Origin: Acidiphilium multivorum AIU301
GTDB taxonomy: Bacteria > Pseudomonadota > Alphaproteobacteria > Acetobacterales > Acetobacteraceae
Reading direction: 5' to 3'
Length of the DNA: 64,000 nucleotides
Assembly: GCF_000202835.1 (NCBI RefSeq)
Contig: NC_015187.1
Coordinates: forward strand, 1 to 64,000
In this document: piece by piece, positions 1 through 64,000 of the stretch
Position numbering within the stretch: the stretch's first letter is position 1
Layout: the number at the start of each line of letters is the position of its first letter
Notes under the pieces: model-generated
Seen by the model: only the letters and a program-made list of their open reading frames with translations
What the model was told of the DNA's origin: nothing
Databases searched by the model: none
Made by a program: the position numbers and the translations under genes

Positions 1-54
1 GTGCCGGTTTCACCCCCTACCGGGCGGGTTTCACCCAAACCCGTAGGAGTTTCC
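1..54. promoter_or_regulatory. Iteron-like direct repeats before the replication gene
   Basis: Two copies of GGTTTCACCC lie at 6-15 and 27-36, one period of 21 bases apart, about two helical turns. They sit directly upstream of the replication initiator, where iterons or autoregulatory sites are usual. A Shine-Dalgarno sequence (AGGAG, about 46-50) follows. More copies may lie before the window start. The repeats are seen; their role as initiator-binding sites is inferred. Confidence 0.4.
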
Positions 55-1353
55 ATGCAACTGCCCCACCAGGCAGAGCGGGGGCGCATGCCCCCTCCCC
101 TGCCCTCACGTCCGACCGGCTTGCGCCGTTTAACACCCGCCATGCTGCCCACAGCCCGCCTTGCTGATGGATTTGCCGGGGGTGACATCACTCCCGGCCA
201 GGCTCTGGCCGCGTTCAAGGCTGCTGCGCCGTTTCTCGGAATCGGGCCGCGTGTCGCCCAGGCGATTGACTGGCTTTTCCGATTCACGCAGCCGCAGGAT
301 TGGCAGCCAGGCGCAAGGCCCATTGTTTGGCCGAGTGCGGCGATGATGTCGGCCGAGCTGGGGATCACTGAGACGCAGACAAAGCGCCTCAACCGCCATT
401 TGGCTGAGCTCAGATTGATTGTCATGCGAGACAGCCCCAACGGCAAACGCTACGGCCATAGAGATCGGTCTGGGCGGATTATCGAGGCGTATGGCTTTGA
501 CCTCTCCCCTATCGCACAGCGTATCGAGGAGTTTCGTGCTTTGGCAGAAGCCGGCCGCGAGGAACGCGCCGCTGTAGCCAAGTTGCGCCGGCGCGCTTCG
601 ATCGCCCGTGCAAGCTTGCGGCAGACGTGGGAGACATTTCGGGAGCAGGAAATTGATCTGCCCGCGCCCCTCAGAACGGCCGCTCAGGCCGCAAGCCGTG
701 GGCTCAAAGATTTGGAGAGCAGCCAGAGGCTCAAGCCAGCCGTGGAGGCTCTGGAAGCGATCGCGGTTGATGCGCGCCGGGCGCTAGAGATGACCCTTGC
801 TGGCGCTTCTCTGGAGCAAACAAGCATTTCTGAATCTGTGGAAATGTGCCCCAAGGGGCACGCTGATGTGCCCCACATTACAACTACAAACCAACGCCTT
901 AATCCTAAAAAGGATACTGTAATCGCCTTGAAGGAATGTAGTCGCGGCGACCTGCCGGGTAGAACGGCACAGACGAAGCCGCCTGCTAGGCCGGAAAGGC
1001 AGGATCGGGGCACTTCACTGAAATTGACCCCAGACGAGTTGGTCCGCTTGGCGCCCAGATTGGTGCCGTATCTGCGACAGCCCTCCCCCAGCTGGCCGGA
1101 AATCGTGGATGCGGCAGATTGGTTGCGGCATGACCTTGGCGTGTCTAAGCCCCTTTGGGGCGAGGCGTGTCTGGCCATGGGCCGAGAACAAGCGGCTATC
1201 GCTCTTGCCCTGGTTTCAGCTAAACCAGAGGGATATTTCAGGTCGAGCCCTGGCGGATATTTTCATGGGATGGTCGAGCGTGCCCGCGACGGCGGCTTGC
1301 ATTTGGATCGTACGATCTGGGGGCTACGTGGCGCCAGTGCCCATAAAAGCTAG
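55..1353 (+). CDS. Plasmid replication initiator, RepC-like helix-turn-helix protein
   Basis: About 432 aa. The N-terminal half resembles alphaproteobacterial RepC-type initiators: residues after the conserved start (LTPAML, then a helical region with PSAAMMSAELGITETQTKRL) look like a winged-helix domain. It is followed by a long charged helical stretch and a less conserved C-terminal domain. The ATG at 55 is preferred because AGGAG sits 5-8 bases upstream; the frame is open to the window edge with a GTG at 1. It lies next to iteron-like repeats and is followed by parA, as expected for a replicon core. The order differs from classical repABC, because repC comes before parA and a TA pair lies between. 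The family call is from sequence memory, so other plasmid initiator families remain possible. Confidence 0.7.
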   Translation: MQLPHQAERGRMPPPLPSRPTGLRRLTPAMLPTARLADGFAGGDITPGQALAAFKAAAPFLGIGPRVAQAIDWLFRFTQPQDWQPGARPIVWPSAAMMSAELGITETQTKRLNRHLAELRLIVMRDSPNGKRYGHRDRSGRIIEAYGFDLSPIAQRIEEFRALAEAGREERAAVAKLRRRASIARASLRQTWETFREQEIDLPAPLRTAAQAASRGLKDLESSQRLKPAVEALEAIAVDARRALEMTLAGASLEQTSISESVEMCPKGHADVPHITTTNQRLNPKKDTVIALKECSRGDLPGRTAQTKPPARPERQDRGTSLKLTPDELVRLAPRLVPYLRQPSPSWPEIVDAADWLRHDLGVSKPLWGEACLAMGREQAAIALALVSAKPEGYFRSSPGGYFHGMVERARDGGLHLDRTIWGLRGASAHKS

Positions 1354-1386
1354 GCTTTTCCAGCATTTTTCATGGATACATAATTG

Positions 1387-1398
1387 CATGTTTACATG
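1387..1398. repeat. CATGTTTACATG site (copy 1)
   Basis: CATGTTTACATG, followed by TAATCGTG, lies in the gap between the replication gene and the antitoxin. It is the reverse complement of CATGTAAACATG, which recurs around parA at 2135-2146, 2260-2271 (variant) and 3289-3300, and again at 19346-19357. The distribution suggests a partition-complex or partition-regulator binding site. Confidence 0.5.
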
Positions 1399-1438
1399 TA
1401 ATCGTGTTTACGTTTTGGGGCTGTGAGCGTGTGTCACC

Positions 1439-1720
1439 TCACGCCGCTTCCATCACCCGCAACTCAACATGCAAACCAGCTGCGACCGCCATGTTGACCA
1501 AGGTATCCAGGCCAAAGAGGTTAATCTTGCCGCGCAGCAGATCGGAAATGCGAGGTTGCGTGACGCCGAAAAGCTTGGCGGCTTGGCTCTGGCTCAATCC
1601 TTCACGGGTGATCCGCTCTTTGAGCGCCATAATCAACGCTGAACGAAGCTTCATATTTTCGGCCTCGGCCGGGGTGTCCTCGATCGCGTCCCATACGCTT
1701 GAAAAGCGTTCGTTGCTCAT
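1439..1720 (-). CDS. XRE-family HTH antitoxin (HigA-like)
   Basis: 93 aa with a Cro/C1-type helix-turn-helix in the middle (SQSQAAKLFGVTQPRISDLL), matching the COG5606-like antitoxins paired with Gp49/HigB toxins. It would neutralise the toxin encoded immediately upstream and repress the shared promoter by DNA binding. Its ATG overlaps the toxin stop codon by 4 bases (1717-1720), so translation is coupled in toxin-first order. That order is the HigBA arrangement. Likely role: plasmid addiction next to the replication and partition genes. An 18-bp palindrome at 2066-2083 is the probable operator. Confidence 0.8.
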   Translation of the reverse strand: MSNERFSSVWDAIEDTPAEAENMKLRSALIMALKERITREGLSQSQAAKLFGVTQPRISDLLRGKINLFGLDTLVNMAVAAGLHVELRVMEAA

Positions 1721-1992
1721 GAGTTTAGCTCCTTCACTAGATCCCGATATCGCTTTGTCGCTAATTCTAAGTCCGGTTTACTGGTTGCCTGGGTTTTCTT
1801 TTGAAAGCAGTGCAGGACGTAAATCGTGTCTGCGAACTTGGCGACATAAATCACACGGAATGCACCTGCCTCATCCCGAATCCTAATTTCTCGAACGCCT
1901 TGCCCGATCGTTCGCATTGGCTTCCAGTCGTCAGGGTCACGACCTTGTTGCACTTGATCCAGTTGGTGCCCGGCTTCGCGGCGGGCGGACAT
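1717..1992 (-). CDS. RelE/HigB-like toxin (Gp49 family), probably 5'-frameshifted
   Basis: 91 aa from the only start codon in this frame (ATG at 1990-1992). It matches Gp49-like HigB mRNA interferases: DDWKPMRTIG, REIRIRD, FRVIYVAKF and VLHCFQKKTQ are typical. Family members have about 15-20 more N-terminal residues. Upstream of 1992 the same frame still encodes family-like sequence (FRGSALDDLRDFP) but has no start before a stop codon. An ATG at 2057 in another frame would join it if one base were restored near 2032-2034, giving about 113 aa, the usual length. The gene may therefore be inactivated, or made short from the internal ATG. It overlaps the antitoxin by 4 bases. Confidence 0.65.
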   Translation of the reverse strand: MSARREAGHQLDQVQQGRDPDDWKPMRTIGQGVREIRIRDEAGAFRVIYVAKFADTIYVLHCFQKKTQATSKPDLELATKRYRDLVKELNS

Positions 1993-2065
1993 CGGAAAGT
2001 CTCGTAGATCATCGAGGGCGGAGCCCCTGAACCGATTAGCTTTGAACGCTCGGGCATAGGAGGGT

Positions 2066-2083
2066 TATACAAAAAATTGTATA
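2066..2083. promoter_or_regulatory. Palindromic operator of the first higBA pair
   Basis: TATACAA-AAAA-TTGTATA is a perfect inverted repeat with 7-base arms just upstream of the HigB reading frame. Its placement fits autoregulation by the HTH antitoxin. The symmetry is seen; the role is inferred. Confidence 0.45.
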
Positions 2084-2126
2084 CTTCTGCAACATGCTCA
2101 ATGGCGGTGTGTAGCACGTTGCCTTA

Positions 2127-2146
2127 CATGAAATCATGTAAACATG
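2127..2146. repeat. CATGAAA-N3-TGTAAACATG site (copy 2)
   Basis: CATGAAATCATGTAAACATG lies in the 270-bp gap before parA. A second 20-mer of the same form (CATGAAAGGGTGTAAACATG) overlaps the parA start at 2252-2271; the two differ at only three positions. This gap has several further CATG-containing partial copies and probably holds the partition promoter and/or centromere. Confidence 0.5.
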
Positions 2147-2251
2147 GTTATAATATTCCATGTCATCATGAAATTATGCTTGCACGTCCAGTGATCGTAT
2201 GGGCATAAAGAAATGCCTGCATGCTTAGATATCAGCATGGAAGCAGGTTTT

Positions 2252-2271
2252 CATGAAAGGGTGTAAACATG
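2252..2271. repeat. CATGAAA-N3-TGTAAACATG site overlapping the parA start (copy 3)
   Basis: The last three bases of this 20-mer are the ATG of parA. A protein bound here would cover the ribosome-binding region and promoter, which suggests autoregulation of the par operon. Confidence 0.5.
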
Positions 2272-2928
2272 CTTGCAGTTGCTTTCTGCACCCAAAAGGG
2301 CGGCACCGGAAAAACGACGATTGCCACCGCTCTTGCGGTTGCTGCGCATCGTGCTGGGAAAAAGGCTGCCTTGCTGGACCTCGACCCGCAGACCAACGCC
2401 GTTGATTGGTTTGATCGCCGTGAGGGAGACGGGCCGGATGTGGCCTCGATCCAGCCGGGCGCGATCCGCCGATCCCTCGACGCCTATCGCAAACTTGGGA
2501 TGGAATGGGTGTTTATCGATACGCCAGGGAAAATGGATAGCGCCTCTACTGAGGCCGCCAAGCACGCTGACATTGTGCTGATACCGACCCAGGCCCAGAT
2601 TTTCGCGATCGATACCTTAGAGCCGTTGAAGCGCTTGCTCGACATGGCGGGGAGTCCGCCGGCTTTTGTGGTGCTCAATCTAGTTCATCCGAACGCGGCC
2701 GGCCGAGCTGGTGAGGACGCCGCAGCTATTGCCGAGCGTTTCAAGGTGCCAGTTGCGCCGGTCCACATGTCCCGCCTGAAAGCTTATGAGGATGCGCCAG
2801 CGTTAGGGCAGTCACCCCAAGAGTATGAGCCCAAGGGAAGGGCGGCCCGCGAAATTTCCGAATTATTTGAGTTCCTTACCGCTCAAGGAAACATGGTTAC
2901 AGGTAAGCGTGAAAGCATGAAAGCATGA
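2269..2928 (+). CDS. parA: ParA-family partition ATPase
   Basis: 219 aa. It starts with a deviant Walker A motif at residues 9-17 (QKGGTGKTT), followed by the ParA switch I-like DLDPQTNAVDW (38-48) and FIDTPG (about 84-89). This is the short type Ib ParA form, without an N-terminal HTH domain. Such ATPases bind DNA non-specifically and move plasmid copies apart together with a centromere-binding partner. The stop codon overlaps the start of the next gene (ATGA at 2925-2928), so the two form one operon. Because ParA Ib lacks its own HTH, the DNA-binding partner is probably the autoregulator. Confidence 0.85.
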   Translation: MLAVAFCTQKGGTGKTTIATALAVAAHRAGKKAALLDLDPQTNAVDWFDRREGDGPDVASIQPGAIRRSLDAYRKLGMEWVFIDTPGKMDSASTEAAKHADIVLIPTQAQIFAIDTLEPLKRLLDMAGSPPAFVVLNLVHPNAAGRAGEDAAAIAERFKVPVAPVHMSRLKAYEDAPALGQSPQEYEPKGRAAREISELFEFLTAQGNMVTGKRESMKA

Positions 2929-3266
2929 GTCGGAAGCCCTCACTCCTTGCATCTGCCCTCAAGACCAGCGAGCCGGAAACCACCGTGCCGGTAGGCAAGG
3001 CACCAACGGAACCGAAGGCCGCGGCCGTTACGGCCCCTCGGGAACAGCGTGCAGAACACCAAAGCGGGGCTTATGTGCCGCCATCGCGGGCCAATAAGAC
3101 CGCGAAAACCCACTATTTGCCCCCGGCCTATTGGGACACTCTGGAAGAAATCAGCTTTCGGACGCGCGACGAGAAGGGCAAGCGCGTGCCACAGGAGCGA
3201 TTGGTTGCCGAAGCCCTCAACCTGCTTTTCGTGAAATATAATTATCCGCAAGTTCGTGATGAGTAG
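2925..3266 (+). CDS. Small partition partner protein (ParB/ParG-like, putative)
   Basis: 113 aa, translationally coupled to parA. The first 60 residues are rich in Ala, Pro, Lys and charged residues and look disordered. The C-terminal 50 (KTHYLPPAYWDTLEEISFRT through AEALNLLFVKYN) have the pattern of a ribbon-helix-helix fold: a short beta strand then two helices. This layout resembles small ParG/StbB-type centromere-binding proteins paired with short ParA proteins. CATGTAAACATG-type sites flank the operon and are the obvious candidate targets. Function is inferred from position and fold pattern, not from a recognised family match. Confidence 0.6.
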   Translation: MSRKPSLLASALKTSEPETTVPVGKAPTEPKAAAVTAPREQRAEHQSGAYVPPSRANKTAKTHYLPPAYWDTLEEISFRTRDEKGKRVPQERLVAEALNLLFVKYNYPQVRDE

Positions 3267-3288
3267 TGCAATCATACTTACACGTCAT

Positions 3289-3300
3289 CATGTAAACATG
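3289..3300. repeat. CATGTAAACATG site (copy 4)
   Basis: A perfect copy of the 12-mer lies in the 39-bp gap after the parA operon, just before the NERD gene start. Further CATG half-sites follow. Confidence 0.5.
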
Positions 3301-3305
3301 GAAGC

Positions 3306-4019
3306 ATGATTGTTTTTCTGGTCGAGCTGGTGAGTGGCATGGTGGCGACCGGCGCGGCAGCGGCCGCGATCATCACGCACCCCGGCGACCAGGCCACAGA
3401 GACCCATGCACAGCGCGCTGGTGCGGCCGGGGAGAAGCGTGTCGCGCGTGCGTTGGAGCGGGCAGGGGTGCCCGCGATCCACGACATCACCTTGCAGGAT
3501 CAGCGCGGCACGCATCAGATCGATCATGTCGCGGCGGCCGGCGATTGCCTCTATTGCCTCGAAACAAAGACCTGGCGCGGCGAGCTGCTGGGGCGCGCCG
3601 ATGCCCAGCATTGGATTCTAAAAAAGCCGGATGGCGCCGCGCAGAGTGTCTATAACCCACTTATGCAAAACGAGACCCACCGCGACGTGATCCGCCGGGT
3701 GGCACAAGTGCCCGTCCGGCCGCTGGTCATCCTGGCCGGGCATCTGCGGCTTGCCGGCGGGCCAGTGCCGGGCATGATTCCGCTCACGAGTGCGATCATG
3801 GAGATGACGAGGGCAGGGGCGGCCTCTGGCCGCGCCCTGGCGGCCTTGGAGAGCCTGGCGAGGTTCCGGGGGCAATCGCGGCAGGCAGCCCTGTCCGCCG
3901 CGCACAGCCGACGCATGAGGCGACAGAAGCCAACCCGCACACGCCAGCTTTGGACTCTGGCCGTAGGGGCGGCGCTGGTGTTTCTTATTCTGGCGGTCGA
4001 GCAGGCAATTTTCTCGTGA
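3306..4019 (+). CDS. Membrane-anchored NERD (nuclease-related) domain protein
   Basis: 237 aa. There is a hydrophobic N-terminal helix (about residues 2-25, FLVELVSGMVATGAAAAAII) and a C-terminal membrane helix (about 215-232). Between them is a NERD domain: GAAGEKRVARAL, then HQIDHVAAAGDCLYCLETKTW, which has the D...ExK pattern of the PD-(D/E)XK nuclease superfamily. NERD proteins are common on plasmids and may act in DNA processing, but their roles are poorly known. The gene follows the partition operon with its own CATGTAAACATG site upstream, so it may share that regulation. Confidence 0.7.
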   Translation: MIVFLVELVSGMVATGAAAAAIITHPGDQATETHAQRAGAAGEKRVARALERAGVPAIHDITLQDQRGTHQIDHVAAAGDCLYCLETKTWRGELLGRADAQHWILKKPDGAAQSVYNPLMQNETHRDVIRRVAQVPVRPLVILAGHLRLAGGPVPGMIPLTSAIMEMTRAGAASGRALAALESLARFRGQSRQAALSAAHSRRMRRQKPTRTRQLWTLAVGAALVFLILAVEQAIFS

Positions 4020-4038
4020 ATATCCTTGCTTTTCGTAA

Positions 4039-4074
4039 GATATTTAGATATTCAAAAATAGATATTCGGATATC
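4039..4074. promoter_or_regulatory. GATATT repeats upstream of vapBC
   Basis: GATATT-type repeats occur at 4039, 4047, 4061 and 4069 in the AT-rich gap just before vapB. Spacing and place fit an operator for the VapB DNA-binding domain. Confidence 0.4.
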
Positions 4075-4085
4075 ATAGGGAGCCC

Positions 4086-4328
4086 ATGCCGCTTTACATC
4101 CGCGATGATGCGACTGCCGAGCTTGTCGCCAAACTGGCGAAAGAGCGCGGCCTAACTAAACAGGATGCCGTGCGGATCGCCGTGCAGGCCGAGCTTGACC
4201 GGACCCACGACGCAAAGCCCTTGCGCGAGCGCCTGCGCGAGTGGCGCGAAGCCAATCCGCTGCCACCGCCAACAGGCTTGAAGGCAGACAAGGCATTTTT
4301 CGATGATCTGTCGGGGGAGGGGGAATGA
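4086..4328 (+). CDS. vapB: VapB-type antitoxin
   Basis: 80 aa. The N-terminal segment (MPLYIRDDATAELVAKLAKE then KQDAVRIAVQ) is the Rv0623/PSK-type ribbon-helix-helix antitoxin pattern. The C-terminal tail ends in acidic and Pro-rich sequence that would wrap the toxin. Its stop overlaps the start of the PIN-domain toxin by 4 bases (4325-4328). It is likely to repress its own operon through the GATATT repeats upstream. Confidence 0.85.
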   Translation: MPLYIRDDATAELVAKLAKERGLTKQDAVRIAVQAELDRTHDAKPLRERLREWREANPLPPPTGLKADKAFFDDLSGEGE

Positions 4329-4735
4329 TCTTCATCGATGCCTCGGCCCTGATCGCCATGATTGCCGGCGAGGAGGGTGCGGATATGTTGGCCGATCTTC
4401 TGGCCCAGGAACGCACCCGCTTGGTTTCGCCGGTTGCCATGTGGGAGGCCACAGCCGGGCTTTGCCGCCGCTTCGGGCTTTCGATGGATGGCGCCCGGCA
4501 AAAGGTGAGGAGTTTTATGAGTGCCCTCGGCATCGAGGTCATTTCTCTCGGTGAGCGTGAGTATGATCTGGCGATCCAGGCTTATGTCGATTTCGGGAAG
4601 GGGCGGCATCCGGCCGCCTTGAACATGGGCGATTGCTTTGCCTATGGTGCCGCCAAATCCTACCGCGCGGCGCTGCTGTTCAAAGGCGATGATTTTACCA
4701 AGACGGATATTCGCAAAGCCGGGATGAATAGTTGA
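4325..4735 (+). CDS. vapC: VapC-type PIN-domain toxin
   Basis: 136 aa. PIN ribonuclease with the expected acidic residues: FIDASAL at the N-terminus (Asp4), an internal Glu in MWEA, and GDCFAYGAAK near the C-terminus (GDxxxxA...AK pattern). VapC toxins cleave specific RNAs, often initiator tRNA or rRNA, when the antitoxin is lost. Length and gene order are normal for type II VapBC, and the reading frame is intact, so this pair is probably functional in plasmid maintenance. Confidence 0.85.
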   Translation: MIFIDASALIAMIAGEEGADMLADLLAQERTRLVSPVAMWEATAGLCRRFGLSMDGARQKVRSFMSALGIEVISLGEREYDLAIQAYVDFGKGRHPAALNMGDCFAYGAAKSYRAALLFKGDDFTKTDIRKAGMNS

Positions 4736-4800
4736 AATCTCTTGAATTTTACGGCGTTTTTCCTTAAATCTTAACATTGGTGGAGAAAGGACGCGGCGCG

Positions 4801-5004
4801 ATGGATCAGCTTGTCAGCAGGATTTCGGAAGCTGAAATGACGCGGCGCCGGCATGCGATTGAGCAGGCTCGCGCGGCGAATATCCGCCAGGGCTATGTTC
4901 ATGATCCAGTGCTTGAGGCTGCAAACGAGCGGTTTATCCGGGGCGAGATCGACATGGTCGAGCTGGATCGCTTGATGATCGCCGCGATCGAGGCCGGACG
5001 TTAA
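4801..5004 (+). CDS. VbhA-like antitoxin of a Fic toxin
   Basis: About 67 aa from ATG 4801, chosen because GGAGAAAGGA lies at 4781-4790; a TTG at 4777 is an alternative. The sequence (RRRHAIEQARAANIRQGY, then ERFIRGEIDMVELDRL) matches the VbhA antitoxin pattern: an inhibitory helix followed by a short C-terminal helix pair (xxGEIDxxEL). Such proteins block ATP binding by Fic AMP-transferases. The Fic gene follows 23 bases later but is truncated, so this antitoxin may be an orphan. Confidence 0.65.
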   Translation: MDQLVSRISEAEMTRRRHAIEQARAANIRQGYVHDPVLEAANERFIRGEIDMVELDRLMIAAIEAGR

Positions 5005-5027
5005 GGCGCCCGGTTTGGCTTTCCGGC

Positions 5028-5498
5028 ATGGCGGAAGATCGCGAGCCGCACGGCTACACCTATCCGAACACGTCAGACGATCCCGATCAGATTGATGTTC
5101 TACGCAACAGATTTGGCTTGCGAAGCCACGCGGCCCTGGCGCGGGCCGAATACCGCCTGACCAACAACCGCCTGGCAGACCTGGTGCTCGGTGAAGGCCC
5201 GCGCGGTGCCTTCGATGCGGCGCACCTGAAGGCGATCCACCGATATCTGTTTTCCCAGGTCTATGAATGGGCCGGGCATACGCGCAATGAGCGGCCGATC
5301 GTGGACGGTGCGCCGGTGGAGCCTATTGGCGGCTTCTACAAGGGCGGCACCGCGTTCCTGCACGGATCGCGGATCGAGATGGGGCTTGAGGAAGCCCTGC
5401 GGCCGCTCCGCGACCCGGATTTGAGCAGAAGACCCGCGACGGAGTGTCAGATAACCTCGACATCAACGGGCGGTTGGTGTGCTTTCCGTTCGCTGTAG
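5028..5498 (+). pseudogene. Fic-domain protein, 3'-truncated
   Basis: The first about 135 residues match VbhT-type Fic proteins: YTYPNTSDDPDQIDVLRNRFG, FDAAHLKAIHRYLF, VYEWAGHTRNERPIV, and a flap region near 115. The reading then leaves the family at about 5430 and ends in unrelated sequence overlapping the 3' end of arsH. The catalytic motif HxFx(D/E)GNGRxxR is absent, so AMP-transferase activity must be lost. The truncation marks the left edge of the arsenic island. I did not find the missing half on the other side of the island (18.9-19.4 kb). Confidence 0.75.
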
Positions 5499-6154
5499 CG
5501 ATCGACCAAATAGGCCCGGCGATCACGAAGCAGAAGCGTGAACCGCAGTAATTCCTCCATTACGTCAACTACCCGGTCGTAATAGGCTGATGACAGCATG
5601 CGGCCGGCTTCGTCGAATTGCTCATAGGCGCGGGCGACGCTGGATTGGTTGGGAATTACGAACATGCGCATCCATCGGCCGAGCAGGCGCAGCGTGTTCA
5701 CCGCATTGAAGCTTTGCGAACCGCCGGACACCTGCATGACGGCGAGTGTCCGGCCCTGTGTCGGGCGCACCGCACCGACTTCCAGAGGAATCCAGTCGAT
5801 TTGGTTTTTCATGACGCCGGTGACGGCGCCGTGCTGCTCTGGGCTGCACCAGACCTGACCCTCCGACCAGATTGATAAATTGCGCAATTCCTGAACCTTC
5901 GGATGATCGACCGGCACTGTGTTGGTGACCGGGAGCTCACGCGGGTCATAGATGCGGGTTTCGGCTCCCATCAGATCAAGCAGCCGAGCGGCTTCCAGGG
6001 TCAGGAACCGCGAATAAGAGCGCTCGCGCAATGAACCATAGAGCAGCAAGATGCGCGGCTTGTGGGTGGCGCGCGATGCCGGCTCGAGCCGTGAAAGGTC
6101 GGGAGGTGCCAGCATCTCCGGGCGCAGTGCGGGAAATTCGGCGGGATCACCCAT
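5447..6154 (-). CDS. arsH: ArsH, NADPH-dependent FMN reductase
   Basis: 235 aa flavodoxin-like protein. [16 protein letters not shown] at about 34-49 is the flavin phosphate-binding loop of Ars[28 protein letters not shown] and [20 protein letters not shown] are conserved in the family. ArsH oxidises trivalent organoarsenicals or gives protection against them, and is typically the last gene of ars operons, as here. It overlaps arsB by 8 bases (6147-6154). Its 3' end runs convergently into the broken fic gene. Confidence 0.9.
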
Positions 6155-7466
6155 GGCCGATTGATCCCACTACTGGCAGCCAAAGTGCAAGCGCCGCGAG
6201 TGTGGCGAGCAACACGGGCGGCGTAATGAGCAGGCCGATCCGCATATACTGACCCCAGGTGATCCGTGTGCCCTTCTGCGCCAGCACGTGCAGCCATAGC
6301 AGGGTGGCGAGGCTGCCGATCGGGGTGAATTTGGGGCCGAGATCGCAGCCGATGACGTTGGCGTAAACCATGGCGTCGTGGATGGGCGGGGCGACATGGC
6401 CGAACTGGCCGATCGCCAGCGCGCCGACCAGTACACTCGGCATGTTGTTCATGATAGAGGAAAGGGCGGCCGCCAGAACGCCGGTGCCCAGCGAGGCGGC
6501 CCAGATGCCGTGGGCGGCAAAGGCCCTGAGCGCGCTGGAGATATAGTTGGTCAAGCCGGCATTGCGCAGGCCATAGACAACCAGATACATCCCGAGACTG
6601 AATACCACGACCTGCCAGGGCGCCGAGCGGAGCACGCTTCGGACCTCGATGATTGGGGCACCGCGGCCAGTGATGCGGGCAGCCAAGGCCAGCAATACCA
6701 CAGCGCCGACGATGGTGACGAACGATACCGGTAAGCCGAGTGGGGCGGTGATGAAATAGGCGCCCAGCAACACCAGCAGCACCGGCCAGGCGGCGCGGAA
6801 CACCAGGGGGTCGCGGATCGCCGATCTGGGGGCGTCGAGTGCCGCGACGGCATAGGTCCGGTTCGCGGTGCGGCCGTAAGTCACACCCAGGACGGCAAGG
6901 GTTGCGATCAGTGCGACGATGTCAATCGGCACCATGACCATGGCGTAGCGATCGAAGCCGATCTTGAAGAAGTTGGCGCTGACGATGTTGACCAGATTGG
7001 AGATTACCAAAGGTAGGCTGGTGGTGTCGGCGACGAAACCGGTTGCGATGACGAAAGCGAGGGCTACAGTCGGGGGAAATTCGAGGCTGACCAGAATCGC
7101 CATGACGATCGGGGTGAGCAGCAGGGCAGCGCCGTCATTGGCGAAAAACGCAGCGATCACGGCGCCGAGCAACACGATCAGCGGCAGCAGAATCCGGCCA
7201 CGGCCACGTCCCCAGCGCGCGACATGCAACGCCGCCCAGCGGAACAGCCCGGCTTCGTCGAGCAGGAGCGAAATGATGATCAGCGCCACGAACGTAAAGG
7301 TCGCGTTCCAGACGATGTGCCAGACGGTGGGAATGTTGCGCCAATGGATCACCCCGAGCGCGAGATCAAGGATGGCGCCCGCCATCGCGCTCCAGCCGAT
7401 GCCGAGGCCGCGCGGCTGCCATATGACGAACACCAGGGTTGCGACGAACACCGCAAGAGCGAGCAT
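6147..7466 (-). CDS. arsB: ArsB arsenite efflux permease
   Basis: 439 aa with about 11-12 hydrophobic segments and no other domain. Typical ArsB/NhaD-superfamily patches include [38 protein letters not shown] and [16 protein letters not shown]. It exports arsenite or antimonite from the cytoplasm using the proton gradient. No arsA ATPase gene accompanies it, so it would act as a secondary transporter. It sits between arsC (23-bp gap) and arsH (overlap) in one leftward operon. Confidence 0.9.
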
Positions 7467-7489
7467 GGCGAGCCTCGGAAACTGGGGGA

Positions 7490-7912
7490 TTAGCGGATGC
7501 GCCGACCGGCGGGATCGACCACGGCTTCACCGTCTTCCTTGGTGAAGGCGGAACGTTGCGGAGCCGGCAGGATATCGAGCACGGTCTCGGATGGCCGACA
7601 GAGCTTGACGCCCAGCGGTGTCACCACGATCGGCCGATTGATCAGGATCGGATGCGCCATCATCGCATCGAGCAGCGCGTGGTCGGGCAGGGCCGGATCG
7701 GCAAGACCGAGTTCGGCATACGGCGTGTCCTTTTCGCGCAGCACGCTGCGCACAGGCATTGCCGTTCTGGCAATCAGATCGATCAGGGTTTCGCGCGACG
7801 GCGGGGTCTTCAGATATTCGATGATAGTCGGTTCGATGCCGGCGTTGCGGATCAGGGCGAGCACGTTGCGCGACGTGCCGCAAGCGAGGTTGTGGTAGAT
7901 CGTGACGCTCAT
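7490..7912 (-). CDS. arsC: ArsC arsenate reductase, glutaredoxin-dependent type
   Basis: 140 aa. The N-terminal [20 protein letters not shown] carries the catalytic Cys11 in the ACGTSRN motif of the E. coli-type enzyme. [11 protein letters not shown] and [15 protein letters not shown], with the Arg residues used to bind arsenate, are also present. It reduces arsenate to arsenite with glutathione and glutaredoxin, providing the ArsB substrate. It overlaps the upstream reductase gene by 4 bases. A second, unrelated arsenate reductase is encoded just before it. Confidence 0.9.
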
Positions 7913-8433
7913 GCCGCCGAACCCTCATCGGCGTTCGACCCGATCCGGCCGATCTCCTGCACGCGGCGTCGGAGCGAGGCTTGTTCCAGTTTGGCGAAGG
8001 GCAGGCTGGCGAACAGTCTGATACGGGTTTCGAGCATTCTGAACGCTGTCCGGAACGCCGTCATGCGTTCGAGGTCGGTTCCGCCTACGGCCGCCGGATC
8101 GGGCACGCCCCAATGCGCCGTCATCGGTTGTCCGGGCCAAACAGGGCACATCTCGCCAGCCGCATCGTCACAAACAGTGAACACGAAATCCATCACCGGC
8201 GCACCGGGAGCTGCGAATTCGTCCCAGGATTTCGAGCGCAGTCCTTCGATCGGCAAACCGGCTTCTTCGAGCATCGCCAGTGCACCGGGATGGACGTCGC
8301 CTTTCGGATGGCTGCCGGCGGAAAAGCCGCGAAATTTGCCCATGCCCCAGCGCTCGACCAGTTTTTCGGCCATTATGCTGCGGGCGGAATTGCCGGTGCA
8401 TAGAAACAGCACGTTGAGCGGCTGATTGGTCAC
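7909..8433 (-). CDS. arsC: Arsenate reductase, low-molecular-weight phosphatase type
   Basis: About 174 aa from the GTG at 8431-8433. That start is chosen because it overlaps the arsR stop codon as GTGA and because the family begins just before VLFLCTGNSARS; the frame is open further upstream. The P-loop CTGNSARS gives nucleophile Cys12, and DFVFTVCDDAAGEMCPVWPG supplies the Cys pair of the thioredoxin-coupled class. LMW-PTP-type ArsC reduces arsenate through an intramolecular disulfide. The operon thus has two non-homologous arsenate reductases with different electron donors. Confidence 0.85.
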   Translation of the reverse strand: MTNQPLNVLFLCTGNSARSIMAEKLVERWGMGKFRGFSAGSHPKGDVHPGALAMLEEAGLPIEGLRSKSWDEFAAPGAPVMDFVFTVCDDAAGEMCPVWPGQPMTAHWGVPDPAAVGGTDLERMTAFRTAFRMLETRIRLFASLPFAKLEQASLRRRVQEIGRIGSNADEGSAA

Positions 8434-8828
8434 GCCGATTTCGCCTTCGAGCGCATCGCTTCCTGCTTCGCTGACGGTAGTGCGGGATCGCAGGCTGGGC
8501 TGCAGATGGATAATCCTTGCCCGCAACAGTTCTCGACGAGAAATCCTACCAGCGTATTCATCGCCGCAAAATCGGCGGCATAGATGACGTGGCGGCTGAC
8601 GCGCCGCTGGCTGATCAGTCCCGCATTGCGAAGTGCCTGGACATGGAAGGTGAACGAGGACGGCACCAAACCGATCTTTTCGGCGATGTCTCCCGCTGCA
8701 ATACCCGCAGGGCCGGCCTCGACAAGGATTCGGTACGCCGCCAGTCGATGTTCATGGGCGAGAGCGGCCAGGGCTGCAACCATCCAGGCAGGATCTTTTT
8801 TTGGGCTCCGTGGCATTCTCATTTCCAT
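8430..8828 (-). CDS. arsR: ArsR-family arsenic-responsive repressor
   Basis: 132 aa winged-helix protein. ALAALAHEHRLAAYRILVEA and GDIAEKIGLVPSSFTFHVQAL are the ArsR fold and recognition helix. The C-terminal tail has a Cys cluster (ENCCGQGLSICSPACD), a likely arsenite sensor. The classical ELCVCDL site in the DNA-binding domain is absent, so sensing would be of the C-terminal Cys type known in other ArsR proteins. It is the first gene of the operon and faces aioBA across a 143-bp divergent promoter. Confidence 0.85.
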   Translation of the reverse strand: MEMRMPRSPKKDPAWMVAALAALAHEHRLAAYRILVEAGPAGIAAGDIAEKIGLVPSSFTFHVQALRNAGLISQRRVSRHVIYAADFAAMNTLVGFLVENCCGQGLSICSPACDPALPSAKQEAMRSKAKSA

Positions 8829-8971
8829 AATTATCGTAATGTCACCGATCTAGCATCGTCGGCTCAAATCCGTCAAGTCAACCGTGCCAACTGAAATGCG
8901 AAATTTTCTTGACGATTTTTATATAACGATTCTATTAATGTCGTAATATCATAATTCAGGGAGAGAAGCTG
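8829..8971. promoter_or_regulatory. Divergent arsR / aioB promoter with possible ArsR sites
   Basis: For aioB, TTGACG (8909-8914) and CTATTA (8932-8937) are 17 bases apart, a good -35/-10 pair. ATCGTAAT near 8833-8840 and GTCGTAAT near 8940-8947, each in an AT-rich imperfect palindrome, lie near the two ends of the gap and could be operators. No AioR-type sigma-54 promoter (GGCACGC-type -24/-12) was seen. Promoter boxes are visual matches only. Confidence 0.45.
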
Positions 8972-9454
8972 GTGAAAGTGTCACGTCGAGACTTTGTCCG
9001 GACATCCGCCGTAGCGGGCGTGGTAGCATCTCCCTTGATCGCAAAGGCCAACATGGTGATGCCAGATGGCAAACCTTGGCCTTCGGTCAAAGCAGGCAAC
9101 ATCAACCAGCTCAGCCCGGGCAAGCCCGTTTCATTTCAATACCCCGACGCGACATCACCCGCCTGGTTGTTGAAGCTCGCCGAACCGGCCTACGAAGGTG
9201 CAGGTTCGTCGGGTGATGTCGTCGCGTTCTCGGGCATCTGCACGCATATGGGTTGCCCTGTGGCATTCAAGGACGGCCGCTTCGTGTGCCCCTGCCATTT
9301 TTCGATGTTCGACCCAGCACGGAACGGCGTCCCCTATCAAGGATTGGCGTCGGATTATCTGCCGCAGATCGAACTCAGGATTGATAGTGCGGGTGACATT
9401 TACGCCGAGCGCATGTCCGGCCTGGTCTGGGGCCGGACCAGCGACGTTGCCTGA
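8972..9454 (+). CDS. aioB: Arsenite oxidase small subunit (Rieske)
   Basis: 160 aa. A Tat signal is evident: SRRDFVRTSAVAGVVASPLIAKA at the N-terminus. The Rieske [2Fe-2S] domain has CTHMGC (Cys90, His92, Cys95) and CPCH (Cys106, Cys108, His109). Cys90/His92/Cys106/His109 would bind the cluster, and Cys95-Cys108 form the disulfide. The protein transfers electrons from the molybdenum subunit to periplasmic carriers. The GTG start is supported by GGAGAGAAG upstream. aioA follows after 33 bases, the standard order. Confidence 0.93.
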   Translation: MKVSRRDFVRTSAVAGVVASPLIAKANMVMPDGKPWPSVKAGNINQLSPGKPVSFQYPDATSPAWLLKLAEPAYEGAGSSGDVVAFSGICTHMGCPVAFKDGRFVCPCHFSMFDPARNGVPYQGLASDYLPQIELRIDSAGDIYAERMSGLVWGRTSDVA

Positions 9455-9487
9455 ACGAGAAACTCCGAAAATCAAAGGGAGACGACT

Positions 9488-11902
9488 ATGGCCTTGTATC
9501 GCCGTGAGGAATCCATCCCGCTACCGCCCAAAAATGCGGAAGCCTATAATACTGCTTGCCAGTATTGCACGGTCGGCTGCGGCTACAAGGTCTATGTCTG
9601 GCCGGATGGGCTCGCCGGTGGGCTCAAAGCAGGCGACAATGCTTTCGGGATTGATTTCTCCGGCCCACAACCACCGATCGTCGGATTTTCCTATACTGAA
9701 TCGATGCATTCAACGATCCGCAAACGCGACGGTCGAACTTACCACGTCGCGATTGTACCTACGCACGACTCGCCAATTAACCCTATGGGCAACCATTCGA
9801 GCCGCGGCGCGGTTAATGCCAAAACAACATGGTCCGATAGCCGGCCGACCCAGGCGCGGCTGCATTACCCGCTGCTGCGCAGCGGCAGCGAATTCAACGC
9901 GATCCCGTGGGACGCTGCCATCGAGTTGCAGGCCCGGGTGATCAAGGGTGTCGCCGACAAGCATGGTGCGGACGCACTTTGCTCGAAAATCTACGATCAC
10001 GGCGGTGGTGGCGGCGGCATGGAGAACACCTACGGCACCGGCCGGCTTCTGTTCACCGGCCTGCAGATGAAGCATGTCGGCATTCATAACCGGCCGGGGT
10101 ACAGTTCGGAAACCTGGGGCACACGCGACCGTGGCGTCCATGAGCTCAATTATTGCTATGAGGATGCAAGGCTCGCAGATACTATTATGCTGTGGGGCTC
10201 AAACGCCTACGTCACCGCGACCGTGTTTTTTGTTGCGCACATGATGCCCAACCTGCAAGGCGCAACTACGGACGAGAAGAAGCGGCACTACGCAAAAGGG
10301 GAGGCGATCACACCGGCGCGCATGGTGATCGTCGATCCGCGGATCTCCGCAACGGTCAATGCAGCGCATGAAACTGGTGCCAAGGTGCTTCACCTGCGGC
10401 CCAATCTGGGCACGGATTACATGCTGATGAACGCGGTAGCGCGTGTGGTTTGGGAGAAAAAGTACTACAACAAGAACTTTCTGAACCAGCATACCGACAT
10501 GACGAGCTTCGAGGACTACAAGAAAAAATCCCTCGAACTGGATATCCCCTACAAGGACTTCATGGCGCGTGCACAGAAGATTTCCGGCGTGCCAGTCGCA
10601 CAGATCGAACAAGCCGCTGCATGGATTGCGCAACCCAAGCCGGGCGGCCATCCGCGACGCAGCCTGATCCTATACGAGAAAGGTGTTATCTGGAATTATC
10701 GTCAATATGATGCCGTTGCCGCGATCGCCCAACTTGGCGCACTCAGCTTCAATATTGGCCGGCCGGGTACCGGCACGGGACGAGTCGGCGGGCATCAGGA
10801 AGGTTATGCGCGGCCGGATTACCCCGGCCCGAAACCACCGCCGGATGTCGATAAGTATGTCCAGGACGGCAATGGGAAGATTTTCTGGCTGACCGGCTGC
10901 AACCCGTATCTCGCGGCCCAAAACAATGCGTATTTTCGCAAGCGGATCGGCGAGCGGGCGCAGGCCCTGACCGACTATCTGTCAGCGCAGAAGCAGGGCG
11001 ATGGCGAGCCTGCTTCGATTGAGCACCTCGCCGCCCGTATCCTGGAAGGACTTGACAAAACCAACGGTTTGTTCGTCACCGTGCAGAATATTTACATGAT
11101 CGAAAGCGCGCGCGACGCACATCTTATCCTGCCCGCGGCGCAATGGGGTGAAGCGGAGAACATCTCTCTCAATTGCGGCGACCGTCTCATGCGGCTCGAC
11201 GACAGGTTTATGGACCCGCCGGGCGACGCGAAACCCGACTGGGAAATCCACGGCCTCGTCGGACAGAAGCTCGAAGAACTCTACAAGGCCGACGGCAAGG
11301 CCGACATCGCCAGGCGTTTCGCCGGCATGGACTGGAAACACGGCGCGGATGTCGTCAAATCGATCCAGGATGACCTCTATGCCGGCATGAACACGAAGGT
11401 TCCCGCATCGCGTGCTAGCACGCTCGATCCCGAGAGCTTCAAAGGCGTTGATTACGCCTATCTTCGCAAGATTGGCCAGAAGGGTATCCAGACACCGGTT
11501 CGAACCGATCCAAACACCGGCGAACTGGTCGGCACAAAGCGCCTTTATTCGACCTTCTATTTCATGACCAAGGACGGCAGGTTCAGTTGGTACGGCACGC
11601 GGCCCTGGGATGACCATGCCTCCGCTAAGGTGGTCGCAGGCTATCTAAAATCAGATCGGACCAAATATCCGTTCTGGTTCACTATGGGTCGCGACCAGCC
11701 TCTCTGGCAGACTAGCTATCATATGCGCCACTTGCCCGAAAAAGCAGAAACGATTCCGCTTCCGTTCGTGCAGGTCAATCCGGCGGACGTTAAAAAGCTC
11801 GGCGTCACCAATGGTGACATTGTGATGATCTACAATGATCCTTGCCTATCCGGTTGTTACCCACACCCACTAAATGTAGGGTGTGTCCATTCCCCGGAAT
11901 AA
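9488..11902 (+). pseudogene. aioA: Arsenite oxidase large subunit, 5' part, interrupted by an IS
   Basis: Codes for residues 1-784 of the molybdopterin arsenite oxidase before running 20 codons into an IS1595 element. The 3Fe-4S ligands are present at Cys24, Cys27 and Cys31 (CQYCTVGC). Molybdopterin-domain signatures such as ENTYGTGRLLFTGLQMKHVG and LHLRPNLGTDYMLMNAVARV are intact. The protein has no signal peptide and would be exported with AioB. The remainder of the gene is found at 12923-13161. Removing the IS and one target copy restores an open frame of about 861 codons. As it stands, arsenite oxidation is probably lost unless a truncated protein works or the IS excises. Confidence 0.93.
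11833..11840. repeat. Target-site duplication, left copy (CAATGATC)
   Basis: CAATGATC in the aioA coding sequence immediately before the IS1595 left end; it is repeated at 12921-12928 after the right end. Eight bases is the usual length for this family. Confidence 0.9.
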
Positions 11903-12920
11903 AGCTCGTCAAAGGTTGGTGCGGCTGCCCTACCCGCGATTCCGAGCAGCGAGCGGAACGCGTTGAAGGGATAGAGGCGCCGGTTGAACCGAAACGTGAA
12001 TTCATTGAGGTAGGCTTGTAGATGTTTGGCGCTGACCCCGTGATGGATGCCGTTGATCCAGGTCTTCAGGTTGGTAAAGACCAAGTGGACGATCGGCAGG
12101 AATTCTTCTGCCACCTCCGGGTCGCCGCATTCGGCGATTGCATGGTGGTCGAACCCGCGCCTTCCGAGACCGGCATAGCCGCTCCAGTCGTCGGTAACGA
12201 TCAGCGATCCGGGAGCAACGGCGTTTTCGACGAATCCGCAGAGCGAATTGGCGCTACGGTCGGGGACAACAGCGAGACGAACGCGTCCCGCGTAGCGACC
12301 GTCTTTCCGATTGTCGAGCTTGGTTCCCGGTTTCCGGTGGCGCACCTCCACGGCACAGGCGACGAGAACCTTGTGATGGACACCCCGTCCATCGCCTCGG
12401 GTTCGTCCTCCAACCCACGTTTCATCCACTTCGACGTGTTCTTGCGGCGTGTCGCCAATCTTGTCGCGCTCGGGGCGCACCATCCCGGCGCGCAGCTTAT
12501 GAAGGATGCCGAAGGCGGTCTCGTAGCGCGACAGGCCGAGTTGCCGCTGAAATTGGACGGCCGACATTCCGGGCGTCTGGCTGGCGATCAAGTAAGCCGC
12601 CCAGAACCAAGTCGACAGCGGCGTGTGACTGCGTTCCATAACGGTCCCAGCCATCAGGCTTACGTCTTTGCGACAGGCCCGGCAGCGCAGAACGCCCGGG
12701 CGCGCCTCGAAACGGAACGGCTCGCCAACGACGCCGCACCTTGGGCAGGCGAACCCTCCATTCCAGCGGGCGCTTTCGAGATAGGCGGCACAGGCCGCGT
12801 CGTTCGGGAAAATACGCTGGAATTCCGGCAGAGACTGCGGGAACGGCAGGTCTTCACGGGCCAGGACATCCATGCCCAACACTAGATCTAGTAGGTATGG
12901 GAGTCAACCGGATAGGCAAG
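11841..12920 (-). mobile_element. IS1595-family insertion sequence (1080 bp)
   Basis: Bounded by terminal inverted repeats that share CTTGCCTATCCGGTTG (11841-11856 and, inverted, 12905-12920) and flanked by the 8-bp direct repeat CAATGATC. It contains one transposase gene reading against aioA. Intact ends, an intact gene and a perfect duplication show a simple and recent insertion. Confidence 0.93.
11857..12882 (-). CDS. IS1595-family transposase (ISXO2-like)
   Basis: 341 aa. The N-terminus has a zinc ribbon (CPRC at about 46-49 and CRAC at about 67-70) followed by SLMAGTVMERSHTPLSTWF, the IS1595 signature. The catalytic ISXO2-like domain has VEVDETWVGG (first Asp), IVTDDWSGY (second) and HHGVSAKHLQAYLNEFTFRFN near the C-terminus. 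The frame is intact and fills almost the whole element. Confidence 0.92.
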   Translation of the reverse strand: MLGMDVLAREDLPFPQSLPEFQRIFPNDAACAAYLESARWNGGFACPRCGVVGEPFRFEARPGVLRCRACRKDVSLMAGTVMERSHTPLSTWFWAAYLIASQTPGMSAVQFQRQLGLSRYETAFGILHKLRAGMVRPERDKIGDTPQEHVEVDETWVGGRTRGDGRGVHHKVLVACAVEVRHRKPGTKLDNRKDGRYAGRVRLAVVPDRSANSLCGFVENAVAPGSLIVTDDWSGYAGLGRRGFDHHAIAECGDPEVAEEFLPIVHLVFTNLKTWINGIHHGVSAKHLQAYLNEFTFRFNRRLYPFNAFRSLLGIAGRAAAPTFDELYSGEWTHPTFSGCG

Positions 12921-13161
12921 CAATGATCAAGGCAATGAGACCTTCGCCGTCTATGAAACCGACGCGGTGCCGCCAGGAACAGTGTTTGCACTAATGTACC
13001 ATTGGCTCGGCACCTCAAACAGCCTCACCTCGCCCTACACTGACCCGATGAGCACAAATCCCTGGTATAAAGGAACGCGCGTCGGAATCCGAAAATTATC
13101 CGGTGGCCTTGCGAGTGTTGTGGCAACGACAAGTTATCGGCAAACCAATACGTTTACTTGA
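12921..13161 (+). pseudogene. aioA: Arsenite oxidase large subunit, 3' part
   Basis: After the second CAATGATC the frame reads DQGNETFAVYETDAVPPG, then MYHWLGTSNSLTSPYTDP and PWYKGTRVGIRKL, and stops at 13159-13161. This is the C-terminal end of AioA, about 77 residues. It has no start of its own. The joined product would be about 861 aa, slightly longer than typical AioA (about 820-840). Confidence 0.9.
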
Positions 13162-13371
13162 ATCTCTTGTGTCGGCGGCACTTGAATATAGGACAGCTGA
13201 TCTTGCCTGGAGGGCTTCGTAGAGCGCAGATTTACCTGCCTGGAGTCTTTTCTTACGGTCAGTCAGGCCAGACCTTATGAGTGCGTATGCTTCTTGGATG
13301 TTGATTTCCGCTGAGATCTGACCCGGGGATTCCATCGAGATTTGACCCGCCCATAGTTTATGATTTGAGTT

Positions 13372-14166
13372 TCATGATGGGGTCAAGGCTGGATTTTTCT
13401 CCTTTCGTTTTTGGGATTTCTGCACGGAGCTATTTTTGAACCTGAAGCTGTCATTTCCGGTCTCGAGGATATGGCAGTGGTGGGTGAGGCGATCGAGGAG
13501 CGCGGTGGTCATCTTGGCGTCGCCGAAGACGGCGGACCATTCGCTGAAGCTCAGGTTGGTGGTGATGACGACGCTGGTGCGCTCGTAGAGCTTGCTGAGC
13601 AGATGGAACAGCAAAGCGCCGCCTGAGGCGCTGAAGGGCAGATAGCCAAGCTCATCGAGGATGACGAGGTCGGCATGGATCAGACGGCCGGCGATTTGCC
13701 CAGCCTTTCCCTGAGCCTTTTCCTGCTCCAGAGCATTTACCAGCTCGACGGTGGAGAAGAAGCGGACGCGCTTTTTGTGATGCTCGACGGCCTGCACGCC
13801 GAGCGCGGTGGCGATGTGGGTTTTGCCCGTGCCCGGGCCGCCGACGAGCACGACATTGTCGGCGGGTTCGATGAAGTCGCAACGATGCAACTGGCGGACC
13901 AGGGCCTCATTGACCTCGCTGCTGGCGAAGTCGAAGCCGGCCAGGTCGCGATAGGCCGGGAAGCGGGCGGCCTTGAACTGATAGGCCATGGAGCGGACCT
14001 CGCGCTCAGCGGTCTCGGCCTTGAGCAACTGGGAGAGCACCGGGATGGCGGCTTCAAAGGCCGGGGCACCCTGCTGGGCCAGTTCATCGACGGCCTGTGC
14101 CATGCCGTGCATTTTGAGGCTGCGCAGCATGATGACGAGCGCGCCGGTGGCGGGATCATGACGCAT
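13372..14166 (-). CDS. istB: IS21-family helper ATPase IstB
   Basis: About 264 aa from ATG 14166, which overlaps the istA end by 11 bases; the frame is open to 14226. AAA+ ATPase with Walker [10 protein letters not shown] and Walker [11 protein letters not shown], followed by sensor-like TTNLSFSEW. IstB assembles on target DNA and activates the IstA transposase. The family call is clear and no disruption is seen. Confidence 0.93.
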
Positions 14167-15694
14167 GGCGGGCCTCCTCAGATTGGCGCAAGCTATCGTA
14201 GCGCTCGACGTCAGCCTTGGGTTCATTGGCCAATGTCAGTGCCTGTGGCGCGGTGATGACCGGAGGCGGAGCCTGTTTGCCGTCGATCAGCCGGTGGAGC
14301 CGGTTGATGATATGCGTCTTGGACGGCACGCCGTCCTCCAGCGCCAGTTCCACCGCCACCAACACCGCCTGCTCGTCATGGTGCAGCACCAGGGCCAGGA
14401 TCTCCACCATCTCCCGGTCACCGCCAGGACGGCGCAGGAGATGTTGCTGCAGCCGCTTGAAGGCATCGGGCAATTCCAGGAACGGCGCACCGTTGCGCAA
14501 GGCGCCCGGCTTGCGCTGGATCACCGCCAGATAGTGGCGCCAGTCATACAAAGTGCGCCCTGGGCCGTTGTGCGTCCGGTCGATGATGCGCGGATGCTCG
14601 CAGATGATTTGCCCCTCCGCCGCCACCACCAGCCTGTCGGGATAGACCCGCAGGCTGACCGGCCGGTTGGCAAAAGAGGCCGGCACGCTGTAGCGGCTGC
14701 GCTCCAAGTGGATCAGGCAGGTCGAGGAGACCCGCTTGGTGTGTTCCACGAAGCCATCGAACGGACGGCCCACAGGCATGAGGCTCTCAACCTCGCTGGC
14801 CCAGACATCGGCAATGGTTCCCGGCTCGTTGCCATGCGCGGTCTGCTCCCACAGCTCCCGGCAGCGCCGCTCCAGCCAGTCGTTCAGGGCGTCCAAGCTT
14901 TCGAACGGAGGCATGGACTGCCACAGGCGGTGGCGTGCATCCTGAACGTTCTTCTCAACCTGCCCCTTCTCCCAACCGGCGGCCCGATTACAGAACTCGG
15001 CCTCGAAGAGATAATGGCTGGTCATCGCCAGGAAGCGGGCGTTGACGCTGCGCTCCTTGCCACGGCCGACCTTGTCAACGGCGGTGCGCATGTTGTCGTA
15101 AATCCCGCGCCGCGGCACGCCGCCGAGAGCTTGGAAGGCGTGGTTATGCGCGTCGAACAACATCTCATGTGTCTGCAGCAGATAGGCCCGGACAATGAAC
15201 GCCCGGCTATGCGACAGTTTGGTGTGCGCCACCTGCAACTTGACGCGGACGCCACCGATGATCGCAAAATCTTCGCTCCAGTCAAACTGGAACGCCTCGC
15301 CAGGCGCAAAGGCCAAGGGCACGAAGGTTCCCCGGCCGGCGGTCTGCTGCAGCCGTTGGCACTCCTCCTTCCAAGCCCGGGCAAAGGCCGCCACACGATT
15401 GTAGGAACCGTCATAGCCCAGGCTGACGAGATCACCGTACAGCTGCTTGACCGTCCGCCGCTGCTTGCGCGGCCGGTTCCCCTCACGCCGCAGCCACGCC
15501 GAAAGCTTCTCGGCATAAGGATCAAGCTTGCTCGGCCGGTCCGGAACCTGAAACTTCGGCTCAATCACATCAGACCGAAGATATTTGCGGATCGTGTTCC
15601 GCGACACGCCTGTGCGCCGCGAAATCTCTCGGATCGGCACATGCTCACGCTTATGCCACCGGCGGATAATGCTCAAAAACGCCATGTCCAACAC
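14156..15694 (-). CDS. istA: IS21-family transposase IstA
   Basis: 512 aa. N-terminal HTH ([18 protein letters not shown]), then an RNase H-fold DDE domain: [21 protein letters not shown], and [13 protein letters not shown] with the catalytic Glu. The C-terminal region includes the Mu-type beta-barrel ([20 protein letters not shown]). Length is normal for the family. Confidence 0.93.
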
Positions 15695-15987
15695 TCCGTT
15701 CGCCCCCGCCTCTTCCAGACGGGGAAACAGTCAAACATGGGTCATGTGTGGAACGGCCCGGGATTCAAGAGCGAGCTTCGAAGATGTGGCGGCGGCACGA
15801 ATGCGGTCATGTGTCCGGCTTATCGGTGCGGCCTCATGACCGCCAGCCCAGATGGGATCCGCGAATGACATCCAAACAAATCTGCGGCATCGACGTGCCG
15901 TTGACCCAGGCTGGATTATCGCCATTCGTCGGTTCGACCGATCACCATCATCTTCTGTCGCTCCTGCCTCCCCGGCACCGGCCGCGG

Positions 15988-17004
15988 TCAGGCTGATGCC
16001 GGCTGCCGCCGGTATGCCTCGCCACGCGCCATCATCGCCCAGATGATCCGGGCGATCTTGTTGGCCAGAGCGATTGCCGCGATCTTGCGCGGCCGCCGCT
16101 CCAGCAATTGCAGCAGCCATGTGCTCGCCGATTTGCTGCCAGGCTTCGCGTATCGAACGACCGACATCGCACCGACGACCAGCAACTGGCGCAGCCGTTC
16201 ATTGCCTGCCTTGCTGATCCTGCCAATCCGATGCTTTCCACCTGTCGAATGTTCTCGTGGCGTCAGTCCCAGCCACGCAGCGAAGTGGCGGCCACTCTCG
16301 AAATTCGCCGGGTTTATCGAGATCGCCATGGTAATCGCGGTAATTGGTCCAACGCCGGGGATCGCAGCGAGACGCTGGCTGACTGGGTTGGCCTTATGCT
16401 GTTCCAGCAACTGCCGGTCGATCGCCTCGATCTTCAGATCGAGTTCAGCAATGTGTCGCCCCATCTGAGCGAACATCGTCCGAGCACCTTCCGGGATGGC
16501 AGCCTCATTTGTCAGAACGCAGACCAGCGCCGCAACATTGCCGCAGCCCTTGGCCGCGACGATACCGAATTCACCGGCATGGCCACGTAAGGCGTTGATC
16601 GCCTGCGTTCGTTGCCCGACAAGCATCTCGCGGTGCTTCACGATAATCGTCGCGGCCTGCTCGTCGACCGTCTTCACCGGCACAGTGCGCATGTCCGGCC
16701 GAGCGGCAGCCTCGCTGATCGCTTCCGCGTCGTTGCGATCGTTCTTGCCGCGCTTTACGAAGGGCTTCACATACTGGGGAGGGATCAACTTGACCCGGTG
16801 ACCCAAGGCGCCAAATTTTCGGCCCCAATGATGGCTTCCCGCGCAGGCTTCCAGAGCAATCTCTGTCGCGGGCACCTTGGCAAAGAAGGCTTCCATCTGC
16901 CCTCGCCGCAGATCCCGCCTCAGAATGACACGATCTTGCCCGTCAACGCCGTGTATCGTGAAAATATGCTTCGACGTATCGATCGATATCCGTTTAAATT
17001 CCAT
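15988..17004 (-). CDS. IS110-family (DEDD) transposase
   Basis: 338 aa. N-terminal RuvC-like DEDD domain: ISIDTSKHIF (Asp), IALEACAGSHHWGR (Glu), KNDRNDAEAI (Asp, Asp). The C-terminal transposase_20 domain has LAAIPGVGPITAITM and the conserved Ser/Thr-containing GLTPREHSTGGKHRIGRISK. IS110 elements lack clear inverted repeats and use a bridge RNA, so its ends (non-coding flanks about 15.7-15.98 and 17.0-17.06 kb) cannot be placed by eye. Confidence 0.9.
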   Translation of the reverse strand: MEFKRISIDTSKHIFTIHGVDGQDRVILRRDLRRGQMEAFFAKVPATEIALEACAGSHHWGRKFGALGHRVKLIPPQYVKPFVKRGKNDRNDAEAISEAAARPDMRTVPVKTVDEQAATIIVKHREMLVGQRTQAINALRGHAGEFGIVAAKGCGNVAALVCVLTNEAAIPEGARTMFAQMGRHIAELDLKIEAIDRQLLEQHKANPVSQRLAAIPGVGPITAITMAISINPANFESGRHFAAWLGLTPREHSTGGKHRIGRISKAGNERLRQLLVVGAMSVVRYAKPGSKSASTWLLQLLERRPRKIAAIALANKIARIIWAMMARGEAYRRQPASA

Positions 17005-17026
17005 CGGAGCGGCCCTTTCATGATGG

Positions 17027-18913
17027 TCATTTGAGCGACCTCATCTTGGCACATCCGATGCCGTGGGCCGTTCCACCCCAACAGATCTCAGCGGAAATCA
17101 ACAGCGTGATGACAGATACACCGGTTTTCCACAGACGCAGCACCAGCCGCTGATCGGCGACAAGCCCGTGCGCGGCGAGAATCATCACCAGATCCGCACT
17201 CCTTCCGTCATCCCAGCGCGGCAACACCGGGATGACAGAAGGCGTTGCGTGGGGTGCGAGGAACGCAAGCGCGTTGCGGAACGTCCACGGCGCCGGTGAG
17301 CGCCAACCGAGCTGGACGAGAGCGCGCCGAAGCCCGCCGGCCGGGCCGATCCACTGGATTGTCAGCGCGCCAGAAAAGCTGCCGAGCATGCCGAGGCTGC
17401 GTGCTGGCAGGTTTTGCCATCCGCGTTGTAGCCAGTCGCGGCACGTCATCGTCGAGCTCGTGCGCCCCCCTTCATGACGCGCCAGATCGGCATGGCGGTT
17501 GAGGGCGATCGCCGGCGTACCGGCGATGGCGAGCGTGGCCGCCGTGATGGCGACGAGGCGCCAGGGGGCCACCGGTTCGACCGGGCGCGCAACATAGGCG
17601 AGGCCGAGACCGGCCGCCCACGCGAATCCGAAGCTCAGCGCGGCCAATTCGGATGAAAACCAGTCCAGCCCGAGATAGACGCGACTACCGAGCTGCAGCG
17701 CCGCGAACAGGACCGTCGCCGTTATTAGTGTCAGGCGCGCGCGTGTGCCGAGCTGGCGGCCGGCGATAACGGTCAGGATACCATAGACCGCGCATGACGT
17801 TGCAAGATCGCCGCCCGGAAACGGCATCAAGCTCCAGCCGGGCGCAATCGGCGACGGTGGCGCGCGATGCAGAGCGAGATCAAGCCCCGCTGTAAACAGG
17901 GACGCGCCGATCACCGCGGCAATGCCGTAGGCCGCACCACGCCACGCACTCTGCCGGTCGAGCCAGACGAGCGCGACTACGGCGACCGCTAGCGTGACCA
18001 CGCCGCTGCCAAGCCGCGAGAACGTCACCGCCGCTTCCATCGGGATGCCGCTTCGATAGGGCGCGAGGAAATGCAGGATCGCGTGATCGGCATAGACCAG
18101 CGGATCTCCGGCTATCAGGTCCTGCAGGATACCGAGCAAAAGCCACAGGCTACCGGCAAGGGCGCAGGCGAGGGTGATCAGGCCGGACAGTTCCGTCCTT
18201 GCCGGATCGAGGATGGAGGCCACCGCGCTCCGGATCCGCCCTTTGCCGCCGCGGGCCCAGGCAAGAGCAGGCCCGCGCCCGGTATCCAGCCAGTTGATCG
18301 CGAGGCGGAGAAGCCGTGGGACCAGCCAGAGCAGGAGCACGAGGCCAACGACTGAGCCGACGAGCAGGGCCTCGAGCCTGCCGGCCATGACGCCGAGAAT
18401 GGCCAGCGAGGCGCCGACGAGAACCCCGGCGCCGACATGTGCGGGCGCCCAGATGACAGCGGACCCGACGTCGAGCAGATAAAAGCGAAGCGGACGCATA
18501 CCGCTGACGCCGGCCACGATGGGCACCACCGCCCGCACGCCAGGCGTGAAGCGCGCAATGATCACGGCGGACCCGCCGTGGCGCTCGAAGAACGCCTGGC
18601 CTTTCGGCAAGAGCCCCGGATGCAGGTTCAGCGGCCAGAGTTCTGTCGCCCGGTCCCGGAACCGAGAGCCGAACCAGAAGGGCAGCCCGTCTCCCAGGAT
18701 GGCACCTCCCGTGGACCAGGCCACCAGTGGCCAGAAATGCAGGGCGCCCGTAGGCACGAGAGCACCTAATCCAACGATAATAGCAGTTCCGGGCACAAGT
18801 GCTCCGATGACAGGAAAAGCTTCGGCTCCGGTAAGCACAAAAGCCAGAACGTACGCGAGGAACGCGTGTGTCTTGGCCGTATGGATAATCATATCAGAGA
18901 GGTGACCCAGCAA
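17027..18913 (-). pseudogene. DedA / PAP2-like / LssY-type membrane protein, 3'-truncated by IS21
   Basis: About 604 residues are native, then the frame enters the IS21 end at 17103 (ISAEIC onwards is IS sequence). The N-terminal DedA (SNARE-associated) domain of about 200 aa has PVIGALVPGTAIIVGLGAL and FGSRFRDR, plus FFERHGGSAVIIARFTPGVRAVVP. A PAP2-like six-helix domain follows (about 240-450), then an LssY C-terminal-like domain. The PAP2 motifs are degenerate: PGGD replaces PSGH and SRVYLGLDWFSSE replaces SR-x5-H-x3-D. DedA proteins act in lipid or undecaprenyl-phosphate flipping. It lies in the arsenic island with no operon partner. Confidence 0.75.
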
Positions 18914-19345
18914 ACCTCAATAGCTCCGCTTCGGTGTTCAACGCCTAATCTCCGTCCCCGGCGGTCGCCCTGCAAGCGTGGCGGCGCGAATGATATCAGG
19001 CAGGCATGATCAGATAGGGCCGCAGATCGCAACTATGGCCATCGACTGAGCGTATGGCCCGCTTTTCACAAATCGAGACATGGGGTCGTGTTTGCCACGC
19101 GAAGCACCGTCTCCAAAGTCGGCCTCGCGAACGCAAACGATCCCGAAAAGCCGACAGGCCACGCTATCAGAAGAAAACATTTACACTTTTGGAAGGTCGG
19201 CTTCAGAGCATCCAATTAGAGCCGGGGATGACCGGGAAGGGCGCAGAGCCGTTGCAGGCCAGCGCCGCCGAATGACCGGTCTTGGGTTCGGGTTGCCTCC
19301 TCCCTATGGCTCGGTAGGGTCGATTTAGACCCACCAACACGGCAA
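18914..19345. other. Gap without a convincing gene; right edge of the arsenic/IS island
   Basis: The 432 bases between the DedA-like start and the plasmid-type CATGTTTACATG site have no recognisable gene. Short open frames (for example 19054-19275 on +) lack ribosome-binding sites and family resemblance. I looked for the missing 3' half of fic here and did not find it. Confidence 0.5.
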
Positions 19346-19357
19346 CATGTTTACATG
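19346..19357. repeat. CATGTTTACATG site (copy 5)
   Basis: Same 12-mer and same following TAATC as copy 1 at 1387, but 18 kb away and next to the backbone-type genes at 19.4 kb. It suggests that 19.35 kb onwards was once contiguous with the replication/partition backbone before the arsenic island entered. Confidence 0.5.
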
Positions 19358-19400
19358 TAATCATTTGGCTTCTGGTAGACATTAAAAATGGCCAGCTCCA

Positions 19401-19832
19401 TCAACGCCGAGGCGGCAAAACGGTGAACGCATATCGCTTCACCGGCCAGGCTTGCGCCCAGGCATGGAGTTGCAGTTGCCCGAAACGCAGCCGGTCATTG
19501 AGGAGCAGGCTGGCGCGTGAAAGCGTCATCATGAGGATGCCTGCGCCGAGCGCGAACGCGGCCAAGCGGAGCTTGTGGACCTCATAATTCAAAATGCAGG
19601 ACAGGGCCGAGAAGAAGCCCAGCCAGAACAGGAGGCGGCGGAACCAGAGCACGAACCGCACCGCGAGAATGAGCACGTCGAGCACAGCCGCCACCAGAAA
19701 GCGCAAGGCGCCCCGGAGCAGGCCGAGCAAAGCGCGGCCGAGCTGGGAGGCGAAGCCAGCCGAGCGGCCCGGCGCATCCGGGGGAGGTGGGAAGCCCTCC
19801 TCCATCCCGCTACCCATGCGCGGCCGGGGCAA
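19401..19832 (-). CDS. Small membrane protein, unknown
   Basis: Up to 143 aa; later starts at 19814 or 19805 are equally possible, as both overlap or abut the stop of the preceding gene. There is a Pro/Gly-rich N-terminus, then three hydrophobic stretches (about residues 28-52, 63-82, 88-106) separated by Arg-rich turns, and a basic C-terminus. I do not recognise the family. It follows the coiled-coil membrane protein of the left duplicated module, so it may belong to a plasmid transfer or maintenance operon. Confidence 0.5.
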   Translation of the reverse strand: MPRPRMGSGMEEGFPPPPDAPGRSAGFASQLGRALLGLLRGALRFLVAAVLDVLILAVRFVLWFRRLLFWLGFFSALSCILNYEVHKLRLAAFALGAGILMMTLSRASLLLNDRLRFGQLQLHAWAQAWPVKRYAFTVLPPRR

Positions 19833-20439
19833 CGTTCGGCGTGGTCCAAAGCCAGAGATGGCAAGCCGTGCGGCCGTCCTGATGCGCCACGTTCTTGCCG
19901 GTGCAGTCGGATTTCATCGTGTCGAGGATGGCGTTATCGCGCATGAGCTGGTGCCATTGCGCCAAGCCAGCCGGGCCTTGCGAGGCGAGGACGGATTGCT
20001 CAACGGCGCCGGCAGCATGAATCGTCCCGGCGGCCTGGCTGTACCCGGCCGCGTTGCCGCGCCAGTAGCCCAGGCCGAACCCAAGGGCGAGGATCACGAT
20101 TGCCAGCGCCGCGCAGGAGGCGAGGGTTCGCCACCATACCCACCGTGACATGGCCTTGAGGCGCTGTTCTGCCGCTTGGGCAAAGGATGCCACAAACTGA
20201 CGCGACAAATCCGCATGCGCGGCCTCGGCCTGGGCTTTCGCGGCCTTGAAGGCTTGATCGATGGTTTGCGCCAGGCCGTCCCGCGCCTGGCGCACGGCGC
20301 TGAAATCCCGATCGACATGCAGGCGGTGTTCAGCCATGGCGCGGCGTTGATCGGCGGCGATGGCAGCGGTCGAGCCCAGGAATACCCGGAGCGCCAGGAG
20401 CGTGTGAGCGGTGGGGTCATTGTCGAGCCGGGCAAGCTG

Positions 20440-22008
20440 GTCGTCTGTGAATTAAGCGACTTTGCTGTTCCGTAGGCGAAGGTCTGGAGAGGGTCTTGCG
20501 GCCGAGAGCCATGCGACGAGGGCGCAAAGAAGCCTGATCAGCCATCTGCGGAGGAGGCGTAGGTTGTGGCCGGCGCCGGCGAGGACGGCGTTGATGGCAT
20601 CACCGTCGACGCCGAGCAGGAAGTTTCTTCCGAGATGGCCATCGGTCTTCATGTGGCCGATGACGGGTTCGATGGCGGCGCGTCGGCGCAACTCGCGGCG
20701 GATGGTGGGGGTGATGCCGCGTTTCTGGCGGGATATGAAGATCTTTCTGCCCTCGGCTTCGACGCCGTGGCCGCGATAGCCGCGGTCGACATAGGCGCGG
20801 GCGACGGCAACGCCGGTGATCCGCTCGACCTGCTCGATCTGGCCGGCCAGGGTGTGGCCGTCATAGGGATTTCCCGGCCGGCTCTGCATGCCGAGAACGA
20901 ACTGACCGCCGGGTGCAGCGGCGTTGGTGGTGGCGATGGAGACCTTCACGCCGAATTCGAAGCGCGTCCTGGCCTTGCCCTTGCCGATGCACTCCACCTC
21001 GGGCGCGTGCAGGGAATAGAGCTTGTCGGCACCGCGATCGGAGCGCTTCTGGCGAAGCAGGCGATTGATCAGGCCCAGCGTTTCGGCGAACGCCGCCTTC
21101 GCCTCAGCGTTGCCTGCGATCTTGCGGGTGATGTCACGCGCCAGCCGGCCCAGCCAGGTCCGCAGCTTGCGCACGCGCGCCTCGGCCTCGCGGCGTTTGC
21201 CACCATGGTGCAGGCGCGCCGCCTCCTGCCTGGCGTAGCGCGCGACCCGGCGATAGGACTGGCGCAGCGTGATGCCGTGCCGGCGCGCCATCCGCGCCAG
21301 CGTCTCGATGCCGCTGTGCAGCAGCTTGCTGTCGGTCGGATGCGTCACGGCCTTTGGCTGGACCGTGGTATCGATGGTGACCCGCTCGTAGTGCGTCTCC
21401 GCCACGGCCCCACCCCGCTCTGCAGCCACCAGCGTCTCGGCGAGCAGGGCCTCCATCCGCTCCGCCCCGATCCGCTTGCGCCAGCGCGTCATCGAGGATC
21501 GATCGAGCGGCAGCGTGTGCTGGAAATGCGTCTCGCCGCAGAATGCCTGGACATACGGACTGTCGAGATAGCGCGCGCAGATCGCTTCGTCGGACAGCCC
21601 ATCCATGTGCTTGAGAAGATGCAGCGCCACCATCAGGCGGGTCGGCAGCGCGGGACGTCCGGCCGCCTCGGCGTAGAGTGCGCCAAAGCGTTCCTCGAAA
21701 ACCCGCCAGTCGATCAGCCGGGCCAGCCGCACCAGGGGATGCCGCTGGTCGATGATGTTCTCCAGCCGCGAGCGGAACAGTTCGAGATCATCCTGCGAGG
21801 CACTCAGCTTCGGCGGCATTCTTTCCTCCACGCCAAACACATGATGTTCGGCATCAACGGGAGAGAATCACGATCGCGACCACCGCGCAACGCTCCAACG
21901 GTTTTGCAAGGTTTTCCCACTCAGGTCTCCCAGACCTTGCAAATCCCGATACTACCCGATCCTAAAAAATCATGAATATATCAACAAAGTTCGATTTTTC
22001 ACAGGTGA
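20440..22008 (-). mobile_element. IS5-like insertion sequence (about 1.57 kb)
   Basis: Comparison with the uninterrupted copy at 26.4 kb places the ends exactly: CAAGCTG occurs at 20433-20439 and again at 22009-22015, and only once in the intact copy. The ends carry short imperfect inverted repeats (CTGTGAA near each end). A single transposase gene fills most of it; 21841-22008 is AT-rich end sequence. Confidence 0.85.
20452..21840 (-). CDS. IS5/IS1182-type transposase
   Basis: 462 aa DDE transposase. The N-terminal DUF772-like domain includes LPTRLMVALHLLKHMDGLSDEAI and PYVQAFCGETHFQ. Catalytic residues are in VTIDTTVQPKAVTHPTD (first Asp), YVDRGYRG (second Asp) and RRAAIEPVIGHMKTDGHLGR (Glu). 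Within the broad IS5 group I cannot name the subgroup. The frame is intact. Confidence 0.88.
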   Translation of the reverse strand: MFGVEERMPPKLSASQDDLELFRSRLENIIDQRHPLVRLARLIDWRVFEERFGALYAEAAGRPALPTRLMVALHLLKHMDGLSDEAICARYLDSPYVQAFCGETHFQHTLPLDRSSMTRWRKRIGAERMEALLAETLVAAERGGAVAETHYERVTIDTTVQPKAVTHPTDSKLLHSGIETLARMARRHGITLRQSYRRVARYARQEAARLHHGGKRREAEARVRKLRTWLGRLARDITRKIAGNAEAKAAFAETLGLINRLLRQKRSDRGADKLYSLHAPEVECIGKGKARTRFEFGVKVSIATTNAAAPGGQFVLGMQSRPGNPYDGHTLAGQIEQVERITGVAVARAYVDRGYRGHGVEAEGRKIFISRQKRGITPTIRRELRRRAAIEPVIGHMKTDGHLGRNFLLGVDGDAINAVLAGAGHNLRLLRRWLIRLLCALVAWLSAARPSPDLRLRNSKVA

Positions 22009-22086
22009 CAAGCTGTTCGGCCCGATCCAGCTCCGCTTGCGCGGCGCGGATCGCGGCCTCTGTCTCGCTCTGATCGACAGCCTCGC

Positions 22087-22644
22087 TCATGGCATCCACG
22101 ATTTCACGCCGGCGAATTGCTCATCCATCGCCTTGAGCCAGTGGCCCACCCGCGAGCGGTTGAACACCCCGAGCGGCGGTTCTGTCTGACCGTCCCGTGC
22201 CGCGACGAAACTCGCGGTGCGGGCCTCGACCGCCTCGGCAGCGTGCAGGCGCGGCATCCAGAGGGTGAGTGCCCCGTCTGCTGTTTCATCGCGATAGACG
22301 TTCGAGGAGGTCACGCGCCCGAATGCCTGGTCACGCGATTGTCCGGCCAGAGCCATACCTTCATTGAGCACGAAGGCTCGTGCGCGGGGCTTAAAGCCCA
22401 AAGCGCCGAGCGTGGCGGCTGGGGTTAAATCCTCGGGATGCGGGCCGGCGAGGTAGAACATCACCACCGCCATGCCCGCATCCTCAATCATTGCATCGAA
22501 GCCGGGCATTTCTCCGGCTATGGTGCGCAGGATCGTATCGCCACCCCCCAGATCGATGATGGCGGTTTGTTTTTCGGCGATGGCGAACTCCATGAAATCT
22601 TGCAGCCAGTCGCGAACGGCGGCCTGATTGAAGGTGTCCGGCCA
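22087..22644 (-). pseudogene. ParA-like ATPase (left copy), 5'-truncated
   Basis: Encodes only the C-terminal about 185 residues of the protein intact at 26466-27359. The Walker A loop and first 110 residues are missing because homology ends at 22644. An internal ATG at 22593 exists, but a product without the P-loop could not bind ATP. The replaced upstream sequence leads into a HigBA pair, so that insertion or deletion probably removed the 5' end. Confidence 0.8.
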
Positions 22645-22699
22645 ATAGTATCGAGTTTTGAGCAGGGCAGGGTAAACCGGGCTTGCAGCAATATAGCTA

Positions 22700-22717
22700 A
22701 TACGCTATATAGCGTAT
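22700..22717. promoter_or_regulatory. Perfect palindrome at the second higBA start
   Basis: ATACGCTATATAGCGTAT is a perfect 18-bp palindrome ending one base before the toxin ATG, in a TATA-rich promoter context. It is the likely antitoxin operator and would overlap the -10 region or the transcription start. Confidence 0.55.
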
Positions 22718-23041
22718 ATGAGATGGTCGGTTGAGACTCTGGATGTCGTGGATGATGAGATCATGGAGTTGCCGCCGAAGTTGCAAGCCCGGTTGCTACG
22801 GCTGTTCGAGATGGTTGAAAGCCTCGGATTGGACCAGCTTCATGAGCCGCATGTCAAACATTTAGATGGGAAGCTTTGGGAGCTTCGAGCAAAGGCAGCG
22901 GAAGGAATAGCGCGGGGCATCTATGTAGCGGTGACAGGGCGACGAGTGGTCGTCTTGCATGTCTTTGTCAAGAAGTCACAGAAAACCCCAAGGCGGGCAT
23001 TGGAGCTTGCACAAGAGAGAATGAAAGAGGTGAAGCCATGA
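22718..23041 (+). CDS. higB: HigB/RelE-type toxin (Gp49 family)
   Basis: 107 aa, full family length. DDEIMELPPKLQARLLRLFE at the N-terminus, KHLDGKLWELRAKAAEGIARGIYV in the core, and VVVLHVFVKKSQKTPRRALELAQERM at the C-terminus are typical of Gp49-like HigB ribosome-dependent mRNA interferases. The stop overlaps the antitoxin ATG (ATGA). It probably reads from a promoter inside the palindrome at 22700-22717. Compared with the first higB (1717) it is intact. Confidence 0.85.
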   Translation: MRWSVETLDVVDDEIMELPPKLQARLLRLFEMVESLGLDQLHEPHVKHLDGKLWELRAKAAEGIARGIYVAVTGRRVVVLHVFVKKSQKTPRRALELAQERMKEVKP

Positions 23042-23310
23042 CAAAACTTGGCGAGTTGAAGAAAAAGCTAATGGAAAACCCCGAGTTTCGGGTAGAATAT
23101 GCACAGGCGGATGCAGATTATAGGCTGATCGAGGAGATGATCCGCGTGCGGATGGAAGCTAAGCTGACGCAATCCGAATTGGCACTGAAGATTGGAACCA
23201 CACAGTCTGCCATTGCCAGATTAGAAGGCGGTAAAGTGTCACCATCCGTTTCGACGCTGCGTCGCTATGCGGAAGCAACGGGGCATCAACTGAAAGTCTC
23301 GTTTGTTTAA
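23038..23310 (+). CDS. higA: XRE-family antitoxin (HigA-like)
   Basis: 90 aa. The helix-turn-helix is in the C-terminal half: KLTQSELALKIGTTQSAIARLEGGKVSPSVSTLRRYAEATG, a classical Cro/C1 fold. The N-terminal half (KKLMENPEFRVEYAQADADYRLI) is the usual toxin-contact region in these short antitoxins. It is translationally coupled to the toxin by a 4-base overlap. Confidence 0.85.
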   Translation: MTKLGELKKKLMENPEFRVEYAQADADYRLIEEMIRVRMEAKLTQSELALKIGTTQSAIARLEGGKVSPSVSTLRRYAEATGHQLKVSFV

Positions 23311-23399
23311 GTTTACGCAGAGGAAGCGGGTGTCCAGCTGATTGGGCATTTGGCCGCTATACGAGCCTGGGCAAATCGTCAAGCTCGCAACACGGGTCG

Positions 23400-25712
23400 T
23401 CACCCGGCGTGGCTGAATCCCCTGCGCTCCACCCGCACGGCAAGATGTTTCAAAAGATCGAGCAGCAGCGTGAACACGGCCGCGCTGATCATGATTGTGC
23501 CCAGAATCTTCCACCCAAGCGGTGCCATCAAGATACCCATCCCCGCAACCAGCAGGCTGAACCCAACCATGGCGAGCGTGGCGACGCTCAGCCAGAGGCT
23601 GGGCGTCGAGGACCAGAACCAGCGCTCCTCGCGGATGACATAAACGCTGGCCTGGATTGCCAGCATGAGGGTGAGGAAAGAGAGCGAGCGGATTTGCGGC
23701 AGTGGCAGATGCCAGATCACGCGCCCGGCCAGAAGCATCAACGCCGCATAGCCGAGCGTGGCCAAACCATAAACCCCGCCTTCGGTGATGATCCGGCCGA
23801 TGCGCCAGCGCCGGGGATGAGAAGAGGGCAAGGCGCGATCCGTTGTAATCGCCATGGTCAGGAAATCATTGACGATCAGCAGCAAAACCATCAGCAGCGG
23901 CGTTAGAACCGCATGTCCGGTCATCACCAATCCGAGCGCCAGATAAAGAACGAAGGCGATTTTGCGGACCACCATCGACAGCGTGTAAGTGCGGATGCGC
24001 TGAAACGCCGCCCTGCCCTCGCGGATGGCATCCAGTATGCCGGCCAGCCCGGGTGAGGTGAGCACCAGCCCTGCCGCCGCCTTGGCGACATCGGTGGCCG
24101 TTGAAACGGCAATGCCCATCTGCGCCTGACGCAGCGCCGGGGCGTCGTTGGTGCCGTCGCCGCACATGCCGACGACATGGCCGCCGTGCTGGAACAGCTT
24201 TACCAGGCGGAATTTCTGCTCCGGAAACACGCCGGCGAACACGCCGTAATCACCTGGCGCGGCCAATGTTTCGAGCGTTGCAGAATCGCAAATATCGCCC
24301 GTGATGCCAACGGATTTGGCAATCACCCTGGCCGTCTCCGGCGCGTCGCCCGTGACCATGACCACACGCACGCCAAGCTCCTGCAAGGCTGTGATGAGGC
24401 TGGCCGCATCCTCGCGCGGCGGGTCGGCAAGGCCGAGTAATCCGAGCAGGACAGTGGCGGCGCCAACGGTCCGGGTGACGGCAAGCACCCGGCAGCCGGC
24501 CTCGGCCAGATGCTGCCGTGCAACTTCCTGCTCAGCGGAAAGCGGGACTTGGAGCAACGCGCCAAGCGCCCCTTTACGGAGCAGGCTGCCATCCGCTAGC
24601 CGCGCTTGCGCATATTTGCACGCTGGATCGAAAGGCGTGAAGCCCGTGGCTTCAGGCACTGCCACGCCGCGTAACCGGGCGGCATTGATAATCACCTGAT
24701 CAACCGGATCGCCGCCCTCCGACGAAGCGGCAGCCGCGGCGGCCAGCACGGCGTTTTCAGCCATGCCGTCAAAGCCGATGATCGTTTCAATCGACAGCGC
24801 ATTCTGCGTTAATGTTCCGGTTTTGTCCGAGCAGAGTAGGCTCATCGTCGCCGCCTCGTTGATCGCGGCGAGCCTTGTGGGCAGCACCGCGCCGCGCACC
24901 AGCCGCCGGGCCGAAAGCGCCGCGGCCAGGGTAAAGGTGGAAGGCAGGGCAACGGGGATGGAAGCAAGCAGGGCGGTCAGCAGCAAGGGCACGGTTTCGG
25001 CGAAGCTCCGGCCAATCGCATGGGCATAGGCGAGCATCGCCAGCACCACGGCACCGTTGACCACGGCCAGATCCCGCACCACCGCCAGAACCGCGCGCTG
25101 CTCGCTGCTGACACCGTGAGCATCCTGCACCAAGGAAGCTGTTTTGCCGAAATAGGTGCGCGCGCCGGTGGCCACCACGATGCCGGTGGCCTCGCCCTGG
25201 CGGATCATCGCGCCGGCATAGGCCAGATCGCCCGGTTTGCGCTCAACCGGCAGGGATTCACCCGTCAGCATCGATTGGTCCGCCAGCACGTTGCCTGCGG
25301 CGATTTTAATATCGGCGGGCACCACCGCGCCAAGCGCCAGTTTTACCAGATCGCCGGGCACCAGCTGAGATGCACCGAGGCGCATCCAGCGTCCATCGCG
25401 CCGGACCGAGGCCATCACCGCCAGTGTCCGCCGGAGCGCCTTGACCGCCGCCTTGGCGCGGGCTTCCTGGGTCAGCCCCAGAATGGCGTTGAAAATCAGC
25501 AATACGGAAATAATGACAGCCTGCAGCCCGTGACCGAGAAACACTTCCAGCAGGATTGTGGCTTCGAGCATCCAAGGCAAAGGCGCCCATAATTTGGCTG
25601 CCAGCGCATGCGGCCAGCTCTCGGATTTATCCGCAACCTCGTTCGTACCAAATTGCCGCAAGAGCCTCTCGGCCTCGGCAGACGGCAAACCCTGCTCAAT
25701 GTCCGCGCTCAT
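23400..25712 (-). CDS. Plasma-membrane-type proton-pumping P-type ATPase (P3A)
   Basis: 770 aa. Actuator loop DQSMLTGESLPVERKPGD, phosphorylation site SDKTGTLTQNALS (Asp at about 295), MVTGDAPETARVIAKSVGI and the hinge GDGTNDAPALRQAQMGIAV are all present. Short N-terminal region and about ten membrane helices. NDFLTMAITTDRA in the membrane domain is characteristic of P3A H+-ATPases, and the soft-metal CPx motif and heavy-metal-binding domains are absent. It would export protons at the cost of ATP, plausible for pH homeostasis in an acidophile. It stands alone between the two copies of the duplicated module. Confidence 0.85.
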   Translation of the reverse strand: MSADIEQGLPSAEAERLLRQFGTNEVADKSESWPHALAAKLWAPLPWMLEATILLEVFLGHGLQAVIISVLLIFNAILGLTQEARAKAAVKALRRTLAVMASVRRDGRWMRLGASQLVPGDLVKLALGAVVPADIKIAAGNVLADQSMLTGESLPVERKPGDLAYAGAMIRQGEATGIVVATGARTYFGKTASLVQDAHGVSSEQRAVLAVVRDLAVVNGAVVLAMLAYAHAIGRSFAETVPLLLTALLASIPVALPSTFTLAAALSARRLVRGAVLPTRLAAINEAATMSLLCSDKTGTLTQNALSIETIIGFDGMAENAVLAAAAAASSEGGDPVDQVIINAARLRGVAVPEATGFTPFDPACKYAQARLADGSLLRKGALGALLQVPLSAEQEVARQHLAEAGCRVLAVTRTVGAATVLLGLLGLADPPREDAASLITALQELGVRVVMVTGDAPETARVIAKSVGITGDICDSATLETLAAPGDYGVFAGVFPEQKFRLVKLFQHGGHVVGMCGDGTNDAPALRQAQMGIAVSTATDVAKAAAGLVLTSPGLAGILDAIREGRAAFQRIRTYTLSMVVRKIAFVLYLALGLVMTGHAVLTPLLMVLLLIVNDFLTMAITTDRALPSSHPRRWRIGRIITEGGVYGLATLGYAALMLLAGRVIWHLPLPQIRSLSFLTLMLAIQASVYVIREERWFWSSTPSLWLSVATLAMVGFSLLVAGMGILMAPLGWKILGTIMISAAVFTLLLDLLKHLAVRVERRGFSHAG

Positions 25713-25740
25713 ACCGGCATCCGTTGGGTCTATACCCTGC

Positions 25741-26469
25741 TCATTGTCTCGCTTTCATGTGCATGGCCGCAATAGCGGCCGGTGCGACATTCGGCGTTGT
25801 CCATAGCCATAGATGGCAAGCCGTGCGGCCGTCCTGATGCGCCACGTTCTTGCTGGTGCAATCGGATTTCATCGTGTCGAGGATGGCGTTATCGCGCATG
25901 AGCTGGTGCCATTGCGCCAAGCCAGCCGGACCTTGCGAGGCAAGGACGGATTGCTCAACGGCCCCGGTAGCGTGAATCGTCCCGGCGGCCTGGCTGTACC
26001 CGGCCGCGTTGCCGCGCCAGTAGCCCAAGCCGAAGCCCAAGGCGAGGATCACGATTGCCAGCGCCGCGCAGGAGGCGAGGGTTCGCCACCATACCCACCG
26101 TGACATGGCCTTGAGGCGCTGTTCAGCCGCTTGGGCAAAGGAGGCTACGAACTGACGCGACAAATCCGCATGCGCGGCCTCTGCCTGGGCTTTCGCGGCC
26201 TTGAAGGCTTGATCGATGGTTTGCGCCAGGCCGTCCCGCGCCTGGCGCACGGCGCTGAAATCCCGATCGACATGCAAGCGGTGTTCAGCCATGGCGCGGC
26301 GCTGATCGGCGGCAATGGCGGCGGTCGAGCCCAGGAACACCCGGAGCGCGAGGAGCGTTTGAGCGGTGGGGTCGTTGTCGAGCCGGGCAAGCTGTTCGGC
26401 CCGATCCAGCTCCGCTTGCGCGGCGCGGATCGCGGCCTCTGTCTCGCTCTGATCGACAGCCTCGCTCAT
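25741..26469 (-). CDS. Coiled-coil membrane protein of the ParA-like module (right copy)
   Basis: About 242 aa from ATG 26469, which overlaps the stop of the ParA-like gene as ATGA; a GTG nine bases upstream is possible. Residues 1-130 are alpha-helical and charged (coiled coil). A single membrane helix follows (TLASCAALAIVILALGFGLGYW, given in part), then a periplasmic-type C-terminal domain with two Cys residues (MKSDCTSKNV and GRTACHLWLW). I do not recognise the family. The coupling suggests the two products act together, for example membrane tethering of the ATPase. Confidence 0.65.
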   Translation of the reverse strand: MSEAVDQSETEAAIRAAQAELDRAEQLARLDNDPTAQTLLALRVFLGSTAAIAADQRRAMAEHRLHVDRDFSAVRQARDGLAQTIDQAFKAAKAQAEAAHADLSRQFVASFAQAAEQRLKAMSRWVWWRTLASCAALAIVILALGFGLGYWRGNAAGYSQAAGTIHATGAVEQSVLASQGPAGLAQWHQLMRDNAILDTMKSDCTSKNVAHQDGRTACHLWLWTTPNVAPAAIAAMHMKARQ

Positions 26470-27022
26470 GGCATCCACGATTTCACGCCGGCGAATTGCT
26501 CATCCATCGCCTTGAGCCAGTGGCCCACCCGCGAACGGTTGAACACCCCGAGCGGCGGTTCTGTCTGACCGTCCCGTGCGGCGACGAAACTCGCGGTGCG
26601 GGCCTCGACCGCCTCGGCCGCGTGCAGGCGCGGCATCCAGAGGGTGAGCGCCCCGTCCGTTGTTTCATCGCGATAGACGTTGGAGGAGGTCACGCGCCCG
26701 AATGCCTGATCGCGCGATTGCCCCGGCGGTGCCACGCCTTCATTGAGCACGAACGCGCGAGCGCGAGGCTTGAAGCCCAAAGCGCCGAGCGTGGCGGCGG
26801 GGGTTAAATCCTCGGGATGCGGGCCGGCGAGGTAGAACATCACCACCGCCATGCCCGCCTCCTCAATCATTGCATCGAAGCCGGGCATTTCTGCGGCTAT
26901 GGTGCGCAGGATCGTATCGCCACCCCCCAGATCGATGATGGCGGTTTGTTTTTCGGCGATGGCGAACTCCATGAAATCTTGCAGCCAGTCGCGAACGGCG
27001 GCCTGGTTGAAGGTGTCCGGCC
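25770..27022. repeat. Right copy of the duplicated two-gene segment
   Basis: Direct-repeat partner of 19813-22644. It is uninterrupted and contains both intact genes apart from the 5' third of the ATPase gene, which exists only here. Recombination between the copies would remove the P-type ATPase and the second higBA pair. Confidence 0.8.
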
Positions 27023-27359
27023 GAGCAACCCCGCCGAAATAGGTCGAGAAGGTTGCGTTGGTGGGGTCAATATCAGCCAGGAGCGGAGCTTTCCCGTCCC
27101 GCTGTGCCATCTCGACGATCCAGCGCAGGAAGGTGGTTTTGCCGGTTTTGCCCCGGCCAGCCGCCAGGATGATCTTGGGCCGATCGGCGAGATCCAGGCC
27201 CTGAGCCACGGGTTTGGAACGGGTTTGCTCGCTGGTCAGCAGTGGCTTGATTTCCGCCGGCTTGAGTCCGGCGACGGCGCTGCCGGGGCGGAATACAGGG
27301 GGGGCGGGTTTTTGCGCGCCGGTGGGCTTCTTTTCTGATGAGGGGGCCTCAGTCATCAA
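26466..27359 (-). CDS. ParA/MinD-like P-loop ATPase of a plasmid module
   Basis: 297 aa. About 60 Pro/Lys-rich residues precede a deviant Walker A GRGKTGKTTFL (about 69-79). Then come LLADIDPTNATFSTYF (switch I region) and AIIDLGGGDTIL (Walker B region). The fold is SIMIBI-type ATPase, but the sequence differs from true ParA at 2269. Similar ATPases sit beside conjugation genes in plasmids and may position the transfer machinery or the DNA. It overlaps the next gene by 4 bases and follows the repeat-containing protein with 6 bases between. Confidence 0.7.
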   Translation of the reverse strand: MMTEAPSSEKKPTGAQKPAPPVFRPGSAVAGLKPAEIKPLLTSEQTRSKPVAQGLDLADRPKIILAAGRGKTGKTTFLRWIVEMAQRDGKAPLLADIDPTNATFSTYFGGVARPDTFNQAAVRDWLQDFMEFAIAEKQTAIIDLGGGDTILRTIAAEMPGFDAMIEEAGMAVVMFYLAGPHPEDLTPAATLGALGFKPRARAFVLNEGVAPPGQSRDQAFGRVTSSNVYRDETTDGALTLWMPRLHAAEAVEARTASFVAARDGQTEPPLGVFNRSRVGHWLKAMDEQFAGVKSWMP

Positions 27360-27365
27360 ATTCTC

Positions 27366-27920
27366 CTATCGGGATTTATCGCCACTCCATTTCGGATCGT
27401 CAGGATCGGCCGGAGCAGTTGGATCGCCGAGGGCGCGGCGTTCCGCAGCGGAAACGCCCCGGCCCTCATTTCTCATCCATGACCGTTGAAACTTGGGCAC
27501 TGGCTGGGCCGCCTGGTCAGCCGGAGCAGTAGGATCACCGAGGGCCTGGCGTTCCGCAGGGGAAACACCCCGGCCCTCATTCCTTAACCTAACGGGCTTG
27601 AATCGAGGTTCGGGCGCCGGCGTGCTAGCCGGGGCCGCCGCAACCGGGCGCCCTTCGGCCCGTTGCTTGGCGACCAGGCGCCGCGCCCGCAGCCAATAGT
27701 TTTCGACGGTGCGCGGCGTGAGCGGCTGGCCGGTGCGCGAGACCAGCCCGGCCGCCGCAAAGTGCTCTGCCAGCCCTTTCCAATGCGCCCCATGCTTATC
27801 GAGAAGGGCGGCAAATTCGTCGTGGTGCTCGATAAACCAGACCATCAACGGCGACCGCCGGCGAAGGCCGGAAGCCATCGCCGCACTGAGCTTTTCAATA
27901 TCGAGATCAGGCGCGGGCAT
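27366..27920 (-). CDS. Putative transfer accessory protein with C-terminal tandem repeats
   Basis: 184 aa from the ATG at 27918-27920 (MPAPDLDIEKLSAAMASGLR); the frame is open to 28124, but the upstream part is Cys-rich and lies in the likely oriT gap. The N-terminal 90 residues contain a helical domain ending in GQPLTPRTVENYWLRARRLV, which looks like a DNA-binding helix-turn-helix. The C-terminal part carries two near-identical 21-residue repeats, each RNEGRGVS-x-AER-x-ALGDPT followed by APAD. Position at the head of the operon, diverging from the relaxase gene, suggests a relaxosome or regulator role. Confidence 0.6.
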   Translation of the reverse strand: MPAPDLDIEKLSAAMASGLRRRSPLMVWFIEHHDEFAALLDKHGAHWKGLAEHFAAAGLVSRTGQPLTPRTVENYWLRARRLVAKQRAEGRPVAAAPASTPAPEPRFKPVRLRNEGRGVSPAERQALGDPTAPADQAAQPVPKFQRSWMRNEGRGVSAAERRALGDPTAPADPDDPKWSGDKSR

Positions 27921-28184
27921 GGGGAATCCTACCGATTTCAACCTCTGCACGTCAATAGAACGCAGCACAACCACAGCAGAATCACAGCATAAAGTCCGCC
28001 ATATTCGTAGCAGATACGATGCAAAAACACAGCATATTCGCTGCATATCCGCGCCAGAAATCTCGCCAAACTCCCGCCAGTGTGCGGGCGGAGAAAGCGG
28101 AGAAGAAGTTACAGACCATTGCACCTATGGAGCTTGCGGCGCAAGAGGCAATGGCGTTAGGTTGATGGGCAGGAGTTCCGCCCG
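27921..28184. promoter_or_regulatory. Divergent intergenic region, candidate oriT of the large relaxase
   Basis: 264 bases between the leftward accessory operon and the rightward relaxase genes. It is AT-richer than its surroundings and has ACAGCA at about 27973, 27984 and 28028, plus CATATTCG-type repeats near 28000 and 28033. The second of these forms CATATTCGCTGCATATCCG, a small imperfect palindrome. For MOBF relaxases oriT normally lies beside the accessory gene, so this is the best candidate. No nic consensus could be matched with certainty. Confidence 0.4.
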
Positions 28185-28523
28185 ATGCCCGAGCCCGAAA
28201 CCGCCCCGATGCCCCCGAAAGATGACCGCCTCGATGCCGTCATCCAGGCGCTGCGGCTGATGATCGAGACGCAGAACACGCACAGCCAAATGCTGGCGCG
28301 GTTGATCGAGCTGGCGACCCCTTCGGAAGAAAGCCCGCTTGAGGAATCCCTTGCGGAGATTGCCGGGGCGCTGCGCGATCAGACCACCGCGCTCCTGCAA
28401 ATCGGCACGACGCTGGACGGGCTGGGGGCCGAGGTTGAGGCCGGGGTGATGCGCGGCCTCGCCACCGCGCTAGAGTCCGGCGAGGAGGCTACGCAGCAAG
28501 AGGCGGGCGGAGAGACATGCTGA
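28185..28523 (+). CDS. Small accessory protein upstream of the relaxase
   Basis: 112 aa, acidic, mostly helical: DDRLDAVIQALRLMIETQNT and RDQTTALLQIGTTLDGLGAE suggest coiled-coil oligomerisation. It overlaps the relaxase start by 7 bases (28517-28523), so it is translated with it. The place fits a relaxosome accessory factor, but I see no DNA-binding motif and no clear family. Confidence 0.6.
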   Translation: MPEPETAPMPPKDDRLDAVIQALRLMIETQNTHSQMLARLIELATPSEESPLEESLAEIAGALRDQTTALLQIGTTLDGLGAEVEAGVMRGLATALESGEEATQQEAGGETC

Positions 28524-31500
28524 CGTTCCGCGCCGGTGCGGCTTCCACCTCATCCGGTGCCGCCGGGAAGATGGCGGACCACCTGATGACCATGACGCTG
28601 CCGGGCTTCGAGCAGGACATGGCGACGTATTATCAGCGCGGCATGATGGCCGAGGGTGGCCTTTGGCAGCCGGGCACTGAGGCGGCGGAAGATAACGCGG
28701 CGGCCACCGCCACGGACGCAGCTCGCCCTGGCACCATTCCCGAGCCCCGGCGCGACATGCACCCGGCCGTTGCTGCCGCGCTGGGGATTGACACCTCGCG
28801 CCCGCTGACCCGTGACGAGATTGCCGAGCTGCTGGCGGGCAATCGGGCGGATGGCGAGAAGATCGCGGGCAAACAATATCAGCGCGCGGTGACGCCGCTT
28901 GCCGAGGTGTTCGGGCTTGATCCGATGCGGTTGCCGACCCGCGCGGAGCTGGAAAACCTGCTTGCCGGCAAACGGGCTGACGGGTCCGATCTGCCGGCCG
29001 CGCCCGTGGAGGTGCTGCCTTCAACCCGTGCGCAGGACGCGGTGCCGACGGCGCCCGAGGCGGACGAGACGGAGGACCGCGACGCAGCCCTTGCTGCCGA
29101 AGCGGCGGCGCTTGGCGAGCTGGGGCACGCGCCAGACGGCCCGCCGCCCTGGCCGGATGATTTTGCCCCGCCCCCGATGGAGGAGGCGGCCGCATATGAT
29201 CGTGATGCGGCGCTGGCGGCCGATTGGCAGGCGGATGTTGCGCGGGGCGGTGAACCTGCGGTGCCGCCGCGTGGCCCGGCGGCCGAGGAGAGGCCAGCGG
29301 AACCGCGCGCGATTGATGTTGCGGCGGCGCTTGATGCCGCCGGTGTGCCCTACCGGACCAGCGGCGGCCGGTTGCGCCTGCAAGCGACCTGGCGCGGGGT
29401 GGATAGCTGGACGGTTTCGGTCAACGCCACCACTGGCCAATGGACCGACTTTGCCGCCAGCGAAGGCGGGCGGTTCGAGAGCCTGGTGCGCCGGCTGGGC
29501 GTCAAAGCCGAGGCGGTCGAGCTGGACCCCGAGGCGGCCAAGGCAGCGCGCGAGGCCGAGGTGCGGCGCAACGCCTTTCGCAAGAGCATCGCCGGGAAAG
29601 TCTGGGATGAGGCGATTCCGGGCGCGGGCGAATTGCGCGAGCCGAATTTGCGCGGGTCGGTGGGGCAGAAATTGCGGCAGCGGGCGGCGCATGAGGCGCG
29701 CGTGGAAGAGGCCGAAGGCATGCGGGCGCCGGTTCGTGCCTACCTCAGCGGGCGCGGCCTCGATGCCGATTGGCTGATGAGCCAGGTGCGGCTGGTCCGG
29801 CCGCATCCGAACTATGATTCGGCGGAAGTGGCGGCTGGGGCGGCGGTGGTGATGCTGACGCCGATGTTTGGCCAGGATGAGGACGGCCGGGTACGGCTGA
29901 CCGGCGTGCAGCGCACCTATCTGACCGAGGGCGGAGCAAAAATCGGCCGCCGGATGCTGGGGGCCTCGGGCGCCTGGCTGCTGCATCCGCCTGCTGGCGC
30001 GGCGGTGCCGATCGGGGGTCATGAGCAGGCGCGGGTTGCCGGTGAAGGCTTCGAGACCGTCGCGAGCGTGGTGCAGGCAACGCGGCAGGCTGGTGTTGTC
30101 GGGTACAATGCCGGCGGTCTGGTGGCCTGGGCCGGGCAGTTCACCGGCTCGACGCCGGTTGCGCTGCTGGCCGATCGCGACAATGCCCGCCTCCATAATG
30201 GCCGTGATGTTGGTGAGGCCGGGCAGAAGGCCGCGGCCAAGGCGGCGGCGCTGATCGAGGCCAATGGCGGCGAGGCGGTCTATCTTGAGCCGCCGGCTGA
30301 TGTTGCGGGCGGGGCGAAGGGCACCGATTGGGCCGATGCCTTGCGCGCCGGCGGAGCCGCCGGTTTGCGGCAGGCACTGGCGGTGGCCGAGGCGTCGAGT
30401 GCGGCTGACCGGGCGCGGATCGAGGCGAAGCTGGCGCCCGCCTCTCCCAGCGCGGCGCCGGATGGTCCGTCCGCCCAAGAGGCCGAACAGAACCAGCCTG
30501 CCCCCCATCCCGAGCTTGTGCGGCTCTACAAGGCGCTAGGGGCCAAGGACGGAAACGGCCTTTCCGAGACCGAGCGGGCCAACATCCTTGATGGCAAGCG
30601 GGCGGATGGCGCGGCGCTGGATGCGGCCGATTGGCGGAACGCGGTGAACCGCTCGAAAACCCCGATCGGCTACGTTGATTTTACCTTCTCGGCCGACAAG
30701 ACGATTTCGTTGGCATGGGCCTTCGCGCCGACCGAGGCGGAGCGCAACCAGCTTGCCCAGGCGCACAAGGATGCGGTGGCCGCGACCATGGCCGAGATCG
30801 AACAGGTCATTGGCCAGGCGCGGAAGGGCAAAGGCGGCAAGGAAGGCACTGAGCAGGGCCGCATCGGGTGGATCACCTTTGACCACTACACCGCCCGCCC
30901 CACCCTCGAAATCGCCCGCGAGACAGCGGACGGCCGCACGGAAACCGAGATCGTCTCCGTGAAGGTGGCTGGTGATCCGCAGCTTCATACGCATGTCGCG
31001 GTGCCGAATGTCATCGTCACTGAGAGCGGCCGTGTGGTGTCCCTGAACACGTTGCAGATGCATGGCCGCATTCATGAATGGGGGGCGATCTACCAGGCCC
31101 ATCTCGCCCAGAATCTCCGGCGGGCGGGGGCCAGTATAGAATTGGACCGAACCACCGGCGCGGCGCGGCTCAGCGCCGTGCCGGAGGAGATCCGGGCGGC
31201 GTTCAGTAAGCGGACCCGCGATGCCCTTTCCGACGCGAAAGCCTATGCCGCTTCGGTGGGCGCGGAGTGGGACCGCATGACCGGCGACGAACGGATCAAG
31301 CTGCTGAAAGGCGGCGCCTTTGCCAGCCGTAGTGCCAAGGCCGACGATATGAGCGACTTCGCGAGCTGGCGGCGCCAGGCGGAGGAACGCGGCTACCAGC
31401 ATAAGAGCGTTCTGCAGGACGCGGCGCCGGCGGAGACACTGACCGAAGCGGCCCGGCTTGACCGGGCCTACGAGGCCGCTGCGCGGGTGCTGGGCGAGCA

Positions 31501-33616
31501 GTTTGCCCGGCGGGCGGTCATCAAGGACGAGGACGAACGCGTTGCCGCAGCGCGTGGCCTGGTGGCGGCCGGCATCAAGGATGGCGGCGATGTGGACCGG
31601 GTGATTGCGCGGTTGCGGGCGCGTGGGGTTGTCGAGACGGGCGTTTCTGCTGGCAACGGTGAGCCCGCGCGCACCCAGATCATCGCGGTCGAGACCGTGC
31701 GGGATGACCCGGACAACCCGGATGTGAAGATCACCACAACCAGGCTGACGACGCGCGCCCATGTTGAGCAGGAGAGCGCGCTGGTCGAGCTGGCGGCACA
31801 GGCGGGCCGGGACCGGCGCGGGACGCTCAACCCGGCCCAGATCAAGCGCGGGATCGCGGCGAGCGGGCTGAGCTTCACCGGCGAACATGGCGTGGCGCAG
31901 CGCCGGATGATCGATCATCTCGGCATGAGCGGCCGGTTCGCGGTGGGGATCGGTGCGGCCGGGGCTGGCAAGACCACGCTGTTGAAGCCACTGGTGGCGG
32001 CGTGGCGTGACCAGGGCGCGGATATTCACGGGATCAGCCTTGGCTGGCGCCAGGCGCGCGAGCTACGCGAAGCCGGGCTGAATACCGAGGCCGAGACCGG
32101 CGGGCGTGACACGATCGCGGCCGTGTCGGTGTTCATCAACCGGGTGGAGAGCGGCCGGCTGGATTTGTCCAACCGCAGCGTCGTAGTGATCGATGAGCTG
32201 GGCACGATCGGCACGCGCCAGATGCTTGATCTGTTGCGGCTTCAGGAGCGGCACGGGTTCCGCATGGTGGCGATCGGTGATCCGAAGCAATGCCAGTCGA
32301 TCGAGGCGGGCCAGGTGATCGGCCTTCTCGAAAAAGGGCTGGGCGAGGTGCCCTCCATCGAAAGCAGCGTGCGGCAGACCAATGAACGCGCGCGCGAAAT
32401 CGCGGGCTTGCTGCGCAAAGGTGGCGCCGAAGCCGTTGGCAAGGCGCTGGATATGAAGCGGCAGGACGGCACGGCCGAGATTGTCGCCGGTGGTCATAGC
32501 GAGGTGATTGCGCGGGCCGCCGCGCTCTGGGATGAGCGTAGGGCCGCGAACGCTGACAGGTCGCGCTTTACGCTTTCGATCAGCACTCCGACCAATCAGG
32601 ACGCGCGCGCGATTGGCGAGGCGATCCGGCAACGGCTGCTGGCCTCTGGCGAGCTGGGGCAGAGCTGCATGACGCTGGCGGCGATCGACAAGAATACCGG
32701 CGAGCACTACGCCATGCCGATCGCCACTGGCGAAAAAATCCGGCTATTCGCCCGGACCAACGCCGCGATGCTGGATGGCGGCAAGGGCGCGATCGGGGAT
32801 AACGGCTCGATCCTCGAAATCACCAGCATCCGCGACGAGGGCCTGGTGCTGCGGAACGACCATGGCCGCGAGGGCTTTGTGAAGTGGGACACGTTGGCCG
32901 ACAAGGAAACCGGCCGGATGCGGCTGGCCTACGGCTATGCCATGACCACCAACACGGCCCAGGGCATCACCACGACCGAGCATATCTTTGTAACACCGGG
33001 CGGCTCGCAGACCACGGACGGCTTCAAGACCTATGTATCCGGGTCGAGGCACCGGGAGCGGGATTACTGGCTCACCTCGGAAGGCGCCGAGCGTCAGGAG
33101 ATCGCGGGGCGGCGGCCGTTGGGTGATCCGCGTCCCATCCGCGAGCACGACATCTGGACGAACTGGACGCGGAACATCGCGCGCCAGCCTGAAAAGACCA
33201 ATGCGCTCGATTTGGTGAAGATCGGCGAAGAGGCCCGCCGCAATGCCGCCCGCGCCTTCCTAAAGGGGCTGGCGGCCGACGAAAAGCGCGAGGCCGCTGG
33301 CTTGCCCTCTGACCTGTCCCAGCGTTTCGCGCGCACCCAGGCCCGTGCTGGTGCGCAAGGAAGCTTGACTGAAACCATGGCCCGCGCTGCCGAGGAGAAG
33401 GGGCAGGCGCTGGCCCGCATCGAGCGGGCGGCCCCTGCCGTGCGGGCAGCTGTGGCGGCGGGCTGGGAGCGGGCGCGGCCGTTGATCGAGGCAGCGCATC
33501 GGAGCGCCCGGGCGCGGCTACAGAGAGCGCTGGAGGGGCATCGGCGCCAGGCGCAGCACCAAGCCGAGGAACGGCCGGTTGAACAGGAAAGCCGGAAGCG
33601 CGGACGCGGGCGGTAG
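28517..33616 (+). CDS. TrwC/TraA-type (MOBF) conjugative relaxase-helicase with an embedded Toprim primase segment
   Basis: 1699 aa, much longer than TrwC (966). The N-terminus has a Tyr pair (Tyr38-Tyr39 in MATYYQRG), the likely nicking residues. Two copies of the LLAG(N/K)RADG element follow (about 100-160). Residues about 260-640 resemble a plasmid DNA primase: a zinc-less CHC2-like region, then Toprim motifs GEGFETV (about 511) and LLADRDN (about 551). A third RADG element and DFTFSADKTISLAW resume the relaxase domain, and DPQLHTHVAVPN (about 820) gives the metal-binding histidines. The C-terminal half is an SF1 helicase with Walker A GAAGAGKTTL (about 1147) and VVVIDELGTIG. It would nick, unwind and perhaps prime the transferred strand. 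Confidence 0.88.
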   Translation: MLTFRAGAASTSSGAAGKMADHLMTMTLPGFEQDMATYYQRGMMAEGGLWQPGTEAAEDNAAATATDAARPGTIPEPRRDMHPAVAAALGIDTSRPLTRDEIAELLAGNRADGEKIAGKQYQRAVTPLAEVFGLDPMRLPTRAELENLLAGKRADGSDLPAAPVEVLPSTRAQDAVPTAPEADETEDRDAALAAEAAALGELGHAPDGPPPWPDDFAPPPMEEAAAYDRDAALAADWQADVARGGEPAVPPRGPAAEERPAEPRAIDVAAALDAAGVPYRTSGGRLRLQATWRGVDSWTVSVNATTGQWTDFAASEGGRFESLVRRLGVKAEAVELDPEAAKAAREAEVRRNAFRKSIAGKVWDEAIPGAGELREPNLRGSVGQKLRQRAAHEARVEEAEGMRAPVRAYLSGRGLDADWLMSQVRLVRPHPNYDSAEVAAGAAVVMLTPMFGQDEDGRVRLTGVQRTYLTEGGAKIGRRMLGASGAWLLHPPAGAAVPIGGHEQARVAGEGFETVASVVQATRQAGVVGYNAGGLVAWAGQFTGSTPVALLADRDNARLHNGRDVGEAGQKAAAKAAALIEANGGEAVYLEPPADVAGGAKGTDWADALRAGGAAGLRQALAVAEASSAADRARIEAKLAPASPSAAPDGPSAQEAEQNQPAPHPELVRLYKALGAKDGNGLSETERANILDGKRADGAALDAADWRNAVNRSKTPIGYVDFTFSADKTISLAWAFAPTEAERNQLAQAHKDAVAATMAEIEQVIGQARKGKGGKEGTEQGRIGWITFDHYTARPTLEIARETADGRTETEIVSVKVAGDPQLHTHVAVPNVIVTESGRVVSLNTLQMHGRIHEWGAIYQAHLAQNLRRAGASIELDRTTGAARLSAVPEEIRAAFSKRTRDALSDAKAYAASVGAEWDRMTGDERIKLLKGGAFASRSAKADDMSDFASWRRQAEERGYQHKSVLQDAAPAETLTEAARLDRAYEAAARVLGEQFARRAVIKDEDERVAAARGLVAAGIKDGGDVDRVIARLRARGVVETGVSAGNGEPARTQIIAVETVRDDPDNPDVKITTTRLTTRAHVEQESALVELAAQAGRDRRGTLNPAQIKRGIAASGLSFTGEHGVAQRRMIDHLGMSGRFAVGIGAAGAGKTTLLKPLVAAWRDQGADIHGISLGWRQARELREAGLNTEAETGGRDTIAAVSVFINRVESGRLDLSNRSVVVIDELGTIGTRQMLDLLRLQERHGFRMVAIGDPKQCQSIEAGQVIGLLEKGLGEVPSIESSVRQTNERAREIAGLLRKGGAEAVGKALDMKRQDGTAEIVAGGHSEVIARAAALWDERRAANADRSRFTLSISTPTNQDARAIGEAIRQRLLASGELGQSCMTLAAIDKNTGEHYAMPIATGEKIRLFARTNAAMLDGGKGAIGDNGSILEITSIRDEGLVLRNDHGREGFVKWDTLADKETGRMRLAYGYAMTTNTAQGITTTEHIFVTPGGSQTTDGFKTYVSGSRHRERDYWLTSEGAERQEIAGRRPLGDPRPIREHDIWTNWTRNIARQPEKTNALDLVKIGEEARRNAARAFLKGLAADEKREAAGLPSDLSQRFARTQARAGAQGSLTETMARAAEEKGQALARIERAAPAVRAAVAAGWERARPLIEAAHRSARARLQRALEGHRRQAQHQAEERPVEQESRKRGRGR

Positions 33617-33633
33617 CAACGGCCAGAAGGGGG

Positions 33634-33654
33634 GTCTCTTGGCTACTGAGAGAC
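33634..33654 (+). terminator. Possible hairpin after the relaxase gene
   Basis: GTCTCT (33634-33639) and AGAGAC (33649-33654) form a 6-bp stem with a 9-base loop 17 bases after the relaxase stop. There is no U-run, so intrinsic termination is uncertain. The rest of the 231-bp gap up to the convergent ATPase gene holds nothing else I can name. Confidence 0.3.
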
Positions 33655-33847
33655 TGCACTCTTGGGCAGCCGAAGAGGGGATCTGGGTTCAGATGGTTAA
33701 CTGCGAACCCAAGCTAACTATAGTTCCCACTCTATCATAAATAGACAAGAAATCACCATATACATCAATACTTTACTGAATGCTGCTCTACAAGTGCCAT
33801 GAACAATACCATGCTCAGCTCCACAGCACTTGGGTGACGCCAAGGAT

Positions 33848-36454
33848 TCAGGGCAACCTCGCAGCGCCCTGACGCTGCCGAAGGCTGTCCGCCCAGGTCG
33901 CCAAGGCATCAATCTCGGCCGTCAGTGCTTCTGGCCTTGGCAGAGGGCGGTTCAACGCAGCGGCGGCGCTATGCAGCAGTTCGGAACAGCGACCAAAGCC
34001 GTCACGCATGGCCTCGCAGTCGGGAACCGTGATCGCGGTCAGCTTGACCAAGCCAGGCGTCTTCACTTCGTTGGACAGTCGCCGGATGACGTGTCCGACA
34101 ACTTCTTCAACCGCGATCTCCCACGTATCACGCAACGTCGCAGCGATGGATTTGACGGACTTGCGCCACTCGTCGAGATTGCCTTGCTCGAAATGGTAGC
34201 GTTCACCCGCAAGCTGATTGCTCAGACTTGTGGTGATGTCACTGACCCGACGCGCTTTGAATGGCGGCTCGCTGCGGCAGAAGCCTGCCTTGTCAGCACC
34301 CCGGCTGATGGAGCTAATCGCAACCGGCGGCTTTGGCTGCGCATCGTCAGCCGCGCGATTCAACTCGAACAGGAACGCAAGGTCATGAGTGAAGACGATG
34401 ACCTGGCGATGAGCGGCCTCAGCAACCAGGCGTTTAGCTACGGCTTCCCGGTGCATGTGGTCGAGCGAGGAAACGGGATCGTCAAAGACGATGCCGGACT
34501 TGTTTTCGGTGGTGGCGAGTTCGGCCATGAACGCGGCCAAGGCAACGCAGCGATGCTCGCCTTCGCTCAAGACCTGTCCCACCGCAGCCGTGGGCTTTCG
34601 TGTAAGTGCGACCTTAAAGCGAGGGATGCCCTGAACGCTGTTTTGCTGTCGAAGCTCCACAGCGAGGCCAGCAATCTCGAAGCTCGCCACCTCGCGAGCA
34701 AATTGCGCGCGTAGCGCGTCTGTCACCAAAGCCTGAGCGATCTCAGTGCTCTTTGTGGTGACGCGGTTGGTAGCGGTGTCTCGCTGGGCCGCCTCAAGCC
34801 GCGCGATTTTCTTCTGGCGTTCGATTTCGGCGAGAACATCGGCTTTTATGCTACCAAGCCATTGCCGATCCACAAGCTCGGCCTTTTCGGCAAGCACGGC
34901 GGCGCGGGCTGGAGAGCCAGCCTCCGCGACAAGGGCGTTCGCCCGAGTCTCAATGCCCGCTGCTTGATCGACCAGCGCCTGGCGCGAATATTCTGTAACG
35001 GGCACGTCAATGGCGGCGCTTGGATTTGCGTGGCGTCGCCTGATCTGGCGATGACGCCACAGGGCGCGAAGGGTCGCGCCCCTGATCTCCATCGCCAAGG
35101 CATCCTGGCGCAGTTCGTCGCGGACGGTTGCCACAATGTTCACAAGATCGGCCAACGAAACAGCCTCACCCTTGAACGTTGCCAGCGCCCTGTCGTATGC
35201 GACGCGCGCAGCGTCGGCACGTTGCTGGCTGTCGTCGCGCACAAAAGCCTCGAAGCGATTGAGCCGATCAGCGGCGACGGGCGTCAATTCCTGCTGGCAA
35301 AGCACGCATACGCTGCCGTGGTCTGTGACGGGGAATCGCCGTTCGGGATAGGCTTCCGCATCAGAAAATGCTCGGGCACTGGCCCATAGCGCCTGCCAAA
35401 CCTCCGACCCAATCTGCGGCAACGGTTCGTCGCGGAAAAGCGCACTGGAAGCAGCTTCTGCGGCCCGGCGTGCGGCATCGCTATCAACGGCAAGGCGGCG
35501 CAGGTTATTGGCGGAATCGTCGCTGATTGAAGCAAATAGCCGATCCAGGCGCGCAATGTGCCCGTCAACCTTGGCCTTCATCGCCGCAAGCTGGCGCGCC
35601 GCGCGAGCCGGATCACCTGCCAGGTCCGCCGTGAGCTGCGCCAATCGGTCTTGCTCTGCTTGCGTGAGCGTTGCCAACGCTTCGACCGTCGCCGGCGCAG
35701 TGTTGGCGGTGAGCCGGGCCATGAGCTTGCCGACCGCTGTGTCCCGGCTGCACGCCGGGGTCCTGATCGCTTCGGGCGTTTGCGCCTTTATCTGCGCGAT
35801 CTCGGCTGCCAGCTTATCCTTGACCGACTTGCAGAGCTGCGCCAGCGCACCTAGCAGCTTGAGCGGAAACGGCGTGTAAGCCACGTCATTCGTATCGTCC
35901 ACGTGGACGTTCGCGGTACGGGAATCGAACACGCTGATGCCTGAAAGCGCGTTGTCGGCAGCCTGACCAAGCTGCCAAGCGCAAGTGCGGTTCTGACCGC
36001 TAATCGCGTATTCAATCGTGGCGCTCGGCGTGCCTGGTGCAGCGTCATAGATGTCGGGGGCGATTTCCTCGGCTCGGCCAGGCATACGGGCGCGACATAC
36101 CTTCTTGAGAATCCGCGCGTAGCCGGATTTTCCCGATCCGTTGTCGCCATAGATGATCGTCAAACCGACACGGTGGAGCGTCAGCCGTTGGTCGGGAGCC
36201 AGAGCATTAACATGCAGGACTCCATGCACCTGCCGCAGATAGACTTCCCCCTGATCGCGGTTCGGGCCGCGAAGGTGCCCCGCTTCCAGCGGGACCGCCA
36301 GATTATCGCCCTTGCAGATGGAAGCCAGCTCGTCGATCTCGGCCGACTCCAGGGCCGCTTGCGTTGCAAGTCGGCGCAGTGCGTCGCGCTGCCAGCCAGG
36401 ACTGTCAGCAGACCACGCGAGGATGTTGGCGAGCGCCTCCGCTTCCGTTGTCAT
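33848..36454 (-). CDS. SMC-like ATPase with RloC/PrrC-like C-terminus (putative anticodon-nuclease type defence effector)
   Basis: 868 aa. ABC/SMC-type ATPase (AAA_13-like): Walker A GDNGSGKS at 103-110, signature LSEGEH and Walker B GIVFDDPVSSLDHMHRE towards the C-terminus, then VIVFTHDLAFL. Between them are helical coiled-coil stretches and a Cys-x2-Cys (CVLCQQEL, about 385), like the zinc hook of RloC. In the last 100 residues RDTWE (Arg775, Glu779) and LLHSAAA (His828) give the Arg-x3-Glu...His order of the PrrC/RloC anticodon nuclease site. It is the last gene of the restriction operon, overlapping the small gene by 4 bases. Nuclease activity is inferred from pattern only. Confidence 0.65.
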   Translation of the reverse strand: MTTEAEALANILAWSADSPGWQRDALRRLATQAALESAEIDELASICKGDNLAVPLEAGHLRGPNRDQGEVYLRQVHGVLHVNALAPDQRLTLHRVGLTIIYGDNGSGKSGYARILKKVCRARMPGRAEEIAPDIYDAAPGTPSATIEYAISGQNRTCAWQLGQAADNALSGISVFDSRTANVHVDDTNDVAYTPFPLKLLGALAQLCKSVKDKLAAEIAQIKAQTPEAIRTPACSRDTAVGKLMARLTANTAPATVEALATLTQAEQDRLAQLTADLAGDPARAARQLAAMKAKVDGHIARLDRLFASISDDSANNLRRLAVDSDAARRAAEAASSALFRDEPLPQIGSEVWQALWASARAFSDAEAYPERRFPVTDHGSVCVLCQQELTPVAADRLNRFEAFVRDDSQQRADAARVAYDRALATFKGEAVSLADLVNIVATVRDELRQDALAMEIRGATLRALWRHRQIRRRHANPSAAIDVPVTEYSRQALVDQAAGIETRANALVAEAGSPARAAVLAEKAELVDRQWLGSIKADVLAEIERQKKIARLEAAQRDTATNRVTTKSTEIAQALVTDALRAQFAREVASFEIAGLAVELRQQNSVQGIPRFKVALTRKPTAAVGQVLSEGEHRCVALAAFMAELATTENKSGIVFDDPVSSLDHMHREAVAKRLVAEAAHRQVIVFTHDLAFLFELNRAADDAQPKPPVAISSISRGADKAGFCRSEPPFKARRVSDITTSLSNQLAGERYHFEQGNLDEWRKSVKSIAATLRDTWEIAVEEVVGHVIRRLSNEVKTPGLVKLTAITVPDCEAMRDGFGRCSELLHSAAAALNRPLPRPEALTAEIDALATWADSLRQRQGAARLP

Positions 36455-36675
36455 ACGCCTTCGCCTCTCGGTTCGCGCCCGCTATCTGTATCAGCCTTCT
36501 CCAGGTGCCTGCTCACGGCCTCGGATAGCGTCTCGTCGGGCTGCCAGCCGAACAGATCGCGGATGCTCGCCGTTCGCGCATGGCCCGGCGGCACGAACTC
36601 GTAGCCAGCGGCGGTCAACTCAGCCGCCACGTCCTCGGTGATGAAAAACGGCTCGCTTTCGTCGTGCGGCTTCAT
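36451..36675 (-). CDS. Small protein of the restriction operon, unknown
   Basis: 74 aa, acidic (pI low by composition), beginning MKPHDESEPFFITEDVAAEL and containing GYEFVPPGHARTASIRDLFGWQPD. No known motif recognised. It is coupled to the ATPase gene by ATGA and lies 58 bases after the methylase gene. Possibly a regulator or inhibitor of the ATPase, by analogy with small partners of latent anticodon nucleases. That role is speculation. Confidence 0.5.
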   Translation of the reverse strand: MKPHDESEPFFITEDVAAELTAAGYEFVPPGHARTASIRDLFGWQPDETLSEAVSRHLEKADTDSGREPRGEGV

Positions 36676-36733
36676 ACTGCCTCCGTGGCGGGTTTCCTGA
36701 AAGAACGAAATGCTGTCATCCCATGCTCCCGCC

Positions 36734-38902
36734 TCACACAGTGGCTAGTTCGGCGCCGGCCGTTTCGGGCTCGTCAGAATCGCCAGCCTTCGGCCCAACA
36801 GCCAGACGGATCGCTTCCAGATCGACCTTGATCTCATCAAAACCCAATTCGTCAGCGGCTCGGGCGATCAAGGTCTGGGCCGCACCGATCACAAAGCGAT
36901 CACCCGCCGAGATGCGCAGACCAGCAGCTTGCAGCCGTGACGACAGCGCATCGACTGCCTGGCGCACGTCCTGGACAGCGGGCGACTGGTGCAGGGCAAA
37001 CGCCTTCTTACGACACACGAGGATCGCATCAAGACTGATCGGATCTTTCGCCGCCGTCTTGGGGCTCGCGGCTCGCAGCTCTGCGTGAACTGGGTGAGCC
37101 GCAACAACGGCCAGGCCCGCCTCGCTGATCGCCTCGTAGATGGCAGCCCAACCCTCGGCCCGCGAGTGATGAAAGCTGAATGCCAGTACTCCGTCGTCCT
37201 TGAGCACGCGGCAGGCTTCAGTGAACACGGCAGCGAGCTGACGGGCGAACACACGCGGGTCTTTGTGCTGCACCTCGCCCTGGTCGGACGAGTCCTCGCG
37301 AGCCATCCACGGATAGCGGCCGCGAAGTACTGGCGACAGCCAGGCAAAGAAGAAATCGCTCAACTCCGAGTAGTGAACGAAATCGAAGTAAGGAGGGTCG
37401 GTCACAACCGCGTCCACCGATCCTGCGGGCATCGGCAGCTCGGAGCTGTCGCCGTTCAGGATCAGCAGGCCATGATCGGCCGTCGCCAGCTCGCCCCAAG
37501 TCTCGACGCGGCGAGCGCGGATCGGGTGGCTGGCCACCGTTTTGCGTGACCCTGCACGGTTGCCGTCCTGGTCGTGCTCGAACGCGATCTCAAAGGGCTC
37601 ATCGAGGTAACGCTTGGCGCGCAGTAGGCGCGATTCGAACAGCGTGCTGAACGTGCCGCTGCTCTTGTCAGTGCCCCACACTGAGTTTTCCAACGGCGTG
37701 CGTTCAGGCTTCAGGATGTGGTTCGAGAACATGTGCCGAACGGCCCCGGTGCCCTCGCCCTTGAAGCTGCAAAACAGGTTGTTGAACTCCAAGGTGCTGG
37801 AGAACAGGCACAGCATCTGTTCCTGCACGGCTTGGTCGTCGATGCTTAGGATTTCGCGCAGCAGTAGCCCGAGACACAGTAGTTGGCGCGCATTGAAGAA
37901 GTCGCGCCAGTGGGTGTAGTTGTAGCCCCGCGCTTGGTCAGTGTTGTGGCCCGGACGGACAGAGATTTCCGGTAGCGGCAACGTCTCACTCGCAAGGCGG
38001 CCCTGGGCTTCCTCGTAGAGCGCCAAGTCCTCAGCACGCACGGGCAGATAGACCTTCGTGCCATCAGCGCGCAACGCCATCATCGCGTACATGCGATGTG
38101 CAGGAGGGGTGCCATCCTTGGGCAGCAGCTCCTTGATTCGATAGCGCTGGCCGCCCTTGGTCGTGACGTATTGACCAGCGGCCGGACCTTCCTGCGGGTT
38201 GAAGTGGTGGCCGCAGTACTGGCAGTGCATGTCGGTCGCGTCGTAGCGGTCTTCCAGCACGCCCCAGCAACCAGGGCATACGATCTGTGCTCGCGGCTTC
38301 TTCTTCGGGTAGGCATCCTGGGCGAACACGTAGCGGGACAGCAGCGGGATCACTTCGCCTTCCGGCGTCGTGACCGTCTTGACCCAGAAGCAGTACAGCA
38401 CCGGGATCACTTCGCCGGTCTGGGGATCACGGGTCTGGTAGTAACGCCGAATCTCCGGTGCCACGTCACGCTCCAGCCGCTTGAAGGCGGCACGAAGCTG
38501 AGCCTCGGGCGCGGGCGTGAACGCCTGGCGCACAAGAAACGTGCTGACCGGGTTGATGTCGCAGCCGATGGCCTTGGCTCCCAGCTTGATGGCCTCGCCA
38601 AGCGTCGTGCCGCTGCCCATGAAGGGGTCGAGCACCACCTTACCGGCCAGATCGTGGGTCTTATAGAAGTGCGCCCAGGTGTCCGTGCCAGGCTGGCTCA
38701 AAGCCCCAAGCGTGATGCCACGGAACACCGATCCCAGCCGGGTCGCCCACCACTTGTGGATGTGGTATATGGGCCGATTGATCTCCTTACGCCAGCTCTC
38801 CTGCTCGGCGATCTGGCTGATCTCGACCAGAGGGAAATCGCACTCCAGTGCGGTCGCGGCGGTCGCAGGAGCGAGCCCGATCTTGTCGGTAACTGCGTTC
38901 AT
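36734..38902 (-). CDS. DNA methylase with zinc ribbon (COG1743-like, adenine-type)
   Basis: 722 aa. Motif I DPFMGSGTT at 92-100, then a zinc ribbon with Cys209, Cys212, Cys227, Cys230 (CPGC and CQYC), and motif IV DPPYFDFVHYSEL from 502. That order (AdoMet site first, DPPY late) is the alpha-type amino-methylase order with a large insertion holding the ribbon. It would methylate adenine (or N4-cytosine) in the host DNA and protect it from the nuclease encoded just upstream. The start overlaps the nuclease stop by 4 bases (38899-38902). Family proteins of this kind often belong to defence islands. Confidence 0.75.
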   Translation of the reverse strand: MNAVTDKIGLAPATAATALECDFPLVEISQIAEQESWRKEINRPIYHIHKWWATRLGSVFRGITLGALSQPGTDTWAHFYKTHDLAGKVVLDPFMGSGTTLGEAIKLGAKAIGCDINPVSTFLVRQAFTPAPEAQLRAAFKRLERDVAPEIRRYYQTRDPQTGEVIPVLYCFWVKTVTTPEGEVIPLLSRYVFAQDAYPKKKPRAQIVCPGCWGVLEDRYDATDMHCQYCGHHFNPQEGPAAGQYVTTKGGQRYRIKELLPKDGTPPAHRMYAMMALRADGTKVYLPVRAEDLALYEEAQGRLASETLPLPEISVRPGHNTDQARGYNYTHWRDFFNARQLLCLGLLLREILSIDDQAVQEQMLCLFSSTLEFNNLFCSFKGEGTGAVRHMFSNHILKPERTPLENSVWGTDKSSGTFSTLFESRLLRAKRYLDEPFEIAFEHDQDGNRAGSRKTVASHPIRARRVETWGELATADHGLLILNGDSSELPMPAGSVDAVVTDPPYFDFVHYSELSDFFFAWLSPVLRGRYPWMAREDSSDQGEVQHKDPRVFARQLAAVFTEACRVLKDDGVLAFSFHHSRAEGWAAIYEAISEAGLAVVAAHPVHAELRAASPKTAAKDPISLDAILVCRKKAFALHQSPAVQDVRQAVDALSSRLQAAGLRISAGDRFVIGAAQTLIARAADELGFDEIKVDLEAIRLAVGPKAGDSDEPETAGAELATV

Positions 38903-39717
38903 TCTTCGTCCGCGAAGTTGTTCTCGTCGGGCTGCACCGGGGTGCCGGTCATCGAGACGAGCTTGCTGGCTTGCCCCTTGAGCCGATAGGCGACAAATCG
39001 GTGCTGGGTGCCTGCTTTGGGGTTGGGCACGCGCTCTGCGCTCAGCTCGTTCGTGCGCAAGTCGAAGTTGTAGCCAACCACCAGCGTCTCAGCCTCGACG
39101 CGGGTAAGGTTGCCAACCATCTGGTAACGATCATCCGCACCGAAGTCTTCTGGCAGGATCAGGGTCATCAGGCCCGTGGTGCCCTCGGTCAGCGCGAAAG
39201 GGGTCGGCGCGACGTACATCTTCCGGTCGCGGATCATGATGTCGCCGTAGGTGCCAAAGCCCTTCACGCTCTTGTTCTTGTGGACGTAGTTGTGGTCGGC
39301 GTTCAGGAAGTCGCCGTGGCACACAACGAGGTCAACGACGGGGTACTGCTTGCGACCGTTGCCCTGGTCTGCGTAGCCGGACAGGTCAGCCGGATAGCGC
39401 CCGAATACGTAGAAGATTTGACGGCCGTTGTGATAGCCGGTTGGCACCTGGCTATTCGAGTCGTAGTCCCGCTCGCGTCCCGGCCACGCCAGCCCCTTGA
39501 TCTCGTAGCCTTCGGTGTGCTCGACCAAGCAGAAATCGGGATAGGTGTTGCGACCCGAGCCCTCGAAGTGCATGGACAGGCTCTGGAGACGCTTCTGAAA
39601 CCAGTTCTGGAAGTGGAATTCCTTGTCCTTCGCAGAGACGGATTCGATCAGCTCCCCGGCCTGGACTGCTTGGACGCATTTCTCGAACACGTCGAATGCG
39701 GTCGTCTTTTTGGTCAT
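38899..39717 (-). CDS. PD-(D/E)XK-type restriction endonuclease (putative)
   Basis: 272 aa. Pro60-Asp61 (YPDFCLVEH) and Glu72-x-Lys74 (GYEIKGLAW) form a PD...ExK nuclease core. The rest (NGRQIFYVFGRYP, YPVVDLVVCHGDFLN, GDIMIRDRKMYV) looks like a compact type II-style restriction enzyme. It sits between a serine recombinase gene and the methylase gene, overlapping each by 4 bases. Cleavage target and subunit structure cannot be read from the sequence. Confidence 0.65.
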   Translation of the reverse strand: MTKKTTAFDVFEKCVQAVQAGELIESVSAKDKEFHFQNWFQKRLQSLSMHFEGSGRNTYPDFCLVEHTEGYEIKGLAWPGRERDYDSNSQVPTGYHNGRQIFYVFGRYPADLSGYADQGNGRKQYPVVDLVVCHGDFLNADHNYVHKNKSVKGFGTYGDIMIRDRKMYVAPTPFALTEGTTGLMTLILPEDFGADDRYQMVGNLTRVEAETLVVGYNFDLRTNELSAERVPNPKAGTQHRFVAYRLKGQASKLVSMTGTPVQPDENNFADEE

Positions 39718-40301
39718 GTTGTCCCTTCAATGAATTCGCTCGGCCGCACCACGCCGCAATACTTATAAATCGTTGTTCGCGACACTCCGTAGTCACGGGC
39801 CACTTCAGCGACGCTAGTGTTCGGGTCGCGTAGTAGCACCTTGATCTGGCGTATCTGTTTGGCGTCCAGCTTTGGCTTGCGACCGCCCGTCCGACCTCGG
39901 GCACGAGCTGCGGCCAACCCGGCCTGCGTACGCTCTCGGATCAATCCGCGCTCGAACTCAGCCAATGCCGCGAATACGTGGAAAATCAACTTGCCCGCTG
40001 CGCTGCTTGTCTCGATCTTCTCCGCCAAACTCTCGAAGCCCACACCTTGCTGCTCAAGGTCGGCCACGATCTGAACGAGATCGGGCAAACTGCGACCAAG
40101 CCGATCCAACCGCCAGACGACAAGGGTATCCCCAGCCCGCAGCGCCTTCCGGCACTGCTCAAGCTCCGGGCGGGTGGCGTTCTTCCCGCTGGCAGCTTCC
40201 TCATAAATCACGCTGCACCCAGCCTGCGTGAGAGCATCCCGCTGCAGGTCTAGGTGCTGGTCATCTGTGGACACGCGAGCGTATCCTATGCGTTGATTCA
40301 T
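39714..40301 (-). CDS. Serine recombinase (resolvase/invertase family)
   Basis: 195 aa. YARVSTDDQHLDLQRDAL gives the catalytic Ser of the resolvase domain. WRLDRLGRSLPDLVQIV and FHVFAALAEFERGLIRERT are standard, and a C-terminal HTH (SVAEVARDYGVSRTTIYKY) follows. It is of the Tn3-resolvase/Hin size class. It is the first gene of the leftward restriction operon and its stop overlaps the nuclease start (ATGA). That suggests it mobilises the island or controls its expression by inversion or resolution. Confidence 0.85.
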   Translation of the reverse strand: MNQRIGYARVSTDDQHLDLQRDALTQAGCSVIYEEAASGKNATRPELEQCRKALRAGDTLVVWRLDRLGRSLPDLVQIVADLEQQGVGFESLAEKIETSSAAGKLIFHVFAALAEFERGLIRERTQAGLAAARARGRTGGRKPKLDAKQIRQIKVLLRDPNTSVAEVARDYGVSRTTIYKYCGVVRPSEFIEGTT

Positions 40302-40568
40302 TGACGTAACCAGAACATTGAAAACTTGACGAGTATGTTAACACTCATGAGCCGATTCGGCCATCCCGGAAATGTTGTTCCAGAAGTGTCTGGAAAACCA
40401 CCGTTTTCTGGACATGGATGTACAAAATTCGCATCCGGAAAAGAAATGCGATCGTAAGTCTGATAATTGTCCTGGGCGCTTTGCTGTCCCCATATGTGGA
40501 TGTTTGACGTCCAATCCTGCGATCTTCTTCCAAACCGGATTGAATCGGCCCCTGAGTTTTAGTCCGGC

Positions 40569-41243
40569 TTATTCTTTTGCCGGCGCTAGTAGCTCAGGCC
40601 CGTTGTTCCGAGGTGAATTGACGCCCCTTCCTACTGGCCATGTCTCAACCAGCCCAGCCGGCGCATGGTGCAAAAGTTCGGCTGCATTTCCCGCAGCTTC
40701 GCCCAACCAGACCGGCCAATCCTCACGCTGAACGATGACGGGCATGCGGTCATGCACGGGCGCTGCCGTGGCATTGGCGGTTGTGGTGATGATGGCGAAG
40801 GTGCGAAGCACTTTCGCCATGCCTGGTGTCATCCAGCTTTCCCATAGACCAGCAAACGCCATGGTTTCCCGATCCGGCCGGGCGAAGGCAAAGGGTTGCT
40901 TGCCCTCCGGTGTTACCTGCCACTCATACCAGGCATCAACCGGGACTAGGCAGCGCCGGGTGACGAAGGCGCTGCCGAACATCGGCGAGCTGGCGATGGT
41001 TTCGGCGCGCGCGTTGATCGGGCGACGGGCGGCCTTCAGGTCTTTCGTCCAATGCGGAACGAGCCCCCAAAGCAGCAGATCCAGATGCCGGGCGCCGGTT
41101 TCCGGGTGACGGCGGACGGCAAGAGCTGGCTGCGAGGGCGCGATGTTCCATGATGGCTGTGCAATATCGGGAAGTGGGTTCGTGGTGCGGAACAAGGCCC
41201 GCATCGCATCTGGTGGCTGAACGCTGGCAAACCGACCACACAT
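40569..41243 (-). CDS. SRAP domain protein (YedK/HMCES, abasic-site shield)
   Basis: 224 aa. Starts MCGRFA, with catalytic Cys2, then WGLVPHW, NARAET (Asn, Glu), FAGLWESW and PVHDRMPVI (His) in the order of the SRAP/SOS-response-associated peptidase family. These proteins form a thiazolidine crosslink with abasic sites in single-stranded DNA. It diverges from umuDC across a single LexA box, so it is probably SOS-induced. Useful during conjugative single-strand entry, by inference. Confidence 0.93.
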   Translation of the reverse strand: MCGRFASVQPPDAMRALFRTTNPLPDIAQPSWNIAPSQPALAVRRHPETGARHLDLLLWGLVPHWTKDLKAARRPINARAETIASSPMFGSAFVTRRCLVPVDAWYEWQVTPEGKQPFAFARPDRETMAFAGLWESWMTPGMAKVLRTFAIITTTANATAAPVHDRMPVIVQREDWPVWLGEAAGNAAELLHHAPAGLVETWPVGRGVNSPRNNGPELLAPAKE

Positions 41244-41281
41244 AACCCCTCCTCGATCCTTTCCGCTTGCCCCGCTATTAT

Positions 41282-41296
41282 GTTCTCGTTATGTTC
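41282..41296. promoter_or_regulatory. LexA box, alphaproteobacterial type
   Basis: GTTCTCGTTATGTTC is exactly GTTC-N7-GTTC, the alphaproteobacterial LexA site. It lies between the divergent SRAP gene (start 41243) and the umuD-like gene (start 41317), so one site can control both. A strong Shine-Dalgarno (GGGAGGGG, 41308-41315) precedes the umuD-like ATG. Confidence 0.75.
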
Positions 41297-41316
41297 CCAA
41301 ACTCTCGGGAGGGGTT

Positions 41317-41694
41317 ATGGTTGGATATAATGGCGGAAATACTACAGGTTTTGTCAGTCCGGCCGGGGATGGCCTGGAAGGACCGATCGACCTTGCCGCC
41401 ATTCTCGACCTGCGGCAACCGAGCCGTTACCCCGTGCGCGTCATGGGTGATGCGCTGGCCGGCCGAGGTATCCTGTCAGGGGATATTTTGATCGCTGATG
41501 CCGCAAAGCCGCCTGCGGCAGGCCAGGTGGCCGTGGTGATGCTTGCCGGCGATGTTCTCGTGGCGCAGCTCGCCTACCGGCGCGGGCATTGGTGGCTGCT
41601 TTCGGGGAGGCCGGACACGGCGCCCTTGGCTGTTGAGGGGGATGACGCCGAAATCTGGGCCGTTGTCACCGGCCTGGTCCGCACGAAAGTCTAG
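41317..41694 (+). CDS. UmuD-like S24 protein without catalytic residues
   Basis: 125 aa. Homology to UmuD spans the whole protein: GFVSPAGDGLEGPIDL matches the region around the UmuD cleavage site and the C-terminal domain follows. The Ser nucleophile of the GDSM motif is Ala46 (VMGDALAGRGI), and the general-base Lys (TVKKL in E. coli) is Ala83 (VLVAQL). The N-terminal arm is only about 10 residues. Self-cleavage is therefore impossible; the protein may work constitutively in the UmuD'-like form. umuC follows after 2 bases. Confidence 0.85.
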   Translation: MVGYNGGNTTGFVSPAGDGLEGPIDLAAILDLRQPSRYPVRVMGDALAGRGILSGDILIADAAKPPAAGQVAVVMLAGDVLVAQLAYRRGHWWLLSGRPDTAPLAVEGDDAEIWAVVTGLVRTKV

Positions 41695-41696
41695 CC

Positions 41697-42953
41697 ATGC
41701 CGACCTTCGCGCTGATCGACGGCAACAGCTTCTATTGTTCGGCGGAGCAGGCTTTCGCGCCCGAGCTTCGCGCGAAGCCGCTTGTGGTGCTCAGCAACAA
41801 TGATGGTTGTGCCATCGCCCGCAGCCCAGAGGCCAAAGCCCTCGGCGTCAAAATGGGCGAGCCGTGGCATCTGTTCCGTAAGCGGCCGGGGAGCCAGGCG
41901 GTTGCCTGGCGATCCAGCAATTATGCCCTGTATGGGGATATGAGCCGGCGCGTCTATGACGTGCTCACGGAGCGGGTGCCCGCCGTGGAGCCATACTCGA
42001 TCGATGAGATGTTCCTTGATCTGACAGGCATCGCTGACCTCGATCGCTTTTGCCGCGATCTTCGGCGCGATGTGCGCCAGCTTGCCAAAATTCCAACCTG
42101 CATCGGCATTGGACCGACCAAGACCCTCGCCAAGCTGGCTAACCGCATCGCCAAGAACACCCCGGCCTTGGGCGGGGTGTGCGATTTGCAGTGCCCGGCC
42201 GATCGGGCAGCTTACTTCACGATGCTGCCCGTGGCGGATGTCTGGGGCATTGGTAATAGGGCTGCCGCGAAGCTGGCGGGTGCGGGGATCGAGACGATCG
42301 CGGATTTCGTCAGCCATGACCCCCAAGCCGTGCGCGACCTGCTGACCGTGACCGGCGCGCGCGTCCATGCCGAGTTGCGCGGTGTTTCATGCCTTCCTTT
42401 GTCCCTCATGGCGCCGACGCGACAGGGCATCGCCGTGACGCGAACCTTTGGCAGCCTTATTGAGACATGGCCTGGGCTTCGCGAGGCGTTGACGAGTTAC
42501 ACGGCCCGCGCGGCTGAAAAGCTGCGTGCCGAGGGGCTTGAGGCTGGGCAGATCGCCGTTTTCGCGCATACCAATCCCCATAACGGCGACCCTTGGTATT
42601 CCGCGCAGCGGGCGGCCGAGATTGAACCGACCGCTGACACTGGCGCACTGATCGGCGAGGCCGTGCGCTTGTTGCGCGCTGTCTGGCGGCCTGGTTTCCG
42701 CTACTTCAAGGCCGGCGTGATGCTGAATGATCTGACGCCGGCAGGCCAGCAACCAATGCTGTTTGCCACCCGAGACAAGGTGAAATCCGCTGCCGCGATG
42801 GCGGCTATGGATGCTGTCAATGCCAGGTTCGGCCGAGAGACGATGCGAATGGCATCGACAGGGACCGCCCGGCCGTGGCGGGCCAGGCAACAGCAGCTTT
42901 CGCCCCGCTATACGACGCGGGCCGACGAAATCCTGATCGGCCGCGCGTTTTGA
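41697..42953 (+). CDS. umuC: UmuC-type Y-family DNA polymerase V subunit
   Basis: 418 aa. ALIDGNSFYCSAEQAF carries the first catalytic Asp and YSIDEMFLDL the Asp-Glu pair. IGIGPTKTLAKLANRIAK (fingers/palm helix), VWGIGNRAAAKL (HhH thumb) and the C-terminal DUF4113-like tail SPRYTTRADEI complete the family. It performs error-prone translesion synthesis when bound by UmuD'. Plasmid-borne umuDC raises mutation and survival under DNA damage. Control is presumably by the LexA box upstream. Confidence 0.93.
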   Translation: MPTFALIDGNSFYCSAEQAFAPELRAKPLVVLSNNDGCAIARSPEAKALGVKMGEPWHLFRKRPGSQAVAWRSSNYALYGDMSRRVYDVLTERVPAVEPYSIDEMFLDLTGIADLDRFCRDLRRDVRQLAKIPTCIGIGPTKTLAKLANRIAKNTPALGGVCDLQCPADRAAYFTMLPVADVWGIGNRAAAKLAGAGIETIADFVSHDPQAVRDLLTVTGARVHAELRGVSCLPLSLMAPTRQGIAVTRTFGSLIETWPGLREALTSYTARAAEKLRAEGLEAGQIAVFAHTNPHNGDPWYSAQRAAEIEPTADTGALIGEAVRLLRAVWRPGFRYFKAGVMLNDLTPAGQQPMLFATRDKVKSAAAMAAMDAVNARFGRETMRMASTGTARPWRARQQQLSPRYTTRADEILIGRAF

Positions 42954-42970
42954 TCGTACGTTATCCGCTC

Positions 42971-45007
42971 CTATTCAGCCGCTTTGATGGCCTTGCCAGC
43001 AAACCGATTCTCGCCCACACGGACGGCCATCTCAGGCCGCCGGAAATAAATGGCCCGGCCGCAGCGCAGCGGCCGGCCGGATTTCGGGAAGATGATCTGC
43101 TCATCGTCCCGCATGTCGTGCATGATTTCCTCGGCGCGGATGAGTTGGCGTTTCAGCTCATGATAGGTTTTGGTCTGGCCGGTCGAGCGCGTGCCCGCTT
43201 CCAGGCCCTTTGCCGAGTTGCCGGTGTTCGAGCCTTCCGACCAGGCCAGCACGCCATATTCACCGATCGCCGCAGCCAGCTCCTCGGCGACGGCCTTAGT
43301 TTTGACGCCGGCGAAGCCATACCAGCTGACTGATTCAAACCACTTGGCCGGGCCGTCCTGGCCGAACAGCTCGCGAAGCTGGCCGATCGACTGATAGAAC
43401 GGAAACAGCGTAATCTTGTATTTCCGGGCACAGTCGCGGGCGGTTTCGAGGATTTTCATGGGGCCGAGGCGGGCGGCCTCATCGAGCAGGAACAACACGC
43501 GGCCTTCGATCGCGCCATCCGCTTCGTAAGCCGCGTTCAGCAGGGCGCCCGTGATGACGCGGGCGACGGCCGGTGTAGCATCGAGCGCCTTGAGCGGAAT
43601 GTTGATGAAAACCGTGGCCTTGCCGAGCGTCAGCTCAGCGCACCGGAACGTGTTGCCGGAGACGAGATCCGCATAAGCGGCGGTGGAAAGCCAAGCCGTG
43701 TCTTGGGTGGCGTTTTTGTAGATGCCGCTAAAGGTCTCATCCACAATGTCCTTCAAGCTCCCGGCCAGGTCACGGGCCAGACGGCTTTGCGAGTTCTTGT
43801 GAATATGGGCCAGGATGTTCCGCAGCTCTTTTTCAGGGGTGACGATGGCCGCGCGGACAGCGCGCAAGGTCTTTTCGTGCGGTTCCAGGCGTTCATCCCA
43901 GAGCATGTGCGCGAGCAGCGCCGTCACCAGCTCCTTGCCGCTGTTCTTGAAGAAGGAGGCGTTCTCATCGCCGCCTTGCTTGGTATCGCCGCAAACCCAC
44001 TCAACCACGGCCTGCACGTCGATTTCCGCGAGCAGGGAGGATACATCGATCCAGTCCAGCACGTTAAACCCGACTTCGCGGGCCGTGCGGGGATCAAGCA
44101 TATAGACCTTGTGGCCCATGGCCTCGCGCGCCTGGCGCAGCATCGGCCCCAGCTCCACCGAGGGGTCAAGGACAATGGCCGAGCCTGTCCATGTCAGCAG
44201 TGTGGAAATGGCCGTTGTCGTCTTATAGCCGCCCGATCCGGCGAACATCATGCAATGTGTTGAGCCAATCTCGCATGGATCGATAAGCAGAGGTGCCTTG
44301 CCCCCCTGCCCCCAGCTTGCACGATCCTTCGGCCGGAACGGCATGCTGGCAACGCTATCGCGGTGAACCTCGTAAGCCTCGCCCACGACAAGCCCGCCAT
44401 ATTCCGGGGTAGGCCCCGGAAACCGGGCGCGGGCCTCCTCCATCGTCATCCAGCGGGCATGCCCGTGGTTGTCGGTTGGGGCACGGATCGGCGCATCGCG
44501 GATGGCCTCGATGCCGGGGGGCTTGTCGAGGCTGTAGTCCTTGCCCTTGGCGAAGCTGCCGTTCTCCAGGGGGCGGGTGGTGAGCATGATGTGGGCGTGA
44601 GGTTGCGTCTCGCCGTCCTGTGCCTTGGGGGCGTGGATGGCGATATCGGCGACGAGGCCCTTGCTGGCGAACTCGGCGCGGGCGAACTCGCGGACCAGAC
44701 CGGCCTGTTCGGCGGTGTTCAGTTCGCGCGGGAGGGCGACCAGGACTTCCTTGGCGGTGCGGGCATCCTTGCGCTTCTCGGCGGCATCGGCGGCATTCCA
44801 CAGGCGTTCGCGATCGTGGACCCATTCGGGCGCGTTCTCTGGTGCGACGATCTCGGAGAGTTCGACGTCGCCCTTGTGGGTGTAGGCATGATCCAGTTCC
44901 TGGCGCTGGTCGTGCAGGCTGGTGCGATGCCGATAGGCGGCAGCGGCGACGCAGGATCGACCCTGACCCCGGCTGATATTCTTGATCTCGCAACGATAGA
45001 TTGCCAC
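42971..45007 (-). CDS. Chimera: MOBQ relaxase N-terminus fused to VirD4-type coupling protein body
   Basis: 678 aa. Residues 1-about 156 are a MobA/MobL relaxase: MAIYRCEIKNISRGQGRS, AAAAYRHRTS (Tyr25, nicking residue) and QPHAHIML (His137, His139). From about 160 the sequence is a type IV coupling protein: HARWMTMEEARARFPGP, Walker A-like AGSGGYKTTT (256-265), VLFLLDEAARLGPMKIL (Walker B) and FPFYQSIGQLRELFG. The N-terminal membrane anchor of the coupling protein is missing and encoded at 53908-54216. The missing relaxase C-terminus is at 49545-50119. Neither half is likely to do its normal job. The frame is continuous, so a fusion protein could be made. Confidence 0.85.
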   Translation of the reverse strand: MAIYRCEIKNISRGQGRSCVAAAAYRHRTSLHDQRQELDHAYTHKGDVELSEIVAPENAPEWVHDRERLWNAADAAEKRKDARTAKEVLVALPRELNTAEQAGLVREFARAEFASKGLVADIAIHAPKAQDGETQPHAHIMLTTRPLENGSFAKGKDYSLDKPPGIEAIRDAPIRAPTDNHGHARWMTMEEARARFPGPTPEYGGLVVGEAYEVHRDSVASMPFRPKDRASWGQGGKAPLLIDPCEIGSTHCMMFAGSGGYKTTTAISTLLTWTGSAIVLDPSVELGPMLRQAREAMGHKVYMLDPRTAREVGFNVLDWIDVSSLLAEIDVQAVVEWVCGDTKQGGDENASFFKNSGKELVTALLAHMLWDERLEPHEKTLRAVRAAIVTPEKELRNILAHIHKNSQSRLARDLAGSLKDIVDETFSGIYKNATQDTAWLSTAAYADLVSGNTFRCAELTLGKATVFINIPLKALDATPAVARVITGALLNAAYEADGAIEGRVLFLLDEAARLGPMKILETARDCARKYKITLFPFYQSIGQLRELFGQDGPAKWFESVSWYGFAGVKTKAVAEELAAAIGEYGVLAWSEGSNTGNSAKGLEAGTRSTGQTKTYHELKRQLIRAEEIMHDMRDDEQIIFPKSGRPLRCGRAIYFRRPEMAVRVGENRFAGKAIKAAE

Positions 45008-45200
45008 AGAACGATCTCGACGAATGAGGAAATCAGGTTAGGCTATTTTGGCGTCATGAACAACCACGAAAGGATTGAGTGCGCGGTTACGTGTTGCTGC
45101 GCAACACACGCGGCAGTCCTGGGGGCGTTGCCCCCGCCCTGCGGGCGTCCCCCACCAATGGGCTTGCGCGCCCCTTGGAACCCCGACTAGTTTTTGTGTC
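45008..45200. promoter_or_regulatory. Candidate oriT between mobA and mobC
   Basis: Stem-loops GTGTTGC-TGC-GCAACAC (45091-45107), GGGGGC-GTT-GCCCCC (45121-45135) and GCCC-TGC-GGGC (45136-45146) lie in this divergent gap. On the minus strand, 45161-45179 reads TCCAAGGGGCGCGCAAGCC, which resembles the CCAAGGGCGCAA core I recall for Ti-type/MOBQ origins of transfer. The place between a MOBQ relaxase and a MobC-like gene is the normal one. Confidence 0.55.
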
Positions 45201-45530
45201 ATGGCAAAGCGGACGGACGACGAAATCCTTGCTGATCTCACTGCGAAGCAGCGTGAGATCGAGATGCGGATCAACGCGGTGAAGGCGCGTTCGAAAGAAC
45301 GCGCCCGCAAGGAGGAGACCCGCCGCAAGGTGCTGGTTGGCGCGGTCATCCTTGCGGAAGCGGAGCGGTCTGAGGCCGCGAAGCAGCGGCTCCAAGCCCT
45401 GCTCGACAAGCATCTTGTCCGTCCTGTCGACCGCGAGGTGTTCGGACTGCCGCCTCGACCAGACCGTCCCGGCCAGGTGGGCGTATCCGGCGACGGAACC
45501 TTAAGCCCGGATGGTGACGACAGCCCATGA
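45201..45530 (+). CDS. MobC/TraD-like relaxosome accessory protein
   Basis: 109 aa from ATG 45201. Helical, strongly charged N-terminus (DDEILADLTAKQREIEMRIN, then ARSKERARKEETRRKVLVGA), matching the short TraD/MobC-type proteins encoded divergently from MOBQ relaxases. The Pro-rich C-terminus is variable in the group. It would help the relaxase melt or recognise oriT. It now faces only the N-terminal half of the relaxase gene. Confidence 0.65.
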   Translation: MAKRTDDEILADLTAKQREIEMRINAVKARSKERARKEETRRKVLVGAVILAEAERSEAAKQRLQALLDKHLVRPVDREVFGLPPRPDRPGQVGVSGDGTLSPDGDDSP

Positions 45531-45556
45531 TCGGCAGAGCTTTCTTTCCGGAGTAG

Positions 45557-45627
45557 CCATGACTAGTCACGCCAAGCCATGATTAGTCATGGGATATCAG
45601 AGCGATATGTGCCATGATTAGTCATGG
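45557..45627. promoter_or_regulatory. Three palindromic operators CCATGAyTAGTCAtGG
   Basis: CCATGACTAGTCACG at 45557-45571 and two identical CCATGATTAGTCATGG at 45577-45592 and 45612-45627. The third overlaps the ATG (45624) of the coiled-coil DNA-binding-type gene. Spacings are 20 and 35 bases. This arrangement fits autoregulation of a plasmid regulator, as with KfrA-type proteins. Confidence 0.6.
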
Positions 45628-46163
45628 CGAAGAACAGCAGAGACGGGAATCGAGAGCGCGCCGCCCGGCGCCGGGCGGCGCTAGCAGAGCGCGGGATCAA
45701 GCAAGTCCTGCTTATGGCTCCGGAGCAGGCCCACCCGTTGCTGAAACAAGCGGCTAGCCTGATGATCCGCGACGATGACCCTCTAGAGCCACGGGCGGCG
45801 CTGCGTCGGGCTGGCGGGGCGAATGAGCCCGCGCCGGATGAGGTGTCACCCGATCTTGCTGTTGAACTGGAAGCCGCCAAAGCCCGGATCGTGGAAGTTG
45901 AGCGTCAGGCGGAGGCACGGCTGGCGATTGTGATTGAGGCATCGGAGCGACGGCGGCGAGCCTTGGAGGTTGAGCAGGAGAGAGTCCGGGCTAGCGCCGA
46001 GGAGGCTCAGAAGGCTGCCAAGTCTGCCCAGGAAGCTGAGGAACGGGTGACGGCGGCGCAGCGGCGTGCGGAGAAGGCGGAGGCGGCCATCAGGCAGGCC
46101 AAGGCCCTGCCGGGTATCAAAGGCCGTCTGGTGCGGTTTCTGGCTGGCGACGTTCTGAAATAG
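45624..46163 (+). CDS. KfrA-like coiled-coil regulator (putative)
   Basis: 179 aa. The basic N-terminus (RERAARRRAALAERGIKQVL) with following helices could be a ribbon-helix-helix DNA-binding domain. Residues about 75-160 are an uninterrupted Ala/Glu/Arg-rich coiled coil, and a short hydrophobic basic tail ends the protein. The layout resembles KfrA-type plasmid stability proteins, which bind their own operator and form filaments. The triple palindrome overlapping its start supports autoregulation. Confidence 0.55.
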   Translation: MAKNSRDGNRERAARRRAALAERGIKQVLLMAPEQAHPLLKQAASLMIRDDDPLEPRAALRRAGGANEPAPDEVSPDLAVELEAAKARIVEVERQAEARLAIVIEASERRRRALEVEQERVRASAEEAQKAAKSAQEAEERVTAAQRRAEKAEAAIRQAKALPGIKGRLVRFLAGDVLK

Positions 46164-47280
46164 CAGGAGGCCGCTGCACCGGACTTCTGCACCTGAAATT
46201 CCTACTTCCGGCCTATGGGGCGGGTGTGGTGCGAAATTCGTAAATTACGCACCGACTGGACTTTACTGACGATTAAAGTGACCTATCAGAACAAAGCAAG
46301 CCCATTGATTGATAAACCGAATGTGAGGTGACTCGGGAGGATTTGGCTGATTCAACGTCCGCTTTGATAACAACCTCGGGCAAATTGATGCAAATTGATG
46401 TCGGAGTTATTTCGCGTCTGAGTTCCGCGGCAAGATACATGCGCCCCGAGGGTGCTGAACAGCTCGCCTGGCCGAAGGCGGCGCTATTGATTTTTCTCGT
46501 CTCGATTGCGGCCTGGGCTGCCATTCTGGCGTTGTTCATCTGGCTTTGAATTGCCGGCGCACACGGCACGAGGAAGCTGAGCTAGTCGACCGTCATTCGT
46601 GCCACATCGAACAATCTCTCGGCTCGACGCTCCGGTCCTACAAAAGCATGTATTACAACCAGCCTGATGAATTCAGAGCGCGGTCCGAATCATCGGCACT
46701 GGGATTCTACCTGTTCCTCGCTACAGGGCACGGTAATGGCCGTGAAGATAGAGGGCTATGTCCATGACCACGATGGCGCTAATCATCACAACAGCAAAAG
46801 ACGCGATCGGACGATCATAGAAAATGACGCTTTTCGAGCTGATGCAATCCACAGCACGAATAAGGCGTTGCCGCAGCGGCACCATCCCAAGGGTCCTTTC
46901 TTGTCGAAAATATTACACTTTTTTTATTTTCGATCTTATTGATGTCAAGACCCGCGGAACAGCGGAAATTCCGCATGGCTGATTTTCACGATCTTCTGGC
47001 TGCGCAACCTTAATCAGCCAGGATCCACGACTCGGCGATCTCCAATTCTACTCTCAGGCAGAACGAGTCCGAATAGACGGAACGCCTGCTCCAGAATCCG
47101 TATTATGGAAACGCCCCGGAAGTCGCCGGGAAGTCGTCACATAGTCGCCGCCCGGCACGGCGCCCGAGCCCAGAGTAACCCCGCCACAGAGACTGTCAAA
47201 GCACCCCGCCACAGGCGCGCCAGGGCACCGCGAATACTTGCCTCAGCACCTTCGCCAGCCGCGTGATCGCCGACCCATGA
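46164..47280. other. Gene-poor stretch with at most one small ORF
   Basis: About 1.1 kb with lower coding bias than its surroundings. Apart from the small membrane-protein frame at 46328-46549, no open frame has a good start or recognisable product. 46900-46940 is AT-rich (a T-run near 46920-46930); 47150-47270 is C-rich with repeated CCCCGCCACAG. It may be decayed sequence within the integrated small plasmid. Confidence 0.45.
46328..46549 (+). CDS. Hypothetical small membrane protein
   Basis: 73 aa from a GTG. The C-terminal 25 residues form a strong membrane helix (ALLIFLVSIAAWAAILALFI) after a soluble N-terminal half. No family recognised and no partner gene nearby. The GTG has only a weak ribosome-binding site, so coding status is uncertain. 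Confidence 0.35.
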   Translation: MTREDLADSTSALITTSGKLMQIDVGVISRLSSAARYMRPEGAEQLAWPKAALLIFLVSIAAWAAILALFIWL

Positions 47281-47724
47281 TCACCCCTCACCGGGCCAGA
47301 ATTCAGCGTCCATAACCTGTTCAAAGGACCAGGGGCAGGCGGATGGAAATGTGATCAGATCGAGGTTTGTCTCACGAGCCGCCGCTAGAATGGCTCCTCC
47401 ATAGGCACTTTCCATGGCCTCCGGCAGTTTTGCCTTGAGGCTAGGGTTGTCCGCTAGGTGATCCACAACCTCCCGACGCTGTTCAGCAATGGTCAGCCGC
47501 CAACTGGTCGAACGACCGCCCGGCTGAAATTGCCATTTCAGCAGATGCATCAGCAAAACTTTCAGGCGGCTGACCAGTTCACGCTTCTCCGTCTTGCCCA
47601 TGGTTTCGATCTCCTCGGCGACATGTTGGATATCCGCCTCGGACAGACGGCCCGCCCGCAAAAGTGCCGCCTGTTCATTCGCCCAGGCGTAGAAGTCGCG
47701 GTCATAAAGGGTAGAATTGCTCAT
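47281..47724 (-). CDS. DUF29-family protein
   Basis: 147 aa. LYDRDFYAWANEQAALLRAG, VAEEIETMGKTEKRELVSRL, LLKWQFQPGGRSTSWRLTI and the C-terminal CPWSFEQVMDAEFWP are the standard DUF29 blocks. The family has no established function; it is frequent in cyanobacteria and Acetobacteraceae plasmids. It overlaps the replication gene by 4 bases (47721-47724). Confidence 0.85.
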   Translation of the reverse strand: MSNSTLYDRDFYAWANEQAALLRAGRLSEADIQHVAEEIETMGKTEKRELVSRLKVLLMHLLKWQFQPGGRSTSWRLTIAEQRREVVDHLADNPSLKAKLPEAMESAYGGAILAAARETNLDLITFPSACPWSFEQVMDAEFWPGEG

Positions 47725-48302
47725 TTGGCATTCTCCACACGGAAGGCGTGAGGCTGCCGGGTGGGTAGATCCGGCTCTAGTCCATCGAGACTAGGTTGGG
47801 ATGGAGGGGGTTCACCATCCCCTATCGGCATCTGTCTTTCGCCGGGAAATAACGTGGGAATGCGGCGTAGATCGGCATAATCAAGCGAGGTCGTATCCTG
47901 GTCTTCCAAGTCGGCCACGACTGTTGCCGAGAATGTCGAAAGGCGCAGCTGATCGCGGGGCTGTCCCCAAGCCACTCTGTCGTTGACTACGTAAGCTGCT
48001 TCCTTGCCGCTGCCGATCCGAACGATCTGAATCCACCGTTCTTCAACAAGATCGGCAACAGCACGGCGGACGGTGCGCTCGTGGGTGCCCATGATTTTTG
48101 CCAGTGTTTTTTGGCCGATTACTACAGCATTCTGGTGGCCCATCTGGGCCACCAGATGATGCAGTAGCATGGCTGCACGAGGCTTTCTGGCTATCAAATT
48201 CGCCCAAGCTTCATGCGCCTTGCGCTCGGTTTGTACCCACTGACCAGGTTTAAGCTTAACGGGGGTTCCGATGATGTCCGGGGGTGCGGTCAAACCAGTC
48301 AT
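47721..48302 (-). CDS. Replication initiator of a small plasmid (RepL/HTH type, putative)
   Basis: About 193 aa from ATG 48300-48302 (MTGLTAPPDIIGTPVKLKPG); the frame stays open to 48431, through the palindromic operator. KPRAAMLLHHLVAQMGHQNAVVI and QKTLAKIMGTHERTVRRAVADLVEERWIQIV form a winged-helix domain, followed by YVVNDRVAWGQPRDQLRLSTFSATVV. This is the pattern of small RepL/replication-maintenance proteins found in Acetobacteraceae plasmids. Two strong palindromes lie upstream. It supports the idea that 44.5-50.1 kb is a former independent replicon. Confidence 0.65.
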   Translation of the reverse strand: MTGLTAPPDIIGTPVKLKPGQWVQTERKAHEAWANLIARKPRAAMLLHHLVAQMGHQNAVVIGQKTLAKIMGTHERTVRRAVADLVEERWIQIVRIGSGKEAAYVVNDRVAWGQPRDQLRLSTFSATVVADLEDQDTTSLDYADLRRIPTLFPGERQMPIGDGEPPPSQPSLDGLEPDLPTRQPHAFRVENAK

Positions 48303-48381
48303 GTTTATGTACTTTTCTGTCCAAAATCGTGACTCCAAATTTGTCCGATTAAAAGACTGCCTTGTCAAGTTTTTGGACAGA

Positions 48382-48431
48382 CCCCGGACACAGCTTGTGT
48401 CCGGGGGTGCGGACACAAGCTGTGTCCGCAC
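48382..48431. promoter_or_regulatory. Two adjacent 25-bp palindromes upstream of rep
   Basis: The first is 48382-48406 with arms CCCCGGACACA and TGTGTCCGGGG around GCT. The second is 48407-48431 with arms GTGCGGACACA and TGTGTCCGCAC around AGC. The shared core is CGGACACA-N3-TGTGTCCG. They abut exactly and lie 80-130 bases before the rep start. TTTTTGGACAG and TTGTCCG nearby look like half-sites. Likely initiator-binding sites or operator. Confidence 0.6.
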
Positions 48432-48979
48432 CCCCCCATATAACCAACTGATTTAATTGGAAATTTTTTCGGCCCCTCTTTATGATCTTAGGACTGGGGC
48501 TCCCCCTCATTTTTGTCGTCCCGGTAGTCCACAGGGAACGAGGGCCGCAAGCCGCCCGAAGGGAGGCGAAGCGAGCGGCCCGAACTTCCCTGTGGGCCCA
48601 CCGGGGCGACGGGCAGTACGCGTGCGCGAGCGCGCGAGGCTGCGAAGCCGGGAAGGAGGTGCGGGAAAACCAGATGCGGCAAATCGCGATGCGATTTGAT
48701 CATAAGCGGCGGCCCTGACGGGCCGCGCTGGCGGAAAGTGGGGGCTAGCGCGGGCGCGTTGCGCCCTACGGGTCTCCCGCGCTGCGCTCGACCCGCGCCA
48801 GGCGGTCAGGGGCAGCGGCACGGGAAGCAAAAGCGGCATTGGGGACGAAGCGGCGAGGATGCTCGCCAAACCCCGTCAGACGGGCGTACACGGGTTTTAG
48901 GGGTTTTCCGCTTCTTGGGGTGTCCGAGCCGCAAAGGCCGCTCTACGGCCTCCTGACGGGCTGGAATGGGCATTCTGGA
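48432..48979. other. Non-coding stretch with hairpins
   Basis: About 550 bases without a convincing gene; open frames here have low-complexity Arg/Ala-rich products typical of GC-rich non-coding DNA. Visible hairpins: AAATCGC-GAT-GCGATTT (48681-48697) and GCGGCCC-TGAC-GGGCCGC (48709-48726). Together with the rep palindromes it may contain the vegetative origin. Confidence 0.4.
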
Positions 48980-49543
48980 TTAATAGCCGCGTGGGATGAC
49001 CAGCTTGATATGCCCCTTCGTGGTGTACCAACCGCCGTGCTGGTCACTGCTGGCCTCGAAGCACAGATGACCGCCGCAGGTGTTCCACTCCACCCGAGCG
49101 CCTTTGGCCTTGAGTGCCTTGAGATTGGCCTGCGCGGTCTGGATCTCGGCGTGCAGGGCGATGACCCTGGTGTGGAGGCGGTGGAATTCGTGCCGTTCCC
49201 ACCAGATCGAGGCGATGCTGCCGCTCACCACCAGCAGGACGGCCAGCGCCAGGACGGCGACTGAGCGCAGACTGAGCCAGCGGGTTGCGGTGCGGACCTC
49301 GGCAACCTGCTGGACAACGCCGGCCGCTGCCTGAGCGGTGTCCGAGGCAGCTTTCTTGATCTCTGTCACGGCATCGCTGGCGCCGTCCAGAGCGGTATTG
49401 ATGCTGGTCACGGCCTTGGTGGCGGCCTGATCGACGGAGCGGGTGAGGGCGTCGGGATTGGCTGCCTTCACGGCCTCGGTGCATCTGGCGACCTCGCCGG
49501 CGAGGGCATCCAGAGCGTCTACGATGGGGTTGCCGGTTGCCAT
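48980..49543 (-). CDS. Mobilization-associated membrane protein (MobB-like, putative)
   Basis: 187 aa. The N-terminal 80 residues are a soluble Ala/Asp/Thr-rich helix (repeated DQAATKAVTSINTAL-like heptads). A membrane helix follows (SVAVLALAVLLVVSGSIASI), then a second coiled coil and a C-terminal domain with two Cys (WNTCGGHLCFEA). It lies one base after the mobA 3' fragment in the same direction, as mob accessory genes do. Name by context only. Confidence 0.55.
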   Translation of the reverse strand: MATGNPIVDALDALAGEVARCTEAVKAANPDALTRSVDQAATKAVTSINTALDGASDAVTEIKKAASDTAQAAAGVVQQVAEVRTATRWLSLRSVAVLALAVLLVVSGSIASIWWERHEFHRLHTRVIALHAEIQTAQANLKALKAKGARVEWNTCGGHLCFEASSDQHGGWYTTKGHIKLVIPRGY

Positions 49544-49544
49544 G

Positions 49545-50119
49545 CTACATCTCGATCCCCCGGCTGCGTTCCCGGCCCCGGTCCGGTGTGCGTTGCTGCT
49601 GGCGTTGCTGGTTCTCGTGCTCGCGGGTTTTGAGGATTTTCTCGGCGGCTCGGATGTCCAGCATCTGGGTGGCGCGTTGCATGTCCGGGGTGGCGGTTGC
49701 GGCGATCAGGGCGGAGGGCAGGGGCAAAGCCTGTCTGAGCACGCTGGCGAGGCCGGGGAGGCGTTCGCGCATGGTCTGCATGAGGTTTGCGCCGGCCTGG
49801 CGGACCTGTTCCCAGGAGCGGCTCATGGTGCGGAGCAGGCTGCGATCCTGCCTGACCTGCATGGCGTCCCGGAGGGCGTGAGCCCGCGCGCCGCGTCCCT
49901 GGCGTGCCATCTGCATGGCGACGGGGCCGATCTTGGGTTCCGGGGCGCGGTCCAGTTCCATGGCTCTGGCGGCTGCCCTGATGCGGTCGGGTTCGGGCTG
50001 GGCGGGGTTCTCTGCGGCTGCGAGGGCGGCCTGGCGCTGATCGGCGAGGGAGCGGTGATCGACCCGTTCGAGGCTTCTGGCGCGCTCGAGGGCGCGATTG
50101 CAGTGGGTGGCCCACTGTT
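49545..50119 (-). pseudogene. MOBQ relaxase MobA, C-terminal fragment
   Basis: The frame runs from the Tn3 left end (stop codon inside the terminal repeat) as WATHCNRALERARSLERVDH, RSLADQRQAALAAAEN, and on to the basic end RGRERSRGIEM. WxxHxNRALERAGxxxRxDHRSL is the conserved region that follows the HUH motif in MobA/MobL proteins. An ATG at 49961 could give a 138-aa remnant. The N-terminal part is in the chimeric gene at 44525-45007. About ten to twenty residues between the two pieces are missing. Confidence 0.8.
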
Positions 50120-50157
50120 GGGGTCACCGCACGATCTGTTCAAAATCGTACGCTAAG
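50120..50157 (+). repeat. Tn3 left terminal inverted repeat (38 bp)
   Basis: Begins GGGGTCACCGCACGATCTGT and ends AAAATCGTACGCTAAG; identical to the reverse complement of the right end. The tnpA stop codon is inside it. Confidence 0.93.
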
Positions 50158-53119
50158 CGGCGCGGGGTATGAACGGAGCGCGAACATCGCGTAGCGGCCT
50201 GAAGCTGGCATTGGGATTGGCGGGATTCCAGACATAATCGCCGGTCAGAGCGATGTGTTCCCATCCGAGCGGCGCGACATGCGCCAGGAGATCATCGGGC
50301 ACTGCCGTACCCTGGGCCCGCAGGTGCTGGACGGCCTGGTCGAGATAGATGGTATTCCAGTGGACGATGGCGGCGGTGATGAGACTGAGCCCGGAGGCCC
50401 GGAAGCTCTGATTTTCGAAGGTGCGGTCGCGGATTTCACCCTGGCGATGGAAGAATACGGCGCGGCGCAGGGCATTGCTGGCCTCGCCCTTATTGAGCCC
50501 GGCATGACTGCGCTGGCGCAGAGCGGGATCGGACAGCCATTGCAGGGTGAACAGGGTGCGCTCGATCCGCCCCACAGCCCGTAACGCCCTGGACAGAGTG
50601 TTTCCTCCACCGGCGGCGGCCAGCTTCCGCAAGATGACGGAAGGCAGAACAGTGCCGGCATTGATGGATGCCTTTAACCGCATCAACTCCGGCCATTGCC
50701 CGAGGATGGCGGTGGTTTCGACGGCGTCGCCGATGAGCGGCACCAGCAGCGGCCAGGTGCCTGGCTTTTCTATCGTGTAGAGCTTGCGGTCCCGGAGATC
50801 CTTGATCCTGGGGGCAAACCTGTAACCCAGCAGATGGCAGAGACCGAAGACATGATCGGTCGCGCCGGCGGTATCGGTATAATGCTCGGCGATGCGCAGA
50901 TCGGTCTGGTGGACATGATGCAGCAGCCCGTCGAGCACATAAGGCGCCTCGCTCATCGTCGCGGAGATGACGCGCGTGTGGAACGGTCCGTATTGACCGG
51001 AAACATGGGTGTAGATCACCGCGCCCGGCTCGATGCCGTATTTGGCGTTTACCGAGCCGCCGGCTCCGGCGCGGCCTGCGGCCCGGAAATATTGCCCGTC
51101 CGAAGACGAGCTTGTCCCATCATCCCAGATTGCCGCCATGGGGTGTGCATGGTGCGCATTGATGATGGCGGCGCGGGCGGCGACATAATTGTCATCGCTG
51201 ATGTGCCATTGGGCCACATTGACCAGGTGGTGATAGCTGAGACCGCGCGAGGCGTCCGCCATGCGGGCAAGGCCAAGATTGGTGCCGTCAGCGAGCACCG
51301 CTGCCAGCAGGGCCGCTTTGTCGGTGACGGGGTTACCGGTGCGCAGATGCACGAACCTGTCCGTGAACCCGGTCCAGGCATCGACCTCGCTCAAAACCTC
51401 GGTGATCCGCACCCGCGGCAGCATACTGTTCAGCCGCAGCGCCAGATCGCGAGCCGCGTCGGGCACGGTGGGCGGCGTGCGGGCGATAAAAAGTTTGCCG
51501 TCCTCAATCTCCACCCCGTCGAGGTCGCCCTGCGCGGCCCGGGCGGCCACGAAGGTCAGACGCTCGCGCAGCATCTCTGCCCGGCTTGCGACGTAACGAT
51601 CGGGATCGGCCTCACCATCGATGCCGGTGGCCGCACCCGCCCCGGCCGGAAGCAGATAGGTCTCGAACGCCTGGTAATCGCGGCTGCCAGCGACCCAGAT
51701 ATTACTGCCCCGCAGCTTGTCGCGCAGCACGGCCAGCACCGCTGTTTCATAGAGCCGCCGGTCGGCTGTGCCGCCGGCAAAAATCAATTTCCGCCACTGC
51801 GGCGGCAGGAACGTGGAGGGCGGCCGCTTGGGCAAGCTGCGGATCGCGCCACGGTTCAGGGCGCGGAGAAGTTCGATCGCGGCCAGAACGGGATCGTTCG
51901 GCATATTCGACCGGAAATCGAAGGCGGCCAGGAAGCGGGGGCTGAACCGGCGGAGCACCGTATATCGCTCGGCCGCCGTGACCAAAATATCCTGATCCGC
52001 CACATCGGCGACGGCGCCGATGATCGGCAGCACATCTTCGAGCTGGTTCATGCCGATCTCGCGCTCGATGGCGGTGATCCCATCTTCTCCGGCCTCCTTC
52101 GCCTGGCGAAGGGCGGCGATCGTCCGGCGGAACAGCAGTAGCGCCTTGGCGACATCGCGCCGCGTGGCCTGAAACCGACGCTCATCGCGGTTGCGCGCCC
52201 GGCTGAACAAAGTGCCGACATATTTCTCGAACATGGCAAGCGTCGCGTCCGTCAGACGGGTTTCCAGGCTTGCGATCTGGGCAATGAGAATGGCTGTGCG
52301 CCGCGCCGGCTCCAGATCGGCGATGTGCTGCACGGTCATGAGCGCCCCCTCGTCGGTCAGCCGGACCAGGCGGGCAGCATGGATACGACCAGCCCGTGCG
52401 GGATCAATGCCCATGGCGCGGACATATTCGAGGCGATCGAGCAGGGAGACGATGTTGGAGGGAGCTGGTGATTCCGAATAATCCCGCAGCCAGGCAAAAC
52501 GGGAGCGACGCAACTCGGGATCGACCGTCAGCAGCTCGGTCAGAGCACTGCGCTCCGCATCGGCCATCCCGGCTGCCAGCACCTCGAATGTTTTCTTGCG
52601 TGCTCGGACACGGGCGGCCAGTCCAATTCGCTCCAACACTGTCGCCGAGGGAAGCAATACCCGGCTTTCTCTCAGATGAACGAGCATAGCCTGGATGATG
52701 GGTTCGCCGCGATCTGTGGCCCAAGCCGTATCCGCACCAGCATGTAGGCAGGCGCGCCAGTCATCGAGGCCAAAACTACGCAGACCAGTGAACTTTTGGA
52801 GCTCGACCAAATGCTCCCGACGGGTTTCAGCACGGCGCGCGTATTCCGCAAACAACAAAGGATCGACACCGATCTGTTCAGCAACAAAAGCCAGCGCCGG
52901 CGCCGGTGGATATTCCGATGGATCCAGAGTGCGGCCTGGGAAGCGGAGAACACAGAGTTGCACGGCAAAGCCGAGCCGGTTGCTTGCCCGGCGTCTGACC
53001 CTGACCATAGCGAGGTCAGCAGCATCCAGTACGTAATGCCGGCTCATGGAGGCCATGTCCGTTGGAATTGAAAACAAACGGGCTCGTTGTTCAGCGGATA
53101 AAAGAACGCGGAGTGGCAT
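50153..53119 (-). CDS. tnpA: Tn3-family transposase TnpA
   Basis: 988 aa, the normal length. N-terminal DUF4158 region (RARLFSIPTDMASMSRHYVL), then the DDE_Tnp_Tn3 domain with ATNLGLARMADASRGLSY-like sequence around the first Asp (DGTNLGLARM). FYTHVSGQYGPFHTR-like motif (AVIYTHVSGQYGPF) and the terminal blocks AALGWEHIALTGDYVWN-like (LGWEHIALTGDYVW) are standard. The gene is intact, so the element may be active. Confidence 0.95.
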   Translation of the reverse strand: MPLRVLLSAEQRARLFSIPTDMASMSRHYVLDAADLAMVRVRRRASNRLGFAVQLCVLRFPGRTLDPSEYPPAPALAFVAEQIGVDPLLFAEYARRAETRREHLVELQKFTGLRSFGLDDWRACLHAGADTAWATDRGEPIIQAMLVHLRESRVLLPSATVLERIGLAARVRARKKTFEVLAAGMADAERSALTELLTVDPELRRSRFAWLRDYSESPAPSNIVSLLDRLEYVRAMGIDPARAGRIHAARLVRLTDEGALMTVQHIADLEPARRTAILIAQIASLETRLTDATLAMFEKYVGTLFSRARNRDERRFQATRRDVAKALLLFRRTIAALRQAKEAGEDGITAIEREIGMNQLEDVLPIIGAVADVADQDILVTAAERYTVLRRFSPRFLAAFDFRSNMPNDPVLAAIELLRALNRGAIRSLPKRPPSTFLPPQWRKLIFAGGTADRRLYETAVLAVLRDKLRGSNIWVAGSRDYQAFETYLLPAGAGAATGIDGEADPDRYVASRAEMLRERLTFVAARAAQGDLDGVEIEDGKLFIARTPPTVPDAARDLALRLNSMLPRVRITEVLSEVDAWTGFTDRFVHLRTGNPVTDKAALLAAVLADGTNLGLARMADASRGLSYHHLVNVAQWHISDDNYVAARAAIINAHHAHPMAAIWDDGTSSSSDGQYFRAAGRAGAGGSVNAKYGIEPGAVIYTHVSGQYGPFHTRVISATMSEAPYVLDGLLHHVHQTDLRIAEHYTDTAGATDHVFGLCHLLGYRFAPRIKDLRDRKLYTIEKPGTWPLLVPLIGDAVETTAILGQWPELMRLKASINAGTVLPSVILRKLAAAGGGNTLSRALRAVGRIERTLFTLQWLSDPALRQRSHAGLNKGEASNALRRAVFFHRQGEIRDRTFENQSFRASGLSLITAAIVHWNTIYLDQAVQHLRAQGTAVPDDLLAHVAPLGWEHIALTGDYVWNPANPNASFRPLRDVRAPFIPRAA

Positions 53120-53292
53120 ATCGGGTTCCGGTTGATGAGAAAATTAGCGCCCACCGTGCGTCCGCAAGAGGATCGTTCAACGGACAGATGTAACGGCCTG
53201 GCACTGGTGGCTGTTTCCCTCGGCAACGGATGGATCATTTAACTGGTACGATATCTTTTGCAATGAAGGGGGGTCATACGTTACAATTCCGC
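53120..53292. promoter_or_regulatory. tnpA-tnpR intergenic region, expected res site
   Basis: 173 bases between divergent tnpA and tnpR. In this arrangement the resolution site and both promoters lie here, and TnpR represses both. I could not mark the three resolvase subsites by eye. Confidence 0.5.
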
Positions 53293-53874
53293 ATGGCCCA
53301 CACCCTGATCGGTTACGCCCGCTGTTCAACCGACCGGCAAGATCTCGCCGCGCAACGCGCCGAACTCGAACAGCTCGGGGTAAAGCCGGACCGCATCTAT
53401 ACGGACCATGGCCTCACAGGCACCAATCGTGCCCGCCCCGGGCTTGCTCAAGCCTTGGCGGCGGTGCGTAAAGGCGACACCCTGGTCGTGCCAAAACTCG
53501 ACCGCCTTGCACGCTCCGTTCCAGATGCCCGTGCGATCGCCGATGAACTCATTACCCGCGGTGTCAAACTCGCGCTCGGCGCGGCCGTCTATGACCCAAC
53601 CGACCCAATGGGGAAGATGTTCTTCAACATTCTCGCCACCTTCGCAGAGTTTGAGGCCGACCTGATCCGGTTACGTACCAGAGAAGGCATGGCCATCGCT
53701 CGCGCCAAAGGAAAATTACGCGGCAAAAGGCCGACGCTATCCGAAAGACAACAAAAAGAACTGCGCCGCATGTACGACACTGGCAATTATTCCATCACTG
53801 ATCTCGCAGACCTATTCTCCGTCTCCCGCCCAACCATCTATCGTACCCTCGCCAGGCAGCCCGCCAACGCTTAG
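53293..53874 (+). CDS. tnpR: Tn3-family resolvase TnpR
   Basis: About 193 aa from ATG 53293 (MAHTLIGYARCSTDRQDLAA), where the family starts; the frame is open to 53230. The catalytic Ser is in GYARCST, VVPKLDRLARSVPDARAI and FNILATFAEFEADLIRLRT follow, and a C-terminal HTH (SITDLADLFSVSRPTIYRTL) completes it. It resolves cointegrates at res. Its stop lies in the right terminal repeat. Distinct from the recombinase at 39714. Confidence 0.9.
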   Translation: MAHTLIGYARCSTDRQDLAAQRAELEQLGVKPDRIYTDHGLTGTNRARPGLAQALAAVRKGDTLVVPKLDRLARSVPDARAIADELITRGVKLALGAAVYDPTDPMGKMFFNILATFAEFEADLIRLRTREGMAIARAKGKLRGKRPTLSERQQKELRRMYDTGNYSITDLADLFSVSRPTIYRTLARQPANA

Positions 53875-53907
53875 CGTACGATTTTGAACAGATCGTGCGG
53901 TGACCCC
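53870..53907 (-). repeat. Tn3 right terminal inverted repeat (38 bp)
   Basis: Perfect inverse copy of 50120-50157. Directly to its right is the truncated coupling-protein gene. Confidence 0.93.
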
Positions 53908-54216
53908 ATCGACGGGCTTTGTCGGGGCGTGATCGCGGCGGAGTGACCAGCCGGTGACGCGGCGGCCGCGCACAAGCTGAATGACCCCGGCGAGGAAGGG
54001 GATCGCGAAGGCTGGCACGCCGCTGATGACCAGCCAGACCCGCACGACAGGGTCTCCGCTGGCCTCGAAAAGATAGAGCCACCATTGCCAGAACGGATGC
54101 CGGAAATGCCAGAAAAGCCCGGTCCCGATAAGGAAGATCATCGAGGCGAGGACGGTGAAGAACACCAGGCCGAGCACCAACCCGACGAGGAGCCGCATCA
54201 CGCCGCGCCAGGTCAT
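53908..54216 (-). pseudogene. virD4: VirD4/TraG-type coupling protein, N-terminal fragment
   Basis: About 103 codons before the frame enters the Tn3 end (and stops at 53812). Two to three membrane helices: VMRLLVGLVLGLVFFTVLAS and VRVWLVISGVPAFAIPFLAG. This is the membrane anchor of a type IV coupling protein. The start overlaps the virB11 stop by one base, the usual virB11-virD4 order. The cytoplasmic ATPase body continues in the chimeric gene at 42971-44527 (KPPGIEAIRDAP onwards). Confidence 0.75.
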
Positions 54217-55283
54217 CAGGCGGCCCGCAAGAGGGCGGCGGCTGTTTCACCGCGCCTGGCCGCGTCAGGGCCAAACCAGACCTTGCCGATCCGGTAGGTG
54301 CTGCCGGAAGTCTCGAAGGGGATGATGAGATCGACAGCCGCCGCGAGCAGATCGCAAAGCGTGGCGTCATCAAAGCCAGCACCCTTGGGGGAGCCCTTGA
54401 TGAGCGAAAACAGCTTCTTGAACGCCTGGGCCGGATTGGCCCCGTGAATGGTTGTGATCGAGCCCGGATGCCCGGAAACCACCTCGTTTACATAGGTCCA
54501 TGCCGCATCGTCGCGCAGCTCTTGCAGGAGCACCCGGTTCGGCCGCATGCGAAGGCTGGCCTGCAACAGCGCTTCGGCGTCGATTTTCGCGGTGGAGAGG
54601 CCGTCTTTCGAGTAGAGCAGCCGGACATGATTCGGCTGCGGGATCACCAGCTCCGCCGTGTCCTCGATCGTGATGATCCGCTCCGCCATGGGGATCGCCG
54701 AGATCAGCGTTTTGCTCATCGTGGTTTTGCCGGAGCCGGTGGCACCACAGAGCAGGATGGTCATGCGGCAGCGTACGGCCGCCGCAAGGAAGCCCTCAAG
54801 ATCGCCGGAATCGTAGTATTCCAGGGCTTCCGCAAAATTCCGGGTTTCCCGGTTTTGTGCCCAGGTGTTCCACCCTTCCGACTGATACCGGGAGGTGACG
54901 GACGACAGCGGCGCCACCGTCGAGCCGGGCCGGCGGATCGTCAGACTGACCGTGCCCGTTGGCACGGCCGGCGGCAGACAGACTTGCAGCCGTTCGCCGC
55001 CTGGCAGTTCGGTGGAACAAAGCGGCGACGTGGGGCCAACATCCTGACGGCGCAGCGCGCCGGCGAGCACGGCAATATCTTCCAGCGCCGAGCGATCGAG
55101 CGGCATCTTGTATCGCTCGAAAACGCCGCGCTGGCGCACCCAGCACTCGCCCGGCCTGTTGATGCACAGCTCCTCAGTCGCCCCATCGTTCAGCCAGGGT
55201 TGCAGCGGGGCGAGCAGGAAGCGGAGCAGAGGCGCGGCCGGGCTTTCCGCAACGAGATCATCGGAAAATTCGGTGTCGTTCAT
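54216..55283 (-). CDS. virB11: VirB11 secretion ATPase
   Basis: 355 aa. Walker A GATGSGKTT at about 175, Asp box/Walker B-like region IITIEDTAELV, and HPGSITTIHGANPAQAF (His box), in the order of hexameric VirB11/TadA traffic ATPases. It powers pilus assembly and substrate transfer at the inner membrane. Coupled to the small upstream gene by ATGA and to virD4 downstream by a one-base overlap. Confidence 0.93.
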   Translation of the reverse strand: MNDTEFSDDLVAESPAAPLLRFLLAPLQPWLNDGATEELCINRPGECWVRQRGVFERYKMPLDRSALEDIAVLAGALRRQDVGPTSPLCSTELPGGERLQVCLPPAVPTGTVSLTIRRPGSTVAPLSSVTSRYQSEGWNTWAQNRETRNFAEALEYYDSGDLEGFLAAAVRCRMTILLCGATGSGKTTMSKTLISAIPMAERIITIEDTAELVIPQPNHVRLLYSKDGLSTAKIDAEALLQASLRMRPNRVLLQELRDDAAWTYVNEVVSGHPGSITTIHGANPAQAFKKLFSLIKGSPKGAGFDDATLCDLLAAAVDLIIPFETSGSTYRIGKVWFGPDAARRGETAAALLRAA

Positions 55284-55600
55284 AGTTCCCCCCGCTTTTT
55301 GGCCCTGATGACCATGGCCGTGTGCCAGATTTTCAGAGCCAGGAAGATCAGGCCGAGGCCGGCCGAGCTATGGATGACCGCGGCCGATTGATGGCCCAGC
55401 AATTCCAAGATGATCAGAACGAGCCACAGCCCCAGAAGCGTGCTGTAGAGCCAGCCTTGCCGGAGAAATTTCTGCCGCCGGCGCGCGTGGCGACGATCTT
55501 GCCATTGAATGTATTTGACGGCGGCCTTTTCGATCTTCTGGTTGAGCCGCTGCCCTGCTTGCGCCAGGCGGTCCAGGCGGGTGCGCCAGCTCTCCCTCAT
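55280..55600 (-). CDS. Small membrane protein within the virB operon
   Basis: 106 aa. A basic amphipathic N-terminal half (RDRRHARRRQKFLRQ-like) is followed by two membrane helices (WLYSTLLGLWLVLIILELLG and SSAGLGLIFLALKIWHTAMV). Inserted between virB10 and virB11 and coupled to both by 4-base overlaps. It is not a canonical VirB component; I do not recognise it. Confidence 0.65.
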   Translation of the reverse strand: MRESWRTRLDRLAQAGQRLNQKIEKAAVKYIQWQDRRHARRRQKFLRQGWLYSTLLGLWLVLIILELLGHQSAAVIHSSAGLGLIFLALKIWHTAMVIRAKKRGEL

Positions 55601-56733
55601 GGCGAGACAACCGACAGCTTATAGACCTTGGAGAAATTCAGATCGCGGGCCACGAAGATCGAGACATTCTCGCCCTGGTGCTTGGTCAGCGTGGGCGGAA
55701 TGTCGATCGTGTGTTGCAGCGTGGTGTTGGCGATCTGGTTTGTGCTTGAGTTCATATATTCCAGATACGTGTTGCCGGCGCTGTTCTGGGCGGCGTTTGC
55801 CGCCACCTGCATCGAGCCGCCGATGATCGTCATCATGATCGCCGCGCCGAACCGTTCGAGGAAATGGTTGTTGACCGCACCCGAGACGCCAGCCCGGCCG
55901 AGGGGATCGGCTGCCGGCGAGGCGAGCTGAATGGCGACATTCTGCGGCGTCACCGCGCGGTCCCAGAGGATGAAAAGCCGATCCTGGCCTTGCACCAGGC
56001 CCTCGCGAACCTCGCCCAGAACTTGCGTTCCCTTGTCCAGCAACGTCACCGTGCCGTTCATCGAGCGCACGGGCTGCGGTAATACGCATTTGACGAAGCC
56101 CGGCAGGGTCGAGTTGATCGCGGTTTGCAGCGTGCAGGGAATGATGGTGCCGGCCGCGATCGTGAAATTCGGATGCGCGATCATCGTGGCATCGGCCGCG
56201 CTGAACTGATCCGCGTTGAGCTTGCTCGCGAAGGCCGTGGGTTTCACAGGCCCAGCGGTGGGAGCGCCGTTCTGGCCCACGGTATTGCTGGCAGGTTGCG
56301 CGGATACTCCACCGCCAGTTTGGTTGAACGCCATGATCGGTGCCTTGAGCGCCTTCATGGCAGGGGATTCCTGCTGATTGTTCAGGAACGGATTGTGAAA
56401 CCCCGTGTTCTGCTTGGACGGCAGGGGCAGCGCGGCAGGTTTGGAGGCAGGCGCCGTGCCGCCGCTCGCATTATTGACGAAGGGCCGGCCTTCGGTCCCG
56501 CCGGTCACGGCGGCCTGTTTGGCAGGCTTTGGCTCATGATGGGTGGTGAGCTGCGTTACCACGAGCACGACGCCAGCGCCGAGGGCGCAGGCCAGGGCAA
56601 TGCCGCCGATTTGGCGCCCGGTCAGGCGCTGCCGGCTGGCAACCGCCGATTGTTCCTGTTCGACCGGCGACGGCGCTGCGTTGTCGTGGCTTATCGGCCC
56701 ATAAGGGCGGTCCCGCTTGTCCTCATTTGCCAT
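55597..56733 (-). CDS. virB10: VirB10 channel scaffold protein
   Basis: 378 aa. Cytoplasmic N-terminus, one membrane helix (GGIALACALGAGVVLVVTQL at about 42-61), a Pro/Ala-rich periplasmic linker, then the TrbI/VirB10 beta-barrel domain (AGTIIPCTLQTAINSTLPGF, LLDKGTQVLGEVREGLVQGQ, FLERFGAAIMMTIIGG). It spans both membranes and links ATPases to the outer-membrane pore. Overlaps virB9 by 11 bases. Confidence 0.93.
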   Translation of the reverse strand: MANEDKRDRPYGPISHDNAAPSPVEQEQSAVASRQRLTGRQIGGIALACALGAGVVLVVTQLTTHHEPKPAKQAAVTGGTEGRPFVNNASGGTAPASKPAALPLPSKQNTGFHNPFLNNQQESPAMKALKAPIMAFNQTGGGVSAQPASNTVGQNGAPTAGPVKPTAFASKLNADQFSAADATMIAHPNFTIAAGTIIPCTLQTAINSTLPGFVKCVLPQPVRSMNGTVTLLDKGTQVLGEVREGLVQGQDRLFILWDRAVTPQNVAIQLASPAADPLGRAGVSGAVNNHFLERFGAAIMMTIIGGSMQVAANAAQNSAGNTYLEYMNSSTNQIANTTLQHTIDIPPTLTKHQGENVSIFVARDLNFSKVYKLSVVSP

Positions 56734-57613
56734 CGTTGAACGTCCTCATCTCGCGCGCGACATCCGGGCTGATCGTGTGTGTGCCTGGCGTGGCGCCGGT
56801 CGGGTTGTATTTGAGATCGTAAATATCGAGGACCGTATGCCCGTCGCGCAGCCGCCATTCTGGCGCGGTGCCCGGCACAACGACCGTATCCCCGTTGACC
56901 GAATAATTGGCAGTTGCTTCCTTGCCGTCCGGCTGAACATAGAAAATGGCCGGGATGCGCTGCATGGCCGGGAAGGTGAACACGGTTGAATAGCCGTTGT
57001 CCCAGACCTCGGCGGGGGCGAGTTGATGATCGCCACGGGCGACATACTCGTAATTGCGTGGCCCCTGGTATCGATCGACCGTTGCCGCGTTCATGACCGC
57101 GCGCGCTTCATCAAGCCGGTTTTTGGCTTCCTGCTGGACGGCCTTCGCCTCGGCCGCCTTTCGCTTGGCGAGCTGGCGCTCATAAGCCTGGTGCGGATAG
57201 GTGAACACCACGGCGTAATCGACATTCTCGCCGGCGCCGAGCTGCTTGTTCACGGTCTCAAACTGGAAGAAATAATGCCGGAGCTTACCGTCTGCCGTTT
57301 TGCAAAGAACCGCGATCGGCTGTGCCGGCAGAATGCCAGTTGGCTTGATGAAAAGGTAATTCTGGACCGGGACGACCTTGAGATAGGCGCTATCGCTCTC
57401 CGCGACTGAGACGACCTTTTCTCCCGTTCCAAACTGGACCGTCAGCGCCGCACCCGGCGCGGTCCAGATGTCAGTGACGTTGCCTGACTGATAGGGCACG
57501 TAGCGAACGCGGGCATCTTCATGCCCCGGCTGAGGATACTGCACAGCAAAGGCCGTCCCCATCATGCCGAGCCAAATGAGCCCGCCAGTCGCGAGTTTGC
57601 GCGAGCACTTCAT
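56723..57613 (-). CDS. virB9: VirB9 outer-membrane complex protein
   Basis: 296 aa with a signal peptide (LATGGLIWLGMMGTAFA). N-terminal domain (DARVRYVPYQSGNVTDIWTA, YLFIKPTGILPAQPIAVLCK) and C-terminal domain (NYEYVARGDHQLAPAEVWDN, TVFTFPAMQRIPAIFYVQPD, VPGTAPEWRLRDGHTVLDIY) are typical of VirB9/CagX. It forms the core complex with VirB7 and VirB10. Confidence 0.93.
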   Translation of the reverse strand: MKCSRKLATGGLIWLGMMGTAFAVQYPQPGHEDARVRYVPYQSGNVTDIWTAPGAALTVQFGTGEKVVSVAESDSAYLKVVPVQNYLFIKPTGILPAQPIAVLCKTADGKLRHYFFQFETVNKQLGAGENVDYAVVFTYPHQAYERQLAKRKAAEAKAVQQEAKNRLDEARAVMNAATVDRYQGPRNYEYVARGDHQLAPAEVWDNGYSTVFTFPAMQRIPAIFYVQPDGKEATANYSVNGDTVVVPGTAPEWRLRDGHTVLDIYDLKYNPTGATPGTHTISPDVAREMRTFNDGK

Positions 57614-58311
57614 GGCGAATCCTTTAGGGCTTGGTAGTTGGTCACAATGAGCCCGCTGGGATCAGCAAGGCGGGCGGAAACCGGCAGCGTTGCGACATTT
57701 TCAAAACCGACCGTCGCGGTCCATGTCGAAGTCTGCGGATCAGAGCCGTACATCGTCACGGTACGGCGGAAGCGCACGAGTGCGACGTTCGGCCGCACCA
57801 TGGACAGGCTCACCATCTCGACGCTGATTTGCCCCTTTTTGCCGACCGTCACCTGCGGGCTGGTGCTGCCAGGCCCTTTGTCGAGGAACCAGCTTTGATA
57901 GGTGCTTTGCACCGTGGGGTTCGACATAAGAGAGGCAACATCATAGCGATATTGCGCGTCGGCGAAGTCATAGCTTTCGCGCGCACGGACATATTGCCAG
58001 ATCGCCGCCCTGGTCATCGCCGCCTTCTCATTGCTGGGAAGGCTGTTGAAATTCATCGTGGTGCTGGTGGTGCCGTCAGATTTTACCGTGATGAACGCAG
58101 GCACGAGCTTTTCGAGCGGCAGGATCATCACGATCGCCCCGGCCAGTGTGACGTTGACCGCCAGGGACACGCCGGCCACCACCCAGCCCACACGGCCCCA
58201 GCGGCGGGCGGTGCGCTTTTCCGAGGCTTGGAAAGATTCAACATCTTGGAAATAGGAGGCCAGCCGTTCGTTATCGATCGGCAGCGCCGTGCTTTTCATG
58301 TCCGCATTCAT
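57610..58311 (-). CDS. virB8: VirB8 inner-membrane assembly factor
   Basis: About 233 aa from ATG 58311, chosen because it overlaps the virB7 stop as ATGA; the frame is open to 58362. Short cytoplasmic N-terminus, one membrane helix (GWVVAGVSLAVNVTLAGAIV), then the NTF2-like periplasmic domain (YVRARESYDFADAQYRYDVA). Overlaps virB9 by 4 bases. Confidence 0.92.
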   Translation of the reverse strand: MNADMKSTALPIDNERLASYFQDVESFQASEKRTARRWGRVGWVVAGVSLAVNVTLAGAIVMILPLEKLVPAFITVKSDGTTSTTMNFNSLPSNEKAAMTRAAIWQYVRARESYDFADAQYRYDVASLMSNPTVQSTYQSWFLDKGPGSTSPQVTVGKKGQISVEMVSLSMVRPNVALVRFRRTVTMYGSDPQTSTWTATVGFENVATLPVSARLADPSGLIVTNYQALKDSP

Positions 58312-58490
58312 GTGCGCGGCACCTGCGGCGGTTGCGCCAACTGCGCTGAACTTGGCGACCAATGACCGGGATTGAGGGCGAACATCGGCCCGTGAGCCTT
58401 TGCCAGCGGGTCACTGGCGGCGCAGCCCGCCAGCAGGCCGGCCGCGCACATGAGGATGATCAGTCGAGACAACATGCGGGAGCCCTTCAT
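58308..58490 (-). CDS. virB7: VirB7-like lipoprotein
   Basis: 60 aa. Lipoprotein signal with lipobox LLAGC (lipid Cys23), then a short Pro-rich tail. Size, lipobox and position between virB6 and virB8 identify it as VirB7 despite low sequence conservation. TAATG overlap with the virB6 stop. Confidence 0.85.
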   Translation of the reverse strand: MKGSRMLSRLIILMCAAGLLAGCAASDPLAKAHGPMFALNPGHWSPSSAQLAQPPQVPRT

Positions 58491-59377
58491 TATTTGAACC
58501 AGTTGGCCGGGTTCACGATCCCGGAAATATTGAAGTCCACACCGCCGCCAATGTAGGCGGCAATGCCAGGGAGCATGATCGTGATGAAGGCCGTGATGGC
58601 GGTATAGGCGGCGATTTCGCCGAGGATGATGATTTCAGTCTGCACAGGGTCAGCGACGAAAGTTGTCGAGACCTTGGTGTTCAGAAAATCAGTCATGCCG
58701 CCGGTGAACAGCGATAGAAGCGCCGTGATCAGGAGCAACAGGATCGCGAGGCCGATCAGCTTGCCGAGCCAGCGTTCGGGAATACCCTTCGTCGCTTCAA
58801 AGAGGTATCCGATCAGCAGGAATGGCCCGATGGCGACGAGGAGACCCGTCAGTGTTGTCGCGATGAGATACACCGCGAACACAAGGGCAAGAGCGATGAA
58901 AAAGACGACAAGAACCAGCTCGATTTCGATGCCAAGGACATATGGTTCGAGCACGCAGGTCGCGCAGTTTGCCTTTTTGTAGATGATTTGTCCGGCAACC
59001 CAAAAATTATTGAAGGTCTGATCAAGGCTTTGCGGGATGTTGCTCGTATTCCCAGACGAAAAAGTGCTGGCGATGAAGCTAGGCAGAGACTTCATAAAAA
59101 GAGTCTGGACGTAGGAATCATAAAGCGACGTAGAAGCGATAATGCCCACCACGATCGCCATCGTTGAAACCTTTGAGATGCCGTAACGTATGTCCAGGCT
59201 GCCGGTCATCATGAGGTAGCCGAGGATGATGACCCAGATGACCAGGGCAGCGGAGAGAGGCGGTAAAGCCGCCGACAACGCGGAGCCGACATCGCTATTC
59301 AGCGATTGCAAGAATCCCGTGCTGTATTGGCTATACATAAACTCAAAGATGTTGATGGTCGTGTTGGGGACGCTCAT
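58490..59377 (-). CDS. virB6: VirB6 polytopic membrane protein
   Basis: 295 aa with about six to seven membrane helices (for example ALVIWVIILGYLMMTGS, VLVVFFIALALVFAVYLIA, AILLLLITALLSLF) and a conserved central periplasmic loop with two Cys (KKANCATCVLEP). It forms part of the inner-membrane DNA path. Start abuts the preceding small lipoprotein-like gene stop. Confidence 0.9.
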   Translation of the reverse strand: MSVPNTTINIFEFMYSQYSTGFLQSLNSDVGSALSAALPPLSAALVIWVIILGYLMMTGSLDIRYGISKVSTMAIVVGIIASTSLYDSYVQTLFMKSLPSFIASTFSSGNTSNIPQSLDQTFNNFWVAGQIIYKKANCATCVLEPYVLGIEIELVLVVFFIALALVFAVYLIATTLTGLLVAIGPFLLIGYLFEATKGIPERWLGKLIGLAILLLLITALLSLFTGGMTDFLNTKVSTTFVADPVQTEIIILGEIAAYTAITAFITIMLPGIAAYIGGGVDFNISGIVNPANWFK

Positions 59378-59610
59378 TAGTTTGAGGTCTTTCCATCAAG
59401 ATAAGGTTTGCAAGCGGGCACAGCGTTCTTGCCCGCAGCCAAACAACTGGCCCTGATGCTGGCGTCGAGTTGAGAGTTTGTCTCACGGCCGCCATTCGGC
59501 ATGGGAACGAGTTTGTCCTGCACTGATGGCGGTGCGATGACGTACACGTAGTAGGCCCCACCGCCCGCGATCACGCCGGCACCAATCAGGGCGGCGATGA
59601 TGAGTTTCAT
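59377..59610 (-). CDS. Small EexN-like or entry-exclusion-type membrane protein (putative)
   Basis: About 77 aa from ATG 59610, which overlaps the virB5 stop as ATGA. An N-terminal membrane helix (LIIAALIGAGVIAGGGAYYV) precedes a periplasmic tail with two Cys residues (RASCLAAGKNAVPACKPYLD). Small Cys-containing proteins between virB5 and virB6 are often entry-exclusion proteins (EexN). It lacks a clear lipobox, so the name is tentative. Confidence 0.6.
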   Translation of the reverse strand: MKLIIAALIGAGVIAGGGAYYVYVIAPPSVQDKLVPMPNGGRETNSQLDASIRASCLAAGKNAVPACKPYLDGKTSN

Positions 59611-60365
59611 TGTCCCTGACATGCCGATGGCTCCCCGCCGAGAGTTTGAGCGTCGCTGCACAGCGTCGAGAGCGTTTGTTCTCCGCCTTGTGCGTTTTCT
59701 TGGGCGGCGGCCTCCTGACCGGCGCGGTTCTCCTCGAACGCCAATAGTTGCAGGTTTTGCGCCTGGGCTTGCTGGGCCTGCACATAGTTCTGTTCGGCGG
59801 AGAGGCGGGCCTGAATTGAGGCGACCTGCTGGATCGTCTTGGCGCTGTTAAGCTGGCTCTGAATCTGCGGCAGCTCTTGCTCGCGAGCTTCCAGAGATTG
59901 CAGGTTCTGCGTGGCTATCGCCTCGAAATTCGCGGTCTCGTTGGCGCCTTGCTGCATTTGCGTCGAGCCGAAATCCGAGCCGGTCGGGATATAGACCTTG
60001 TTCATGTTGTAATATTGTTGCGCGAGAGAACCGACATTGCCGCTCAGCGAGGAGGGCGGGCTGATACCGTCGAGCATGTCCGGCAAGATGCTGGTGTTGG
60101 GCACCGTGTCCTGCATGGCCGATTGATCGAGCTGTTGCGCCCATTGGTTCGGGTTCACGTCCTGCGAGAGCGCGTTGTAGGTCGATTTTAGCTCATCATA
60201 TTGGCTGACCAGCTCGGAATATTGCTGTTTTGCCTCGTTGAGCTGGCTGATGAGCTGGGCGAGGGAAGCGCTATCGATCACCGGCACTTGCGCCAAGGCG
60301 GGTGAGGCAAAGCCGAGTGTGGCGATAGCGAAAGCAATTCCGAGCAGGCGTGCGGGCTTGAGCAT
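59607..60365 (-). CDS. virB5: VirB5-family minor pilin / TrbJ-like protein
   Basis: 252 aa, signal peptide (LLGIAFAIATLGFASPALAQ), then long helices rich in Gln (QLISQLNEAKQQYSELVSQY, IQARLSAEQNYVQAQQAQAQ), typical of VirB5/TrbJ coiled-coil pilus-tip proteins. Sits after virB4 (9-bp gap). The call is by order and composition. Confidence 0.85.
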   Translation of the reverse strand: MLKPARLLGIAFAIATLGFASPALAQVPVIDSASLAQLISQLNEAKQQYSELVSQYDELKSTYNALSQDVNPNQWAQQLDQSAMQDTVPNTSILPDMLDGISPPSSLSGNVGSLAQQYYNMNKVYIPTGSDFGSTQMQQGANETANFEAIATQNLQSLEAREQELPQIQSQLNSAKTIQQVASIQARLSAEQNYVQAQQAQAQNLQLLAFEENRAGQEAAAQENAQGGEQTLSTLCSDAQTLGGEPSACQGQ

Positions 60366-60374
60366 GTGATCCTC

Positions 60375-62768
60375 CTATTCAACTTCCTCGCGGAACCGGG
60401 CCATGAACTCCGGCAGCCAGGCCGTCGGATCGTCGCCATGGGTGGCGCGCAGCCGTTCCACAAACCCAACCGAGGATTTGCGGCTCGACAGGATCGCGAC
60501 GAACTCAGGCAGAGCGGAAAGGTCGAAATCTATGATCGCGGAGCCGCCATGCCGCTTGATGAGCAGTTGCCGGGAGTTGGGGAGCATGTCCTCGGCGATG
60601 GCGCGGAACTCCCCGGCCGTGAAGTTGAGGCGCTTGCGGTAGAGGTTTTCCTCGGCGCCAGGCGTCGGGCAGAACACGAGTGTTTGGCACTGGCGCAAGA
60701 TGCTATCGCCCTGCGGTGAATCGAGCACCGGCGCGGGCTCTTGCGTCGCCAGCAGCACAACGGCGTTGCTCTTGCGGACGGTGAGCATGAAATCCGCCCA
60801 GATTTTGGCGAATAGCGGATTGAGCAGATAGAAATTGAACTCATCGCAACTCAGGACAAAGCGGCGGCCATCGAGGGCCTGGCTGATGCGATAGAGCAGG
60901 TAATTCGCGGCCGGGGCGCAGACGGTCCCATTGTCGAGGATAGCCGTCAGGTCAAAGCCGACCGTGGTTGCATCAAGCGACACGTCATCATGTTCGCCAT
61001 CGAAGGCCCAGCCGAGCGACCCGCCCTTGCACCAGCGTTCGAGGCGTGCGCCTGCCCCCATCGGATTGCGCCAGTCGAGGAACTGACGCAGCCCGGCGAG
61101 CGAGCGCATTTCCGGGGCCAGGCGCAGCAGGGCTTGAACGCCTCGGGTCAGGCGGGCGTCATCCTCGGGCGGGAGTGGGCCGTGCCCGTCTTGCTGGATC
61201 AGGGCGGTTAGCCACTGAACGAGGAAGGCGACCGATTCCGGGGTGTTGTCGAGCGCCTTGAGGGGCGCCAGGCCGCTATCGCGCCCTGCCCTCACCACCA
61301 GATAACGGCCGCCGACAGCGCGGCACAGCAGCTCGCCGCCCCGGTCCTTATCGAAGAACACCACGGCACCGTTGCGGGCCGCGAAATATTGCGGGAACAG
61401 CGCCAGCAGGAACAGCATGAACGTGGTTTTGCCCTGGCCGATCTTTCCGAAGATCGCCGTCATGCCGACATCCTCGACATGGGGCACGTAATCATAGGCC
61501 GTGCCCGCCGTGGTGCGGAAGCGCGCCATGGCTGGCCCCCACTTGCCGGCACGCTGGCCGCGCGGAAAAGCCTCGAAGCCGGAGAAGGCCGCGAAATTGC
61601 GCGTGGTGATGGTGCCCGGCCTGGTGCGCCATTTTCTGTTGCCCGGCAGTTGTGCGAAATAGGCGGCTTCCAGCCCCGCACTCTCTTGCGCGACGACGCC
61701 GCCACTATTGGCAATGACCGTGCGGGTTAAGCCGGACAGCCGATCCAGCTCCTCGATCGTGTCCGCATAGACCGTCAGCGAGAAGTGATGCTCGCCCATG
61801 GCGATCTTGCCCGAGGCGAGATGATCCTGTGCGTCGGCCAGATCATTGATCTGCGATTTGGCTTTGTCGTTCGCGGCCGTCATCTGAGCCGATTTCAGGC
61901 CGAGCCGCTTTTCAGAGGTATGCCGTGCGTGAAAGTCGAAGGTGTGGACCATCACCACCGGGCACGGCAGGGAAAAGACCCCATCATACATGCCGGCATA
62001 GGTTTCGGACGGATACTCGCGATAGCCGAAGATCGCCCCGAACCGGGAAACGCCCGGCCCGCGCAGCTCAAAGGCGCGGCGGCCGAAGATCGCGCGATCG
62101 GTATAGAGGGCGGCACCGAGCGGGCCGCTGACCAGGGGCACCGGCGCCGCCGTGCCCGTCAGGATCAGGCGCAGCGCCTCGGCGATTTCACTGAAATAGA
62201 ACTGGCCATTGGCGGCAGGCCGCAGGCCCAGCCGGCGGACATCATAAGGGGCGAGGGTTTGGCTGATGGTTTGCCAAATCTCCTCTAGCTGGCGGATGCC
62301 TTCGGCGGTTGCGTGGGGCTTCTGGCGCTCCCGTTTGCCACCGAACAAGGAGCCCGTGGCGCCGCCCGCCTTGCCGCCCAGCGGATTGCGGGGGGAGACA
62401 ATCACCGTCAGATACCAAGTGTTTTGGTAGAGGCGGCCCGTGAGGACGCGCTCGCGATAGGCGCGATCGAGGGAGGCAGCGAACTCGTTGGGCATGAGCG
62501 CGTGCGCGAGCTGCCCGGCCCCCGGCCCTCGCACGAAAGCCGAATGCAGCGTCACGTTGTCATCCGCGACGTTTTTGCAGAGCGCATTGACCGTGACCAG
62601 GCTCGCGGCGCGATCCGCATCGGCCGCCAGCTCATAGGGAGCGCCGGGGATTTCGGCCATGGCGAGAACGCTGCCGTCATCCATGAGCAGGATGTCCGGC
62701 CGAACATGTCCGAGATACGGCAAATAGCGTTCGGCGCTGCGTTCCGCCCTGATTTGATTACCCGGCAT
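60375..62768 (-). CDS. virB4: VirB4 transport ATPase
   Basis: 797 aa. N-terminal CagE/TrbE/VirB domain (YLPYLGHVRPDILLMDDGSV) and a C-terminal RecA-like ATPase with Walker A GKIGQGKTTF (about 438), VVFFDKDRGGELLCRAVGG and Walker B FVLSCDEFNFYL, followed by ATQEP. Largest energy unit of the system. Overlaps virB3 by 11 bases. Confidence 0.94.
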   Translation of the reverse strand: MPGNQIRAERSAERYLPYLGHVRPDILLMDDGSVLAMAEIPGAPYELAADADRAASLVTVNALCKNVADDNVTLHSAFVRGPGAGQLAHALMPNEFAASLDRAYRERVLTGRLYQNTWYLTVIVSPRNPLGGKAGGATGSLFGGKRERQKPHATAEGIRQLEEIWQTISQTLAPYDVRRLGLRPAANGQFYFSEIAEALRLILTGTAAPVPLVSGPLGAALYTDRAIFGRRAFELRGPGVSRFGAIFGYREYPSETYAGMYDGVFSLPCPVVMVHTFDFHARHTSEKRLGLKSAQMTAANDKAKSQINDLADAQDHLASGKIAMGEHHFSLTVYADTIEELDRLSGLTRTVIANSGGVVAQESAGLEAAYFAQLPGNRKWRTRPGTITTRNFAAFSGFEAFPRGQRAGKWGPAMARFRTTAGTAYDYVPHVEDVGMTAIFGKIGQGKTTFMLFLLALFPQYFAARNGAVVFFDKDRGGELLCRAVGGRYLVVRAGRDSGLAPLKALDNTPESVAFLVQWLTALIQQDGHGPLPPEDDARLTRGVQALLRLAPEMRSLAGLRQFLDWRNPMGAGARLERWCKGGSLGWAFDGEHDDVSLDATTVGFDLTAILDNGTVCAPAANYLLYRISQALDGRRFVLSCDEFNFYLLNPLFAKIWADFMLTVRKSNAVVLLATQEPAPVLDSPQGDSILRQCQTLVFCPTPGAEENLYRKRLNFTAGEFRAIAEDMLPNSRQLLIKRHGGSAIIDFDLSALPEFVAILSSRKSSVGFVERLRATHGDDPTAWLPEFMARFREEVE

Positions 62769-63090
62769 CGCGCATCCCCCTGCCCTTCTGGACCTTCATC
62801 GGGAACGGCGCGGGAGATGCCCCGCCCCAAGCCTGATTTTCCCCGGCGCCGGTGGCCTTGGTGCGGAACCACAGCCAGGCCACACGGGGCGCGTTGTAGT
62901 CGTAGCGAACGAGCCAGCGCGCCCCGAACCAGAGCGGCAGCACCAGCGTCAGATAAAAGGGGTTGTGCCCAAAGATGACGATCATCGCGCCGATCATGAT
63001 GATTGCCACGGCCATCTCGATCGGCAGCCCGAGAAACAGCGCCGGCCGTGTCGCGGCGACAAATAGAGGATCGCGCTGCCTTTCGCTCAT
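62758..63090 (-). CDS. virB3: VirB3 inner-membrane protein
   Basis: 110 aa. DPLFVAATRPALFLGLPIEM at the N-terminus is the VirB3/TrbD signature, followed by two membrane helices (AIIMIGAMIVIFG, FYLTLVLPLWFGARW). Longer basic tail than usual. Adjacent to virB2 (3-bp gap). Confidence 0.9.
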   Translation of the reverse strand: MSERQRDPLFVAATRPALFLGLPIEMAVAIIMIGAMIVIFGHNPFYLTLVLPLWFGARWLVRYDYNAPRVAWLWFRTKATGAGENQAWGGASPAPFPMKVQKGRGMRDAG

Positions 63091-63093
63091 GGC

Positions 63094-63459
63094 TCAGCCA
63101 CCGCCCACGAAGGTTGTCACGAGGTAGGAGCTGCCGAACACCAGAACCAGGCCGGCCGCGAGCCAGCCGATCGCGTGGAAGCCCACGCGGCCGGTCCAGC
63201 ACATGAAGCCGACTGCGGCCACGGCGAGCACGGCAACGCCCTCGCCGAACGGGCCGAGGATGAATGTCGCGATGTTGTCGATGATGGTTGTGGGGCTGGT
63301 GCCGCCAGAAACCACCTGGGCATGTGCGACGGCGGGAAGAAGGAGACTGGCCGCCACAATAACGGCAGGCTGTAACCATGAGCCCCGGCCCATCTTGCTA
63401 GCCGTCCCAGCCGCGATATTTGCCACGCCAGCGCGTAGCTTAGTGAGCCTTTGTTTCAC
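63094..63459 (-). CDS. virB2: VirB2 major pilin
   Basis: 121 aa. Long signal peptide ending SLLLPAVAHA (cleavage after AHA), then two hydrophobic helices (FGEGVAVLAVAAVGFMCW and GWLAAGLVLVFGSSYLVTTF) separated by a short polar loop: the TrbC/VirB2 pilin plan. Overlaps virB1 by 20 bases. Confidence 0.92.
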   Translation of the reverse strand: MKQRLTKLRAGVANIAAGTASKMGRGSWLQPAVIVAASLLLPAVAHAQVVSGGTSPTTIIDNIATFILGPFGEGVAVLAVAAVGFMCWTGRVGFHAIGWLAAGLVLVFGSSYLVTTFVGGG

Positions 63460-64000
63460 CGTGAGTTTCCTGTTTTGAGGGTTGAGCCGGGCCGCTGGGG
63501 CCAGAAGCGCGGGACGCTTGAAGCGTCACCGCATGCGCCGCCGCGAAGCCAGCCGGGCCGATCGAGTTCGGGAACACATCCCAGGATGGCGAGCGCGGAG
63601 GAGATGAGGCGGATGACGGGCTGGCCTGACGGGAGGCGCTGGCCTTGGGGGCTTGCACGCTATCGGCGGAGTCGATTTCAGGCACAACATATCTGGCGGT
63701 TGAGACCACGCGGTTGACGTAGCCGTTCTGGAATCCCTGCCAGGCTGAACCCGTGTTGTAGCGCGAGAGCGCGGCCAGGAGCGCCGCCTGACGCCCCTGC
63801 CCGTTCGGCTGCTTGTAATCCTGCGCCAGCAGCTTGCCGCCCGCCCGCACCGACGCACAGGCATCAAAGGCCGTGCTGACTGTCAGCCCCAAGTGGGTGA
63901 GGTTCGCGCTATCGATCTGCATGAGGCCGAGATCAACCGAATGCCCGGCGGCAATCAGCCGCTTGGCAAGGGCAATCGCGCCGGGCGCATCCAAGGGCCG
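63440..64000 (-). CDS. virB1: VirB1 lytic transglycosylase, 5' end beyond window
   Basis: At least 187 residues; the frame continues past 64000 (RPLDAPGAIALAKRLI), so the start and the catalytic Glu lie outside. DLGLMQIDSANLTHLGLTVS, FDACASVRAGGKLL and ALSRYNTGSAWQGFQNGYVN are SLT/VirB1 domain blocks, followed by a Ser/Pro-rich tail. It opens peptidoglycan for the secretion channel and is the first gene of the operon. Confidence 0.9.
   Translation of the reverse strand, partial: RPLDAPGAIALAKRLIAAGHSVDLGLMQIDSANLTHLGLTVSTAFDACASVRAGGKLLAQDYKQPNGQGRQAALLAALSRYNTGSAWQGFQNGYVNRVVSTARYVVPEIDSADSVQAPKASASRQASPSSASSPPRSPSWDVFPNSIGPAGFAAAHAVTLQASRASGPSGPAQPSKQETHGETKAH

Follow-up and report, generated by a model that had tools for sequence, protein, structure and literature searches.

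Insertion of a small MobQ plasmid into virD4 of a conjugative arsenic plasmid of Acidiphilium multivorum AIU301, with a single Tn3-family transposon at one junction

The window analysed here, a stretch of 64,000 nucleotides, lies on a conjugative VirB-type arsenic plasmid of 65 kb from Acidiphilium multivorum AIU301, probably pACMV2 (plasmid V). Alignments to intact relatives show that a whole small MobQ plasmid of about 5.62 kb (plasmid S), opened at a single point within its mobA, is inserted in virD4 of plasmid V. One of the two junctions between S and V carries a complete Tn3-family transposon of 3,788 bp, and the other carries no transposon. All four pieces of the two broken genes are present on the minus strand, as the initial annotation had stated, and this is confirmed by the open reading frames and by the intact relatives. 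Together the pieces cover these relatives with no sequence of mobA or virD4 missing, and identities of 92-98% across hundreds of bases exclude a chance match. A search for an uninterrupted virD4 and an intact mobA, as the initial annotation had proposed, found the former on pACRY03, in Acidocella aminolytica and on the strain's own 271-kb contig, and the latter as mobQ of pACRY07; these relatives support its suggestion that virD4 holds a whole mobilizable plasmid and that one of the junctions bears a Tn3 element. Among the matches listed from the genomes and plasmids searched, the fusion is a single accident and not a known family, and the papers listed in a literature search included no record of a fusion of S into virD4. 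The region is a case, resolved to the base, in which one Tn3 copy has presumably locked a mobilizable plasmid into a conjugative plasmid, and relatives are known for both parents.

The closest known counterpart of S is pACRY07 (NC_009473.1), a MobQ plasmid of 5,629 bp from Acidiphilium cryptum JF-5. The two have a similar mob module (85-92% nucleotide identity) consisting of mobQ, a divergent ORF, a second divergent ORF and a membrane protein. In contrast to S, pACRY07 is a separate circular plasmid with an intact mobQ, and the middle region of S (46160-48430; rep and DUF29) has no DNA-level alignment to it. The VirB region and virD4 of V match the conjugative plasmid pACRY03 (NC_009469.1) of the same strain JF-5 at 92-94% nucleotide identity and in the same gene order, but virD4 of pACRY03 is intact and holds neither a small plasmid nor a transposon. 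The closest intact virD4 found, of 610 aa and 96.5-97.7% nucleotide identity, belongs to Acidocella aminolytica DSM 11237 (NZ_FQVJ01000024.1); it has the same gene end and is, unlike that of V, uninterrupted.

The mobA 5' piece (44496..45007, minus strand) encodes residues 1-170 plus a hybrid Asp codon, rather than residues 1 to about 156 as first estimated. It shows 95.1% nucleotide identity to pACRY07 mobQ and matches that locus (L001) up to base 1685, while the 3' piece (49545..50119, minus strand; C-terminal 190 residues) aligns from base 1685 onwards, giving an overlap of 1 bp. Both mobA ends therefore fall on a single point at which S was opened, as is expected when a whole replicon is inserted in a Tn3 cointegrate. 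The virD4 gene, coding for a TraG-type coupling protein, is divided into a membrane anchor (53908..54216, minus strand; residues 1-103 with two TM-like segments by hydropathy; 94.2% nucleotide identity to pACRY03) and a body (42971..44498, minus strand; about codon 104 to the stop; the cytosolic ATPase part; PF02534, PF12696), the latter with 93.6% nucleotide identity to pACRY03 and 96.5% to Acidocella aminolytica. The anchor ORF continues 31 codons into the transposon as a separate ORF of 134 aa. Anchor and body cover the intact virD4 (L063, L002) and overlap by the 4 bp CGAT. The BLAST table shows one more base of overlap, a fifth, which is the G at the start of the transposon.

At the junction without a transposon, alignments to these three loci place the true breakpoint at 44496..44498 (minus strand), a 3-bp CGA common to mobA and virD4: the mobA sequence runs on to ...CATCCGCGA and switches to virD4 within this shared CGA. 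The initial annotation had put the junction about 30 bp away, at 44525-44530, and had compared TCGAC there with TCGAT on the transposon side (4 of 5 bases). This comparison falls, as TCGAC lies inside mobA and matches pACRY07 there, but a corrected form of the 5-bp argument works, with TCGAT on the transposon side and CGAT on the plain side.

The transposon (50120-53907) adjoins the mobA 3' piece with its left end and the virD4 anchor with its right end, as originally described. It encodes a Tn3-type DDE transposase of 988 aa (tnpA, 50153..53119, minus strand; PF01526, NF033527) and a serine resolvase of 214 aa (tnpR, 53230..53874, plus strand; PF00239). Tn3-family elements end in inverted repeats of about 38-40 bp and duplicate 5 bp of their target. 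Here the repeats are 40 bp and identical at both ends, one adjoining mobA (50120..50159, flank AACAG) and the other adjoining virD4 (53868..53907, flank TCGAT), and the flanks show no target duplication. The genome holds four identical copies of the element, which points to recent activity. Two of them, on contigs C4 and C1, are identical to the window copy over 3,788 bp and have perfect 5-bp duplications (TTAAG and CTTAA, respectively); a third, also identical, lies on contig C8 between the two sides of one transposase gene. An apparent shared 8-bp flank of the C4 copy (query from 386) was recognized as a chance alignment extension when the flanks were read.

With Tn3-family cointegrates the arrangement shares a complete tnpA/tnpR element with perfect inverted repeats at a replicon-fusion junction. 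Unlike these, it has a plain second junction and no visible duplication on the mobA side, and in place of two directly repeated copies at the junctions the contig carries a single one, for which reason we read it as a cointegrate derivative and not as a cointegrate. We posit, with a probability of about 0.6, that a Tn3 cointegrate was formed and its second transposon copy then lost, locking the fusion and leaving the chimeric gene as a by-product. The element, with either plasmid as the possible donor, would have fused S and V by replicative transposition into the structure V-Tn-S-Tn-V, and a deletion running from a CGA in mobA to the one in the duplicated virD4 target would then have removed the second copy. 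As the one remaining transposon provides only one res site, TnpR would be unable to separate the plasmids; the loss or absence of one copy may thus yield a replicon fusion that the resolvase should be unable to undo.

Several observations argue for this cointegrate route. The two parts of mobA join at a single pACRY07 base and those of virD4 span the intact gene, no sequence of either being lost. The window copy lacks a target duplication while the C4 and C1 copies have perfect ones, and the plain side keeps up to four of the five virD4 target bases expected to be duplicated (CGAT), which favours this route since none would be expected after a simple CGA crossover. Within S, the plain junction lies at most 1 bp from the point abutting the transposon, matching the prediction for a lost second copy. 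On the other hand, neither a two-copy intermediate nor S::Tn or V::Tn was found, and in mobA, whose pieces overlap by 1 bp at most, no sign of the expected 5-bp duplication can be seen. The virD4 duplication could be just 1 bp, since CGA is common to both genes, and as 6% of random breakpoint pairs share at least 3 bases, the microhomology is weak evidence. The C8 copy is likewise without a clean duplication, and no replicon fusion is known there.

A less likely but possible alternative is a one-ended, or aborted single-end, transposition, in which one transposon end joined virD4 and copied or carried the element together with a full turn of S, the other end being closed by the CGA homology. 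The product would equal that of the cointegrate route in sequence, and the single copy at one junction as well as a target duplication that is one base short (CGAT) fit it. One-ended transposition with random endpoints is described for some Tn3-family elements (PMC4133298); PMC3189936 concerns IS801, not Tn3, and does not enter into this argument. Here, however, the endpoint lies about 1 bp from the transposon's own position in the 5.6-kb plasmid S, a coincidence that we estimate at roughly 10 in 5,600 (5 bp either side), although the objection does not apply if single-end transposition was aborted and S was broken beside the transposon.

It is very unlikely that the plasmids were first joined by illegitimate crossover at the CGA they share and that the transposon landed later on the reciprocal junction. 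The plain junction looks exactly as such a crossover would leave it, but at the reciprocal junction GTCGA is followed by an additional T ahead of the transposon, the transposon has no target duplication, and it would be improbable for an independent insertion to hit just this junction when the plasmid measures 65 kb. An assembly artefact is equally unlikely: misjoining could occur where identical 3.8-kb repeats, four in this genome, exceed short reads, yet there is no repeat at the plain junction of mobA and virD4, S shows no gap at the point where mobA is broken, and the flanks of the other three copies belong together (perfect duplications on C4 and C1, one transposase gene on C8), so that no flank swap explains the window copy.

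Because mobA and virD4 share orientation and frame, the mobA start of S leads into an in-frame chimera of 678 aa (42971..45007, minus strand) that joins MobQ 1-170, a hybrid D and VirD4 from residue 104 onwards. Its relaxase half scores 205.6 bits against the MobQ profile NF041496 (cut-off 200) and keeps the HUH motif PHAH at 136-139 and Y25, which we take to be the catalytic Tyr. In the coupling-protein half, with its nucleotide-binding domain (PF02534), the Walker motifs GSGGYKTT (257-264) and LFLLDEAA (505-512) are kept, and hydropathy gave no TM-like segment and hence no N-terminal anchor in the chimera. In alignments to 4ht4 and 2ns6, intact pACRY07 MobQ reaches residue 184-186 and the chimera only 160 and 145, respectively; the last relaxase helix is absent and the domain, which extends to about residue 185, is incomplete. 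The TM domain of MobB of CloDF13 is reported to be essential for mobilization (PMC7431656). Without membrane anchor and last relaxase helix the chimera is probably no working coupling protein, and it most likely neither couples the transfer of V itself nor works as a MobQ relaxase.

The virD4 body has a dN/dS of 0.059 against pACRY03, and substitution counts on the chimera branch (15 synonymous, 5 nonsynonymous) and the Acidocella branch (16 and 7; three ambiguous) make no relaxed selection visible, which fits a recent event but also a still-used protein. Independently of the route of formation, the view that the chimera is under selection and works as a relaxase-coupling protein, bringing the DNA of its own plasmid to the VirB channel, could be argued from the intact frame, the retained Y25, PHAH and Walker motifs and the low dN/dS, but seems highly improbable given the missing anchor and helix, the lack of a relative with both halves among the matches listed, an estimated chance of about 1 in 6 for same orientation and frame, and a dN/dS that must mostly predate the break. 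It is a long shot that this one-step product of plasmid fusion is a natural soluble hybrid, still binding the MobQ oriT presumed just upstream and acting on transfer of the fused plasmid or interfering with the intact coupling protein of another contig; the chimera also offers a test of whether relaxase and coupling protein can work when fused.

A conserved fused family, which would have spoken against the integration proposed in the initial annotation, was not found among the listed matches in the genomes, plasmids and loci examined. In 299 Acetobacterales genomes (158 with a match; at most three candidates scored per genome), only the window's own match among those listed covers both halves (query 2-678). 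Of the remaining listed matches, those to the coupling protein begin no earlier than residue 147 and those to the relaxase end no later than residue 171. No other match covers both halves in the 13 genomes of the genus (seven with a DNA match), nor among the 60 matches listed from 5,000 plasmid records, where one place covers at least 80%, a gene of Sinorhizobium chiapasense annotated traG (query 122-669). The relaxase half is covered in none of nine loci from a one-genome-per-species collection; L068 and L069, long open frames that match the coupling protein, showed no MobQ-like start when their translations were viewed by eye, and scanning viral contigs for the relaxase part yielded four pattern matches, none of them a relative.

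A VirB operon left without a normal coupling protein had also been predicted. This holds for the plasmid, which lacks an intact gene of its own, but not for the strain, whose 271-kb contig carries an intact virD4 with no difference from the pACRY03 gene over 1,821 bp. This copy outside the window is an ordinary, uninterrupted relative and not a second broken gene with different breakpoints. The VirB machine of V would then depend on the intact virD4 elsewhere in the genome, and the fusion illustrates how a plasmid can be disarmed for its own transfer with the missing part still encoded by a different replicon of the cell. Directly upstream of virD4 lies virB11 (54216..55283, minus strand; PF00437), which has the same length as its pACRY03 counterpart and shows, together with the anchor, 97.7% nucleotide identity to Acidocella. 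A second intact mobA was not listed in the genome, the only other mobA-like match being partial and located on the 5.2-kb contig C9 (75% DNA identity over 107 bp; 52% protein identity over residues 2-159).

Among the remaining parts of S, a small ORF divergent from mobA (45177..45530, plus strand; 88.7% aa identity to its pACRY07 counterpart) has no family match and is named mobC from its position only. The ORF initially labelled KfrA-like (45624..46163, plus strand) shows 76.5% aa identity to pACRY07 and no Pfam match. Inside the mobA 3' piece, a tRNA-Val call (49827-49916) was taken as false, the tRNA being absent from the pACRY07 counterpart. A DUF29 protein (47281..47724, minus strand; PF01724) has a match of 63% aa identity on contig C9, and the adjacent helix-turn-helix protein (47721..48431, minus strand) is 56% identical over 177 residues to a pACRY07 HTH protein. 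Its DNA matches HTH genes on plasmids of 2.7-3.0 kb, with HTH Pfam matches below cut-off, and we posit that it is the probable replication initiator. The mob-linked membrane protein (48980..49543, minus strand) has one TM segment predicted from hydropathy and 86% aa identity to pACRY07.

The 678-aa ORF at 42971-45007 is a chimera in which the 5' piece of a MobQ relaxase gene (mobA) is fused in frame to the body of the coupling protein gene virD4. Over ORF bases 1-512 the match is to mobQ of pACRY07, a plasmid of 5,629 bp (95.1%), and over bases 510-2018 it is to virD4 of pACRY03 (93.6%); base-level alignment places the switch at a CGA trinucleotide (44496-44498) common to both genes. Base 1685 of pACRY07 is both the end of the mobA 5' piece and the start of its 3' piece, which begins directly at a Tn3-family transposon (window position 50119). 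The virD4 anchor terminates at the opposite transposon end, and anchor and body together cover intact virD4 fully, with a 4-bp overlap (CGAT). As the pieces meet or overlap at the bases of their intact relatives, no part of mobA or virD4 was lost and the small plasmid was opened once. The integration of a small plasmid into virD4, proposed in the initial annotation, is right and more strongly supported than could be known at that stage. One breakpoint had to be moved: the bases at 44525-44530, where the transposon-free junction had been placed, lie within mobA and match pACRY07, and the comparison of TCGAC with TCGAT fails because TCGAC is mobA-internal. The corrected comparison is between TCGAT on the transposon side and CGAT on the plain side, so that up to four of the five bases of a Tn3 target duplication are retained; since CGA also belongs to mobA, the duplicated virD4 stretch may be anywhere from 1 to 4 bases.

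The integrated plasmid spans 44496-50119 (5.62 kb). Its middle part (46160-48430, with a DUF29 gene and a probable rep gene) has no DNA-level alignment to pACRY07, and completeness there follows from the circle closing at mobA, not from a sequence match. When the small plasmid was searched in 13 Acidiphilium genomes, this one included, partial matches were found in 11, the longest among the matches listed outside its own contig being below 700 bp. At the DNA level the rep gene is matched at 68-76% by plasmids of 2.7-3.0 kb from Escherichia, Citrobacter, Klebsiella and Bordetella. A tRNA-Val called by ARAGORN (49827-49916) lies inside mobA and was judged false.

The transposon (50120-53907; 3,788 bp) carries tnpA and tnpR between identical 40-bp inverted repeats. 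Three more copies in the genome, on contigs C1, C4 and C8, show zero mismatches over 3,788 bp. Perfect 5-bp duplications flank those on C4 and C1. The C8 copy (4454-8241) is nested within a different Tn3-type tnpA; its flanks are contiguous in a relative (L058) apart from 2 extra bases, with no clean 5-bp duplication by this comparison. The window copy likewise lacks a 5-bp duplication, its flanks being TCGAT and AACAG. Among the matches listed for 12 other Acidiphilium genomes there was no full copy, the nearest (89% over 1,963 bp) lying at a contig end.

Because the small plasmid was opened exactly where it adjoins the transposon, the element very probably participated in the fusion. An ordinary cointegrate is expected to carry the transposon at both junctions. 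We favour a route in which a cointegrate would have formed first, its second transposon copy then being deleted between the CGA of mobA and that of the target duplication; were the usual 5-bp duplication present on the mobA side, both repeats would sit at most 5 bp from the transposon ends. Single-end transposition closed via the same homology would give an identical product, which the sequence does not distinguish. The CGA homology alone proves little, since at least 3 shared bases occurred in 6.0% of 200,000 simulated random breakpoint pairs. TnpR is described as resolving cointegrates at res (PMC4133298); as a single transposon leaves no second res site, we infer that the fusion of the two plasmids is locked. 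Fusion of replicons by a transposon is a known type of mechanism; the form seen here is unusual in having a single transposon copy and in fusing two genes. We estimate that matching orientation and frame would arise by chance about once in six.

The chimera retains Y25 and PHAH (136-139) of MobQ as well as Walker A (257-264) and Walker B (505-512). The MobQ profile spans residues 1-171 with a narrow pass (score 205.6, cut-off 200); the last relaxase helix, which in the intact relative aligns to 2ns6 and 4ht4, is absent. A simple hydropathy scan found no membrane-like segment, and the membrane domain of CloDF13 MobB is reported as essential for mobilization (PMC7431656). Judged from its sequence, the chimera is therefore unlikely to be a working coupling protein.

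Against pACRY03, the virD4 body (495 codons) has 76 synonymous and 16 nonsynonymous differences (dN/dS 0.059), in line with six virB genes (0.03-0.18), and the anchor (102 codons) has 13 and 5 (0.12). When pACRY03 was used to polarise the changes in the body, 15 synonymous and 5 nonsynonymous ones fell on the chimera branch, against 16 and 7 on that of Acidocella, with 3 sites left ambiguous; for the anchor the counts were 4 and 2 on the window branch versus 4 and 0. Nothing in these comparisons points clearly to decay, which is what a recent break would predict. The mobA pieces do not simply fit a recent break: against pACRY07, 13 of 18 differences in the 3' piece (49545-50119) are nonsynonymous, compared with 5 of 25 in the 5' piece (44496-45007; Fisher p = 0.0014). 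Post-break drift would require a longer time than the identical transposon copies suggest, and it is as likely that the C-terminus is under weaker constraint or that the gene is an older mosaic.

The window belongs to a 65,564-bp contig of a 4.21-Mb genome in 9 contigs. Domain searches found a RepC-type replication protein, a Rieske/molybdopterin oxidoreductase and ArsB on this contig, and none of the 30 proteins searched was recognised as conferring drug resistance. The contig is likely pACMV2 (AP012037), on which an arsenic island of A. multivorum AIU301 has been placed (PMC3834237). Its transfer and mobilization genes have their best matches in plasmids of Acidiphilium and in one from Acidithiobacillus ferrooxidans. 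Taken in order, with virB5 and virB6 named by position, virB5, virB6, virB9, virB10 and virB11 equal their pACRY03 counterparts in length; virB8 measures 753 bp versus 702 bp, probably through start-codon choice. A 1,699-aa ORF (28517-33616) is covered by a region annotated mobF in relatives.

While virD4 of this plasmid is split, the 271-kb contig C1 carries an intact copy, 100% identical to pACRY03 over 1,821 bp and 94% to the window body. Its VirB operon has a 3.3-kb insertion in a small ORF between virB10 and virB11 (7941-11244 of the operon locus, about 147,940-151,243 of C1), holding IS1634-type and IS110-type transposases; the insertion shows a 6-bp overlap in pACRY03 coordinates. With channel genes lacking an intact coupling protein on one plasmid, and on the other a coupling protein that is intact but lies behind an insertion, the two might, from their gene content, complement each other in transfer. 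An isolated virD4 3' fragment near a Tn3 transposase on pACRY05 (NC_009471.1, 7985-8374; 96.8% to the window virD4) may be another instance of a broken virD4 among these plasmids.
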